A stretch of DNA of 64,000 bases, from contig OX235270.1 of assembly GCA_944472135.2 (NCBI GenBank), forward strand, positions 116,203,842 to 116,267,841. Reading direction: 5' to 3'. This stretch comes from Trichobilharzia regenti. Its lineage: Eukaryota > Platyhelminthes > Trematoda > Strigeidida > Schistosomatidae. Numbering within the stretch: position 1 is the stretch's first letter; each line of letters opens with the position of its first letter. This document shows, piece after piece, positions 1 to 64,000 of the stretch. Below the pieces are notes generated by a model. It saw only the letters and a list, made by a program, of their open reading frames with translations. It did no database searches and was not told the DNA's origin. The position numbers and the translations under genes were made by a program.

Positions 1-1195
1 TGATATGTTACCTTGACTTCAGCTCATCGTATTATATCACGCAGCTGACTAGTTACCTATCGTTAACCTCTCACGTCTCGTCTTGATTGTGTAACTCAGT
101 TTTCAATATATATGACTGTTAATTTCATATGTTTGTATTTTGTTAAGACTTTGACCTATTTTTGCATAAGTTACATAAGTGTAACTTCTGAGCGTGGGTT
201 ATTTAGTTATGAATCTTTGTTCAACAAAGACCGAGTAACTCTTACATGTTAAAATTCCTTCGTAAATACGCGTAAATAACCTTTAGGCTTCCCGCAGATG
301 CAGACAAACCAATAAAATAAATGATAACCTTATCCTATTCTGTGCAAAGATTTGTTGTTGCTTTACTTAAACAAACAACGCAAGTGGAAAAAGTTAGGTT
401 GAATTGATCTTCTGACTTAAGTTATTTGTGATATCAGAAAAATAATTTTTGTATCCAAACTACAATGCTTTGCTTTTTAATTCGTAAAGTTGACAGAATC
501 TCACAAAAAGACACATGCCAAGGCAAATTTCATCATTGTTTAGAAAAGCACTAAAACCAGAGGGCACTGAACATCTATTTTGTTCTACATCAGGACTCAT
601 CAGTGCTATTCAGTCACTATACCGGAATTCATGAACCTGTAAATTTCAGTTTGTACATATCGTAATCTACAAGTTCTGAAGTGAATTCCTGTGGGGTCAA
701 AGATGTACACTTCTGAGGACTGCTAAAATGGCAAGAAACAGGTGTCCAGTGTCCCTTCGTTACGAAATTCACTTGAAAACCAGTTTAATTTTTCAAAAAC
801 CAGAGATTAGGATAAACATATAACAACAGAATTTAGGCCTTATGGTGGAGTATAATTCAATCGTGGATAACATTTATTTGATAAAATCACAGTGTTATAC
901 GGTATTATTCATCGATGATTTTTCGAGCACAGTTTATTACTCATAACCGTATCAAGGGAAGGCACTCACACAACTTCACAACTTCGTTTATACCAATAAA
1001 TCAAAAATTGACTCATGAGCAATAAACTGCTCTCGAGTAATCATCGGTAAATAATGCTGTAAAACACTGTGTGATTTCATCAAATAAATATACTATATGA
1101 TTGAATTTGGGAAAGCAAATGTGACTGCTAAAGCACGTTATCGATAAGTCAAATTAGCAAACAGTCAGTGAATACAATAAAGTCTCCCAGTCCTG

Positions 1196-1197
<2 letters not shown>
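1..1197. other. Anonymous AT-rich DNA without a visible gene
   Basis: All six frames are broken by frequent stops and no splice-bounded exon stood out. The only structure I see is the imperfect foldback at 876-1082, annotated separately. Most likely intergenic or intronic repeat-derived DNA. Confidence 0.5.
876..1082. repeat. Imperfect inverted repeat (foldback)
   Basis: About 67 bp at 876-942 is the imperfect reverse complement of 1014-1082, with about 72 bp between. Shared words include the arms around CAGTGTT, CGATGAT and GTTTATTACTCAT. Pieces of the same arm recur near 7300-7400 and 46795-46830, so it belongs to a dispersed family. No coding capacity. Confidence 0.55.

Positions 1198-1261
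<64 letters not shown>
1198..1261. repeat. (TA)n microsatellite
   Basis: A nearly perfect run of about 32 TA units. It directly abuts the dispersed repeat at 1262. A relative of that repeat at 8566 also lies close to a (TA)n tract, so the simple repeat may be part of the element's tail. Confidence 0.95.
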
Positions 1262-1263
<2 letters not shown>

Positions 1264-1349
1264 TTGTGTTCTCTGAATTGGATAGTTAATTTGCGAAGCT
1301 TTCATCATCCTACTGGGTGACATCTTCAGCGCATACTTCAATTTGAAGT
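1262..1349 (-). repeat. Dispersed repeat with hammerhead-like motif
   Basis: Read on the minus strand, this stretch contains GCG, then CTGAAGA, a hairpin with TCACC pairing to GG(A)TGA, then GAAAGCTTCGC. The order is that of a minimal hammerhead (stem I GCG/CGC, palindromic AGCT stem III). Extra unpaired bases sit between the core and stem II, so it is not canonical. Two further copies are at 8566-8640 (plus) and 46211-46303 (minus). Penelope-like elements are known to carry minimal hammerheads in their terminal repeats; assignment to that class is inference. Confidence 0.5.
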
Positions 1350-3309
1350 GAGCTTTTAGACTTCTCCACGAGTTTATTAATCATCTCCCTGGTGACCTTG
1401 GACGTCACTTAACCCCGCTCACCTCATGAAGTCATGTATAAACTGACAATAACTTAAGCGACAAGTCGTTACATTTACAGATTTAGCATTTCAACTTTTT
1501 AGCACACATAATTTACCATATTCTTTGTGCTGATGCCTCAACATTTGAAGCATGCTAGTTTTTAGTTAAGAAAACTTGGCGGCATTTTCTACTGGAAATT
1601 TCGTTTTGTTTACTTTGTTCGAACCTATCATGTGGAATACAAGTATGGAATATCTTCGATATCGAGATAATGTGACATCCCTTGTTCAGTATCACTATCA
1701 GCATGTTTAAACAATTGTCAGTTCATTTATATTGTGAACACAGTAGTATGCATAGAGACTGCTATTAACGAATTTATTATCAACCTCTACAATCATATAT
1801 ATATATATGATGTTAAAAACTATTTTCCTTTAGCAAAATAGGTGTAAATAGTAGTAGTAGGAGGAGAAGGAGAAGTAGCAGAAGCAATAATACTGTTAAT
1901 TGCTACAAAATATTTGTGATTAAAATCAAACCTATGCATCAAACAATCACATACATTACGCAATGTATGAAGTGGATTTGTAGCTTACAAATTGATCAAC
2001 TAAAGCTACTGAAGATATTAATCTATGCAACTGCTTTTACTTTATCTCTCTAATACATATCTAAAACGTTTTAGGGATATTTTTTTCAAAATACTGATAA
2101 AGAAATCTGTTCTGAAAACAGTAGTAGAGAAATTCCATGGTTCTGTTGCACACTATAGTAAAAAAGTATAATAGTTGATACTTGATCGATGACGTATTAA
2201 TGAAAACATTGTTGTAGTAAAACAGAAGTAATAGAACTTTAACTGCTTATTTTCAAGTCTTTTGTGTAGCAGTCTGACATTGTTTTGTTAATTGATTACA
2301 AGTTATGCAGAAGCTACAATTTGAACATAAAATATGTGTGCAAGAGCAATTTACATTGATAGATCACTAGGGTGCAACTAATGTCGCATGTCTGAGTGTT
2401 CAATGAATTCTGCCGGTCGATTTTGAGATGTGATCAACAAGTTAGCTGACCAGCCACTGAGGTCTATTTTCACTTGATATGACGTAGTTGGAAAGAATAA
2501 GCAGGTTTCGTGCTTATTGACAATCATTGGTAAGGGGTATCTGCAACCCTGAGGGAATTGATACACCTTGTGAAGCTCCGACTTATGTCCCCCAGCTCTT
2601 CAGTCAAAGACGTTGCCAATGAGTCGGTCAGACTGACAATTAACCTCCTAGAGGCCTACAATAAATACAGTTATTTGTCACTAGGAAATATGCAGTCTTA
2701 TGTTCCATTCCTTAACTTTGTTTCTGAGTTTTCAATCGATTGCCGTTGAGATTTAATGTTTCTAATCTATGGCGTCTAAACACTCAAAAGCAAAATGCAT
2801 TCGTAGTTCACTGTGCATTGATGTCTTGGTAATATGTTGTTTCCATATGGTTTTAGCGATCGGTTTATTCCATAACATTTCCGATTCATTTAATTTTACT
2901 TCAATCATTCATTTACATTTTCCAGAGACAGATAAGCACTTCCAGGTTCATCAGGAGAGACGGTTGCTGAGTTCATGAAGAATTCGAAAACCTCGCTTCA
3001 TTTTGATGTGGTCTAGCAAGACAAAAAAACTTAACGAATAAATCAACCAGCTCAAAGAAAGAAATAACACCGAAGACATTGACTTGACATACAAATCTTC
3101 CATGTCATTTCAATATTCTTTTATTGTCCTACCAATAATTTTATTCACCTGTCAAACTGTACATATCAGAAATCGGTCATTCTATTCTATATAGTGTCTC
3201 ACCATATTAAAATTATATCATGACCTTACTTCTGAAGTATTTTCTTTCTGTTTGCTGAAAACTTTATTACACTTTATGTCATCATGGTAACACTTTGACC
3301 TTCCTTTCA
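1350..3309. other. Anonymous AT-rich DNA
   Basis: No open frame here looks like a conserved protein and no tRNA, SINE or LINE signature was recognised. A short degenerate purine-rich stretch (GTAGTAGTAGGAGGAGAAGG) lies near 1850-1890 and a short TATA run near 1795-1808. Confidence 0.5.
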
Positions 3310-4522
3310 ATTTGAACTGGTTACGCTATCATGTCATTTCGTGTATATCCACGAATAAAATAAATGACATTCAACTAGCGAATGATGAAACAATGGTTAG
3401 TTTTGATATAACTAGTCTTTATACTAATATACCAGTCAATGTGGCCTTAGAAACAGTTAAAAAAGAATTAACTGCAGACCCTGAACTCACTTATAGGACG
3501 AAACTACCCATTGAAGAAATTATTTTAGTGATTCAGTTATGCTTCACATCTAATATCTTTAAATTCCAAGGCAAAATATATAGTCAAACAGAAGGTGTAG
3601 CAATGGGATCACCAATATCCCCTATCGTAGCAGACATATTTATGGACAGCTGGGAAAATATGGCTCTTATGAGATTCAATCCTATTACAAAAATATAGTG
3701 GAGATACGTAGATGACACTTTCATAGTGTTAAAAACAGAACGTGTCTCTAGCTTCCTGATACATATAAACTCACTAGTGGAGGGAATAAATTTCACATTT
3801 GAATCAGAAAATGAACTAGGAGAATTAGCTATGTTAGAATGTAAGATAAAACGAATGAAGAAGGTAAACTGCACACCAGCATTTATAAAAAGCCAAAGCA
3901 TTCTAATAGATATTTAGACTTTAATTCGTCTCATCCGTTAACTGTTGGGGCAGGCTTAGTTAAGTGTCTAACAAACCGAGCAATAGCACTAAGTTGTATA
4001 AGCAAAGACCTAAATGATGAAATAAAACGTATAGAAGAAGCACTGGTATCAAATGACTAACTATCCTATAAAGTTCATTAGGAAGATCAGTAAAGGTCAG
4101 AAACATAATAAAAATAATGGTGAAACTATTAATGATAACATAAATAATAGAGAGAATATAAGTCATCCACTGTTATACCATATAAGGAGAGGACATCTGA
4201 GACCCTACGTAGGATTCTTAATAAAGCAGGAATTAGGGTGGCATTCAAATCTACAATTTCACTAAGGGACAAGCTCTGTAGGTTAAAACACCCTGTCGGT
4301 TGACCCAATTAGACAAAATAATATAATTTACAAAATACCCTGAAATGACTGTGAGTGAGGTCAACTACATAGGTCAAACTAGTAGGTCGGGGGTAGTCAG
4401 ATTATCAGAACATAAGAATTTAGCTAAGGGAAGAATGGTTGACCGTGAAAAGTTAAGTAATTTAGAAAAAAGCTCAGCTACTGCACTTCACGCAATAACA
4501 AACAACCACATAATAGGGTGGG
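3310..4522 (+). mobile_element. Penelope-like retroelement 1, decayed (RT plus GIY-YIG remnants)
   Basis: Residues encoded from about 3360 read FDITSLYTNIP, then GVAMGSPISPIVADIFM, then after an in-frame stop the catalytic box YVDDTF near 3700. Further downstream (about 4325-4440) lies a GIY-YIG-like stretch with IYKIP, then YIGQTSRSG and EHKNLAKG. That order of reverse transcriptase followed by a C-terminal GIY-YIG nuclease is diagnostic of Penelope-like elements. The reading frame is interrupted by several stops and frameshifts, and the N-terminal region is missing or unrecognisable, so the copy is dead. It is split at 4522 by a 634 bp insertion, and its remnant probably resumes at 5165. 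It belongs to a different subfamily from the copy at 18330-20520. Confidence 0.85.
3312..4480 (+). pseudogene. Penelope-like RT/endonuclease pseudogene
   Basis: Coding remnant of the element above. The first open segment (3312-3698) carries RT motifs with the GVAMGSPISP box. A second (3726-3917) covers the palm and thumb after YVDD. A third (4345-4440) holds the nuclease YIGQTSRSG motif. At least one stop codon separates the RT core from YVDD, and the region between about 3920 and 4320 is heavily broken. In the family this protein copies element RNA into the genome. Here it cannot be made as one chain. Confidence 0.8.
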
Positions 4523-5156
4523 CCTCCAAAGCCTCAGGATGGTCGGGAGTGGGTGCCTTGCGCTGCGGGTTGGCCACCCCTCCGCACACCTCCTGAAATG
4601 CTCCCATATGACCGGGCGTCTTACATAGCCTCTCCTGAGGAAGTCCTACTCACTGCCTTCACGTGGCGGAGGTGTTTCTCACCAAAGTGAGAGGGCGAAA
4701 GCGGATGCCCGGCGCTCTCCACCGGGTTGACTGTCCATTGGATGACAGTCTAGGGGAGATGGCTAAACCCTGATTCCAAACCTTCAACGACTGGCGTATG
4801 AAGCTCACTGGAGCTCACCGGCAAACGTATGGACAAAGGGCTTGTTGGATGTCCTGGATGTCTGGCCCCATTCAAAAAGGCGTATGAACCGAACTTCGGT
4901 CACCGGCTGCCAATGGATAGTGGACTCCTTACTCCACTCCTACTGCCTTGTAGGTCACACTTGGCTGTGTAAAGGCTAGAGCTGCACTCTCAAACAAAAG
5001 GCCGAGCGATGCTGGGGACATCACTCGTACCAAATTCCCATGAAACATCATGAACTCTCTTACAAATTGCCGCGCCTGGGCAGCGATGATTCGAGACGTT
5101 CATGAAGCCGGCTCATCCTCCCGTAGGAGATAGCCGAAGTAAGGTAAGGTAAGGTA
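4523..5156 (+). mobile_element. 634 bp GC-rich retroposon with (GGTAA)n tail
   Basis: The segment is much richer in G and C than its neighbours and ends in repeated GGTAA/AAGGT units (about 5138-5156). It is flanked by the 8 bp direct repeat AGGGTGGG (4515-4522 and 5157-5164), which reads as a target-site duplication inside Penelope-like element 1. No long open frame, no RT motif and no clear tRNA-like A/B boxes were seen. It could be a 5'-truncated LINE 3' end or an unusual SINE; I do not recognise the family. Confidence 0.65.
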
Positions 5157-5164
5157 AGGGTGGG

Positions 5165-5436
5165 ATAGGGTTAAAATTCTAAATGTAATATAGTTAAGTG
5201 GAGAGAGAGGTTGATTACGGAATCCTTGTTCATCGAGCCTACACCCAACACATGCAACAGAAATGACTCAATGCAAATACCAGAGAGATGGAAGATATTA
5301 TTACCGCTAATCAAATCAGAAGAGGATAATAAATAATCTTAAAATTCTATTTCAATTCAAACACATCACAACATTCTAACATGTTGCTTTTTATGACCAT
5401 AAAACACTCGTCTTATTTCCCATCTGATTGTAATTG
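5165..5436 (+). other. Probable continuation of Penelope-like element 1 or its flank
   Basis: AT-rich sequence directly after the target duplication of the GC-rich insertion. If that insertion is removed, this joins the end of the GIY-YIG remnant. No motif was recognised and no gene is visible. Confidence 0.35.
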
Positions 5437-5530
5437 TTAAGTATTGGTTTGTTGTAGGGATTTTGTTTGATTGCATGGAGGATTGAATCATGAGCTGACA
5501 TCAGTTAGAGAACCACTGGAAAACCTGGGA

Positions 5531-5576
5531 GTACTGGACAGCTGTTTCGTCCTAGTTTGGGACTCCTCAGCAGTAC
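5531..5576 (-). ncRNA. Minimal hammerhead ribozyme, core intact
   Basis: Minus-strand order: GTACTG (stem I), CTGAGGA (core, N7 = G), GTCC-CAAACTA-GGAC (stem II and loop), GAAA (core), CAGCTGTC (stem III with GTC cleavage triplet), CAGTAC (stem I). Every conserved core base of the hammerhead family is present. Stem III closes only two pairs (A15.1-U16.1, C15.2-G16.2) over AGCU, but ACAGCTGT is a perfect palindrome. Two RNAs could therefore pair into a double hammerhead, as known for other short-stem-III ribozymes. Activity is inferred. Confidence 0.8.
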
Positions 5577-5714
5577 GCACCCACCGGGATTCGAACCCAG
5601 GACCTTCTGGTTACAAGGCGAGCTCGTAGACCATTGGATCGGGTCCCAGTGGCTCAATGGTCTACGAGCTCGCCTTGTAACCAGAAGGTCCTGGGTTCGA
5701 ATCCCGGTGGGTGC

Positions 5715-5760
5715 GTACTGCTGAGGAGTCCCAAACTAGGACGAAACAGCTGTCCAGTAC
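5715..5760 (+). ncRNA. Minimal hammerhead ribozyme, core intact
   Basis: Plus-strand copy with the same 46 nt layout as its mirror at 5531-5576: stem I GTACTG/CAGTAC, core CTGAGGA and GAAA, stem II GTCC/GGAC, palindromic ACAGCTGT, cleavage expected after GTC at 5753. It lies 3' of a tRNA-like promoter head, so a pol III transcript would contain it. Confidence 0.8.
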
Positions 5761-6114
5761 TCCCAGGTTTTCCAGTGGTTCTCTAACTGATGTCAGCTCA
5801 TGATTAAATCCTCCATGCAATCAAACAAAATCCCTACAACAAACCAATACTTAAAATTCATCTGATGCTCACTAGTGACTGGCCCTATTCAGGCAGTTAA
5901 CCTGGGGTTCTAGTGGGAAGCCGTGACCAGTAGGGTACAGCAGGTTGAAGATGAGGCAGTAACTCATCGAAGAAGACATTGCGAAGTGGTCGTGCTATGT
6001 CGTGAACTGGCAGAAGTTAGAATTCAAGGACCATTGGATCGGGTCCCAGTGGCTCAATGGTCTACGAGCTCGCCTTGTAACCAGAAGGTCCTGGGTTCGA
6101 ATCCCGGTGGGTGC

Positions 6115-6160
6115 GTACTGCTGAGGAGTCCCAAACTAGGAGGAAACAGCTGTCCAGTAC
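6115..6160 (+). ncRNA. Hammerhead ribozyme copy with broken stem II
   Basis: Same layout as the intact copies, but stem II reads GTCC/GGAG instead of GTCC/GGAC. The pair next to the catalytic core (10.1-11.1) is lost. The same mutation occurs at 22720-22765, marking a subfamily. Predicted to be weak or inactive. Confidence 0.75.
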
Positions 6161-6248
6161 TCCCAGGTTTTCCAGTGGTTCTCTAACTGATGTCAGCTCA
6201 TGATTAAATCCTCCATGATTGTAATTGATCAATAACACTCATATTATT

Positions 6249-7185
6249 TAAAAGAAAAGAAGACGTTCAGCAAAGAGACTCTTTTCGGCGAATTCATTCA
6301 CTGAGCTGTACAATCGCATATATATACAAATTTGTTTGTGTGTGTGTGTGTACATTAGATTTATAAAGTTTAGATAATTATGTAATGTAAGTATTATTTG
6401 GCTTGGAGACAAACGTTAAGATAGAAAATAAAATAGAATTGATTAAGTGAACTGGATGACGTAATACAGTTGGGTAGAATTCAAAGTAGGTCAGGTTGGC
6501 AACAGTGTTAATGAGTGGTGGTTAAAATTAAATAAGGGTGGGGTTAGAGAATAATACAGTTGAAAATAAGTAAGTTAATCGAGTGACGTAACATAGTTGA
6601 CTAGAAATTGGACGTGGGTCAAGTTAGCAACATTGTTAATGAGGGTAGAAATTACAAAAGGGTGGGGTAGAGAATAATATAAATGAAGATGTGAAATAAT
6701 AAAATGATAAAATAAAATGAAAAAGACAAAATAATACAATTAGTAAGACTGAAATTAAGAAAGATTACGTCCATTGTAGATTTAATGAATGAACGAATTT
6801 CTTTTGTATGCAGAGTTCAGGATTTAGCAGATGAATTGCCATTGCTTCTGCGATGTGGAGAAGTTTGATTTAATTAATTTAATTTTAACCACCACTCATT
6901 AACACTGTTGCCAACCTGACCTACTCTGAATTCTACTCAACTGTATTACGTAATCCAATTCACTTAATCAATTCTATTTTATTTTCTATCTTAACGTTTG
7001 TCTCCAAGCCAAATAATACTTACATTACATAATTATCTAAACTTTATAAATCTAATGTACACACACACACACAAACAAATTTGTATATATATGCGATTGT
7101 ACAGCTCAGTGAATGAATTCGCCGAAAAGAGTCTCTTTGCTGAACGTCTTCTTTTCTTTTATATGACTGAATGGGGATTTTCAAG
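6249..7185. mobile_element. Inverted-repeat element with 283 bp arms and 12 bp target duplication
   Basis: Arms 6250-6532 and 6878-7160 are near-perfect reverse complements around a 345 bp spacer. The direct repeat ACTCATATTATT at 6237-6248 and 7188-7199 looks like a target-site duplication. An arm segment (about 6443-6560) is repeated in diverged form in the spacer (about 6575-6683). No transposase or RT is encoded. The terminal motif (GCGATTGTACAGCT then CGAAAAGA then GAACGTCTTCTTTTC) recurs in the insertion at 19599-20057, which also has a 12 bp duplication. Long target duplications and inverted terminal copies fit a non-autonomous Penelope-like derivative, but this is inference. Confidence 0.65.
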
Positions 7186-7469
7186 TTACTCATATTATTA
7201 TTTTTGAATGTACATTATCGTATATTGATTTTTATTCCAATATCTAATCGATTCCACACATGTATATAAATGAGAGATCAAAGTTGTGTGAGTAACTTGA
7301 TATGATTATGAGGAATAGTTTGTGCTCGAAACGTGGTCATCAGTTAAAATTACTGTACAGCACTGTGTTATTTATAAAAATATATTACTATCGATGATGG
7401 AGTTGATCTGCACCACATTTCCTATTTTTTTATTGATATCAATAATACATACGTGTCACATTTTTTTAA

Positions 7470-7705
7470 TTCCTTCAACTTCCCAGTGGAATATAGGGCT
7501 TCAGGCTAGTTCCTTGGATTTTCCTTCAGATTGTAGTTGATTTCTACACGATAGGTTTGCTTGCCTCATGTCCAACCTTCCCTCTTTTCCAGTCCTAATA
7601 ATGGAGCAGGTAGGTGAAGGAGTGAGTCCGCCGTGGATCGAACCCTGGAGCACATGAGTGGTCGGTGAGCATTTTACTGCTGTGCCACAGCCGCACAGCT
7701 GACAT
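7470..7705 (-). mobile_element. tRNA-derived SINE with RTE-type 3' tail (degenerate)
   Basis: On the minus strand a tRNA-like head with a weak B box (GGTTCGATCC-like) is followed by a middle part resembling ACTGGAAAAGAGGGAAGGTTGG. The 3' end contains GAAGCCCTATATTCCACTGGGAA. That 3' end matches the end of the local RTE LINE. Other copies lie at 24886-25116, 43640-43858 and 54050-54190. Confidence 0.65.
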
Positions 7706-7884
7706 TTTCCGGATATCTAACTATCTATCTGTGATATCGACAGGCAGTTTACGCAGGTTTACATCTGGTAAAATGTACTAAGGGGCTGTTTCCGTGATGA
7801 TACTTCATTTCAGACTGGTCTTTTTGGTTGACTAAATAATTTAAAGCAAAAAATACTTGTTTAATCTTATTTTTATCTTATATC

Positions 7885-8008
7885 TTAATCTATGTAGAAT
7901 TTTGTTTTATTGTTAATTTACTAACTGGATGCAATACTATAGTAAAATGCTGAGAATTCCATTCTGTATCACAAGTACTGTTTTGGAATAAAGCATATTA
8001 TTATTTTT
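7885..8008 (+). repeat. Dispersed repeat, probable LINE 3' end with ATT tail
   Basis: The words GCTGAGAATTCCATTCTG, ATCACAAGTACTG and TTTTGGAATAAAGCA followed by ATTATTATT are repeated at 63778-63845. The AATAAAG plus short tandem tail looks like the 3' terminus of a retroposon. No coding part is attached here. Confidence 0.6.
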
Positions 8009-8565
8009 AACCTGACTTGTAATAACAAACACTGGAGTTATCTCATCTAAATTACCCAGTGTTTTTAAAGAATATTCAGCAACGTGATGTTTGTACTGTT
8101 TAGAATATAGTCATTATGATTATTATTCTGTCCTTACTTTTTCTTCAGGACAGATGCGTAGTAGTAACATTTCAGGAACTTCATCACTTTAAATGTCAGC
8201 CTTTAAAATCACATATAGGAATCGGTTGAAATATTTACTGAAACATGCCAATGGACATTTTGACACTCATCTTTTAAAACATAATTTCAAAAAAGACATT
8301 GTTGTTTTAATCTTAGTTTAACTTTGAGACTATATACACTGTGACACAGAATCATTTAAAGGACGCTTCAATTACGGCTATTTGTTTATATTCATATCTA
8401 AATTTAAAAGGATGCTTGATCACTCTGATACAAGTATCTAAAATGTTCGAATACAGGCTTTTGTAAAGTGCAACGGGAAAGGTAAACTTTTCGTAGTCTT
8501 CGTTGTTAATTCTGATTAGTAGAAAAAAATCACTTCACAGAATACTTTATGTGTAATATTCATAT
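8009..8565. other. Anonymous AT-rich DNA
   Basis: No conserved reading frame, tRNA-like head or repeat signature was recognised in this stretch. Confidence 0.45.
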
Positions 8566-8640
8566 TCAAATTGAAGTATGCGCTGAAGATGTTGCTTAGT
8601 AGGGCGATGAAAGCTTCGCAGCTCAGAGAACACAACCACA
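8566..8640 (+). repeat. Dispersed repeat with hammerhead-like motif
   Basis: Plus-strand relative of 1262-1349: GCG, CTGAAGA, a degraded hairpin, then GATGAAAGCTTCGC and a shared ending AGAGAACACAACCACA. Stem II pairing is poorer than in the other two copies, so a functional ribozyme is unlikely. It lies close to another (TA)n tract. Confidence 0.5.
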
Positions 8641-8669
8641 TCAAAATCATCCATCAGAGCTACAAATCT

Positions 8670-8674
<5 letters not shown>

Positions 8675-8722
<48 letters not shown>
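8675..8722. repeat. (TA)n microsatellite
   Basis: About 24 TA units, 35 bp after the dispersed repeat ending at 8640. The Tyr-Ile-Tyr-Ile open frames across it on both strands are artefacts of the simple repeat. Confidence 0.95.
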
Positions 8723-8726
<4 letters not shown>

Positions 8727-9005
8727 CATAGCTTTCTGCCTGTACCACTATTCCTTTTTCCACCGTGAGGACAGAAAGTGAGATCTTGTGCACACTTATG
8801 ACAAAACGAAGGGGCAGACTGTCATACAACAAGTGTTCATTTATTTCACTTTACTTAAGCAGGAATATTTTCCCAATTTACTGTCATACTTTTATTTATT
8901 TCTTGCTTAATTATCTTGTGGGAAAATCCATGAAACAAACATATTTTTGTAAAGATTAGTATAGAAATTATTGCTGGAACGAATTCGCCTTACTTTTGTT
9001 TCCAG

Positions 9006-9142
9006 CTTCTTGGATGGTTTGGACGCAAGCGGTCAATTACGATCTGAATCTCGTGTGATTTTGTATCACATGCTTACAAGAATGTTGCAATTAGATCCTA
9101 TTTTACGTCCGGCTGTTTTAAAAGTTTTCTATAGTTTGGTTT
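9006..9142 (+). CDS. Candidate internal exon of an unrecognised host gene
   Basis: A good acceptor (pyrimidine-rich CTTACTTTTGTTTCCAG) precedes 9006 and a plausible donor (GTAAGG) follows 9142. Only one frame is open across the 137 nt: one base completing an upstream codon, then FLDGLDASGQ and so on. The segment HMLTRMLQLDPILRP resembles the end of a protein kinase domain (subdomain XI, D-P-x-x-R-P), but it could equally be a helical repeat. Neighbouring exons were not found, and a hammerhead SINE starts about 36 bp downstream on the other strand. The function is not assigned. Confidence 0.4.
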
Positions 9143-9177
9143 GTAAGGTTTAGTTATGTTTTTACGAGTTGATCACG

Positions 9178-9335
9178 GATTGATATCAGTTAGAGAACCA
9201 TTGAAAACCAGGAGTACTGGACAGCTGCTGTTTCATCCTAGTTTGGGAATCATCGGCAATACGCACCCATTGGGATTCGAACCCAGGACCTTCCGGTATA
9301 CCATTCAGCCAGTGGTATGGCTCATGAATTATTGA
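9178..9335 (-). mobile_element. tRNA-derived hammerhead SINE, truncated
   Basis: On the minus strand the tRNA-like B box GGTTCGAATCCC is followed by the ribozyme (9214-9262) and the tail GTTCTCTAACTGATATCA. The 5' head is degraded around the A box. It belongs to the subfamily shared with 18030-18245. Confidence 0.7.
9214..9262 (-). ncRNA. Degenerate hammerhead ribozyme
   Basis: The layout is kept, but the core reads CCGATGA instead of CTGATGA (U4 to C). Stem II is TTCC/GGAT with a mismatch at the core-proximal pair, and stem I is imperfect (GTATTG/CAGTAC). Stem III is three bases longer than in the intact copies. Predicted inactive. Confidence 0.65.
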
Positions 9336-9344
9336 TGTTTTCAC

Positions 9345-10450
9345 CGAGCTGTAGTATCTGTCGTAGGATTTTCTATACTGAAACTGAAAATGCCTTACGA
9401 TTCCTTTTATCCTTACTTGTATGTGAACAGTCTGAAATGTTGACTTGTTTATGATACTGAAATTCACTAGCTGAAAAATAGACTGAATCTTTGTTTTAAC
9501 ATTCTAATTGTTCTTCGCATTGGACATCACTGTTTTGCTGGTATAATGATCTTTTTTTAAATTTGAAAGATGAAGACTATATGAAAAGTTCATTGTCTCT
9601 GAATTTCATACTTGTTGATTGAATTCTGGAAACATTGTCTGTCATATATTCAACTAATTTACAAAGTAAATTTAGTTGTGCTTAAGTCTAATTTTGAAAT
9701 ATATTCATTGGTAAGAATATCGGTAACTTCATTTTAACATGTTGCTATTTTCCATCTCTAAATTCAGTGATCGAACAAACATAAATTTGTTTGTTAGCGT
9801 GTAACTCCAAGATTATAGGCCCTACATTATACAGTTAGAAATACTTAGTAAGTTGTTCCGAATTTATTTTATTCTGTGTGCTCTTAATCATCAACATACA
9901 CCCTGGGTTCAGAATTTGTATAGTACAATGGTAACATGCACACAAAATAAATCTTTTCACATTTATGCTACAACAGGCATGCTAACGGAAGTGACACAGT
10001 TCACAACTTAACTAATCAAACGTGCAAAAGAGCATGAATTGTTTTTAAGATGAGAAATTATACCACTAAACGTACTAAGAAAACAGGACATCAGTTTTAC
10101 ATGCTAATAATAAACCAGTATGTTTAAATGTCAAAGTGGTAGACGATCTGTTGTGAAAGTGGACAGCTAAAATCTAAAAGAGAAGGTATAATATTGGAGA
10201 AATAGTAGAAAAAAAATATATATATATATATACCAGGAACCAGTATTTAAATATAATGAATCAAAATGAACTGAATAATTCTGAAATATGAATAAGGTTC
10301 AGTAGTAATATGAAAGATAATAAAGTAAATGGATAGATAGTAAATCAATAACAGAGATTAAATAAAACAGAAAATCATCAAGACAGTGAGCACATATAAG
10401 TTAGACCTTAATCAACAGATCACCACTATTTCTTTCCCACTTTGGCAGCT
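9345..10450. other. Anonymous AT-rich DNA
   Basis: No gene, SINE or LINE signature recognised. Contains a short (TA)n near 10217-10232. Confidence 0.45.
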
Positions 10451-10454
10451 TGCC

Positions 10455-10680
10455 ACTATTTTTTATTTATTTATTTATTTTTTTATTTACAGCTTATTTC
10501 CACACTGTATTTTTGGTACAAGTATGGAATTTTCAGCATGGATATCGGTAGCCCAAATTTTGCAGGCCGACCATTGATATCAAGTGTGCGCCGGCGTGGG
10601 CTCGAACCCCGGACCATGTGGATGGTCGGCGAGAATCCTAACCACTGTGCCACCGACGCTGATTACATTAGAAGCTGCCT
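10455..10680 (-). mobile_element. tRNA-derived SINE with (AAAT)n tail
   Basis: Minus-strand head has A box TGGCACAGTGG and B box GGTTCGAGCCC. It is followed by a body (CTGCAAAATTTGGGCTACC, then CATGCTGAAAATTCC) and a tail of repeated TAAA units (about 10461-10495 on the plus strand as ATTT). A second, older copy is at 16845-17015. The body differs from both the hammerhead SINE and the RTE-tailed SINE, so this is a third family. Confidence 0.75.
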
Positions 10681-10739
10681 GAGTCAATGGTGTGACCTGT
10701 ATAGAGATTTGCCTATAAAATGCTATGAAATGTGAGCTT

Positions 10740-11084
10740 GTACTTCTCGATAATAAGCTTTCGGCAAGGGCTTTCGTGGTAAATGTGGCTGAAAGTATAA
10801 ACGAGTAAATAACTGTTATACAAAGGGATCTACTATCGTCGCCACTGGGTGGCAGTTTAATGAGTGCTTTATTTCTGTTATGGTACTTTCAACCAATTTT
10901 TTATTTGTGAATTTGATATACTTTTCAGTTACCTTCGAAAGATATATAGTATCAATCAAGGTTTTAGCACTTTGTTTTTGATGAAATTAACTTTTAACTT
11001 AACTTCTTTTATGCGAAACGTGGAAAAGTTACCGAAGGGAAGCTATTGATCAAGTGGGCTCATGATAAAGCTAATGTAGGATTG
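10740..11084. other. Anonymous DNA between two SINEs
   Basis: Short open frames only; nothing recognised. Confidence 0.4.
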
Positions 11085-11575
11085 AACAGTTTTCCCAGGT
11101 TTTCCAATGGTTCTCTAACTAATGTCAGCTCATGATGAAATCCTGAAACCAATCAAATCCCTACAAACCAACACTTGAATACCAATGAGATGCTCACTGG
11201 CGACTGGCCCTATTCAGGTAGGTAGTTACCTGGGTTCCAGTGGGAAGTCGTGACCAGTAGGGTGCAGCTGGTCGGGTGTGGGGACAAATACTCGCTGAAG
11301 ACATTGGCTAGCGGTTGCGCTATATCGTGAATTGGCAGAAGTCAGAATTCATGGACCATTGGATCGGGTCCCAGTGGCTTAATGGTATACGAGCTCGCCT
11401 TGTAACCGGAAGGTCCTGGGTTCGAATGATGGCGGTGGGTGCGTACTGCTGAAGAGTCCCAAACTAGGCTGACGAAACAGCTGTTTGGTACTCCCAGGTT
11501 TTCCAATGGTTCTCTAACTGATGTCAGCTCATGGTGAAATCTTTCATGCAATCAAACAAAATCCCTACAAAAAAC
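11085..11575 (+). mobile_element. tRNA-derived hammerhead SINE, tandem (1.2 units, 399 bp period)
   Basis: The array starts within or just downstream of where the ribozyme would cut. A partial unit (tail CCCAGGTTTTCCAATGG at 11094, then linker) runs into a second unit with tRNA-like head, B box GGTTCGAA, ribozyme at 11443-11491, and the same CCCAGGTTTTCC again at 11493. The repeat distance is 399 bp, matching the 400 bp period at 5641-6225. Confidence 0.75.
11443..11491 (+). ncRNA. Hammerhead ribozyme copy with 3 nt insertion in stem II
   Basis: Core CTGAAGA and GAAA are intact and ACAGCTGT is kept. Stem II carries three extra bases (AGGCTGAC instead of AGGAC), and the downstream stem I strand is GGTAC rather than CAGTAC. 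The cleavage triplet is GTT. Predicted weak or inactive. Confidence 0.65.
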
Positions 11576-11589
11576 CAATACTTCAAATC

Positions 11590-13235
11590 AAATTTATGAA
11601 ATATGCGTTCAGTACATTTCGTATGGAATTTAAATCCGGATTCATAACCTTTATTGTGGAGACAATTTGATGGCAATTGTAAAAACATTGTCAAATGAAT
11701 GGTGTCTGAAGTATATCATAAAATATTTGTGACGAATTTATGTGTGACGTAAAAATCAATACAAATTAGTCAGTTAAGTCCTTTCTTCAGCGTGTCCGTA
11801 GTAATATTATTTACTAATGTTACGTACAGCATTACGTGAATATATCAGAAATACACGTGTGTTTAGAAATACTGTCACTGAACGTTTACTACACTAGACT
11901 TTGAAAATAGAAAGTGCCCTATGTATTCTGTGTCCCACCTAGACATTTGTCTACTATGAACATCTGTTCACTTTTTTAGATTACAAGCAAACTTAAGTTT
12001 AATTTAGTTTTTGTACTAGAGCATTTTCGTAATTTTTTAGACTTTGCTTAATTTTAAAAAAAAAAGATTAATTCTGTGTAAGGATGCATTAACACCCGAA
12101 TATTCTAGTGTTTCAACTAAGAACTAAGTCGAGCACTGGTCATTTTGAGTCAACCTTTGTTTTAACCTCGACAAGATATTTAGCTGACAAAAGAATAGAT
12201 TGCATGCAAACTAACATTTTACATAATTTTCACGGTACACCTGCGGTCTAATACTTATTCACAGGTACCCAGATTGAGTGAGAGGAGCTGGTCTTCTCAA
12301 ACACTATATCTAAAACTAAGAGAAAATGTCATATGCATGTTGAATTACCCTTGCCTTGTTAGGAAGTGCTAATGATACCGTATACGGGTAATTAGGGTTC
12401 AATCAGAATAGGTATACTGTTAGTGAGCTCTATTTCAGAAGGGCGAAACGATCTTCCTGTGTTTAAATTACCATGACCTGGTTGATGCGAATGGTTTTCA
12501 ACTAGTAATATTAATCATTAGTGTTTACCATTACGTGACCTATTTACATCCTGAGTAGTGGCAGTACATTAATATGTCGGACTCGACAGTTCTTATGTAT
12601 ATTCAAGGAATTTTAGTGGTTTTCAACAGGAAATAAAAGCAAACTAGCTGGCAACGTTTTTTAAAGAAAAACTGCAGGAAATCGTATACAGGTATTCAAA
12701 AAGCTAGAAGGCACCTTTATGTATATTGAATTACTTGAAAGCTAACTTGTTTTTACAATCTAACATTCAAAACAGGCCCGAATTTTATCCGAAAGGATAA
12801 ATACTAAATAAGACAGCGATGTAATTTTAAAATATGTAAAATAATGCAATATATCAGCCATATAACACTTCAAATTAAAATCTGGGCTGAGACTTACTAA
12901 ATCTTATACCATTTTCTGCAAAAGAAATAAATTACCGATAACTTAGGTAAAGTAATTTTTGTTATATGTAATTCATATTACAGGGTACGTGCGTTAAATA
13001 AGATACAACTGATTTGTAAGCTTATGGGAGTGTTTTTACCCACATTTCGCAACTGGGAAAACATTGAGTTGTCGGCAAATTGTTATCAGGTTCAAACCAA
13101 AAACTATGTATATCAATACCATAAGATAACTAGGCTACATACGAACAAAGCTTACATTCAGTACTGAACATAAACGGAGTGCTTGGATTATTCGGATTCA
13201 CCAAAGCAAAATTTCAGGTAGAAGACAGTAAAGTA
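11590..13235. other. Anonymous AT-rich DNA
   Basis: About 1.6 kb with no supported gene or element. Only short non-conserved frames are present. Confidence 0.45.
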
Positions 13236-13954
13236 CTTTGATTGGACACTAGTAACTAGTGCGACGTGTCTAGTCCTTTCTTTGGTGCAGATTGAATTCT
13301 ATCAGTCAGGTTTGCAGTCTGCACCAAAGAAAGGACTAGACACATCGCACTAGTTACTACTGTGCCTGCGTTCTATTTCCCATGTGAAGTGGCATAATAA
13401 GGTGAGCAACATGGAGGTTAGGCGCAGAGTTCTAGGTAAACAGGGGAAATCAATCGACGAAGTCGTGAAGCTACAAAGACTGAGATGGTTAGGACATGTG
13501 TTACGTATGCCAAGCCATCGCCTCCCTCGACAATGGGCAGTGTTAGCGGATATAGGGTCCGACTGGAAAAAAGCTAGCGGCGGTCAAACAAAAACATGGC
13601 ATCAGTCAATGAAATCCACAACAGTTGGTCTAAGCCACGTAGAAAGGTGTAGACTTCCAGGCTGGGGTCCTCGGGACGGTAAAAATCTATGGTTGGAAAC
13701 AATTGGTGACATGGCTCAAAATCGTTCTCAGTGGCGCAGATGCATCCACTCCCTGTGACTTATGATCTTCAATGAAATTGTTTTGTATTTCTTTATTACT
13801 CCTTTGTCTCACACCTCTGCTCACTGTTTCTATTATGCTTTTCTTGTACTTTCTTCTCTTGCTTCGCGTGCTACACGGAATGTGGCGACTTGAACTTCCG
13901 CACATTTGTGCAAAGTTCTATGTCGAAAACAGACAGACTACTGTCCAATCAAAG
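13236..13954 (+). mobile_element. LINE (family B) 3' fragment bounded by 13 bp inverted repeats
   Basis: Starts with CTTTGATTGGACA (13236-13248) and ends with its exact reverse complement (13942-13954). Inside the left end is a 42 bp hairpin (13250-13291 with 13318-13359, one mismatch). The coding part is the C-terminal tail of a LINE reverse transcriptase protein, followed by a 3' region (GTGCTACACGGAATGTGGCG) shared with copies at 55150-56470 and 57480-58262. Inverted rather than direct flanks are unusual for a LINE and may reflect twin-priming or a foldback capture. Confidence 0.65.
13384..13758 (+). pseudogene. LINE family B ORF2 C-terminus, 5'-truncated
   Basis: The 125-codon open segment contains [35 protein letters not shown] and [20 protein letters not shown]. 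These motifs are shared with the other family B copies in the window. In LINE proteins this lies downstream of the RT domain. The RT and endonuclease domains are absent, so the product could not support retrotransposition. Confidence 0.7.
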
Positions 13955-13984
13955 AATCCACTATAGTCCTCCAGGAGGTCAGTT

Positions 13985-14190
13985 GCGAGTCCGAATAGCT
14001 CAGTGGTAACGTCTCTGACTGCAGCACTGGGTGACGCAGGTTCGAATCTCAGAAGGGACATGAGTCCCTTCTAGGTTGCAGATAAGCCTTGCTGACTGGT
14101 GAGTGCCAACTAGCAAGAAATCTAGGTCCAAGGATTTCTGCCGACTGCCTTCAACCATCTAATATCATCAAGGCAGTAAAGTATTTTAGT
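13985..14190 (+). mobile_element. tRNA-derived SINE (fourth family)
   Basis: The head contains A box TAGCTCAGTGG and B box GGTTCGAATCTC and resembles a tRNA from GTCCGAATAG to AGAAGGGAC. It continues into a non-tRNA body (CTTGCTGACTGGTGAGTGCC, CCAAGGATTTCTGCCGACTG). I treat it as a SINE and not a tRNA gene because the stems are imperfect. Confidence 0.55.
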
Positions 14191-14194
14191 TAAT

Positions 14195-16180
14195 ACTTGC
14201 CACAATTTTAAGGAAATAATAATTTCCACAAATTTTGTTCAAATACTGGATCTATGCATCTTGAGCAAGGAATAACAATAAATCATCTCGAAGATTTTAC
14301 ACTGGAACCATCAGACTCTCAGTTATAGAAAATAATCAACAACTATGTTGTCAACAATAAGAAGAAAGTTGTGCAGAAGGAGAGTGCACAAAACAAAAAC
14401 TGTGCACAAACCTAAATGGCAAATAAGTGCTTTGTGTACTTCACCTAAGCTAAGGTGCTCTTTTGCTGTAGTTTAGGATTTGGCAGAAGTAACCGCCAGC
14501 CCTTCTTAAGAACGTCAGTCCTAGAACTACTGGCAGACATCGTAGGAAAAGATGCAACCATTCACCGATTCGTTTTCATTAGTTCGCAAAATGCTGTTTG
14601 TTCGCAGTTAAAGCCATACTGAAACCTATCGATTTCTAGTAAATTCTTCAGCTGAAATTTGCTAAAGACAGACGTTTATCTTAAAGAATTTTTCATTCAA
14701 TAGGTAGAAAATAATAACTTTAAAAGATTAAAAAACAAAAACACTAATAAATGTCATGAAGTAACAAAGATAAATAATGTTGACGCTTAGACATTACGTG
14801 ACAAGGAAATATTGTTGAAAAAGGAATACGAATTGACTTGTATTCGCTGTCTGCTAAAAACCTTATGAAGATACATATTACATTTACATCAGAGGAAGAC
14901 AAATGTTGTATACTTGACTAAATGAAAAGACGGCAAAACCTTTTTGACAGCCATACCACTACCACGTTATTCAGAAGTATTTCTAATTACTGAGTAAGGA
15001 ACAAAACATAAAACAGTTCCTTTTATACGCCAAACTCTCCAAACTGTGAATTTCATTGCCTTTTTTCGATGCCAACTTAAACACCATCTCCACTGCTACT
15101 TCAGCACTGTCATTTCAATCAGTGATTATGTAGGCTCTTGGCGATTACTCTTCGTTGAACGTTTGAAAGTTTAATAGCTCTGGGTCTTCGAGAACTTCGT
15201 CGGTTGGCTATACAATTGTCAGCATGCATTGTTTTTGCCCCCTAAAATAGATGACAATAACCGAGTTTCCGATAGATCTTTTACTGATTTTATTCAGCTA
15301 TTGGGAAAATCGATCAGTCACCTATACGTACAGTTACTCATAGGAATATCTCACTCTTAATTCGTGATCCCATAGTCCAGTCAATACATGTCGGGAAAAG
15401 CCTTAAATAAATGTTCACATCTATTCCACCACAAGCTCAGTGGTACCATATTCAACAAATTAAGGATAAAACAGTCTTAAATAGAAATATATATTCAGGA
15501 AACATTAAAGTTAAAAATGAATTTAAATTACCTGAGAAATATCTAAACATAAAGAATTAGTTATACGGTATAATGGTTCTGATTCACAGTAGTGAGACAA
15601 ATGACTTAAGTAAAGTTCCTGAGGTTATTTTATCAAAACGGAAACCACGGTCAGAAGACTGGATCTTATTACATTAAAGTGTCGTTGGTATTATCAATAA
15701 ATATTGCTTACATTTATAAAAAGGTAATCCTATAACTCTGTGAAGTTAATCTTAGATAAGGAAATGCAGTCTTATAGGAAAAAAATATTAAAATATATCG
15801 TATAAGTAGATAGAGTGAAGTATGTATATTACAAATGCATCTTATGCATGTATAGCAAGCAGACTGAGAAAGTTCCTGTATAAGCAGTCTGTTACCGTGT
15901 AATTTAAAACACATTTCCACAGGATACATAAGAATAAATTAGTATAGGATGGGAAAAAAAATATCCAGGAAAATAGGGAACAAATTATTCCAAAGCTTTC
16001 AGAAGGGATTTCAGATTTGAAGTTCTTCTTTGATACAGATTTTTCTTGAGTTTACTCTTGTATAACTCCTAGTGGAATGCGAATTACTGGATCGTTTGCC
16101 ATAACATTTCATGATATAAGACGCCGGAAGACAAACAATAAAATCGCTTACTTTATATAGGCTTCTTTTGGTTGACAGCG
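14195..16180. other. Anonymous AT-rich DNA
   Basis: Nearly 2 kb with no supported gene or repeat. Only short non-conserved frames are present. Confidence 0.45.
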
Positions 16181-16205
16181 GTTATCAAAGTGTATCTGCA
16201 TTACT

Positions 16206-16441
16206 GAAGAAATATATATTCACCATGGGATAAGGTCCTACACCAATCACTGTCGTAATTAGAGGCATTAACTCTAATTCTAAGAGATTAAAACTGAAAT
16301 CCTGTAGAACTGATTGACGTACATCAAATGTCTGGCAAAGGTATTGGCTGATATCTCCGTTTAATGTAAACTGTTGATTAAAAGCTGCTGGCTGGGTGTG
16401 CAGCGTGACCGGAAAGCTAACATTATCACTAGACACATACA
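16206..16441 (-). CDS. Candidate exon of unknown protein
   Basis: One minus-strand frame is open for about 79 codons with balanced composition. It includes VSFPVTLHTQPAAFNQQFTL, ISQYLCQTFDVRQSVLQDFS and LITTVIGVGPYPMV. A possible acceptor (GATGAGCAG) lies at its 5' end and a possible donor (GTAATGC) at its 3' end; neither is strong. I do not recognise the protein and no adjoining exon was found. It could be a chance frame. Confidence 0.25.
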
Positions 16442-16844
16442 CTGCTCATCCTTCTAAAACCAATTTATCTACAGTATCTGTGATGTCAGTTAGCACTACA
16501 AGTCACCAGCGAACTATTCAATTCAAGCAAGTAGATGCAAATATACCAATTTGTGACATCAAACAAGAACAGGGATATAAATGTAAATCTCTATGATTCT
16601 AAAAGTTTTTATCAGGGTTTGCAAAAATAATAATACATTATTTTGCTTTAATTAACTTCTAATCACTGACTTTATAATAAGTTAACTTTGTTTTAGCAGT
16701 ATTTAATGGAGACCTTCGTGATGGTTATGGTTTAATGAGTAGGTATTGTTCAAGTGTGGGATATAGAGAAAGTAATGATCAATGTGTGCAATGAAATCCA
16801 GTAGGCAAGTGATTTCAAACTTCAAGCTTCTATTGTTTTTTGAT

Positions 16845-17015
16845 TATATCTCGATTCCACACCGTATTTTCGGTACAAGCATGAAATTTTCAGCATGTGA
16901 TATAGGTAGCCCAAATTTTGCAGGCCAGGTGTGCGTCGGCAAGGGGATCGAACCCTGAACCATGTGGATGTTCGGCGAAAGTCCTAACCGCTTTGATGCC
17001 GACGCACAGTAAAAA
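16845..17015 (-). mobile_element. tRNA-derived SINE, same family as 10455-10680, degenerate
   Basis: Shares the body words AAAATTTGGGCTACC, CATGCTGAAAATTTC and the B-box region (GGTTCGATCCCC) with the copy at 10455-10680. The A box is damaged (GGCATCAAAGCGG). Confidence 0.65.
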
Positions 17016-18020
17016 CACTGCCTGGTAAAAATGCACCAAACAAGCTCAACTACACACAATTATTTAGGCTGAGATAAGAGCATTTTTGCCTTCTTTCATA
17101 TCTAAATTTGCACACAGAAGCTGTGTTCTATCCAGCTGAATTCATGATACTTTATGCAGTAGTGTAGCACCTTAATAAAGAACTCTGAAATCACTTCCTG
17201 TCTCATTTTTTCCTTATAAATAACATATTCCGGAAATATTCCTTGGTTGTTACAATGGTTTAATGAAAGAGAAGCTTGAAAATGATAAATCTGTTTGTTC
17301 AGATTACTGCATATTCTTCAATTGAATGATCTTTTACAGGGAATTTGTTTCCTAGTATTGCTGCATACATGTTTCTACAAGCTTCTTTCGAATGAATTGT
17401 CTATTTCGGAAATACACCACTGTTTTCTCTGAAGCCAAAACCAATCATTTAATTCTTCGAAAACACCCTGACTCGCATATGGACAGGAGTCAGAAAAAAC
17501 TTTTGATTATTTGACTCGTGGGAATTAGTTATTTCTTGTACAGAAGTTAGGGACGATTATAAAGGCCATATCATGGGTTGACAAAGACGTATCGTAAGTT
17601 CATATTTCCCTAAGGTGACTATTTAACTCATGCGTTTAGCATTATTAATAATGAAATATTAAAACAATTAGTTCCTTTGATAAATTTGAATAAGGCATTT
17701 AGAAGACAAATTTCACGAGATGATATCAATTCGTTGTTCCTTTACAACCGCTTTACAAATAACACGGTCAACAATGATAAAATAAAGATCATGACAATTA
17801 CTCAGTTATATAAAAAACAAAAGTACATACTAGTGACTAATCATATTTAAATAGGTCAACCAGTCCATGGTAGGCGAAGGCTGAAGTCTCTTGTTTTTGT
17901 ACACACAGTTTAGGATGTATGTGATTGATCCAAAAGGCTTCCATCACCTTCAATAACCTTAAATTAGAGTTATGTGAAATAATTGTGAAACAGTCATTAA
18001 TACTGATTTTGTGACCTGAC
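17016..18020. other. Anonymous AT-rich DNA
   Basis: No gene or recognised element. Near 17700-17770 a segment (AATTTCACGAGATGATATC, then ACAACCGCTTTACAA) recurs in inverted orientation near 20820-20880, so part of this is a dispersed repeat. Confidence 0.4.
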
Positions 18021-18029
18021 ATTATTGTG

Positions 18030-18245
18030 TTTTTACGAATTGATATCAGCTAAAGAATCACTGAAAACCAGGGAGTACTGGACAGCTGCTGTTTCATCCT
18101 AGTTTGGGAATCATCGGCAGTACGCCCCCCACTGGGAATCGAACCTGGAATCTTCCGGTTACAAGGCAAGCTCGTATACTACTCAGCCACCGGGACCCGA
18201 GTGAATGGCTCATGAATTCTAACTTCTACCGATTCGTGATTTTGC
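18030..18245 (-). mobile_element. tRNA-derived hammerhead SINE, divergent subfamily
   Basis: Minus strand: linker (CACGAATCGGTAGAAGTTAG), tRNA-like head with GGGTCCCGGTGGCTGAGTAG and B box GGTTCGATTCCC, the ribozyme at 18075-18123, then the tail. It shares the CCGATGA core change with 9178-9335. Confidence 0.75.
18075..18123 (-). ncRNA. Degenerate hammerhead ribozyme
   Basis: Stem I GTACTG/CAGTAC is perfect, GAAA and GTC are present and stem III is extended (ACAGCAGCTGT). The core reads CCGATGA (U4 to C) and stem II TTCC/GGAT has a mismatch beside the core. Predicted inactive unless U4C is compensated. Confidence 0.65.
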
Positions 18246-18339
18246 GCGACCCCAACCATTAATAAGTGTTTTACAATGGATGATGCTGGATTTCTATTCA
18301 GAATAATTGAATTGGGATTTTGTATGTTTTAGTAACCAT

Positions 18340-20501
18340 TTTGGAACATGTTCTTTTCGACGACATTGGAAGGTTCTATTGGTCCTATCTATGTAGGTGT
18401 CACCGCAGCTGCAGGTGAACTTGTAGATACAGTTAGAAGTAGATTCCACAGAATTTCTTGCTTAAATCGTAGGTACAAGGATCGAAAATGTTCGGTATGT
18501 GAGAAAAAGAGATGCGGCTTAGAATGTGCGTTTGATGCCAGACTGAAGTCTTTGAGCTGTCTACTGCATAATCTGGTCACCCTTGAATGGTAGATTTATA
18601 AAGATAGCTTTCTTTGGTACGGAAGCTGCCTTTTTGAGATGTGGTCTTTCCTTACTGTGACAAGCGATAAAGTTTCCTGGATAACCATTAGCTAACAAAA
18701 CTGAATGTATATACCGAAGCTCATCCATCAATGCGTCACTTTTGGATATTTTTCAGGCCCTTGAGAACAAACATTTCACTAGGGATCGTTTATACTGGAC
18801 AGGAACAAAACTGGTGAAATGAATATATTGTCCACTCCATATCTGTTTACGAAAAATAGATCACTGAATCGTTCCATCATCTCTCATAGTTATTGTAATA
18901 TCCAGGATATCGAGCTTGTTATTCGCTGCGAGTTCGGAAGTCACTCGGATATTTAGATGATTATGATTAAATAGAGTAATAAGGTTTTCAATAGATTTAC
19001 TGTTATTACCAATAATAAGTGTATCGTCTACATAACTTTTATATAGCATAAATTCTCCAAGCATACCTTGCATTTGTTTCTACAGTTTCGACATGAATAT
19101 ATCTGCTATCAGGGGCCCCAGAGGGCTTCCCATCGCAACACCATCGATTTGTTTGTATGCCTTTTCTTGGAAGGTGAATCTAATATTTTCTGTAAATATT
19201 AAGATGATGTCTCTGATGTAAGTGATAGAAATAGGTAAGTTTATCTCATTGGTTGTGATGTAATCGCAAATGAAATCAACAGTTTCATGAAGAGGAACAT
19301 TGGTGAATAAAGATTCTATGTTGATTGAGCATATAACCTTTTCCTTAATGTTCAAGGTGTCTAGCATATCTGTCAGACCAAATGAACATTTTGCAGAATG
19401 ATTTGATAACGAGTCTCTTACAGGCGTAAGGACCTCTGTAGTCCATTTTGCGATTTTATGGTATGGAGAATTCGACATATCTAAGATAGGTCTCAGTGGG
19501 TTTCCAGTTTTGTGGATCTTTGGAAGGCCATACAGCCGGGTAGTATGTTACCCAGTGGCTTTGAATTGTTTATAAAGTTTCTTGTCATTTATAAAATCTA
19601 TACCTCTTGTAATCTATATTCACACCTCCTAACTAACATTTAAAATTGAAAATTTTGATTTCAATTTGTTTCCATGCTCATTTTGTTTACACCTGTAATT
19701 CGTTCTATCCCTGCGTTTCTAAGCCTCTTGTAAATCATATCAATTTGAAAACAATTATCACCTTCTATTTGACTTAAAATTACTTCTCCAGTTATCAAAT
19801 ATTAATTTTTGCATACGTTGTAACTATTTTCTAATCCTATGAAATCTTGTCTCTAAGCCCCTTATAATCTGTATTCGTACCTTCAAACTTTCATATCAAG
19901 TTGAAAATTATTATCACCTTCGTTACTGTGTAGAATTAAACAAACAATAATTGTATCCATGTAAAATAATCTATATAAATGCGATTGTACAGCTTTTGAG
20001 AATGAAATCACCGAAAAGATCGTCATCTTTACTGAACTTCGTGTTCTCTTCTTTCTAATTTATAAAATCATTCATCAGTAAAATCTGAAGCTGGTGATTG
20101 ATCTGCTCTTTCACAGGCAGCATATTACCAGTAGCACTGTCCACCAGAAATTTGGACTGATCTTTGAGGATATCATTCATTTTGTTTTGATAGTCCGACT
20201 TATTCATGATATTAACGTCTTCTCTTTTATCAGGTTTAAGGATAATAAGATTATATTTTTTGATTAATTCTTTAAGTACGGCGTGTTCTTTTGATAAACC
20301 ATTTTTCTGGTGTATTCTGGCATTTAGAAATTGGTGAGAAATGTCTACCAGTTTAACATTAAACCAGTTGAGATTGTCTTCACTAGAAGGAGTTAAATCA
20401 GAGATTTGATTATCGAGGTTTCCATACTGTGACTGGACTTCCATTTCGTTTATTTTCATAGGGATAGTTTTGTATTCCAATCCATACGATGATGCTTCCA
20501 A
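18340..20501 (-). pseudogene. Penelope-like RT/GIY-YIG pseudogene
   Basis: Open blocks are 20501-20055 (N-terminal region, 148 codons), 19478-19080 (RT core) and 19073-18861 (from YKSYVDD onward). A stop codon separates the GVAMGSP block from the YVDD block. In the nuclease part the glycine expected after YI is replaced (TYIDRT rather than YIGRT/YIGQT). The N-terminal block ends exactly where the nested element entered. Confidence 0.8.
19599..20057 (+). mobile_element. Nested insertion in Penelope-like element 2, 12 bp target duplication
   Basis: The 459 bp segment is bounded by the direct repeat ATTTATAAAATC (19587-19598 and 20058-20069), and removing it rejoins the host reading frame (NDFIN region). 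It contains three diverged tandem units of roughly 115-130 bp (CTCTTGTAATCTATATTC at 19612, relatives near 19729 and 19857). It ends with GCGATTGTACAGCT, CGAAAAGA and GTTCTCTTCTTTCT, a terminal motif shared with the element at 6249-7185. No protein is encoded. Probably a truncated or non-autonomous Penelope-like tail. Confidence 0.7.
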
Positions 20502-20520
20502 CTATAGTTAGGATAGAGTG

Positions 20521-20930
20521 CAGGAAGATAAATTAATTATATGTTTGTGGTTATCTTGAGGAAATTCCAAAGTATGATTCGTGTCTTTCAAAGATTTCGT
20601 TAATTTTTGTTCCGTGGAGCCTATGGTCTTTTTTACCATATCATTGCAAAATACAGTGAATTTAATTCGACATACTAAAGATGAATCATCTATAACGGGA
20701 ATTAGTCGATGAATTTCGAAAGCTTGCCATTGATTTCATCATTAGTATGTACTTTTGTTATTTATATAACTGAATAATTGTCATCAACTTTATTTTATTT
20801 TGGTTAACAATGTTAGTTGTAAAGCGGTTGTAAAGAAACTGCCAAACGATATCATCTCGTGAAATTTGTCTTCTAAATGCCTTAATCAGAAAATGAAATA
20901 GTTACAAAGCATTGTTAGCATCTGTAAAAA
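20521..20930. other. Anonymous DNA with a dispersed segment
   Basis: No gene. The part near 20820-20880 is an inverted relative of 17700-17770 (CGGTTGTAAAG, GATATCATCTCGTGAAATTT). Confidence 0.4.
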
Positions 20931-20964
20931 ATTGCATTTGCAAAATCTCAGCGAGATTGAAATG

Positions 20965-21016
20965 AATAATTCCAACGTTTCGTTCGCCAATCTGGTCCGA
21001 ACTTCTTCAGGGAAAT
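20965..21016 (-). ncRNA. Hammerhead-like motif in left arm
   Basis: Minus strand: CTGAAGA, one extra A, stem II GTTCG/CGAAC, GAAA, palindromic ACGT, GTT triplet, then GGAATT pairing imperfectly with upstream AATTTCC. The extra base after A9 departs from the strict core. Minimal hammerheads of this kind are known in Penelope-like elements. Confidence 0.5.
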
Positions 21017-22020
21017 TAATCGAAATTAACATAACAGAGGTTTATATATAAAAGGAACATCTCTTGTTTTTAAAAGCTTTGTCCAATCATGAGTCATTAA
21101 ACAAGTATTAACAAGTATAATAAACGAAAGATTGTATGAGCTATGATCAAAATTTGACCTCAGACTTACAAATATTGATCTACCTTTGTTAAACACTTTA
21201 AACACAGTGTGTATGTGTGTGAGCGGATAAACAGTTGTAAAACAATGTCTTAACATCTCCATAAGTAGATATAGACAGTCGGGAACTTTGACCAAGTATT
21301 ATTAGTTAGTGATGCATATCCATTCTTATTTATTATTCAGGATTTCCTATGCGTCATCTGACATCACACCTTCATGTCTGTTCAAACTGTTAGTATCTAG
21401 AATCTTATGATTAGACGTATTTTCAAAATTATGGTATTTAGGATTAGAGTTTAGTTGAAGCACCCTGTCAAACTCATGACTTTGTCTTCTTTCTGAAAAT
21501 TGAGCTGATTTATTCGACCTACTGGAGTTGTCAGTTGACTGGACAGCTACGGATTTAGGGTACGCATTCTGTTGCAGACAACGGAGAGTGGAAACACGAT
21601 GATTGTGCCAATTACATCGTTTCTTTGTTAATTGAATTCGATTGCGAAATAAATCAACAGACATGAAGGTATGATGTTAGCTGACGCATAGGAAATCCTG
21701 AATAATAAATAAGAATGGATATGCATCACTAACTAATAATACTTGGTCAAAGTTCCCGACTGTCTATATCTACTTATGGAGACGTTAAGACATTGTTTTA
21801 CAACTGTTTATCCGCTCACACACATACACACTGTGTTTAAAGTGTTTAACAAAGGTAGATCAATATTTGTAAGTCTGAGGTCAAATTTTGATCATAGCTC
21901 ATACAATTTTTCGTTTATTATACTTGTTATTATTTGTTTTATAAATCATGATTGGACAATGTTTTTGAAACCAAAAGATGTTCCTTTTATATATAAACCT
22001 CTGTTATGTTAATTTCGATT

Positions 22021-22070
22021 AATTTCCCTGAAGAAGTTCGGACCAGATTGGCGAACGAAACGTTGGAATT
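22021..22070 (+). ncRNA. Hammerhead-like motif in right arm
   Basis: Mirror copy of the motif at 20965-21016, with the same CTGAAGA, GTTCG/CGAAC stem II, GAAA and palindromic ACGT stem III. Monomer stem III would have no loop, so only a dimeric fold could be active. Confidence 0.5.
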
Positions 22071-22479
22071 ATTCATTTCAATCTGGCTGAGATTTTACAA
22101 ATATAATTTTTCACAAATGTCTACTTCTCACTTGGCGCTCAAATATTTTAGAACTATTCTGTCAAATCTTGACTACAGTTCATTTCAATTGTTAGCATAG
22201 TTGCCAAACAGACCATTAATGTTACTTGAACCATATGAGTCATGAGTTAAGTAAGCAGAAGAAATAACGTTAGCGGACGAAACAGTACTGAAAGTGATAA
22301 TCACATCATTTTAATGCCATCAAACTACCTTGAGTAAGCGTCAAACCCTTGACATCTTCTTTCAGACTGGATGAATCAGTTACTTTTCAAGTATTGGTTT
22401 TTGTAGGGATTTTGTTTGATTGCATGGAGGATTGAATCATGAGCTGACATCAGTTAGAGAACCACTGGAAAACCTGGGA

Positions 22480-22525
22480 GTACTGGACAGCCGTTTCGTC
22501 CTAGTTTGGGACTCCTCAGCAGTAC
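22480..22525 (-). ncRNA. Minimal hammerhead ribozyme, core intact
   Basis: Stem I GTACTG/CAGTAC, core CTGAGGA, stem II GTCC/GGAC, GAAA and the GTC cleavage site are all intact. Stem III loop is GGCT instead of AGCT, so the ACAGCTGT palindrome is broken by one base; a dimeric stem III would be weaker. Confidence 0.75.
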
Positions 22526-22719
22526 GCACCCACCGGGATTCGAACCCAGGACCTTCTGGTTACAAGGCGAGCTCCTAGACCATTGAGCCACTGGGACCCG
22601 ATCGTGAAGTGGCAGAAGTTAGAATTCAAGGACCATTGGATCGGGTCCCAGTGGCTCAATGGTCTACGAGCTCGCCTTGTAACCAGAAGGTCCTGGGTTC
22701 GAATGATGGTGGTGGGTGT

Positions 22720-22765
22720 GTACTGCTGAGGAGTCCCAAACTAGGAGGAAACAGCTGTCCAGTAC
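22720..22765 (+). ncRNA. Hammerhead ribozyme copy with broken stem II
   Basis: Carries the same GGAG change in stem II as the copy at 6115-6160. The preceding B-box region also differs (GATGATGG after GGTTCGAA), a change shared with 11428-11440. Predicted weak or inactive. Confidence 0.7.
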
Positions 22766-22889
22766 TCCCAGGTTTTCCAGTGGTTCTCTAACTGATGTCA
22801 GCTCATGATTCAATCCTCCATGGAATCAGTTACTCGCATAATTACTAAAGGCAACTGCATGTAAAATTAGCATTATTCATTTCAACATT

Positions 22890-23660
22890 CCGAAGTTATT
22901 ATTATTATTCCCTTAATTTCCGAGTGGAACACGGGGCTTCAACAACACATCTCCAGTTCCTTCTATTCTCAGTTGTCCTCTTCATCTGTGTCCACGACTG
23001 ACCATCATCTCTCATCTTCTCTTCGCCATACGATCTCCTCAGTGTCAACCTCACATTGACGACCCTCCTGTCGCTTCCACTAGGGCGGTGGCCTGGCACG
23101 CGATGTCATGCTACGGCCTCCTCAGCGTATGCCCGATCCATCTCCATTTTCTTCCACATATTTGTTGAGTAATAGGCTCTTAGTTGGTTTGTTCCCAGCC
23201 AGAGTTTCTTGTTGCTATTTCTGTCCACATGCCACTTGATCTTCGGTATGGAGCAAAAGCGGCTGTTGATAAAAGTCTCTAACTTGTTGGAAATCGTTTT
23301 CGTGATACGCAGTGCAAGTTTCTGACCCTTATAGAAGAGCTGATTTCACATTTGTGCTGAAAATCCGACTCTTGTTCCTTATGCTGAGTTCGACTTCAGG
23401 TTGATGAAGGCGTAACTCGCCTTTCCGATTCGGACTTTGATATCTTCAACCGTTCTGTCTATCTATAGTTGAAACGATGCTTCCCAGATAAGTGAAGGAA
23501 GAAACCTCTGTTGATGGTAATTAGTGCTGGTTGTTGCTGCTGTTGGTTGGTTATCTTCATCACCTTCATCTTCCCTATATTCACCTGGAGTCCTGTCCTC
23601 ACCGCCTGCTTATTCAGCCAGTTTGTCGGTTTTCACCTGTAAGTCACTGGGTGTGTATGA
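22890..23660 (-). mobile_element. RTE-type LINE (family A) 3' fragment
   Basis: On the minus strand it ends with GAAGCCCCGTGTTCCACTCG followed by AATAATAATAATAA. This is the same 3' terminus as the longer copies at 23665-24740 and 50893-54035. The coding part is broken (residues such as RPPSGSDRRVVNVRLTLRR). 5'-truncated. Confidence 0.75.
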
Positions 23661-23664
23661 CATT

Positions 23665-24740
23665 AGACATTATTATTATTATTGTATTATTGTATCCTTT
23701 AGTTCCTAGAGGAACATAGGGCTTCAGCTGCGCACCTCCATTGCCTTCGGTTTTCTGACAATTTTTTCACCCTGCTCCAGGTCTGTCCACATGCTTTCAT
23801 CTCCTCCTCGCATGACCTCCTCCAAGTCACCCTTGCACTGACGACCAACTCGCCGCCTCCCTTTCGGGTTCCACTCGAGCGATGGCTTGTCTAGTGATGT
23901 CACTTGATGGTTTCCTCAGAGTATGACTAGCCAATCCATCTCCATTTCTTTCTGCCTATTTGTTTCACAATCGGTTCCTGATTGGTTCGCTCCCAGAGAT
24001 CCCTGTTGCTGATCTTTTCTGGCCATCTGATCTTGAGTATTGAGCGGAGACAGCTGTTAATGAAGGTTTGAAGTTTGTTTGAGATGCTCTTTATGACTCG
24101 CCAAGTCTCTGATCCGTATAGTAGCACTGACTTCACATTGGAGTTGAAAATCCGGATCTTATTTTTGATGCTGAGTGCTGTTGACCTCCACACAGATTTG
24201 AGAGTAATGAAAGCTTGTCTTGCTTTTCCGATTCTGGCTTTGATATCCTCGTCAGTTCCGCCTGTAGCTGAGACGATGCTTCCCATGTCGGTAGGCAAAG
24301 GAGGTTGTTTCTTTCAGGTTCTTCCCACTTATGCTTATTGTGGTCTGTTGGTGTTGTTGCTGTTGATGTTGGCTAGGAATCTTCATTATCTCTGTTTTAT
24401 CTATGTTCACGTGAAGTCCTATCTTTGATGCTTCTTCTGCCAACTTGTTGCTTTTCACTTGCATATCTTCCAGTTTATGGGAAGTCAGACATATATCATC
24501 GGCGAAATCCAGATCCTCCAAGTCTTTTGTGTCAGTCCATTTTATGCCTGTTCCCTCGTTGGTTGCCGTTGTCTGTCGCATTATCCAGTCAATTGCAATC
24601 AGGAAGATCATGGGTGATAGTAGACAGCCTTGCCTCACTCCCGTCCTCACTTCGAAGGCTTCCGTAAGTTTCCCGTTGTGGATTACTTGGCATGCAGCAT
24701 TGTCGTATAACTGTTGGATGAGGTGTATAATTGTCGACAT
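23665..24740 (-). mobile_element. RTE-type LINE (family A), 5'-truncated with RT core
   Basis: Minus-strand frame 24740-24252 carries [20 protein letters not shown] and the RT catalytic box LDFADDICLTSHKLEDMQ. A frameshift leads into 24298-23927 with KARQAFITLKSVW and [15 protein letters not shown]. The 3' end has the family terminus near 23700 and an (ATT)n tail at about 23668-23690. The FADD box, the YGSETW region and a short tandem-repeat tail fit the RTE clade (SR2/SjR2-like in schistosomes). Copy is not functional. Confidence 0.85.
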
Positions 24741-25205
24741 TAGACATAAATCATCTACATGCGAAATCCAGATCTTCTAGAGTCTTCTTATCGGTGGTCC
24801 AGCGTATTTCTATATTCACACACCCTGACACATAGTCTGACGTATAATCCAGTCCACCCCAATTAAGAATACCATCAGTTATAATGTGCATCGGTGGTAT
24901 AGCGGTTAGGATGCTCGCCGACCATGCAAGTGGTTCTGGGTTCGACCCCCGGCCGATGCAACCCTTTACCTCGCTAAGCCAGAAATAATGCTGGTAAAGA
25001 GGAAAGGTTGGGCATGAGGCTAGAAACCCCATCCTGTAAAATAAACACTGCTACAGAAACTTCAAGCCACTAGCTTGGACCCCTGTGTTCCACTGGGGAA
25101 CGTGAAGGAAAACAAAATCAGTGATAATAGGCAGGTAGCTTTGTCTTACTCCTCTATTCACTTGGAACTTCTCTCTGAGTTTTCCGTTGTGAATTCCTAA
25201 GATTT
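24741..25205 (-). mobile_element. RTE-type LINE (family A) fragment split by a SINE
   Basis: Pieces 25129-25205 (GKLREKFQVNRGVRQSYLP) and 24741-24885 (GGLDYTSD, KKTLEDLDFAC) are consecutive parts of the RT region of one LINE copy. The SINE at 24886-25116 lies between them. The fragment sits directly 5' of the next LINE copy. Confidence 0.75.
24886..25116 (+). mobile_element. tRNA-derived SINE with RTE-type tail, 12 bp target duplication
   Basis: Head with A box TGGTATAGCGG and B box GGTTCGACCCC. Body includes TTACCTCGCTAAGCCAG and TGGTAAAGAGGAAAGGTTGG. The 3' end CTTCAAGCC ... GTTCCACTGGGGAA matches the terminus of the RTE LINE. It is bounded by ATCAGTTATAAT (24874-24885) and ATCAGTGATAAT (25117-25128), one mismatch, and it interrupts an RTE LINE copy. 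The shared terminus and target duplication support mobilisation by RTE machinery. Confidence 0.85.
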
Positions 25206-27930
25206 GCAAGAATACAATTATTTCCAGGTGTCTACTTTTCACTCGGCGCCCAATGTTTCTTGTGCCATTAGGTTGAATCTTTACCAGAGGTCAGAGGGAC
25301 TAATAACTACTTGTTGTCTTTTTAATGATGGCGCATATGAATATATATATATATATATATATACTAGAATTTTGAAAAAAATAAAAACATTGGCCAACAT
25401 TAAAATAAAGGTACTTGTCAGTCAAAGTTACTCGCATATAAAACTCGTATGTGTTTAATTTTAAGTTGTATGCTTCTGTTTGGTAGATTTTTCTTTCAGA
25501 TGTAAGATTTGTGAAGCAAATAACCAGAATATAATCTTCTGCTTGATTGGCTCACAAATGTTATCAGAATTTTGTTTGAAAAGAAGTAAAACAATATAAA
25601 ACAGTACAACTTCCATAATGAATGCAAGAGTTCCCAAAAATCATGAATATAGGATGACGTTTTATTATGGAACTAAAAGATTCCAGATCACGATGCTATC
25701 CATCTCATCCCACAATTAGCTGTAAGTTGGGAAAATTGTTGACAAAGTTCACTATAGATGACAAGAATAGATGTCCTCTACTGGAATTCACTACTGGTTG
25801 GTGTGGATGCTTCCCAGTCCTTCATATCATCTGGTATTGTATGCTGTTTTACTCACAAACTAATTCAGAAATTGACTATTAGAGCACCATAAAATCTGCT
25901 TTCATGAAAGACAGTAGGTAGGTTAGTAAATTCGTTTTCTAATGTGTCTTGAACATTAAATGGCTTTATGCAGTGTTATGTACACCTAAAATTTCAGGTA
26001 GTACTTGACATATATTTGAAGGAAACCTTTTGTTGGCTTATTAGTTTAATATTCATTGGTGAGCAAAGACAGACATCAATCCAAATTTAGAAAGAACTGT
26101 GTAGCCTTCTATTCTACCACACCTAACAGGTTTTAAGAAAAGTCTTACCGACTGTCTAGAAGCGTTTAACATCACACTATAATGTCTGAACGCAGAGACT
26201 AGTGGTGTTGAATTTTTTGTGCAAAGAGGGATATTAGCAACTTAACTAGCCGTAAAAAATTGTGTAGTATCTTGTAGTTAACATTCAATGCTCCTGGTAA
26301 TGTTTAGTATGATGTGTAGTTAAGTTAGGACTCAGCATGCCTTGCATTACAACTAGGTGATCAGACCAGTTTAGCGAATTACGTGACTTTATGTTGATCA
26401 ATGATTGGAGAATGTTTCGTTTGCTTAGAGATACTAACTGACGGTACTTCTGCTTGCGTCTACCTAAAACTACAGTGGAGCTTTTCCCCTCTCTTTTTTG
26501 ATACCATTTTTAATGTCATCATTAACATTTTCAGTTTCATGCTCTCTGGGAATTGAGGGTCTTAAGAATCCCCATATTAATTACCTGTTACACGTTGCGT
26601 CTGCAAATTCAATCAATAAAATCAGGATAATAGTCTTGTTTGGCATAAAAATTCAGTATTTCGCTAAATACGTTTTGTCTACCTTAAATGTGGAATTTTA
26701 TGCTTCAGCTATTCTTACAACTTGTTAGCAACTTAGGATACATTAGAAATGAGCTGACTGATATTAGTTAGTAAACGTATGAACGTGAATTTATTTTTCA
26801 GTTTACTGATAAACTTCAGTATTGATGATATCACTAATATATCCATTCAGTTGTTCCATTGAAATGACAATGAAATTATAATGTATTGCTGTAAAACAGA
26901 ATAATTTCTCCAATTATTATTACCTTCAACCATACGTACGTAAATACAATATAACCAACTGACAGTCACTCATTTACAGTAATCTGTGCTTAATGCACAT
27001 TTTTGTTTTTAATGGTACACGTCAACAGACTTGTGTAAATTAGCTGAATGACTTCAGTGAAGAGGTGATTGATAGATCTTCATCAACCATAAGATCCTGA
27101 CAACCAGATAAATACTTTATCTACAATTGTCACGCAAAAAGTATGAGTTAAGACAGAATAAACATTAATTTGATATTGTAATTTTTATTAAAGTATCTTC
27201 AGATACCTAATTGCCACCTAACCTAATTTAGTAGGGAAAAAATGAATTGTTGAACTCAAACGTGTTTCACTTCTACTACTGGAATTTTAGAATGGCTATC
27301 AAATGTAAATTAAGATTGATGGAAATGACGACAACGCATAAGTCATTTGAAACTGAAATGTTTTAGATTTCAAATCATTTATCATCATTCTATGCTTTTA
27401 AAAAACAAGTAATTTTACAATATCAGTGAGCATGGTGAAGACATTTGATTTTACTCTCAATTACCTCCAAGTCAGTCAGTCAAACAACCAAACATAAAAA
27501 ATGCCAGATTGGCAAAAATATAAACAAATATAAGTAAACAGATAACCATACTTGTAAAGTGATATACTATTGAGTTTTAAAACTCACGTCGCTATGGTGT
27601 TTCTCATACGTTCATCTTGGGTTTTTGTATATGGGTTCCCTATATAACTATAACTACCATTAGTTTCCACCTGCTTACTTATGTACACCTACTGGGCATC
27701 AGACTACTAGTTCGGGAATACACCATGCAAGATTTAAGATATACTACTTACGACTATTAGACCACCAATCGAAAATGGTCTTTTAAACCACAGAATATGT
27801 GGTATATTTGGCATAATTTGTGTCTATTAAGTTTTAGACCATATGCCTGAAAATAAGTCTTACTTATCCCATTTAGCCTCCTCCATTGATTAGCTAGCAA
27901 TAGGAAAAAGCTAAAAAATTGTGAAACTAG
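25206..27930. other. Anonymous AT-rich DNA
   Basis: About 2.7 kb without a supported gene. A (TA)n tract lies at about 25338-25363. A short piece near 25225 (GTGTCTACTTTTCACTCGGCG) resembles the tail of the inverted-repeat elements. Everything else is unassigned. Confidence 0.45.
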
Positions 27931-27934
27931 CTAT

Positions 27935-28487
27935 TATTATTATTGTTCCCTTGGGTTCCTAGTGGAACATAGGGCTTCAACTTCACTTACTTCTGTCTTC
28001 TGCTGTACTTTTCACCTGCCTCCATGTTAGTCCATGCTCTTTCAACTCCTCTTCACACCATCTCCTCCATGTCACCCTTGCACTGACGTCCCACTCGCCG
28101 CGTGCTTCCCTTTCGGGTTCCACTCGACCAATGGCCTGACGCGCGCGCGATATCACCCAGCGGCCTCCTCGGCGAATGTTCAATCCACCTCCACTTTTTC
28201 CTGCATATTTGTTGGTTGGCGATTGGTTCTTGTTTTGCCTGTTCCCATAGTTTCTTGTTGGTGATTCTTTCAGACCCGGCCATCTGATCTTCAGCATAGA
28301 GCGAAGACAGTTAGTTGTTGATAAAGGTAACGTCTGCAACAGGCTGTTGGAAATATTCTTTGTGACCCGCCCGCCCGCCAAGTTTCTGATCCGTATAGAA
28401 GAACTGACTGACTTGACGTTTGTATTGAAAATCCGACCGAATTTTGTTGTTGATGTGGCTGAGTGACGAAGATTTCCAGATTGGTTT
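27935..28487 (-). mobile_element. RTE-type LINE (family A) 3' fragment
   Basis: Minus-strand residues include [31 protein letters not shown] and a 3' terminus GAAGCCCTATGTTCCACTAGG with an AAT tail near 27935-27950. It is nearly identical, in opposite orientation, to 41579-42163, and both are 5'-truncated within about 20-30 bp of the same point. It lies 58 bp from the tandem LTR retrotransposon. Confidence 0.8.
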
Positions 28488-28545
28488 CAAAACTAGCTCT
28501 AGTAGCTAGTAATAGCACGGAACTTCATGATTACCCTGATGCCAG

Positions 28546-28698
28546 TGTAACAAAAGAAGACAATGGCGAAGCAACAGATCGTTTTATTATGAAAATCAAC
28601 ACGTATTTATACATCTTTCAACTACATTATTATAGACAAGCGCAGTCATCTGATTGGTTGTTTAGGTAGACAAACGCAGGCTTCTGATTGGTTGTTTG

Positions 28699-28776
<78 letters not shown>

Positions 28777-28871
28777 AGGCTTGTTCATATTTTCTCACGG
28801 CCCATATTAGTGACCTAGACCTTAACGTAGATTAGTGCCAACCAATCGGCTAGCAGCCTGCTCTCACCACA
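28546..28871 (-). repeat. LTR (3' LTR of the array)
   Basis: 326 bp, TG...CA ends in both senses. It differs from the other two LTRs at 28554 (A for C) and 28564 (T for G). It includes an A75 run (28699-28773), which is poly-T in element sense. The Gag-Pol stop codon lies inside it at 28850-28852. Confidence 0.93.
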
Positions 28872-31800
28872 CTCGTCCCCCCGTCAAATAGCTTCGTGCG
28901 CAGACGTTCCGACCTTCTGGGTGCTACATCCTCTAGTTGAGGATTGTTACTGACCGGCTTGTCCCACTGTACCCATCTTTGGAGCTGACTGGCGTTAACT
29001 CGTTTCTGTTTATCACCTCTTCGGATGGTATATACTTGACCCCGTCTTTTTGTGATTGTGTATGGTCCTTCCCACTTTGGAAGGAGTTTCCGTGAACCTA
29101 GCCCGCCTCCAACTGTATATCTCCTGTCTCTACACTTCACTTGGTCCCCGACTGCAAAGGTAATGCACTGCGTCCTTTCTTTCATCTGAGACTTCATGAC
29201 ATCACTGCGCTGCTTCCGTATTACATTCTTGACTGCCTCTTTCCTCTCTGCTTTTAATTTCGTCGTACTCCACTTTTGGTGCATGGGCCAGGTCTCATTG
29301 TGTACCGGTAATCGTGGTTTTCTACCATACATCAGTTGGAAGGGTGACTTCTTCGTTGTTTCCTGAGTGGTAGCGCGATGTGTTAGTAAAATCAGTGGAA
29401 GCTCCGTTTCCCAGTTCCCGCCCTTCGAGGCCAGCCACTCCTTCAGTGTACGGTTGTTTCTCTCCGTTAGGCCATTCGTTTGTGGATGGTATGGGGTCGT
29501 TCTGATCCTCTTGATGCCCAGCTGTTGCAAACGGGAAGTAAACTCTTCACTCTCGAAACAGGGACCTTGGTCTGTCAGTATTGTCTTCGGTACGCCGTGG
29601 TCTGCAACAATGTGTCTAACTACTGCATCTGTCACGGTTCTTGCACGTTGGTCTGGGATTGCTACGGCGTCTACCCATCGTGTCGCGTGTTCCGTCATCA
29701 CCAAGAGGTACTGATTACCATTGGATGTCTGAGGAAATGGACCCATGACATCTACGGACCACAAGTCACCTATCGCGGTAACTGGAATCGACTGAAGTGG
29801 TGGTCGTATACACCGGTCACCTTTCATCAGCTGGCACCGTGGACATCCAAGTACGTATCTTGCTACGTCTTCTCTCATACCTGGCCAGTACATACTTTGT
29901 CTTAGGAGATCGGTCGTTCTGGCCACGCCTGTATGCGCTAGCTGGTGACATTCTTCTATCATGTCGTGGCGCGACGATTGAGGTATGACAGCCAGCCAGC
30001 TTCCGTCGTTCTCTCGCCAGGTCAGAGTCCCGTAGGCATTCACTCTGAGTCGATCCCTCTGTCTGAGTAGTGTGGTTAGCTCCTTACTCGCCGTAGTTTG
30101 ATCCACTTCTATTCCGTTGGTGATCACCTGTATTACTGTATTCAGCGTATCGTCCAACCTCTGCCTACGTGCAAGTCTTAGTGGGTCTTGTTCTACTGCA
30201 TGCACTCCGTAAGCGACCTCGGGCAACTCAGACTCATCTTCTGGTCTCGATAACAAATCTGCCAAGACATTTTCACTTCCAGGAACGTGTGAGATCGTAA
30301 AATCGTACTCCTGAAGACGCAACATCCACCGTGACAACTTCCCCCGTGGGTCTCTCGCTGTCTTCAAAAATTGTAGCGGCTTATGATCAGTTTCGATGTG
30401 GAACCGCCGGCCGAGTAAATAAGGTCTCCATTTGTCGACTGCCCATACCATTGCTAAACATTCTTTTTCTATCGTTGAATACTTTCTCTCTGCGAGTGTC
30501 AAAACCCTACTGGCATACTCAACGATTCCCTCGTCCTGTCTTAGGACCGCACCTATAGCGTAGTCACTGGCATCTGTGCACACTGTGAACTGTCTTCCTG
30601 GCACAGGTAGTTTTAGCGTCATTTGTTGGTGGTCGAGCAGCTGTTTAATTCTGTCGAATGTCCTCTGCGATTCTTCCGACCAAACAAACTTTGGCTCACC
30701 TAGTAGCCTGTATAGAGGGGCTGCTATCTCATTGAAGTTCTTCACGAAGCGGCTATAAAACGCTGCTCTACCCAAGAATTGTCTCAGTTTTCTCTTTGAA
30801 TTCGGGGCTGGAATCGTTTTAATCGTCAAAATTTTCTCCGGCAGTGGTTTAATCTCACCATTTCCCACTTTATGTCCCAACAGAGTAACATTCTTTTTGG
30901 CTATCTGGGACTTGGTTTTGTTGACGCGTAGTCCAAACTCTTCGATGCGTCGCAGCACGGCTTCTACATGGTTGACGTGATCGTTTTCGTTTTGACTGTA
31001 TATGACGAGATCATCACCATAAACCTCCACGTTTTTCAAGTTCCTAAGTAATAGCTTCATCAGTCGTCTGAACGTAAACGGTGCACCTGCTAGTCCAAAC
31101 GGCATGCGTTTAAATCGATATTGTGTCTGACCCACGATGAAAGCCGTCTTATCTCTATCACCTTGTTTTATCGGTATCTGCCAGTATCCTGAGCGAAGAT
31201 CGAGAACCGAAAACACATTCGCGCCTTGTAGGCGATCTAAAGTTTCTACCACTGTTGGCATGGCACACGGTCTTAACTCTGTCATACTGTTTAACTGTCG
31301 AAAATCAACACAGAATCTATACTTCCCATTCGCTTTTTTTACTAACAGCACTGGAGAGTTGTACGGGCTATCAGCTTCCTCAATAATGTCATCTTTTAAC
31401 ATCTCTTGCACTTGTCGCTCCACTTCGCCTTCCAGATGACATGGAACTCTTCGCGTTGTAAATGACCTTACTTTCGGATCACTTAACGGAATTTCATGAT
31501 TCACCTTATCGCAATAACCGTATGGGTCGCCATCTCCAGTGAACAGATGATCGTATTTACTAATTAACTCTGTCACATTGTGTACCGTCGACAGCTTAAT
31601 CGCTGCTATCTCGCTGGTCTCATACATGTTGATATGCCCGTATTTCGTGACCACCACGTTCGCTTGCGTGTCGATTATGGCACCAATCTCACGCAGAAAA
31701 TCCGCTCCTAATATCGTTCGCTGTAGTTCGGGTACAACAATGAAAGGAAACGTCACCTCGCAGCCACCAACAACGACCGTACAGTTCGATCTACCCGTTA

Positions 31801-32689
31801 TACGCAACACATACCCGCCTACTGTTTGTACTGTCAATGAACACGGGCTAACACTCTTACATAAATTCTTATCTATTAACGACACGGCCGCCCCTGTATC
31901 TATCAAACATACTACTTCTCGATCATTCACTCGCAACTTCGAATACAGAGCGCCTTTCTCAATAGCCCCCACTAAATCTAGGTTCATACGAAAGAAAGAA
32001 CAAGCATTATACCGTCTGAAATTTTTTCTTTTCCGCCTTTCTGGGCAGTATCTTCTCCAGTGTCCCGGCTTACCGCATTCAAAACACCGGTCTTTTCTAT
32101 CAGCCAACTTTAACGCCGCCACTTCCCGCTGCAATGCTTCAATTTTCTGCTCATACTCGTTTGGTTTTGGTTGGTCTATAGCGGCTACCGTTGTGCTCAG
32201 CAGCTGTCTGGTCACCTTCGCCAGCTCGCTAATATCCATCGGCTGCGTTGCGTTAACCAGTTGTAATCGCTGAGAAATGTGGTCTGGGACACTCTCGATG
32301 AATTGGGAAGACAGTAACTGCGCTTCTGATTCTTCATCTAAAGTGGGAAGTGCGCGTCGAAGTAGATTAGTCAGTTTCACCGCCAACACTAGCGGGTCTC
32401 CATCAGGTCCAAGCTTCATTGACCGGAACTGCTGCATTGCTAGCTGTCTGTCTGTTTCGCTGTCAAACTCGGAAACTAGTCGTTCAACCAATTTCTTCCA
32501 AGACGCTGTGCCATTTGACCTGTCTACGCTGTCATATGCAGCCTTCGCTCGGCCTCTCAACAGCGTCCCCAAGACAACTGCCTTCGCTGCCTGCTCCTTG
32601 ACACCCACCAGCTCAGCAACAGCCTCGAAGTCACGTAAGAAGCTCCTTATGTCTCCTTCTTCAAACGCAGCTGGCCACGGGATCTTCAT
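28850..32689 (-). CDS. Gag-Pol polyprotein, copy 1 (Ty3/gypsy)
   Basis: A single uninterrupted 1279-residue frame. Gag region with CCHC zinc knuckle CFECGKPGHWRRYC (202-215); aspartic protease LIDTGAA (D264-T-G); reverse transcriptase with FSVLDLRSGYWQ (D497) and catalytic YGDD (557-560). RNase H follows with CTDASD (D706), then integrase with an HHCC zinc site (H915, H919, C949, C952) and D980, D1040, E1076 (DD35E). A GPY/F-like module (KWEGPYTI) lies near the C terminus. All catalytic residues are present, so it could be functional. Gag and Pol share one frame with no frameshift or stop between them. The start codon lies 23 nt after the LTR. The frame runs 22 nt into the 3' LTR. Confidence 0.95.
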   Translation of the reverse strand: MKIPWPAAFEEGDIRSFLRDFEAVAELVGVKEQAAKAVVLGTLLRGRAKAAYDSVDRSNGTASWKKLVERLVSEFDSETDRQLAMQQFRSMKLGPDGDPLVLAVKLTNLLRRALPTLDEESEAQLLSSQFIESVPDHISQRLQLVNATQPMDISELAKVTRQLLSTTVAAIDQPKPNEYEQKIEALQREVAALKLADRKDRCFECGKPGHWRRYCPERRKRKNFRRYNACSFFRMNLDLVGAIEKGALYSKLRVNDREVVCLIDTGAAVSLIDKNLCKSVSPCSLTVQTVGGYVLRITGRSNCTVVVGGCEVTFPFIVVPELQRTILGADFLREIGAIIDTQANVVVTKYGHINMYETSEIAAIKLSTVHNVTELISKYDHLFTGDGDPYGYCDKVNHEIPLSDPKVRSFTTRRVPCHLEGEVERQVQEMLKDDIIEEADSPYNSPVLLVKKANGKYRFCVDFRQLNSMTELRPCAMPTVVETLDRLQGANVFSVLDLRSGYWQIPIKQGDRDKTAFIVGQTQYRFKRMPFGLAGAPFTFRRLMKLLLRNLKNVEVYGDDLVIYSQNENDHVNHVEAVLRRIEEFGLRVNKTKSQIAKKNVTLLGHKVGNGEIKPLPEKILTIKTIPAPNSKRKLRQFLGRAAFYSRFVKNFNEIAAPLYRLLGEPKFVWSEESQRTFDRIKQLLDHQQMTLKLPVPGRQFTVCTDASDYAIGAVLRQDEGIVEYASRVLTLAERKYSTIEKECLAMVWAVDKWRPYLLGRRFHIETDHKPLQFLKTARDPRGKLSRWMLRLQEYDFTISHVPGSENVLADLLSRPEDESELPEVAYGVHAVEQDPLRLARRQRLDDTLNTVIQVITNGIEVDQTTASKELTTLLRQRDRLRVNAYGTLTWRENDGSWLAVIPQSSRHDMIEECHQLAHTGVARTTDLLRQSMYWPGMREDVARYVLGCPRCQLMKGDRCIRPPLQSIPVTAIGDLWSVDVMGPFPQTSNGNQYLLVMTEHATRWVDAVAIPDQRARTVTDAVVRHIVADHGVPKTILTDQGPCFESEEFTSRLQQLGIKRIRTTPYHPQTNGLTERNNRTLKEWLASKGGNWETELPLILLTHRATTQETTKKSPFQLMYGRKPRLPVHNETWPMHQKWSTTKLKAERKEAVKNVIRKQRSDVMKSQMKERTQCITFAVGDQVKCRDRRYTVGGGLGSRKLLPKWEGPYTITKRRGQVYTIRRGDKQKRVNASQLQRWVQWDKPVSNNPQLEDVAPRRSERLRTKLFDGGTSVVRAGC
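28872..28886 (-). promoter_or_regulatory. Polypurine tract, copy 1
   Basis: In element sense GACGGGGGGACGAG abuts the 3' LTR. It is the expected primer for plus-strand DNA synthesis. It lies inside the end of the Gag-Pol frame. The same tract for copy 2 lies at 33039-33053. Confidence 0.75.
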
Positions 32690-32697
32690 TTTCTGGA

Positions 32698-32710
32698 GGC
32701 AGCGACACCA
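32698..32710 (-). promoter_or_regulatory. Primer-binding site, copy 1
   Basis: In element sense TGGTGTCGCTGCC starts 2 nt after the LTR and begins with TGG, as expected for pairing with a tRNA CCA end. The tRNA was not identified. The equivalent site of copy 2 is at 36865-36877. Confidence 0.65.
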
Positions 32711-32712
32711 AA

Positions 32713-32864
32713 TGTAACAACAGAAGACAAGGGCGAAGCAACAGATCGTTTTATTATGAAAATCAACACGTATTTATACATCTTTCAACTACATTATTAT
32801 AGACAAGCGCAGTCATCTGATTGGTTGTTTAGGTAGACAAACGCAGGCTTCTGATTGGTTGTTT

Positions 32865-32943
<79 letters not shown>

Positions 32944-33038
32944 AGGCTTGTTCATATTTTCTCACGGCCCATATTAGTGACCTAGACCTTAACGTAGATT
33001 AGTGCCAACCAATCGGCTAGCAGCCTGCTCTCACCACA
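32713..33038 (-). repeat. LTR (shared middle LTR)
   Basis: 326 bp. It serves as 5' LTR of copy 1 and 3' LTR of copy 2. It has an A74 run (32867-32940) preceded by GC where the left LTR has G only. Otherwise it matches the right LTR. Confidence 0.93.
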
Positions 33039-36000
33039 CTCGTCCCCCCGTCAAATAGCTTCGTGCGCAGACGTTCCGACCTTCTGGGTGCTACATCCTC
33101 TAGTTGAGGATTGTTACTGACCGGCTTGTCCCACTGTACCCATCTTTGGAGCTGACTGGCGTTAACTCGTTTCTGTTTATCACCTCTTCGGATGGTATAT
33201 ACTTGACCCCGTCTTTTTGTGATTGTGTATGGTCCTTCCCACTTTGGAAGGAGTTTCCGTGAACCTAGCCCGCCTCCAACTGTATATCTCCTGTCTCTAC
33301 ACTTCACTTGGTCCCCGACTGCAAAGGTAATGCACTGCGTCCTTTCTTTCATCTGAGACTTCATGACATCACTGCGCTGCTTCCGTATTACATTCTTGAC
33401 TGCCTCTTTCCTCTCTGCTTTTAATTTCGTCGTACTCCACTTTTGGTGCATGGGCCAGGTCTCATTGTGTACCGGTAATCGTGGTTTTCTACCATACATC
33501 AGTTGGAAGGGTGACTTCTTCGTTGTTTCCTGAGTGGTAGCGCGATGTGTTAGTAAAATCAGTGGAAGCTCCGTTTCCCAGTTCCCGCCCTTCGAGGCCA
33601 GCCACTCCTTCAGTGTACGGTTGTTTCTCTCCGTTAGGCCATTCGTTTGTGGATGGTATGGGGTCGTTCTGATCCTCTTGATGCCCAGCTGTTGCAAACG
33701 GGAAGTAAACTCTTCACTCTCGAAACAGGGACCTTGGTCTGTCAGTATTGTCTTCGGTACGCCGTGGTCTGCAACAATGTGTCTAACTACTGCATCTGTC
33801 ACGGTTCTTGCACGTTGGTCTGGGATTGCTACGGCGTCTACCCATCGTGTCGCGTGTTCCGTCATCACCAAGAGGTACTGATTACCATTGGATGTCTGAG
33901 GAAATGGACCCATGACATCTACGGACCACAAGTCACCTATCGCGGTAACTGGAATCGACTGAAGTGGTGGTCGTATACACCGGTCACCTTTCATCAGCTG
34001 GCACCGTGGACATCCAAGTACGTATCTTGCTACGTCTTCTCTCATACCTGGCCAGTACATACTTTGTCTTAGGAGATCGGTCGTTCTGGCCACGCCTGTA
34101 TGCGCTAGCTGGTGACATTCTTCTATCATGTCGTGGCGCGACGATTGAGGTATGACAGCCAGCCAGCTTCCGTCGTTCTCTCGCCAGGTCAGAGTCCCGT
34201 AGGCATTCACTCTGAGTCGATCCCTCTGTCTGAGTAGTGTGGTTAGCTCCTTACTCGCCGTAGTTTGATCCACTTCTATTCCGTTGGTGATCACCTGTAT
34301 TACTGTATTCAGCGTATCGTCCAACCTCTGCCTACGTGCAAGTCTTAGTGGGTCTTGTTCTACTGCATGCACTCCGTAAGCGACCTCGGGCAACTCAGAC
34401 TCATCTTCTGGTCTCGATAACAAATCTGCCAAGACATTTTCACTTCCAGGAACGTGTGAGATCGTAAAATCGTACTCCTGAAGACGCAACATCCACCGTG
34501 ACAACTTCCCCCGTGGGTCTCTCGCTGTCTTCAAAAATTGTAGCGGCTTATGATCAGTTTCGATGTGGAACCGCCGGCCGAGTAAATAAGGTCTCCATTT
34601 GTCGACTGCCCATACCATTGCTAAACATTCTTTTTCTATCGTTGAATACTTTCTCTCTGCGAGTGTCAAAACCCTACTGGCATACTCAACGATTCCCTCG
34701 TCCTGTCTTAGGACCGCACCTATAGCGTAGTCACTGGCATCTGTGCACACTGTGAACTGTCTTCCTGGCACAGGTAGTTTTAGCGTCATTTGTTGGTGGT
34801 CGAGCAGCTGTTTAATTCTGTCGAATGTCCTCTGCGATTCTTCCGACCAAACAAACTTTGGCTCACCTAGTAGCCTGTATAGAGGGGCTGCTATCTCATT
34901 GAAGTTCTTCACGAAGCGGCTATAAAACGCTGCTCTACCCAAGAATTGTCTCAGTTTTCTCTTTGAATTCGGGGCTGGAATCGTTTTAATCGTCAAAATT
35001 TTCTCCGGCAGTGGTTTAATCTCACCATTTCCCACTTTATGTCCCAACAGAGTAACATTCTTTTTGGCTATCTGGGACTTGGTTTTGTTGACGCGTAGTC
35101 CAAACTCTTCGATGCGTCGCAGCACGGCTTCTACATGGTTGACGTGATCGTTTTCGTTTTGACTGTATATGACGAGATCATCACCATAAACCTCCACGTT
35201 TTTCAAGTTCCTAAGTAATAGCTTCATCAGTCGTCTGAACGTAAACGGTGCACCTGCTAGTCCAAACGGCATGCGTTTAAATCGATATTGTGTCTGACCC
35301 ACGATGAAAGCCGTCTTATCTCTATCACCTTGTTTTATCGGTATCTGCCAGTATCCTGAGCGAAGATCGAGAACCGAAAACACATTCGCACCTTGTAGGC
35401 GATCTAAAGTTTCTACCACTGTTGGCATGGCACACGGTCTTAACTCTGTCATACTGTTTAACTGTCGAAAATCAACACAGAATCTATACTTCCCATTCGC
35501 TTTTTTTACTAACAGCACTGGAGAGTTGTACGGGCTATCAGCTTCCTCAATAATGTCATCTTTTAACATCTCTTGCACTTGTCGCTCCACTTCGCCTTCC
35601 AGATGACATGGAACTCTTCGCGTTGTAAATGACCTTACTTTCGGATCACTTAACGGAATTTCATGATTCACCTTATCGCAATAACCGTATGGGTCGCCAT
35701 CTCCAGTGAACAGATGATCGTATTTACTAATTAACTCTGTCACATTGTGTACCGTCGACAGCTTAATCGCTGCTATCTCGCTGGTCTCATACATGTTGAT
35801 ATGCCCGTATTTCGTGACCACCACGTTCGCTTGCGTGTCGATTATGGCACCAATCTCACGCAGAAAATCCGCTCCTAATATCGTTCGCTGTAGTTCGGGT
35901 ACAACAATGAAAGGAAACGTCACCTCGCAGCCACCAACAACGACCGTACAGTTCGATCTACCCGTTATACGCAACACATACCCGCCTACTGTTTGTACTG

Positions 36001-36856
36001 TCAATGAACACGGGCTAACACTCTTACATAAATTCTTATCTATTAACGACACGGCCGCCCCTGTATCTATCAAACATACTACTTCTCGATCATTCACTCG
36101 CAACTTCGAATACAGAGCGCCTTTCTCAATAGCCCCCACTAAATCTAGGTTCATACGAAAGAAAGAACAAGCATTATACCGTCTGAAATTTTTTCTTTTC
36201 CGCCTTTCTGGGCAGTATCTTCTCCAGTGTCCCGGCTTACCGCATTCAAAACACCGGTCTTTTCTATCAGCCAACTTTAACGCCGCCACTTCCCGCTGCA
36301 ATGCTTCAATTTTCTGCTCATACTCGTTTGGTTTTGGTTGGTCTATAGCGGCTACCGTTGTGCTCAGCAGCTGTCTGGTCACCTTCGCCAGCTCGCTAAT
36401 ATCCATCGGCTGCGTTGCGTTAACCAGTTGTAATCGCTGAGAAATGTGGTCTGGGACACTCTCGATGAATTGGGAAGACAGTAACTGCGCTTCTGATTCT
36501 TCATCTAAAGTGGGAAGTGCGCGTCGAAGTAGATTAGTCAGTTTCACCGCCAACACTAGCGGGTCTCCATCAGGTCCAAGCTTCATTGACCGGAACTGCT
36601 GCATTGCTAGCTGTCTGTCTGTTTCGCTGTCAAACTCGGAAACTAGTCGTTCAACCAATTTCTTCCAAGACGCTGTGCCATTTGACCTGTCTACGCTGTC
36701 ATATGCAGCCTTCGCTCGGCCTCTCAACAGCGTCCCCAAGACAACTGCCTTCGCTGCCTGCTCCTTGACACCCACCAGCTCAGCAACAGCCTCGAAGTCA
36801 CGTAAGAAGCTCCTTATGTCTCCTTCTTCAAACGCAGCTGGCCACGGGATCTTCAT
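33017..36856 (-). CDS. Gag-Pol polyprotein, copy 2 (Ty3/gypsy)
   Basis: Translates to exactly the same 1279 residues as copy 1, with the same CCHC, DTG, YGDD, RNase H and DD35E residues. The one nucleotide difference I found (35390 A versus 31223 G) is silent in a glycine codon. Both copies could be expressed from the LTR to their right on this map. Confidence 0.95.
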   Translation of the reverse strand: MKIPWPAAFEEGDIRSFLRDFEAVAELVGVKEQAAKAVVLGTLLRGRAKAAYDSVDRSNGTASWKKLVERLVSEFDSETDRQLAMQQFRSMKLGPDGDPLVLAVKLTNLLRRALPTLDEESEAQLLSSQFIESVPDHISQRLQLVNATQPMDISELAKVTRQLLSTTVAAIDQPKPNEYEQKIEALQREVAALKLADRKDRCFECGKPGHWRRYCPERRKRKNFRRYNACSFFRMNLDLVGAIEKGALYSKLRVNDREVVCLIDTGAAVSLIDKNLCKSVSPCSLTVQTVGGYVLRITGRSNCTVVVGGCEVTFPFIVVPELQRTILGADFLREIGAIIDTQANVVVTKYGHINMYETSEIAAIKLSTVHNVTELISKYDHLFTGDGDPYGYCDKVNHEIPLSDPKVRSFTTRRVPCHLEGEVERQVQEMLKDDIIEEADSPYNSPVLLVKKANGKYRFCVDFRQLNSMTELRPCAMPTVVETLDRLQGANVFSVLDLRSGYWQIPIKQGDRDKTAFIVGQTQYRFKRMPFGLAGAPFTFRRLMKLLLRNLKNVEVYGDDLVIYSQNENDHVNHVEAVLRRIEEFGLRVNKTKSQIAKKNVTLLGHKVGNGEIKPLPEKILTIKTIPAPNSKRKLRQFLGRAAFYSRFVKNFNEIAAPLYRLLGEPKFVWSEESQRTFDRIKQLLDHQQMTLKLPVPGRQFTVCTDASDYAIGAVLRQDEGIVEYASRVLTLAERKYSTIEKECLAMVWAVDKWRPYLLGRRFHIETDHKPLQFLKTARDPRGKLSRWMLRLQEYDFTISHVPGSENVLADLLSRPEDESELPEVAYGVHAVEQDPLRLARRQRLDDTLNTVIQVITNGIEVDQTTASKELTTLLRQRDRLRVNAYGTLTWRENDGSWLAVIPQSSRHDMIEECHQLAHTGVARTTDLLRQSMYWPGMREDVARYVLGCPRCQLMKGDRCIRPPLQSIPVTAIGDLWSVDVMGPFPQTSNGNQYLLVMTEHATRWVDAVAIPDQRARTVTDAVVRHIVADHGVPKTILTDQGPCFESEEFTSRLQQLGIKRIRTTPYHPQTNGLTERNNRTLKEWLASKGGNWETELPLILLTHRATTQETTKKSPFQLMYGRKPRLPVHNETWPMHQKWSTTKLKAERKEAVKNVIRKQRSDVMKSQMKERTQCITFAVGDQVKCRDRRYTVGGGLGSRKLLPKWEGPYTITKRRGQVYTIRRGDKQKRVNASQLQRWVQWDKPVSNNPQLEDVAPRRSERLRTKLFDGGTSVVRAGC

Positions 36857-36864
36857 TTTCTGGA

Positions 36865-36877
36865 GGCAGCGACACCA
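36865..36877 (-). promoter_or_regulatory. Primer-binding site, copy 2
   Basis: TGGTGTCGCTGCC in element sense, 2 nt after the 5' LTR and 8 nt before the Gag-Pol start codon. The leader is therefore extremely short. Confidence 0.65.
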
Positions 36878-36879
36878 AA

Positions 36880-37027
36880 TGTAACAACAGAAGACAAGGG
36901 CGAAGCAACAGATCGTTTTATTATGAAAATCAACACGTATTTATACATCTTTCAACTACATTATTATAGACAAGCGCAGTCATCTGATTGGTTGTTTAGG
37001 TAGACAAACGCAGGCTTCTGATTGGTT

Positions 37028-37098
<71 letters not shown>

Positions 37099-37193
37099 AG
37101 GCTTGTTCATATTTTCTCACGGCCCATATTAGTGACCTAGACCTTAACGTAGATTAGTGCCAACCAATCGGCTAGCAGCCTGCTCTCACCACA
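36880..37193 (-). repeat. LTR (5' LTR of the array)
   Basis: 314 bp, shorter than the other two only because the A run is 64 nt (37032-37095) and the bases before it are lost. As the outermost 5' LTR it should carry the promoter for the array. TG...CA boundaries are followed by the CCAG target duplication. Confidence 0.93.
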
Positions 37194-37197
37194 CCAG

Positions 37198-38335
37198 TGT
37201 AACTTTGATGTTTAGTTCAAGCAATGCGAGGACCCCTTCGAAGTGGGTTTTACTAACCAACAAGATTACTTGAAGATATAGTTTCTGCTTTGGAAATTAG
37301 GTACATTGGAAGAGACCAACGTGATCTCACCTTTGATGCAACAGTTTATGTCCATCAATCCTTGATATAAGTCTTCGAAGTTCATTATGAACAAAAATGA
37401 TTTCTTTACCCACATTATTATCACTAATCATAAGTATTAACGACTTACATCAGCGACGGACGATCCATTTAAAGTAATGACACCAATTTCCAGCCTACAT
37501 TTATCTACATTCACTGGCGGAGGTATGGAGTTACTAAACAGACGGTATCACTAAAAGGCATCTCTTGATAAAATCGAAGACTGGCGAACTCTTAGAGTGA
37601 TACTCACTGGGTTCTTTGAGGATACGACGTCGTTCTGGAATATATACAGTCTTCCAGACATCTCTCAGAATCACTTTCTGAGCAGGCGTCCTCTTCGTTT
37701 GTCCACAGTTTTGATTATAAGGATGGTCTTGAAGCTAAGGTAGTAGAGGACCTGGCCAGTAGTTCTGGAGACAACTGGTCGAAAACCCAGCAGGATTCAT
37801 GTTTTAACACCACCTTTAATTATAATTCATTTCACATTTTCCCTTCGAAAATTGTTATCTACCACCCTCACAGTGTATTTTCTGAACTGATTGTGTTTCT
37901 ATGTCCTAGTTCTAGTTTTCTGCAGCTGAGATGAAATACTTATATATTACACCTCATAAGTCAGTTATTTAGTTTCACATTGGTATTAAAAAGACACTGC
38001 GTTTGTTACTTTCAGTTTGTGTAATTCCCTTTGGGTTTCTCAAGTTTTAATCGAATAGAGATATCATTCAACGAATATTTAAACATTTATACTAACTTTA
38101 ATCGAGATTCCACCCAAAAAATTTCACAAATAACCGCCACCATGTGGAAACTCGACGTGTCAAACTTATATTTGTATAAATACCAATGGAATTTTGCTGA
38201 CTAGCAAAGAATAATAATCATAACGTACTCTGAGAGTGATGAAAAACATCATATTCTGCTTGTCATGCTCAAACTTATCATTACAATTTGTTGAGAATTC
38301 AAAGCATTTGGGAAAATTAACTATAGAACTTAGTG
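37198..38335. other. Anonymous AT-rich DNA
   Basis: No supported gene or element between the LTR array and the second inverted-repeat element. Frames are short and broken. Confidence 0.45.
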
Positions 38336-39600
38336 AATCATATGAACTGTCGTCAAGATTTGACAGAATAGTTCTAAATTATTTGAGCGCCGAGTGAGAA
38401 GTAGACATTTGTGAAAAATTATATTTGTAAAATCTCAGCCAGATTGAAATGAATAATTCCGACGTTTTGTTCGCCAATCTGGTCCGAACTTCTTCAGGGA
38501 AATTAATCGAAATTAACATAACAGAGGTTTATATATAAAAGGAACATCTCTTGTTTTTAAAAACACTTTGTCCAATCATGGGTCATAAAACAAATATTAA
38601 CAAGTATAATAAACGAAAGATTGTATGAGCTATGATCAAAATTTGACCTCAGACTTACAAATATTGATCTACCTTTGTTAAACACTTTAAACACAGTGTG
38701 TATGTGTGTGAGCGGATAAACAGTTGTAAAACAATGTCTTAACGTCTCCATAAGTAGATATAGACAGTCGGGAAACTTTGACCAAGTATTATTAGTTAGT
38801 GATGCATATCCATTCTTATTTATTAATCAGGATTTCCTATGCGTCAGCTAACATCACACCTTCATGTCTGTTCAAACTGTTAGTATCTAGAATTTTATGA
38901 TTAGACGTATTTTCAAAATTATGGTGTTTAGGATTAGAGTTTAGTTGAAGCACCCCGTCAAACTTATTACTTTGTCTTCTTTCTCAATACTGGGCTGATT
39001 TATTCGACCTGTTGGAGTTGTCAGTTGACTGGACAGCTACAGATTTAGGATACGCATTCTGTTGCAGACAACGGAGAGTGGAAACACGATGATTGTGCCA
39101 ATTACATAGTTTCTTTTTTGTTAATTTAATTCGATTGCAAAATAAATCAACAGACATGAAGGTATGATGTTAGCTGACGCATAGGAAATCCTGAATAATA
39201 AATAAGAATGGATATGCATCACTAACTAATAATACTTGGTCAAAGTTTCCCGACTGTCTATATCTACTTATGGAGACGTTAAGACATTGTTTTACAACTG
39301 TTTATCCGCTCACACACATACACACTGTGTTTAAAGTGTTTAACAAAGGTAGATCAATATTTGTAAGTCTGAGGTCAAATTTTGATCATAGCTCATACAA
39401 TCTTTCGTTTATTATACTTGTTAATATTTGTTTTATGACTCATGACTGGACAAAGTTTTTAAAAACAAGAGATGTTCCTTCTATATATAAACCTCCATTA
39501 TGCTAATTTCGATTAATTTCCCTGAAGAAGTTCGGACCAGATAGCCGAACAAAACGTTGGAATTATTCATTTCAATCTGGCTGAGATTTTACAAATATAA
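38336..39600. mobile_element. Inverted-repeat element, copy 2 (about 453 bp arms)
   Basis: Arms 38419-38872 and 39149-39600 flank a 276 bp spacer that is homologous to, and in the same orientation as, the spacer of copy 1 (21383-21655). The extra tail (CTCACTCGGCGCTCAAAT in element sense) lies on the left here (38336-38418) but on the right in copy 1. The hammerhead-like motifs read CGAACAAAACGT, so G12 of the GAAA core is lost. The 105-codon spacer frame of copy 1 is disrupted. Confidence 0.65.
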
Positions 39601-41578
39601 TATTTTACAAAGAATTTAGAAATCATTTAGAATCTTTCATGCAAGTGATCTGACTACTTATGAGTAGCATAATTTTGTATGACAAATTAACTGTTCAGAG
39701 GAGATTACGGATAAACAAGGCATATATATGGAGAATGATTCAAGGAGCTATACTTGTTAGAAACAGTGTGAGAAGATTGGTGGGATTTGTTGGGTAATAG
39801 TTTCTTTCTTGGTGCATACCACAGTTCCATGCTCCTTGTACTTTCTGGCCCTCTGATACTGATTAGGAAGTCAAGAAGATGCAGCTGTTGATGGAAATAT
39901 AATGTTCCTTTTACAGATATTTTGAGGGATCGACTTCCACATTGTAAGGAGTTCAAAAAGTAGCAACGACATTTACATTTACATGAGCACTCAAAGGTTT
40001 TCTGTTCATCACCCACCTTTAATTTCTGAGTTTTTCCCCACTGTTAGTACTATTCCACAGGTATGTTTTTCAGCTTCTCTTAATTCTGTAACCACTGCTA
40101 GCGACTTTACCCACAGAAACACCCTTCAGAGACTCCTAAAACTACTCTGGGAGCTTCATACTAAGGCCTTTAGAGTCCGAGGCTAGTGCTGAATTTGACT
40201 ACAGGCCAGTACTCTGAAATTTGGGGTTTGTGTGTTTGCAGTGAATTCGAAACACGCATAAAAGTCGGAAGTTTTGTTATTTACCAAGTCTCACCTGATC
40301 AACAGAATCTACAGAACTCACCTGACAGGTTTCCAAAAATTCTCCGGCTGGTTCGTCTGGACTTGGTGGTGTGAGAGCTGAGCTCTAAGAAAATCGTATA
40401 TGTGCTGGCTGACTGCAGGGATCCCTAAGAAGAAGGGAGAGATAATAACACTCATCAATACCTTTCCATAATCTTCTCTTTTGAACTGACTGACTGTAAT
40501 TCGGGCATGAATACTATCAAAAGCTGACTATTTTGTTGTTCAAATTGGAAACCTGAGATGTAGTTATCTCAGTAGGAAATTGTACTGAACATGTAGGGGA
40601 ACTAAGATATTTCGAGAAATATATTGAGGGTGTCTCAGAAGTCCCATGACTACTAACAGAAAACTATGTTTATAGTATGCTATTCAGACAACCGCTTTTA
40701 TCTGACCAACGCTAATTTCGAACGTAAGGAGGAACACTGTCATACCTCGCGGCTACTAACATCAATCCAACAACAGAAAATTAGATCACCTAGCTATGAG
40801 TTATCCACGAAGTTGGATGTAGAAAATTACTACTTCATGTGGAATATCCATGAAGACTCCGACCATTCATTAGATGGTGCGCTTGTATGCCTAAATCTGA
40901 ATGGTTGTAGAAGATAAGTGGCTGAGGTGCGCTGTCTTCCCCAACTACTTGATGCCAACATGAAGTCTGTTTTATGCAGGAGATAACCAGACGCAATTTC
41001 GTGTATGACGAAAATGATCATCCTGAGGAAGTTAAATGTCACGTACAAGGCTATTGATAACCTGGAGGTAAAACTTCATTTTTTTCCGAACTGACAAGTT
41101 TTGAGTACAATCCAGACAGGCTACAAATTTAATTAGGAGCGGCAACTGCTCAAGAGTTTTTCGCAGCGGTCATGAATTGTGACGAAGACGAAAGATATGG
41201 AAAAGACATCAGAAGCAGAAATTACTCATCAGCCATTTAGGTTTATTAGCGAAACAGGCTCTAAGAAATTATTATTACGTATGAAGCGATTTCTGAAAAG
41301 AATGAAACTTTAATAACTTTTCATAGAATTTAATCAGAGTGTGAGGTATTCTGAAGAGCAGAGCATAACGCCTTTAGATAAACGACAGCTACCACCTATT
41401 CTGCCCTTGCCTGAATGTGATGCAGACAGGTTTTCCAACTGTAGCTGTTTATGAAGAAGCTGTCCCTAATATAAAACGAGGCTAAGGAGCAGAAGGTGAT
41501 AATATGTCTTTAGAGGTATTTAGTTTTGGTGCTTATTGGAACAGCTGTCTTCAGATTACAACACTGTATCACTGAATA
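39601..41578. other. Anonymous DNA
   Basis: No supported gene. Frames at 39705-40016 (minus) and 40666-40917 (plus) are open but show no motif I can name and no convincing splice context. The first could be a decayed Penelope-like thumb region, but similarity is too weak to claim. Confidence 0.4.
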
Positions 41579-42163
41579 AAGAAACACATTCATCAACCTG
41601 AAATCAATCTGGAAATCTTCGTCACTCAGCCACATCAACAACAAAATTCGGTCGGATTTTCAATACAAACGTCAAGCCAGTCAGTTCTTCTATACGAATC
41701 AGAAACTTGGCGGGCGGGCGGGTCACAAAGAATATTTCCAACAGCCTGTTGCAGACGTTACCTTTATCAACAACTAATTGTCTTCGCTCTATGCTGAAGA
41801 TCAGATGGCCGGGTCTGAAAGAATCACCAACAAGAAACTATGGGAACAGGCAAAACAAGAACCAATCGCCAACCAACAAATATGCAGGAAAAAGTGAAGG
41901 TGGATTGAACATTCGCCGAGGAGGCCGCTGGGTGATATCGCGCGCGCGTCAGGCCATTGGTCGAGTGGAACCCGAAAGGGAAGCACGCGGCGAGTGGGAC
42001 GTCAGTGCAAGGGTGACATGGAGGAGATGGTGTGAAGAGGAGTTGAAAGAGCATGGACTAACATGGAGGCAGGTGAAAAGTACAGCAGAAGACAGAAGTA
42101 AGTGAAGTTGAAGCCCTATGTTCCACTAGGAAACCAAGGGGGCAATAATATAATAATAATAAT
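41579..42163 (+). mobile_element. RTE-type LINE (family A) 3' fragment, plus strand
   Basis: Encodes [11 protein letters not shown] and [20 protein letters not shown] in shifted frames. It ends GAAGCCCTATGTTCCACTAGG then a TAATAATAAT tail (about 42147-42163). Nearly identical to the minus-strand copy at 27935-28487. Confidence 0.8.
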
Positions 42164-42275
42164 CACTGAATAAAGTAGTCAACTGCCCTCACTGTGAAGC
42201 TACTTGATACCACTGCCTTACTGATCCCAACAAAAATATGAAATGTACTCCTATGACTTCCTAATGAATTTCTAT

Positions 42276-42278
<3 letters not shown>

Positions 42279-42312
<34 letters not shown>
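42279..42312. repeat. (CA)n microsatellite
   Basis: 17 CA units without interruption. The surrounding 42165-42760 is anonymous AT-rich DNA. Confidence 0.95.
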
Positions 42313-42314
<2 letters not shown>

Positions 42315-42764
42315 GCTAGTTAAGAACGTAAGTTTTCATTTAGCAGTCACTTTTAGTTCTACAACCTGACACACTTCCATTTCTTTGGCTTTACGAATAG
42401 GAAGTTAGTTTGCAGTTAGGTTAGTGGTAATGTATGCTGCAAAAAACTTTATCATCATATTCGCCTTTTTACTATTTATTGAATGGAAGAAACTTCGTGT
42501 ATATTTCATGCATGAAACGTTATGACCTATTAGAAAGTGTTTAATTTCCTGGAGTCGATTCAACAATAATATGACATATAATCTTTTTACTTACGTGGTT
42601 TTCAAAGCATTTCTGGTATATTTAAATCAATTTGAATTTTCCCTTTGAATGATTGAACTGATGGCTCAGTCTCTTTAAACATTTCAGCTCCTTGTGTGCA
42701 TGTTTCCACGATGTCTGAGAATTTAACCTGAAGTAATTTGGCAGATGGTAACTAGGTATAGAAT

Positions 42765-42930
42765 TCAGTATAGGCAAATCTCATCCAGTTCGGGACTCGT
42801 CATCTGGATGTACCTTTACTCCCCAGTGAGTGATGGTGTTCTCACTGAGGCTCAAACCCACTGCCGATTGTTTCAAACCTCTAATTGTTATCTACTATGC
42901 CACTTGGACCACGAGAGCCACCTGTTGTGC
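42765..42930 (-). mobile_element. Sm-alpha-like SINE with hammerhead relic (minus)
   Basis: On the minus strand a tRNA-like head (GTGGTCCAAGTGGCATAG) leads to CACCATCACTCACTGGGGAG, then GGTACATCCAGATGACGAGTCC and GGATGAGAT. This is the order of the schistosome Sm-alpha hammerhead (ATCCAG, CTGACGA, GTCC loop GGAC, GAAA). Here C3 is A and GAAA is GAGA, so the ribozyme is dead. Confidence 0.65.
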
Positions 42931-42964
42931 AACTAGGGCATGCTTTTATTTAATTCAATTTTGA

Positions 42965-43150
42965 TTTTCCCTTAGACTGATTGGACCGAAGTGGTCTAGA
43001 GGATAACGCCTTGGCATGTGAAATTATGGCTACTGGATTCCAGCTGCAGTGGGGACACCATCACTCACTGGGGAGTGCAGGTACATCCAGTTGACGGGTC
43101 GCAAATAAAACGAAATGCGAGTCCTGGATTCCACTGTTATTCACCATCCG
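42965..43150 (+). mobile_element. Sm-alpha-like SINE with hammerhead relic (plus)
   Basis: The head contains TGGTCTAGAGG, a good pol III A box. The body shares CACCATCACTCACTGGGGAG with the minus copy just upstream. The 3' part is the hammerhead at 43078-43136. Together with 42765-42930 it forms an inverted pair. Confidence 0.75.
43078..43136 (+). ncRNA. Degenerate Sm-alpha-type hammerhead ribozyme
   Basis: Stem I ATCCAG/CTGGAT, GAAA and the GTC cleavage triplet are kept. The core CTGACGA has become TTGACGG (C3 to T, A9 to G), and stem II GTCG/AAAC no longer pairs well. The order and loop sequences (GGTACATCCAG and CTGGATTCCACTG) match the known schistosome Sm-alpha ribozyme. Predicted inactive. 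Confidence 0.75.
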
Positions 43151-43639
43151 CCATATCTCTGGTACATTCAGACATGTTTAGGTACTACTAGGAGAAGCAT
43201 AAATGTTATCTATTCATTCCTGGTTTCAGACAACTCATTGCTTAGTTGGTTTCAATGAAGAAGGTTTTGAAATCTTACACTTCTGCCACTTTATTTCTTA
43301 TGGATGCAATTACTTCATTTTAAGGAATTCGTTTTACCATTTCATATCCGCCTCAGACTGTGTCCGTCTAATGTTGATCTGCCTAGGGGCAGTATAGTGA
43401 TTAAGTTTAGAACTTGGGTTTTGAGTTGATCGCAGGTTGGGAATATTTTAGTCGACTCCTAGCTACTGACTACTCTATTATTCTTCAGAGTAATGTTATA
43501 TTCCAGCAAACGTGAAATCAAGGTCAAAAAAGGTTTCCTGTAGATTGTCTTCTTACGCTTGGACTGATTGATTTTCACTTGTTTTGCAGTCTGACCTATT
43601 ACAGAAATTTGCATGAAATGAACTTCACTAAATTCATAC
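43151..43639. other. Anonymous DNA between two SINEs
   Basis: Short open frames only; no gene, repeat or splice-bounded exon recognised. Confidence 0.4.
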
Positions 43640-43858
43640 TAGTGAGTTGGTGGCAGAGCGGTAGAATTCTCGCCAACCACTCAGGTGGTTCGGGGTTCGA
43701 TCCCCGGCCGACTCACTCCATTACCTCGCTAAGTCAGTAATAAGACTGGTAAAGAGGGAAGGTTGGGGGTGAGGCTGTGAAGATAAACACAACTGCTACC
43801 GAAACTTCAAGCCCCTAGCTTGAAGCCCTATGTTCCACTGGGAAAGTAAAGGAATAAA
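43640..43858 (+). mobile_element. tRNA-derived SINE with RTE-type tail
   Basis: A box TGGCAGAGCGG and B box GGTTCGATCCC. Body TTACCTCGCTAAGTCAG and TGGTAAAGAGGGAAGGTTGG. The 3' end is CTTGAAGCCCTATGTTCCAC then TGGGAAA, which is the end of the RTE LINE. An A-rich tail follows. Confidence 0.8.
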
Positions 43859-44059
43859 AAAAGAGGTATTTAGAGTTGGTAGTGATGAATTATTCTCCAA
43901 ATTAACTAAGGTATAAGGCAGTGTATTGCATCCCTAGATAGTTTCACCAGACTACTATTCATCCCATTTTATACGAAAAGAAACACCTCCCCTGTGACAG
44001 GCATATGGGAATCTAAGTTCCTTAGTTCTAAATCGGGGTCAATATAAAAAGCGGACTTC

Positions 44060-44690
44060 AGATCTGGAGGACAAATTCTGCAATATGGGCATACTTGTTT
44101 ATGTCCAGAGATTTTCATACACGTTGACTAGAAGGTGTGGTTTGACTCGATAGATCAAGCAATGGTGTGACACCAGTCGACTGTCAAGGAACTTCCGGGA
44201 ATGTGTGCTGTAATAATCAAGGTACTTTGCACGGACTCTTTCGCAGCCATTTTACTGTTTCTTGAGAGTTTTCATGTGAAGTAGTAAAAGACAGTTGTGT
44301 CTGTCAAGGAAGCCAGATGCCACTTATATTACAGATATATTAACTGATATATCTCTTACCTACTTCCATGTCTAAGAGGTTGACTTGTCATCAAGAAATA
44401 ATCTGCTTGACCTTAATTATGCAGATGATACAGTGCTTCTAAGTGAAGACACTGACAAACTGAGGTCTCCTGAGCACCTTTGAACTTATCACGGTTATGT
44501 TTCACATGACGTTCACTCATGTCTGTTGAAAGATGATGACGCAGGACAGGTTTGGACAGACTCTTAAATTAAGAATAGGGAGTGGGGTGGTTGAGTGTGT
44601 TAATCACTTCATTTGTTTGAGGAGATACATCAACCCTAATCCACTAATTGCTAGTAGAATCTCAGCATGCATGTACAAAACTCCTTTAGC
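44060..44690 (+). pseudogene. LINE family B RT fragment
   Basis: Residues LNYADDTVLLSEDTDKL (about 44412-44465) are the RT catalytic box and following region of the same family as 55150-56280. The frame is broken by several stops. A hammerhead SINE abuts the 3' side at 44700. Confidence 0.7.
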
Positions 44691-44699
44691 ATTTGGTTA

Positions 44700-44995
44700 C
44701 AGGATTTCATCATGAGCTGACATCAGTTAGAGAACCATTGGAAAACCTGAGAGTACTAGACAGATGTTTCGTCCTAGTTTGGGACTCTTCACAGTACGCA
44801 CCCACCGGGGTTCGAACCCAAGGCCTTCTGGTTACAAGGCGAGCTCGTATACCATTAAGCCACTGGGACCCAATCCAATGGCCCATGAATTCTAACTTCT
44901 GCCAATTCACGATATAGCGCAACTGCTAGCCAATGTCTTCGGCGAGTACTTGTCCTCACACCCGACCTGCTTCACCCTACTGGTCACGATTTCTT
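44700..44995 (-). mobile_element. tRNA-derived hammerhead SINE with linker
   Basis: Minus-strand linker (GTGACCAGTAGGGTGAAGC, then GACATTGGCTAGCAGTTGCG) precedes the tRNA-like head (GGGTCCCAGTGGCTTAATGG, B box GGTTCGAACCCC), the ribozyme at 44753-44797 and the tail. It thus shows the linker-head-ribozyme-tail order of the 400 bp unit. Confidence 0.8.
44753..44797 (-). ncRNA. Degenerate hammerhead ribozyme
   Basis: GTACTG is followed directly by TGAAGA, so one core base (C3) is deleted. GTCC/GGAC, GAAA and GTC remain. Stem III is no longer palindromic (ACATCTGT). Predicted inactive. Confidence 0.65.
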
Positions 44996-46210
44996 TAGCA
45001 TTTGCCAACTGAGACCATCTCTGACTTCAGTGTGACAATCATTTATCCATTAAACGATGTGTGTAATGTATTAGAACGAAGTTTGTTGTCCATTTTCACA
45101 TTTGCCAGATATGGATATTGAAAACGGATGGTGTACAAAATCAGTGGTTTTTGACTGTAAGTGTTTGCTTTCTGTTTGTCAAGCTATTTGAATTAATATC
45201 ACCAGTATTCATGAGGTAACGAGTTTAGTATTAGTTAAGGCTGTTAAGCCATTCGATATGATGGAGAAGCCCAGTCGACTGACATTACAAGGATATAGGT
45301 TACACATGTTGACGAACCGCCTTCCTCGTCGAGTGACGTCAGCTGATATGGATTGAGGTTGGGGGAAAGATTATGCGGTATTCAGACTGAAACATGACAT
45401 CAATCCGTAGAGTCTTTTTAAGTGATGGTTTGAACCAAGCACAGAGATACTAACCGCATGACTAGGGTTTCCATGAAACTAAGATGTAGTAGTTGTAGAC
45501 TTTTACTGACATGGCTGAAAATGTTTCTCAATGGTTTGTGTCCATTAACTCCTTCTAAGCTTCTAGATTCATTCAGTTGTCGTCAGGCTCCAAGTAATAA
45601 TTTATCTTTCTCATTCACCTTTCCGATTATTATATTTTCTTCGAATTAATGTTGGAGAAGAATTTGGACATTGTTTTAGAACATATTTTCATATTACATA
45701 AGTTCATTTGATCTACCACAGTGTTATTGTAGAATTAATTCTCCAGAACGACTTACTGCTCATGATCACATCAATGTATTTAAATGACTACTTAATCTCT
45801 TAATATTAGCCTTACTCCCTCCAGTTTTGTTATTACAATTTTTCATATATTCGGTATTGGTGTTGCATCATTCTGAATGCACGTAATTAGTGTTGATTCA
45901 ATGAACAAAGATTCGGTGATAAACCTCTGTCTTCAACCAGGTCTATTACTATTTACTGCTTCATCTAATCTACACTGTTATCTAAATTCATGTAAATGAA
46001 TCTATAGCAATAGTCGAGCTTTTTAAAGGGATTTAACATAGCAGGTTTAATATATTGAGATGTAACTAAATTCTTATGTTTCCATAAACTAAGTGACACC
46101 GAACTACTAGTGTTATCTACGCAAATGGTACTCGAAACATCATCCAGTCATTAAAACTGTATCACTTAGATATGATAGAGAAGATTTCTAGCTCAGGTGG
46201 ATGATTTTGA
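44996..46210. other. Anonymous AT-rich DNA
   Basis: No gene or recognised element; frames are short. Confidence 0.45.
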
Positions 46211-46303
46211 TGTGGTTGTGTTCTCTGAGCTGGATGGTTGATTTGCGAAGCTTTCATCACCCTACTAGGTGACATTTTCAGCGCATACTTCAAATTGAAG
46301 TAT
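46211..46303 (-). repeat. Dispersed repeat with hammerhead-like motif
   Basis: Third copy of the 1262-1349 repeat. Stem II here is a perfect TCACC/GGTGA. The core is CTGAAAA rather than CTGAAGA, so G8 is lost. A run of ten G lies immediately beyond its 5' end (46304-46313). Confidence 0.5.
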
Positions 46304-48394
46304 GGGGGGGGGGTAGGATCACAAGAAGTACTAGCAACTCGGTCTTTACTCTTCCTTTATTTGACTACGTAATATTTGGCTTTAAGTTCCTCCCCTTTAA
46401 CTATAACATAATTCTGCTTGCTTTTGTTTTTATGACTTCAGCTGAGCTGACCACACTAATACACAACTAATTGGTTACTTATCCACCTCTCATCTTTATC
46501 ACCCAATTCCTCTTTCATTGTACCCGAATCTTTTTGGTTTTGTTTAAGCTGGAACTTTCTGTATGTAAGCTATGTAGCTGTGATTTTTGGGCCCTGTTCA
46601 TCAGCTGCTAACTGAAATCAAGTCACTTTTGGATGTACGTTGAAACTCCCCTCTACAGAATCTTATTTCTTAGGTTGTAAGCGACTGATGAGAAGCCGAC
46701 GAAATAGATGATGGTTACACCTCATTCTGTACAGGCTATCACCTTCGCTTTATTCAAAAAGCAGGTTAGGAAGTCGTATGAATACATTTTTATTATTATG
46801 AGCAATAAATTGTACTCGAATAGTCCATCCAGTTAATTATATTGCATTACTGCATGTTATACTAGATTTATATCTTATGCAATGATGTTCTGACACAGCG
46901 TCTACACTCTATACTCTCATAACTAGCCATACCTTCCAGTAACATACTATTCAACTTTATTAGACCGATAACAATAGAAGCTACAATATTTGACTTCACA
47001 TAACGATAGAATGATTCGTACGCCGAAAAGATCTGAGGTAAGCAGAGTTAGCCTTATAACTGCTACAAAATCCATTTTGGCATTGGCCACCTTATGCTCT
47101 TTAGTGACGGTCAATAGAAGGTTGTGCTGGAAGTTGAAAACCGATCTCATCAAGTACCAAGATGAGTTAGAGAATCACTGAAAACAAAGAAGAATGGTAC
47201 ACCTACTTCATCCTAGTTTAGGACTCTTTGACAACCAATACCCATGGCCACAGCAGGATCCTTCAAGTTACGAGGCCAGCCAAAATGAAACAGATATCCA
47301 ATGCTCCCTGGTTTTTAATGATTCTCTAAATGGGGTTTGTTTCGTGATGAAATCCATGTTGAAAATGATCCAAATCCCTACAAAACCAACTCTGAATAAA
47401 AGGTGAACGTCCACACGAGTCACGTCTTCACTACAATAATGCAAAACTTTTGTGGAGGGCAGAAACAAACACCTTAAGCACCAAGGTTCATTCAAATGTC
47501 CCCCAGAAATTCATCCCTACGACACAAACACGCAAGATTCCCTAGCTGCCTTTATGCATTTCTACTTCTTCTTATTTTGTCATTCTAACCAAGTGACGAA
47601 TGTGCAGTCGATTCACTGAGTAATTTCACTCGTCAAGAATCTTCAACTAATAAACCCCAGATAGGCAAACCATCTTTCTACGTGCCTCCGGCTAACAATA
47701 GTGAATGATTTCACGTTTTAGTCTAACCAATTTTCCAACTTAATTCTATTTCAGGCAAATTTGCTAATTGAGGTGGCTTGTCATGAGTAACAAGTTCACA
47801 CCTGTCGTTTTAAATGATTACTTTAATGTAGTTTATTTGCTTATCAGTCTTACATCTTCCAATGTAATTCTAATAGCATACATATCCCTGTATGTAGAGT
47901 ATTCAGCTAGAGTTCTACCGAAATGTGATGAAACCATTAAATCCTGCTTTATTAACCCTTGTTACTTGTTTTAAAGTAACACATATTTCAGACACTTAAA
48001 CAAATGAAGGTTAACAACCTTATCAACTGACTGACTTTACCTTCCGCAGCTTAGAACTCCACGTTTAGCCACAACACTACTTAATACGTCACACCAATTA
48101 ACGTAAACAACTGAAGGTATCTTCCGTCAAAAAAGTATATTTTTCATATTCTCTGCTCTCATACGCCATGTTTGTCAACAGTAAAATGGAGAAAATGAAC
48201 AATTTAACTAATAAATGACATTATTTTAACCAAATTAAACTCAACAGCGACAGTGAAGCTGTCTAGAAAAAAGAAAACTGAAGGTTTTTTTTTGGAGGAA
48301 ATGAAACGACGTAAAAGTAGTGAATGGAAGTGTTTATATCAAAAATAAATCAAATGCAAACATAAAAAGACGGTGTAACCACGACCGCACAGCA
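46304..48394. other. Anonymous DNA downstream of the HOP2-like gene
   Basis: No supported gene. 47165-47360 is a heavily mutated plus/minus mosaic resembling the hammerhead SINE (GAGTTAGAGAATCACTGAAA, CATCCTAGTTTAGGACTC). 46795-46830 resembles the foldback arm at 1014-1050. Confidence 0.4.
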
Positions 48395-51300
48395 TTATGT
48401 AGGTATTTTAGCTCCACAGTCTTCATCTGTTTCAATGCCTATATCAGACTGAAACAATAAAACAATGATTTAAACAAATATACGAAGAGAAATTCGAAAG
48501 AGCTTTCCAAAAAATAACGACCCGTATTACTAAAAATTACTCTGCAATCCTACACAGAAATGTTTCTTTTATGACTACTTTTTTCAAGTTGGATTGAGAC
48601 TAAAGCTGGTAAAGAATGAAGATGACGATTTCCTAACACATGTGGGTGTCGTTAACAGAGATGGTGAGCGATTGTGACAGATGATGAATTTAAAGCCTTC
48701 ACTCTAATACGGAAACTTCAGTCACCTAAGTTTGGAGACATCCGCACACGACTACTTGAAGGGCTATGACATCTTAAGTCATCCACATTTTCTCATAAAT
48801 ACCAACCGTTAACTTTAACTGACTTAGAGCAGAATACCAGTCTAGGCCGATCATTGAGTTTAGAGGGTTGTGATATTCATATATTATGGCAGATTAAAAG
48901 GCACTCTATATCACCCAAGTACTCTTAATGCATCTATTGATTATCCTGTTCTAGTCAAACAAATGAAAGCATTTCGAAAACTCCCCGTTCACCATAAAGG
49001 CGTTGCAGAACTGAGCATAGTACAGAAAGTACCGTTGTCAACAGTGTAATCCAGTCTGTCTTGAAGAAGGACACTGCCAGCCCCGCAAAAATGTATGTCG
49101 ATCCTGAGAGAAATCAGGATCTGATATGTGTGAATCTGTTAGCTGAATATCATGTTATAACGCCAAGCGAAGGCAAGTAGCCTGATATTCAGATAAATGG
49201 TCATCATACATAACTATAATTGGTTATTGCATCTGCCTTTATCATTATTTCAGGAAAGCTTTGGAAGTACAGCTATACTCGTACACACTGAACATAGTGC
49301 CTTAACTCTAATGAACATCAATGGAGGTAGATTATCCCACTCAACTTTTCCAATGTCTATCCTTCTGCAATATCACATTAATGGGGAACACTTTTGCGTC
49401 GACCAAAGTGACTTAAATATTTTGGATTTCTGTTTTCCTCCTCACACACGGCTGAATGTATCGATAAGCTCCAGGTGTTACTCAAGATACTAGACGTTTC
49501 TAAAACAGAGATAGTGTTTAAAACCATATCAATCTGCATGTGAAACGCTGAAAAGTCTTTGAGGTGTAACGGTGAAGTAACGCACTTTAAAACAGATACA
49601 CCCCATTATGCCATTATGTCAGCATTGAGTCAATTAGCAGCAACTTGTAATAAATTCTAAGTATTATCTATTATTTGTCTCTTTCCTTCAAAAAGAAACA
49701 TATAACTTCAGCAGTACATTTTCACTCCACTCGCTTTTCTGACATCGTCCTTAGTATGCACTACTAGTGTCTACACACTACCTAAAGTCTCGATCAAATC
49801 CCTTGAAGACGAAAAATGATAGCACCTTATTCGATGGTGAAAACACGACTTTTGAAAAAATCATTCGACCATCTTATAATAATTTTATGTTCTAAGGCTC
49901 AAGTCAATTTTATTAGCAATCAATACAGGACCTTGCGATTTGTCAGTTATCCGAATCTTTGTAAGTTATTGTAACTGCCTACTCTAAACACAAAATAAAT
50001 ACAACCTGAGTAAAACACTTTAGGTCAGCCACATGATCTTGGCTCAGTAAGCTATCACTATAAAACCTACTACAGGTAAGTACAACGTACCATTAACTGT
50101 TTCTTGCTTGACGGATATCCCTCAGCCACAGCATCGATAATATTCATTGCCTAAAAGTAAATCGAAATATACAAAACATTTGGTTATAAGCATAAAATGA
50201 ATTAGGTACTTTGAAAACATATCTAACATCCCCCCTTCTTAGAAATGAATGCTTTAGTAAAAGAATTCCCTATCTTGATGCTAATGATCATAGTTCCATA
50301 GCATGTAAGGATGTAAACACTATTTTATTCGCCTCTGTAAAATGAGTGACTAACATCTCAGGAATTCCGGAGGCAGGATTATATCAGCTTCCCAGTAATT
50401 AATGTTATCCCTCATCCCCAAAATGAATGGTGCTTTCGCCTGGACCATAGTTGAGAAGTTTAACAAACACTGACAAAAAGCATTGCTTTTTAGGTTGCCT
50501 CTGGATTAATCAACGTGGAAACGTGGTCAATAGGTCTAGCCCCGTGAGTTCGAAACTCACCTCATCTCACTAGATTTCTTCTAGCAACACCATCATTAAT
50601 TTTTGTATATTATTAAATGTATCGAAGTGAATGTAGCTACTAAGAGGTGTACCAAACTTTTCTATGATCCAGTTAGCTATTTACGTCTATTTGTATTGGA
50701 ATCTCTAATCGAGTCGGTCGTAGATAAAAAAAAGTTTATAAAATCAACTTTTTGTAAGGTATCAATACTTCAAGACTGCCCACTGAAATATAATACCCTA
50801 GCTGATCCATCTTCTGGCAACAAAATATTGATTATCTATCTTTGGTCTGGAAACTGAGTAATGCGTGAAGAAACAGATTACTTTTTCGGCTTGTATTATT
50901 ATTATTGTTCCCTTGGGTTCCCAGTGGAACATAGGGCTTCAACTTCACTTGCTTCTGTCTTCTGCTGTACTTTTCACCTGCCTCCATGTTAGTCCATGCT
51001 CTTTCAACTCCTCTTCACACCATCTCCTCCATGTCACCCTTGCACTGACGTCCCACTCGCCGCGTGCTTCCCTTTCGGGTTCCACTCGACCAATGGCCTG
51101 ACGCGCGCGCGATATCACCCAGCGGCCTCCTCGGCGAATGTTCAATCCACCTACACTTTTTCCTGCATATTTGTTGGTTGGCGATTGGTTCTTGTTTTGC
51201 TTGTTCCCATAGTTTCTTGTTGGTGATTCTTTCTGGCCCGGCCATCTGATCTTCAGCATAGAGCGAAGACAGTTAGTTGTTGATAAAGGTAACGTCTGCA

Positions 51301-54300
51301 ACAGGCTGTTGGAAATATTCTTTGTGACCCGCCCGCCCGCCAAGTTTCTGATCCGTATAGAAGAACTGACTGACTTGACGCTTGTATTGAAAATCCGACC
51401 GAATTTTGTTGTTGATGTGGCTGAGTGACGAAGATATCCAGATTGATTTCAGGTTGATGAATGTGTTTCCCACCTTCCCGATTCTCGCTCGATTTGACAT
51501 CCTCGTCCGTTCCTCCTGTATTTGAGACAATGCTCCCTCCTAGATAAGTGAATGAAGTAACTTCTTTCAAATCCCTCCCGTTGATGGTGATTGACGCTGG
51601 ATGTTTCTGACGTTGTTGTTGTTGGTTGGTTATTTTCATAACCTCCGTCTTGTCTACGTTCACATGGAGTCCTGTCTTTGCCGGTTGCTTCTTCCACCAG
51701 TTTGTCGGTTTTCGCTTGTAAGTCTTCGATTATGTGTGACATCAAACATAAATCATCGCCGTGCGAAATCCAGGTCTTCTAGGTTCTTCACGTCGGTCCA
51801 GGATATCCCTGTCTTCTCGTTTCCCACTGTCTGACGCATAATACAGTCCACCACAATTAGGAATATCATTGGTGATAATAAGCAAGCACCCTTGTCTGAC
51901 TCCTGTGTTTACTCCAAACGCCTCGCTGAGTTTTCCGTTGTGGATCACTTGACATGTGCCGTTGTCGTACAGCTGTTGAATAAGGTTGATGAATATTTGG
52001 GGTACGCCATAGTACTCGAGTAGTTTCCAAATTACTTCACGGTCAACGCTGTCGAAGGCCTTCTCAAAGTCTATAAAGTTGAGGTAGAGGTTTGATCGCC
52101 ATTCCATGCTTTGTTCTGTGATGATGATGCGTAGAGTTGCAATTTGGTCAGTACATGATTTGCCTTTCCTGAATCCAGCTTGTTCTGGTCGGAGTTCTGT
52201 ATCCAGTGCGTCCTTTAATCTCTCCAGGATGATGCGACTCAGGATTTTACTTGGCGTCGATAGGAGCATGATTCCTCGCCAGTTCTTGCAGAGTGGGTCC
52301 TAAGTCGCCCTTCTTTGGTAGTTTCACGAGGTAACCTTTCCTCCAGTCAGTAGGCACCTTTCCCTCCTTCCAGACCTTTTGCAATAATGGAGTCAGCATG
52401 TCTGCTGTAGTCTCTGGGTCCACTTTCAGTGCTTCAGGGGTATTCCATCTGGTCCAGCTGCTTTTCCAGCTTTCAGAAGTTTGATTGCTTTCAAGACTTC
52501 AGCTCTCGTTGGAGGATTGGTGTCAACTTGCAGTTGTTGTGCGCTGCTGTTGGTATTTCTGGACGGGTTGCAGGTGGTGGTCGGTTCAAGAGTCCTTTGA
52601 AGTGATCCGCCCATTGTTTAATCTGTCTTTTTTCCTTGGTAATTGGGTTCCCTTGGCTGTCTTTTATAGGTTTCGCTTGTGTTGATCTCTTCCCGGATAG
52701 AGATTTGGTTATCTGATATAATGTCCTCAGGTCCCTTTTGCCTGCTGCCTTCTCAGCTTCAGTGGCCAGGTTGTCGTAGAATCGTCTTTTGTCCTTCCTA
52801 GCACTCTTCTTCACTTCTTTGTCCAGTGCTGTGTAAGTTGAGCTCAGCGTCTCCTTCTCCTGTCCGTCCTTGCATTGAATCATTTTCTCTTTCACCATTC
52901 TCCTCTCTTCTATTAATTTCCAAGTGTCCGTTGAGAGCCATTCCTTGTCTTGTCTCTTCTTTCTTCCTAGAACCGTTGAACACGTTTCGTTGAGAATCGC
53001 CTTCAGAGACTTCCAATGTTCTTCCACGCATGATTCTTCAGTGATGTCGCGTAGTGTTTCCTGCTTTGCTCTGACAGTTGCAGTGGAAGTGTCCTTTGTG
53101 GTTGTGTCCTTCAGTAATTGAGTGTTGAACTTGCATTGTGGCCTATCCCCAGCTATCCTCGAGGCTTTTAGCTTCACCTTGAAAGTCCCTTGTACTAGAT
53201 AGTGGTCTGAACCCACATCTGCTCCTCTCCTTGACCTTGTGTCCAGTAGGCTCCGTCTCCACTTTCTTGAAATTGAGATGAAGTCTATTTGGTTTCTGGT
53301 GTTTCCATCTGGTGAAATCCATGTCGTCTTGTGTATATCCTTGTGTTTGAACACACTACCACCAATCACCAAATCATTGAAGGCGCAGAAGTCTGAGAAG
53401 AGTTCACCATTGTCGTTCATTTCACCGAGGGCCTCACGACCCATGGTGAGTTCTCTTCCTGTGTTGTCTCGTCCCAGCTTCGCATTCATGTCGCCCATCA
53501 GGATTTTGATATCGCCATTTGGGACGTTGTCCATTATTGTTTGTAGTTGTCTGTAGAACGCCTCCTTCTTCTCTTGTTCTGAGACGTTTGTAGGCGCATA
53601 GCATTGAATGACTGTAACTTTCCTTCCTTTTGAGTTGAACCTGGCTGTCATTATCCTGGAGGAGATTGGTTCCCACTGCATGAGAGCTTTGGTTGCTGTT
53701 GGTGACATCATGATGGCCACTCCCTCGGTGTGCTCGTGATTGTTCTCTGGGTAACCGGAATAGATTATTGTCTCTCAGTTGGTAGTTGGCACCTTCCAGT
53801 TCCGTTCCATCTGCTCTCGCAGATTCCCAACACTTCTATTCTGTACCTTCTCATTTCAGCGGCTATCTGGGCAGCCTTTCCAGTTTCGTACATTGTGCGA
53901 ACATTCCAGGTACCCATCCTTACTTTTGCTTTCATCGAAAGAAGGCACATCGGCTGACTGGCTTTCCGAAGGCCTTCACCAGCCTGCGTCATTTCACTTC
54001 CCCGATTCCAGCGAAAAATAGGGTTGTTGTTTAGAATTTTTAATATATTTGTGCGTTGAAGTTTCTGTAGCGATATGGTTAAGTTTTGGAGGTGAAGTTG
54101 CTAGCACCACGCCCCAAACCTTCCTCTTTATCCGAGCTTGAAACCGGCTAGAAAACTAGCGAGCTAGTAATCTAGGCAAGGTTTTTCAGCTTGTATAGAG
54201 TTAAACAAATACTTGCATCTATCGAGCGTATATTCTATCAAGATATTAAGTGAGAAAACATAGCTACGTTTTAACACGGTCTTATATATTTAATCCCAAC

Positions 54301-57300
54301 AGATGAAAAATCATGAGCCAATGACACGATGTGAAACATATATTTGAGTAAAAAGAAAAATACAAACAACGTAATGACCACGCTTCATTGCACTGTTTAG
54401 GAACTTCCCTAGTCGATTAGCTATGTAAGAATTTTGAGTTTGTCCGAAGCCTACACAGAAAAGAAGTCACTATGCATGCACTACATATATACAGAGAGAG
54501 AGAGAGGAAGCATCACTGTTATCGTTTCGGTACTCCATCGGACTGAGTGGTTAGAACACATACTGAGATTTTGGTATGCACACATAACACCTACTTTAAC
54601 TACCCAAGTTTTTAATCAACGGATATGCGTGGGAGTTTACTTAAACTGATTGGTCGATGACTAAGAATAGAAAGCTAAACAAGAACTAGAATTAAGTGGT
54701 TTGTAAACAAAATATACTTCTTTAGCACTTACACAAAATTCAAAGAGACCCATTAGCTTCTGAAGTCTTGATTCATTTCGACGGATGATATCTTAACGAC
54801 AGAGTCAGGTTTGATAATTCCTATAGCATAGACTCATATTTTTAGATACATTTAACCATCGAGGTGTAAATAAAGTGAAGTGAAGTAAAGCATTGTGAAC
54901 TCTGTTACTGGTAACTACTTCATTTCTATCGTAAGTCGACTTCTAGATGCTTTCTTATTATAATTTACACAAACTGTACACAAATTGAATTATTTCCTAT
55001 GGTTACTGATTACGAATTTCTTTAGGTAGACAATAGTTTCTTCTAATACTACCTTCACTAGACTTTATGTACATGAACTACACTGTTACTAGTCATTTTT
55101 TGAATGAACATTTAGCACCATTAAGAGGATTTAGAAATGAAAGGTTTACAGGGAAGAATTCCTCTGAAAAATATTTCTGCATTCCTAGGCGGCATTCGAT
55201 TCTGTCGATCGAGAGGTACTATGGCAATGTTTGGCTGTGAAAAGAATGCCAAGAAAACACATTGCATTGATCAAGAACACTCTACTCGAACTCATGCAGC
55301 CAGGTGAGAGCCTACGGCAAGTTGTCATCTGAACTGGTGACAACTAGAAGTGACCGTCAGGGATACCCACTACACCTATTTCTATTCAATTTTATCACAG
55401 ATGTACTAATCAACCTAACCCTAACTGACTCCAGCGACTCAGGGATTGGCTTGTTACCAGAGAATAATCTCGTTGACTTAGAATACGCAGAAGATATAGT
55501 CCTTCTAGGTGAAGAAGCTGACAAAATACAGTCTTCTGAACACCCTGAGTTGCAATCTACGAATGTTTGGCATGCGATTCGCTCCCGCCAAATGTAAGAT
55601 GATGTTACAGGACTGGATTACACTGCCTCCTAGTTTAGAAATAGGAAGTTGCATCAGCCCCAAAAGGGTTGATCTGTGACGAAACCTCAGCACGGATACA
55701 GAAGGCTCGTTTCGCATATGCCATTTTACGCCGCCTCTAGCTTAGTAGATATGATATCCGGCTGGCTGTCGACCAAAGGGCGTGTGTACTGCTCAGCAGT
55801 CCGGTCCATCTCCTTTTATGAATGTAAGCGAGACATGGACATTGAGAGTGGAAGACATGAAAAGACTAGCTGTCTCCACCATAGGTAGGTGCCTGCGTTT
55901 TATCTCCCATGTGAAGTGGTATAATAGAGTGAGCAATATTGAGGTTACGCGTCGAGTGCTAGGTGAAGAGGGGAAATCAATCGACGACGCTGTGAAGCAG
56001 CATCTACTGATATGGTTAAGACATGTGTTACGCAAGCCTAGCCATCGCCTTCCTCGACAATGGGTAATGTTAGCTGACATAGGGTCACGTTGGAAAAGAG
56101 CCAGTGGTGGTCAAACCAGAACATATCACCAGTGAATGAAACCCACAACAGTTAGTTTAAGCCACGTAGGGAGATGTAGACTTCCTGGTTGGGGTCCTCG
56201 GGACGGTAAACACGAATGGTTGGAGACAATTCGTGATATGGCTCAAAATCGTTCTCAATGGTGCAGATGCATCTACTCCCTGTGATTTCTAATACCCAAT
56301 AAAACTATATTGTTCTTCGACATTACTATTCTTTTTCCCTCATATGTCTGTTTACTGTCACTACTTTGCATCTGTTTTTACTTTCTTCCCTTGCTTAGTG
56401 TGCTACATGGAGTGTGGCAGCTTGAACTGCTGCACACCGGTGCAAAGTTTTATGTTGAAACCATTCAGTCAGTTTATTCTAAAAATAAATAGGAATAATA
56501 TTCTTTTGAAAATAGAAACTTACAATACGTTTGCGTTTTCGCCATTCATTGATCACTTTGTTATGACCTTCGGATATCTGGCAATTACACATGTACATCA
56601 TAGCAAAATATTAATATTTTATTAACCTGTACTTACAGAATTGCAAAAATGTTACATTTACAAAAGTCACAAAAGTATAGAAACAAATGCAAATCAGTGA
56701 AGAAAACTATTTCACCTGAAAATTAAGACTAATGATCATAGAAGAAAGAGAAGAGATGATTTTACCAATTGGATGATACAATGAGAACTAGGGACCCCTT
56801 GCATTCACGATTTGTTAAAGTATCAATCATTTCAAAAGCAATGATAAATAAGAGTGGTCTATCATATGTAGCCTCACAGACAAAATAAACACATGAAGAG
56901 AACGGATGATGAAAAGTGGTCAGCATGTAATATTCTACAGCAATCAATTTATGATGACCAAAATAACCCTCTAGTTGATGATTAATTAGTACCGAGGGAA
57001 GAGTAAAAAAAACATTAAAGAGATGTTTGTTTAAATGCTGCAACATATACTTCCTATACACATTCACCTGTTACATATAATTCCCAGTCTAGCTTTTGCT
57101 TGAGCCCCAAAATAAAATAGGTATTTGCATTTCAAACTTGTCACTGAAGCTTTAGCTTTATGAATCCAGACAACAAATGACATCAAACAGGCAAGTTTGA
57201 ATATTGTTTTTAACCAACGAACATTCAATAAAAGAAATGGTGGAATTTAGGGGACAAGTGTTTGAGTACAACTTTCTTGATTCTAAGTAAAATACACCTT

Positions 57301-60300
57301 TTAGATTAGACAAAATATAAGTGACAATAGATTGGTATCCAAAAATATGAAAAAGTCTAGTTACCTAAAAGTGTGGATACAGACCTTTCAACTTAAAAAT
57401 AACGTGGAAATATTTAGTCGGATCTAAGTCTATGTGCATAAAATAAAAGCCAAGCCAAGTGAATTTCATATCAGTTACCGATTCTGTCTGTCTGTCTGGA
57501 TTCAACATAGAACTTGGCACCGAAGTGCAGCAGTTCGAGTTGCCACGTTCCAAATAGCACACAGAGGTAGACAAGAAGATGAGTGAAGAGAATCAATACA
57601 GTCTGACAAGTATAAGAGTGAAACAGAATGGGAAGGAATATGAAAGATTACAGAGACTGAATACATCTGCGCTGGCCATTGACAACGATTTTGAGCCATG
57701 TCACCTATTGTCTCCAGCCATTGATTCCTAGAGTCCCGAGGCCCCCAACCCGGGAGTCTGCATCTCCCTACCTGACTCACTTTAACTGTCAAGGATTTCA
57801 TGGATTGATGAGGCCATGTTTTTGTTTGGCCACCACTGGCTCTTTTCCAACCTGCACCTATATCAGCTAGCAATGCCCGTCGGGGGAGGCGGTGGTTAGG
57901 CATGCGCACCACCTGACCTAGCCATCTTAGTCTATGTAACTTTATAGCCTCGTCGATTGATTTTCCCTCTTTGCCCAACACTCTACGCCTAACGTCAACA
58001 TTACTTACCTTATTAAACCACCTAACGTGAGACAGAGATCGCAGACATCTATGATCGAAAGCAGTCAACCTTTTCATGTCTTCAACTCGTATTGGCCATG
58101 TTTCAGAGCCATAGAGAAGGACGGAGCGAACTGATGAGCAGTACACACGTCCCTTGGTTGATAACCGGATGTCACGCCTACGCCAGAGATGGCGTAAGTC
58201 AGCGAAAGCAGCTCGAGCTTTTCGGATCCGTGCTGAGATTTCATCGCCAATCAGTCCGTTGGTGCTAATACAATTACCGATTCAATTAGTGGGCGACAAA
58301 AGTGAGATGGAAAATACACTAGCGATTGGTAATTCCAGACAACTATTCAGGCTCATTTTGGGAATCAACTGTAGAAATAAAATGGTAAGGGAAACGATTT
58401 CCGATATGAACAGTACTTTACCTCTCAGGATAAAAGACTGGAAGGTTGGAAGGAACACCGTGAGGATAAATCAGACTGGCCTACACGCACGGTAAATTTA
58501 CCCAGAACCCTATATCTATCTGAATGGGATGTAGCATCGGTCCTCGAACTGTAATTGAGGTTGCAAAAGTTGTCTCTAAGGTAAAACGAGACAGAGCAGC
58601 CTGGTCTAATAGTATGATTAGAGGTGTTTAAGGATCGTAGTGATGAACTACGAACTAGGTTACCTAAGATATTAAGTAATGTGTGAGGTTTCGAGATAGT
58701 CCTGCTGAACTAGTGCATATCAATGATGATTCCAGTACATAAAATCCTGTGATAATCATAGGACGATCAGCATGACTCACACAGTATCTAAAATCCTAGG
58801 TTCCATAATCCTGCGTTTACTAAGTGATTCTCAAGAGAAACAAACCTGTGAAAACCAAGTAAGCTTTAGGCTCAGAATGTTTGAATCACACTTCACCCTT
58901 CGGCAGAACCTGGAAAATAGGCATACCCACCAAAATCCAACACTTATTATGTTCCCTGACTCCGTCGATCGAGAGTAGCTGTGGAAATATCTAGCTATGA
59001 AGGAGTTTCCGAGAAAGTATTAATCAAGGTACCTCAATTTTTTCAGCAGTGCAACAGCTTATTTCCTATGTAAAGCAATGTGGTATGGTTGTGCATGACA
59101 TGGGCAGTGTTATCTGATGTAGGAGTTAGCAGTCAAATCAAAGTGGCGTCAAACTGTGAAGTCTCTGCCCGCTGATTTGAGACAAGTAGTAAGGTGAAGA
59201 TGGCTGGAAACCCTTAGTGACATGACCCAAAATCGTCCTTAGTAGCACAGATGCAGCACATTTCTATGTTGAGAAGTCGGACGTTCACAAAATAATAAAA
59301 ACGCAACTTTAATGAAACACCAAAACATACTTTATGAGAATAGATAAAAGTTGTTTGAAGACTCACCGATTTTAAATCAGATTCCGTAATACGTGGTCCG
59401 TTGGATTTTAGAGTGTTTACTTCAGCTTTTATTTTGTTAAGCTGTACGGAAAAGTTGAAAATTAGATACAAAAAGTTTGCAAAACTTTTATAATCCAAAT
59501 AAGTGTTAGTTTCTACGTTGGATGCAGAATACCACCACAATATATCTCTGAAGAGAAAGCATTAATGCTGAGAAAAATGCTTGAAAATATAGATGCCACT
59601 GTATTACTTATTCCGAATACTAAATACTGCGCACTTATTATTGAAAAAGTTCAACGACTATCGGAGTATGATTTCAAAAATCATTCAAAAATAATCTAAA
59701 CATGATTTCCTGAGTTATTACTACTCAAAAGGAAGCTCTGGCTCATCAAGACAGATTATTTAACTCTATGAGGGAGATTTTAGCAAGGGGTGAAATAATG
59801 CCGTTAAGATAATCTAATTATTGCTCATCCAACAGAATATAAAGTCGATAAATGATTATAACACTCCGGGTAGAACTAATTCCCTAAAATTCGCAGTTGA
59901 TCAGCATTCAGTTACTGAATAGTATTACTGAGGCAGCGGTGACAAACCTTAGGTCAAAGGGGCAATGATCTTCGTGAAACACTTTAATTAAAAATGCAAA
60001 AGCTGCAAACTCAGAAATAACAGCTAATTATATTTGCAAATTTAGCGAGCGAATGGAAGGGAAAATGATTAAAAATCACTGATATATTAAACGCACAATG
60101 CACTTCGGGTTGGTATACAGCACGGAAAACAATTCATCCTTTTCTTTGAAGTAATTTATCCACAACAGAAATGCGATAGAAAATATAATTGTAGCTAAAT
60201 ATGACTCGATTTTGAAGCAAATCAACCTATCTCAATGTGGTTAAACCAAGACTTGAGGCTTACAGTATGACTCCTGAAAAGACATTACAAGCCCAAACTG

Positions 60301-61051
60301 TACTGAAATACACTACCGGCTTTAAAACCACTAGAATCCCAGGTAAAGGAGTAGCGACCCATATAGGTGATGCACTTCTAACATAAAAAGGTCACTTTGT
60401 GTTCATAAATGACCTGCAGCTTAGTTATTACAAGAAAATTCAGGCACTGGGTAGAACACTCGAAAAGTGAAACAGAAGCTTGAGTTAAAGAACGTCTGAG
60501 AATGAAAAAATTATTTCCAAAGCGCACTTACCTGGTCATTTACTTGAATTAGCTCTGCTTCTGCTTCCTCTTTTGTAAGATCAGAAGTCACTTTTTTCAG
60601 TTCTAAGAAGAATATAGGTATTAATGCCCATTACCGTCAGCAGCATTCTTAAGCTTTTTTTGTTCTTCCGCCAGCAAAGATGAAAGGTTTGCACATTCAG
60701 CCTCCATTTTCTTAATCTCACTCTCATCGAAAGAAGGTAACTTCGTCTGTAAGAAACGATAAAACTGTAACCATTGCGATAACCTGGTCATACACATAGA
60801 CCTTTTGTTTGCCATAAGCCTTCTCTTTAATTAAGCTTTCTGAGGCAAGCTCATCTAATGCCTTGGATATAGCCTAAGGAACTCAGTCATTTGAAATATG
60901 TATAGCTACAGTCTTCCCATGATTCTTTAATACGCCACAAACATCAACAATACTGAATGGCCTGTTCTCCTTCTCAAAAAAACTCAGAACATCACCTATA
61001 TAAATGAAAAAAAAGAAACCGGATAAAACCTTTGCAAGAGCCGTTAGACAT
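48395..61051 (-). CDS. PSMC3IP: HOP2/PSMC3IP-like homologous-pairing protein, nine exons
   Basis: Exons, 5' to 3' on the minus strand: 61030-61051, 60910-60995, 60784-60873, 60635-60746, 60532-60602, 59367-59441, 56524-56577, 50091-50150, 48395-48448. They sum to 624 nt, keep one frame, all have GT-AG introns, and encode 207 residues plus stop (human protein 217). HOP2 hallmarks include [14 protein letters not shown] near the N terminus, [12 protein letters not shown] ending the winged helix (to about 66), a Glu/Lys-rich coiled coil (about 75-140), NEWRKRKR (163-170), EGYPSSKKQ (180-188) and IGIETDED close to the end. HOP2 works with MND1 to help RAD51/DMC1 pair homologous DNA in meiosis; that role is from the family. 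The first four introns are 34, 36, 37 and 32 nt and the last four 1090, 2789, 6373 and 1642 nt. Partner genes are not in the window. Confidence 0.9.
48449..50090 (-). other. HOP2-like intron 8, with possible gag remnant
   Basis: Intron of 1642 nt. On the plus strand about 48670-48780 reads [20 protein letters not shown] and IRTRLLEGL, which resembles Gag of some LTR retrotransposons. The frame is then broken. I regard this as weak. Confidence 0.3.
50518..50580 (+). repeat. tRNA-like fragment
   Basis: GTGGTCAATAGGTC followed by GAGTTCGAAACTCACC looks like degenerate A and B boxes of a tRNA-derived SINE. Too short and divergent to assign a family. Confidence 0.35.
50893..54035 (-). mobile_element. 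RTE-type LINE (family A), near full length, frameshifted
   Basis: About 3.1 kb inside HOP2-like intron 7, same strand as the gene. The 5' end lies near 54035 and the 3' end is GAAGCCCTATGTTCCACTGG then AATAATAATAC. Order: apurinic-like endonuclease ([25 protein letters not shown], then [11 protein letters not shown] and VGSDHYLV), a linker, RT ([37 protein letters not shown]) and C-terminal [17 protein letters not shown]. One ORF with endonuclease then RT, plus a short tandem tail, is the RTE plan; SR2/SjR2 are the schistosome relatives. Confidence 0.9.
50945..53992 (-). pseudogene. RTE LINE endonuclease-RT pseudogene
   Basis: The single ORF is split into 53992-53765 (endonuclease start), 53720-52491 (409 codons, endonuclease plus linker), 52614-52426, 52269-51742 (RT), 51663-51253 and 51343-50945. 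At least five frameshifts separate them. The FADD catalytic box falls in a broken part (about 51740-51780). Not functional, but the longest local reference for the family. Confidence 0.85.
54050..54190 (-). mobile_element. RTE-tailed SINE, degenerate
   Basis: Minus-strand AAAGAGGAAGGTTTGGGGCG and AAACTTAACCATATCGCTAC resemble the middle and end of the SINE at 43640-43858. It lies right beside the 5' end of the full-length LINE. The tRNA-like head is largely lost. Confidence 0.4.
54191..55149. other. HOP2-like intron 7, anonymous part
   Basis: No element recognised except a short (GA)n run at about 54494-54512. Intronic to the HOP2-like gene. Confidence 0.5.
55150..56470 (+). mobile_element. 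LINE family B copy, 5'-truncated
   Basis: Plus strand (antisense to the host gene). Residues include AFDSVDRE near the start, then [20 protein letters not shown] (RT box, D to E change in the catalytic pair), [11 protein letters not shown] and [20 protein letters not shown]. The 3' region with GTGCTACATGGAGTGTGGC ends near 56470, only about 54 bp from HOP2-like exon 7 (56524-56577). Several frameshifts; inactive. Confidence 0.8.
57480..58262 (-). mobile_element. LINE family B 3' fragment, minus strand
   Basis: Frame 58146-57502 (214 codons) contains [57 protein letters not shown] and [20 protein letters not shown]. Upstream residues to 58250 ([19 protein letters not shown]) continue the family. 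RT core is missing. Located in HOP2-like intron 6. Confidence 0.8.
58500..59265 (+). pseudogene. LINE family B remnant, plus strand
   Basis: [14 protein letters not shown] (about 58785-58826) and PDSVDRE (about 58957-58977) are RT motifs. The tail near 59210 ([12 protein letters not shown]) matches the family end in broken frames. It ends about 100 bp from HOP2-like exon 6. Confidence 0.55.
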
Positions 61052-63374
61052 TTCCCCAGAAAACTTAGGCGCTTGAATTGTGTTTAACAGATGCGCGCAA
61101 ACATTGCAAAACGCGCCATGGGATTGAATACCATTGTATTGATGAAGACTAAGAAATGCAGGTATAATCATTAACTTGAAAAACCTCTTCTAATCGGTGA
61201 AACCTTGCCTCAGTGTATTTGTAAAGGTTAGAGGTACTAGTGGCAAGCTTAATTTTCATGGTCAGTGACATTGCTCGGCAGTCACAACAAATTCGCAAGC
61301 TGTGAAATAAATCGTGATCCAGAAATTACACACTTCCAGGTGGATATTCATCACAGTTCACACTGGAAACTGAAATCATTTCGATCGCAATACGTAATAC
61401 GCTTCATACTATAAACAGCAATCAAGAAAGCTACATAGATGCATGATGTGGAATCAAGCTACAATTTAAAAAATAAGACGTTATATACAATGGGTTAACT
61501 AATGTAAGTGGTCGCACACCACTGATGTCATCTAGAAGTGCCTCCTAGATGAAAGGTTAGGTTTCTCGTTTTGGTCTGAGCTTATTAAAGGTGAATCCAG
61601 TGTAACTCAGCTCAGAAAGTCAAATTATTCAAAACCCCTGGTATTCTGACTGGTAAACCCTTAAAAGAGTGATCAGTTAGATTTGAAAAGTATTTTTTGA
61701 TCGCCACACATCTGTGACCACTGTTAGCCTGCTTGTTTGTTAGTCTTTTGTTTTAGCATAAGAAAATGAGGTAAAAATTGTAATGGCAATAAAGTGAATA
61801 CGCGGAAAACTGTTTAATAGACAGATGCATATGTAGTGGTAAATAACTCCACAAGATTATTAGCACGAGTCATCCTTCATCACTCAATAAGTTTGCTCGC
61901 CAAGCTAGAGGCTCGCTATCACGCATCTTTTCCATTTGTCACTCTGTCCTGGTTAGTCCAGTCTCTTGCCAGCCGAGTAATCACCATCACTTCACCATCC
62001 TTATCTAGAAATCTAACCCGTGTTTTGCACGGTTGTTCTGATAGTTTCATATGCCCAGGTCTGAACAGTAAAAGTACCATAGGAGTTGGAGGATAAGAGC
62101 TTGTGCTTGTATGTAGCTAACCTTGAGCAAGTATTAACATTTGTTCATCACCTAAACACTTAACCCAAAGCAGATAAAAATCTTATTTGGGTTAGGTGTT
62201 AAGCAATTCTTCGAAGACTACCATTATCAAGCTTATGTTTATGTGGCTCAATTCGCCTATCACATTGCAAGCAGTGTTCGGATCTCTTCCCAGCTGGTGC
62301 TAGCTAACTGTAAAGACTACAACCCTCTACTGTGTGTCCTATTACGAAGGTCCCCTCCCTCTTTCTAGCATTGTTTTGCAGCTGCTCTAAGAAACTGGAG
62401 TTTCTTCCTTCAAGCGTTGAGGCAAAATTCTGTGGACCTCTGTCTGGCACAGAAAGATTTTGTTTTAAAGTCTCAGGAAATCTCCTTCATTCATAAACCA
62501 AGCCATCTACAAATGATTTGCAGCATGGTATTAGCCGTTGCTAGGTTCTGCAAATGGCTCTACTGATCATCTAGGTTCTGCGTTAGGATGATACCTAGTT
62601 CATGCTGTGAATTTTGCTCAGAACAGTATACAGTAACAGTCCTATTTTTGGTGTTGAGGTTCTAAATGGAAAAAATTACCGATTTCTGAGCATGGAAGAC
62701 ATTCCATAAACTTTTGTCATCTTCCTGCATCCTCATGTATGCCTGAATTTTGACGGTGTAGGGTCTCTGCACCATAGGAAGCTGTGGTCATTCAGAGGCA
62801 GTAGGCGATCAAGAAACTCAGAAAGATAGCCAAGTAAGAACCATATATATGATCTGTAAGGATCTCTTTATCTACTGAACGATACTAAATGATGAACACC
62901 CTGTGTTTGACTATGCTTTCACGCTTCACTTTCTCACCAGCGCGTCTTCCTAGTAAATGGTGAAACTACACAAGCACATTATACATACCATTAGCATCTT
63001 ACCCGAGTGATTATTCTGATGAAAGTCTGCAACTAAAATAGATCAATCTCTACTCATGATTAAATAGTCAGTAGAACAACTAAATCTCGTCTTTCCAACT
63101 CATATCATTAATAGGTAAAACGTTTTTCTTTCTTTTCCTTTTCTCTTTTTTGTTCTTATGTGCTGCTTTGTTTCTGTCTTCCTTGCAAACTCTATTTAAA
63201 GCAGTCTTCTTGTTCTTTCATACTCTGTATATCTCGACCTCTTTGTTATCGCTTAAGCCAGTAAATATGTTGGTATCTACTTCTCTAACACCTTCAAACA
63301 CTCTGTTCAATTTTGGCTTTGCCACCGACATGCTAATATGCTGTTGTCAAAAGTAACCCAGATTACCCTTAATC
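61052..63374. other. Region upstream of the HOP2-like gene, mostly anonymous
   Basis: No second gene is supported. I see no defined promoter element upstream of 61051. Minus-strand sequence near 62700-62830 loosely resembles a LINE C-terminal region (YGAETLHRQ-like), and the open frame at 61836-62096 has no recognisable motif. Confidence 0.4.
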
Positions 63375-63845
63375 TATATAGGATTTTATTTATGGTCGAT
63401 GTACTAAGTGGATACAATACTGTTTTAGAGGTTGACGGTATAGACGTTCGCGAACAGTACTGGGTATATTAACACAAGATCTTATACCAACAACTTCTAG
63501 CTTATTTTATTCTCGCGTACCAAATGCAAAGCAAAAGACTACAATCGGTTGTCCAAATTACGATACATATTTCGGAACCAAATCGCGGATTGAAGCGGAA
63601 GCTAAGCTAGATAGTTATCGTGCACGACAGTGGCACGACGGAGTACCAAATAGCGGGGATGCTTGACCGAAAACCTTCAGCTAAACAAGTCGACTTAAAC
63701 ACCAAGGGTCAGCATCCAATGTTCACTGATGATTCTTATGGTCAATAATTTCGGGGAATTATTTACATCTACACTGTAATAAAATGCTGAGAATTCCATT
63801 CTGTATCACAAGTACTGTTTTGGAATAAAGCAAATTATTATTGTT
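63375..63845 (+). repeat. Dispersed LINE-like 3' end, split by an insertion
   Basis: 63375-63423 matches 7893-7936 loosely (GTACTAAGTGGATACAATACT), and 63778-63845 matches 7943-8008 almost exactly (AAAATGCTGAGAATTCCATT onward). The stretch between is absent from the other copy. Confidence 0.55.
63424..63772. mobile_element. Possible solo LTR or short insertion
   Basis: 349 bp present here and absent from the related copy at 7885-8008. It is flanked by ACTGT at 63419-63423 and 63773-63777, a possible 5 bp duplication. No coding sequence. The length and short duplication fit a solo LTR, but clear TG...CA ends are not seen at these boundaries. Confidence 0.4.
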
Positions 63846-64000
63846 GTTATTAAGTGTTTTTGTACTGATTAGGGTTAAACGAATTAGGTATCACGACTAC
63901 TTATTTCTATAAGGTCCAGAAGGACTTCATTTAGAGCTACATATCTCTGAATATGTGGGGTTGAATTTCCTGTCTGTCAGAGATAGAAGTGAAGGTGAAG

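Follow-up and report, generated by a model that had tools for sequence, protein, structure and literature searches.

The hammerhead-bearing repeats closest to the element described here are the Sm-alpha and Sj-alpha sequences of schistosomes, which are likewise pol III-boxed repeats of a few hundred nucleotides with a type I hammerhead and a palindromic stem III. Schistosome and other hammerheads are described in the accessible parts of PMC8490949, PMC2770079, PMC4918200 and PMC6155905. The first of these also covers, in its accessible part, hammerheads of the W element of S. mansoni, of which three of five candidates cleaved in vitro; these belong to repeats of the same worm family and are likened to ours by description, not by comparison of sequences. 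Metazoan non-LTR retrozymes, as presented in sections of PMC7229834 and PMC7761336, are likewise tandemly repeated and non-autonomous, with hammerheads of type I, and the same sections hold Penelope-like elements (PLEs) to be the likely, unproved mobilisers of animal retrozymes, with no telling motif. Compared with the retrozymes of these sections, the SINE reported here has a loop-less stem III, as in the minimal variants, and insertion ends that indicate a PLE.

PLEs have been described in Anolis (Poseidon; PMC11167929) and Adineta (Penelopes; PMC3846280) and, in the available portions of these reports, share with the SINE head-to-head inverted copies with a tail on one of them, AT-rich targets, a minimal hammerhead and two internal start sites of reverse transcription. 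According to excerpts of PMC11167929, both strands of AT-rich target DNA are cut and extended by the PLE protein, which initiates reverse transcription internally, at two neighbouring sites of an AC-rich stem loop; the 30-40 bp tail of PLEs is attributed to these sites. For the Adineta PLEs, part of PMC3846280 records inverted pLTRs, target-site duplications (TSDs) of 8-10 bp and a 31-bp tail that is optional on one inverted pLTR. Unlike these PLEs, the SINE has pol III boxes and no ORF, and its tail is unlike those of the two PLE families examined here. In the literature searched, a body of work surveyed in part, no hammerhead SINE with insertion ends of the PLE type was recognised.

The window, i.e. 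the whole 64,000-nt stretch of Trichobilharzia regenti DNA that was analysed, lies on contig C8 of the 954-Mb assembly used for the genome-wide searches, in which the schistosome spliced leader, used as a pattern, has one exact match, on C1, as befits a schistosomatid. Hammerheads were scored with the Rfam covariance model RF00163 (Hammerhead_1, type I; gathering score 34), and SINE units were numbered from the first base of ribozyme stem I, with the predicted cut after position 40. At least 34 bits were reached at seven places in the window. These places and the insertions around them are given below, where sites A and B denote two fixed 3' ends of the copies and bit scores refer to RF00163.

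5425..5436, no strand: left TSD TGATTGTAATTG, exact repeat of 6216-6227
5437..5636, minus strand: inverted arm of 200 nt, outer end at site B, 100% complementary to 5655-5854
5531-5576, minus strand: type I hammerhead with intact core, 53.5 bits
5629..6215, plus strand: direct arm with its outer end at site A, made up of two 400-nt units in tandem (spacing 400, 99% identity)
5650..5660, plus strand: A-box-like TGGCTCAATGG, found as a pattern in the unit
5694..5704, plus strand: B-box-like GGTTCGAATCC, found as a pattern in the unit
5715-5760, plus strand: type I hammerhead with intact core, 53.5 bits
6115-6160, plus strand: hammerhead with altered core (C-to-G beside GAAA), 49.9 bits
6216..6227, no strand: right TSD TGATTGTAATTG, exact repeat of 5425-5436
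11087..11586, plus strand: copy whose 5' end falls on the hammerhead cut site, at unit position 41, and whose 3' end is site B; the sole such copy in the window
22373..22384, no strand: GAATCAGTTACT, the left TSD in the second pair (TSD search)
22385..22603, minus strand: inverted arm that has site B as its end and contains the intact hammerhead 22480-22525 (copy alignment, Rfam)
22480-22525, minus strand: type I hammerhead with intact core, 52.5 bits, in the inverted arm of the second pair
22602..22822, plus strand: direct arm that has site A as its end and contains the altered hammerhead 22720-22765 (copy alignment, Rfam)
22720-22765, plus strand: hammerhead with altered core, 49.9 bits, in the direct arm of the second pair
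22823..22834, no strand: right TSD GAATCAGTTACT of the second pair (TSD search)
42810..43153, plus strand: old Sm-alpha-like head-to-head copy containing the hammerhead 43085-43129(+) (Rfam, end classes)
43085-43129, plus strand: Sm-alpha-like hammerhead, 50.1 bits
44684..44695, no strand: CTTTAGCATTTG, the left TSD next to a single-orientation copy (TSD search)
44693..44993, minus strand: single-orientation copy ending at site A, its overlap with the TSD being alignment run-on (copy alignment, Rfam)
44753-44797, minus strand: hammerhead, 34.7 bits, within the single-orientation copy
44993..45004, no strand: right TSD CTTTAGCATTTG (TSD search)

A further stretch, 11443-11491(+), scored 32.9 bits, just below the gathering score. 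The earlier note on this DNA had claimed three intact hammerheads (5531-5576, 5715-5760 and 22480-22525) and had proposed a covariance-model search, which bears the claim out: the three score 52.5-53.5 bits against a gathering score of 34, and the core pattern CTGANGAGTCC..GGACGAAA has three matches in the window, at the same places (mean of 0.00 in 100 shuffles). The cut in 5715-5760 was placed from the consensus, and we take it to lie after 5754 (unit position 40). An intact ribozyme core had also been ascribed to 5636-6225 as a whole, which is correct for 5715-5760 but not for 6115-6160, where GGAG replaces GGAC next to GAAA, a change that recurs in 22720-22765; owing to this base change, one of the two ribozymes in 5636-6225 looks intact, and the one at 6115-6160 is probably inactive. 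The perfect palindrome noted in the first two intact copies is indeed present, with ACGGCTGT in its place in the third (22480-22525), and such a loop-less palindromic stem III would fit the predicted cleavage as a dimer. With the Hammerhead_3 model, the genome gave 0 matches and the controls were likewise empty. Hits to mir-607, mir-3165, mir-345 and mir-63 over the SINE pairs were rejected, as they fell below their own Rfam cut-offs and reflect merely the inverted repeats. A degenerate hammerhead-like stretch at 709-750, weakly similar to the SINE ribozyme and without an Rfam match, has an ATG after the 5' strand of stem II, as in PLE pLTRs.

The boundaries first given for the element, 5636-6225, have to be replaced: 5437-6215 is a single insertion, in which an inverted copy stands head-to-head with a tandem dimer inside the 12-nt TSD TGATTGTAATTG (5425-5436 and 6216-6227). 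A second head-to-head insertion, 22385-22822, is bounded by GAATCAGTTACT. The near-perfect hairpin at 13246-13363, with arms of ~50 nt and a short loop, is probably another head-to-head inverted repeat.

The length of the SINE unit was fixed from tandem arrays at 394-400 nt (periods 394, 397 and 400), with two subfamilies of ~400 and ~394 nt. One array on contig C1 of the assembly (G000; ~3.878-3.884 Mb, L012-L024) comprises at least 12 identical 394-nt ribozyme units, 12 of 13 consecutive compared units being identical over 394 nt and the last running beyond the array; a second array has an exact 400-nt period. Genome-wide, a ribozyme word of 33 nt, one base of which was left free, has 4,157 copies, and its backward control has 0. 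In a pattern search, the pol III-like A box TGGCTCAATGG starts at unit position 336 and the B box GGTTCGAATCC at 380, a tRNA-like spacing. The tRNA-type pol III head proposed earlier is therefore present as far as its boxes are concerned, but neither ARAGORN (bacterial settings) nor Rfam (E up to 1) calls a tRNA at the SINE head. Copies are dispersed, carry TSDs, contain no ORF and have two alternative 3' ends without a poly-A or simple-repeat tail. The element is a non-coding, very abundant hammerhead SINE with pol III-like boxes and, as far as its sequence allows this to be tested, would represent a further, new hammerhead-SINE family; it was not recognised in the part of the listed literature that was consulted.

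That the SINE is distinct from Sm-alpha, as the earlier note had it, could be upheld with a co-resident Sm-alpha-like family as stand-in for the published Sm-alpha, as stem I, other stem positions and unit length differ. The Sm-alpha-like family is common (at least 74 candidates scored, 74/74 over the Rfam cut-off) and is unlike the SINE in stem I, linker and body, the two bodies having been run as separate units in the searches, in its unit of 329 nt versus 394-400 nt and in an A-B distance of ~117 versus ~35 nt, but it shows the same A/B head-to-head rule. An insertion rule that appears common to two SINE families and a resident PLE is, in our opinion, a stronger point than a new family. Two peculiarities of individual copies were noted. 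One SINE insertion recurs, TSD included, at two C1 places in opposite orientation (L005, L006), either through inverted segmental duplication or as an effect of the assembly; and at G000 C1:9318277-9324175, four copies of a SINE tail word lie ~1,966 bp apart in one orientation, so spaced by a larger tandem array of which the SINE is part.

The copies sampled come from one genome, almost wholly from one chromosome, and were chosen for intact ribozyme words. Of 34 distinct insertions fetched solely for the ribozyme word, 19 contained a head-to-head pair and 15 a single orientation. Among the first 100 tail-word places listed, neighbours within 1 kb were head-to-head in 17 cases, tandem in 4 and tail-to-tail in 0, with ~0.6 close pairs expected by chance. 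At loci not chosen as pairs, adjacent opposite arms were head-to-head 28 times and tail-to-tail once for the SINE, and 25 times and twice, respectively, for the Sm-alpha-like family. An exact TSD of at least 9 nt bounds 45 of the 64 head-to-head pairs of both families, compared to 0.4% of 1,126 random placements; pair TSDs are mostly 12-13 nt long and 80% A+T.

SINE arms end either at site A (unit position ~94-116) or at site B (~126-150), in a typical copy near 59-63 and 94-96 nt past the predicted cut, ~35 nt apart. The stretch between them is 80% A+C, and the two sites flank the 40 nt that are richest in A+C within the unit (beginning at position 104). Sm-alpha-like arms end at ~66-92 and ~184-206, with ~117 nt and 66% A+C between the sites. 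The A and B zones were defined after the ends had been viewed, but blind to pairing. Over both families, the 64 head-to-head pairs comprise 54 A/B, 3 A/A (L051, L057 and the Sm-alpha-like L038), 1 B/B (L094 with L110) and 6 with an end outside the zones, so that 54 of 58 classified pairs have one arm per end. Of the 54 A/B pairs, 44 have a TSD, compared with none of the 4 like-ended pairs and 1 of the other 6 (Fisher p 0.002); thus all TSD-bounded pairs with both ends assigned, SINE and Sm-alpha-like together, are A/B (44/44). The 17 head-to-head pairs from the 100 listed tail-word places divide into 16 A/B (4 from the first sample and 12 fetched later, with L106 and L102 assigned by eye) and the B/B pair already mentioned; three more apparent B/B pairs became A/B once their outer ends had been fetched. 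Genome-wide, a word leading up to A has 4,270 copies, the next 15 nt being kept in 1,732 and the 15 nt on the other side, as control, in 3,087, from which roughly half of the copies extend beyond A. No common structure was seen in the A-B region, and folding was unremarkable in 3 of 4 sequences tried.

Two Penelope-like pieces lie in the window:

3291..3695, plus strand: reverse transcriptase (RT) piece of a second Penelope-like family, PLE2 (Pfam and homology searches)
17658..20708, minus strand: broken PLE1-type copy with an RT piece at 19083-19547 (tblastn with the 829-aa PLE1 protein, pieces 77-93% identical; Pfam RVT_1)

The genome contains Penelope-like ORFs that combine an RT with a GIY-YIG fold, the latter as predicted by fold comparison, which was employed for the PLE1 C-terminus because Pfam GIY-YIG gave no match there up to E 10. 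The best homologue of the commonest PLE protein examined, 95% identical over 76% of the query, is named Trichobilharzia szidati, a species for which Penelope-like RT sequences are reported in part of PMC4465651. PLE1 copies follow the same two-end rule, complete in one pair (L082). Neither PLE1 nor PLE2, the two PLE families compared, has a SINE-like A-B tail or an Rfam hammerhead.

The TSD-bounded head-to-head double insertions with two fixed ends indicate Penelope-like machinery, and we consider it probable from the sequences that the SINE is a non-autonomous hammerhead element of the retrozyme/Sm-alpha kind, copied in trans by a PLE enzyme. The earlier reading as a ribozyme-bearing SINE is thereby supported in part, namely for a distinct SINE with pol III boxes; the head-to-head, TSD-bounded insertions with two ends go beyond it. 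In the proposed mechanism, the PLE protein would bind the SINE RNA at the A-B stretch and cut both target strands at AT-rich DNA; reverse transcription would begin at A for one target strand and at B for the second, and the two cDNAs, often made off two different RNAs, would be joined at their upstream ends. As weaker steps, the hammerhead may trim read-through or tandem transcripts, acting as a dimer via its loop-less palindromic stem III, and the trimmed unit-length RNAs may circularise. We lean slightly towards the further view that hammerhead SINEs are obligate PLE parasites, in which asymmetric double priming is built in, with each complete insertion primed at A on one target strand and at B on the second, frequently from two RNAs, and the head-to-head pair is the normal product rather than an accident. 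Against copying by a PLE enzyme stand the Sm-alpha-like A-B stretch, which at ~117 nt is outside the published PLE tail length of 30-40 nt and has only 66% A+C, the SINE-unlike tails of PLE1 and PLE2 and their want of an Rfam hammerhead, the unremarkable A-B folding in 3 of 4 sequences and the finding, detailed below, of no excess of 5' ends at the cut site; in the accessible text of PMC11167929, moreover, top and bottom strands show no start-site difference and hammerhead mutants still inserted.

If the SINE were instead an ordinary tRNA-type element moved by a LINE, with inverted copies formed by LINE-style twin priming, its pol III-like boxes, its TSDs, its truncated 5' ends and the small overlaps at its junctions would be unsurprising, since all of them occur with LINE-driven SINEs, and the window does hold LINE-type RT pieces. 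We regard this as improbable given the two alternative 3' ends without a poly-A or simple-repeat tail, the A/B state of 54 of 58 classified pairs and the adherence of PLE1 to the same rule; the two arms also often cover one and the same stretch, a result that is not obtained by simple twin priming on a single linear RNA. Even less credible to us are DNA-level palindromes or self-primed fold-back cDNAs in place of double priming. They would predict equal ends, but the assigned TSD-bounded pairs are A/B throughout (44/44). Some pairs do have identical arms (L101 228/228 nt, L109 184/184, L105 98/98), and self-priming is discussed for PLE palindromes in a portion of PMC3846280; the mean rank of the partner arm, however, is 0.37 (sd ~0.05) for the SINE and 0.45 (sd ~0.08) for the Sm-alpha-like family, with 0.5 expected at random, i.e. 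the partner is often no closer than unrelated arms, so that the two cDNAs often stem from two RNAs.

The part played by the hammerhead allows two further readings. A strict retrozyme cycle, in which the hammerhead makes circles whose reverse transcription is obligatory, is conceivable but doubtful. Arrays in which the units do not differ (12 units in one; the exact 400-nt array) would follow from it, but unequal crossing-over also yields them. Within one arm, repeated units match to at least 98% in 6 of 16 multi-unit rows (with two rows belonging to a single array), as circles would give, and differ by at least 7% in 8 of 16, as from template switching or mixed tandem transcripts; with this mixed picture, circular RNA is possible. 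Arms of 0.97-1.02 unit, as expected after one round of a circle, number 7 of 117, which is suggestive only, and 0 of 57 among Sm-alpha-like arms. The other reading, that the hammerhead is a passenger from a PLE pLTR, no longer needed, and that mobilisation requires the A-B module only, seems to us rather unlikely. It would agree with the Anolis PLE, whose in vitro insertion was unaffected by hammerhead mutants in the excerpted part of PMC11167929, and with the cut site itself, where neither an excess of 5' ends (window and fetched copies; one each at 11087, L005 and L031) nor a drop in linkage (two subfamilies, few mosaics) was found. Against it, the ribozyme motif is kept in 4,157 exact copies, two unrelated SINE families retain a hammerhead, and stems I and III covary between the SINE and the Sm-alpha-like family, 6 of 14 pairs being changed on both sides in a set of 8 sequences only.

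Were obligate PLE parasitism true, hammerhead SINEs would form a class partnered by PLEs; to our knowledge, the SINEs with known partners so far all use LINEs. The end rule offers a sign, readable in any genome, for which enzyme moves a retrozyme, and brings the question of the mobiliser within reach of an assay that needs just a single purified protein and a short RNA. The thousands of SINE copies form a large natural record of PLE insertion, and suggest that the two published start sites of reverse transcription serve one target strand each.

Other mobile sequences were also observed in the window. LINE-type RT pieces are present (Pfam), and near them ARAGORN calls a tRNA-Gly at 24887-24963. 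At 28853-36940, two tandem Gypsy-like polyprotein frames of 1,307 aa lie 4,167 bp apart with 3,920/3,921 bases identical, constituting a very young tandem LTR-retrotransposon.
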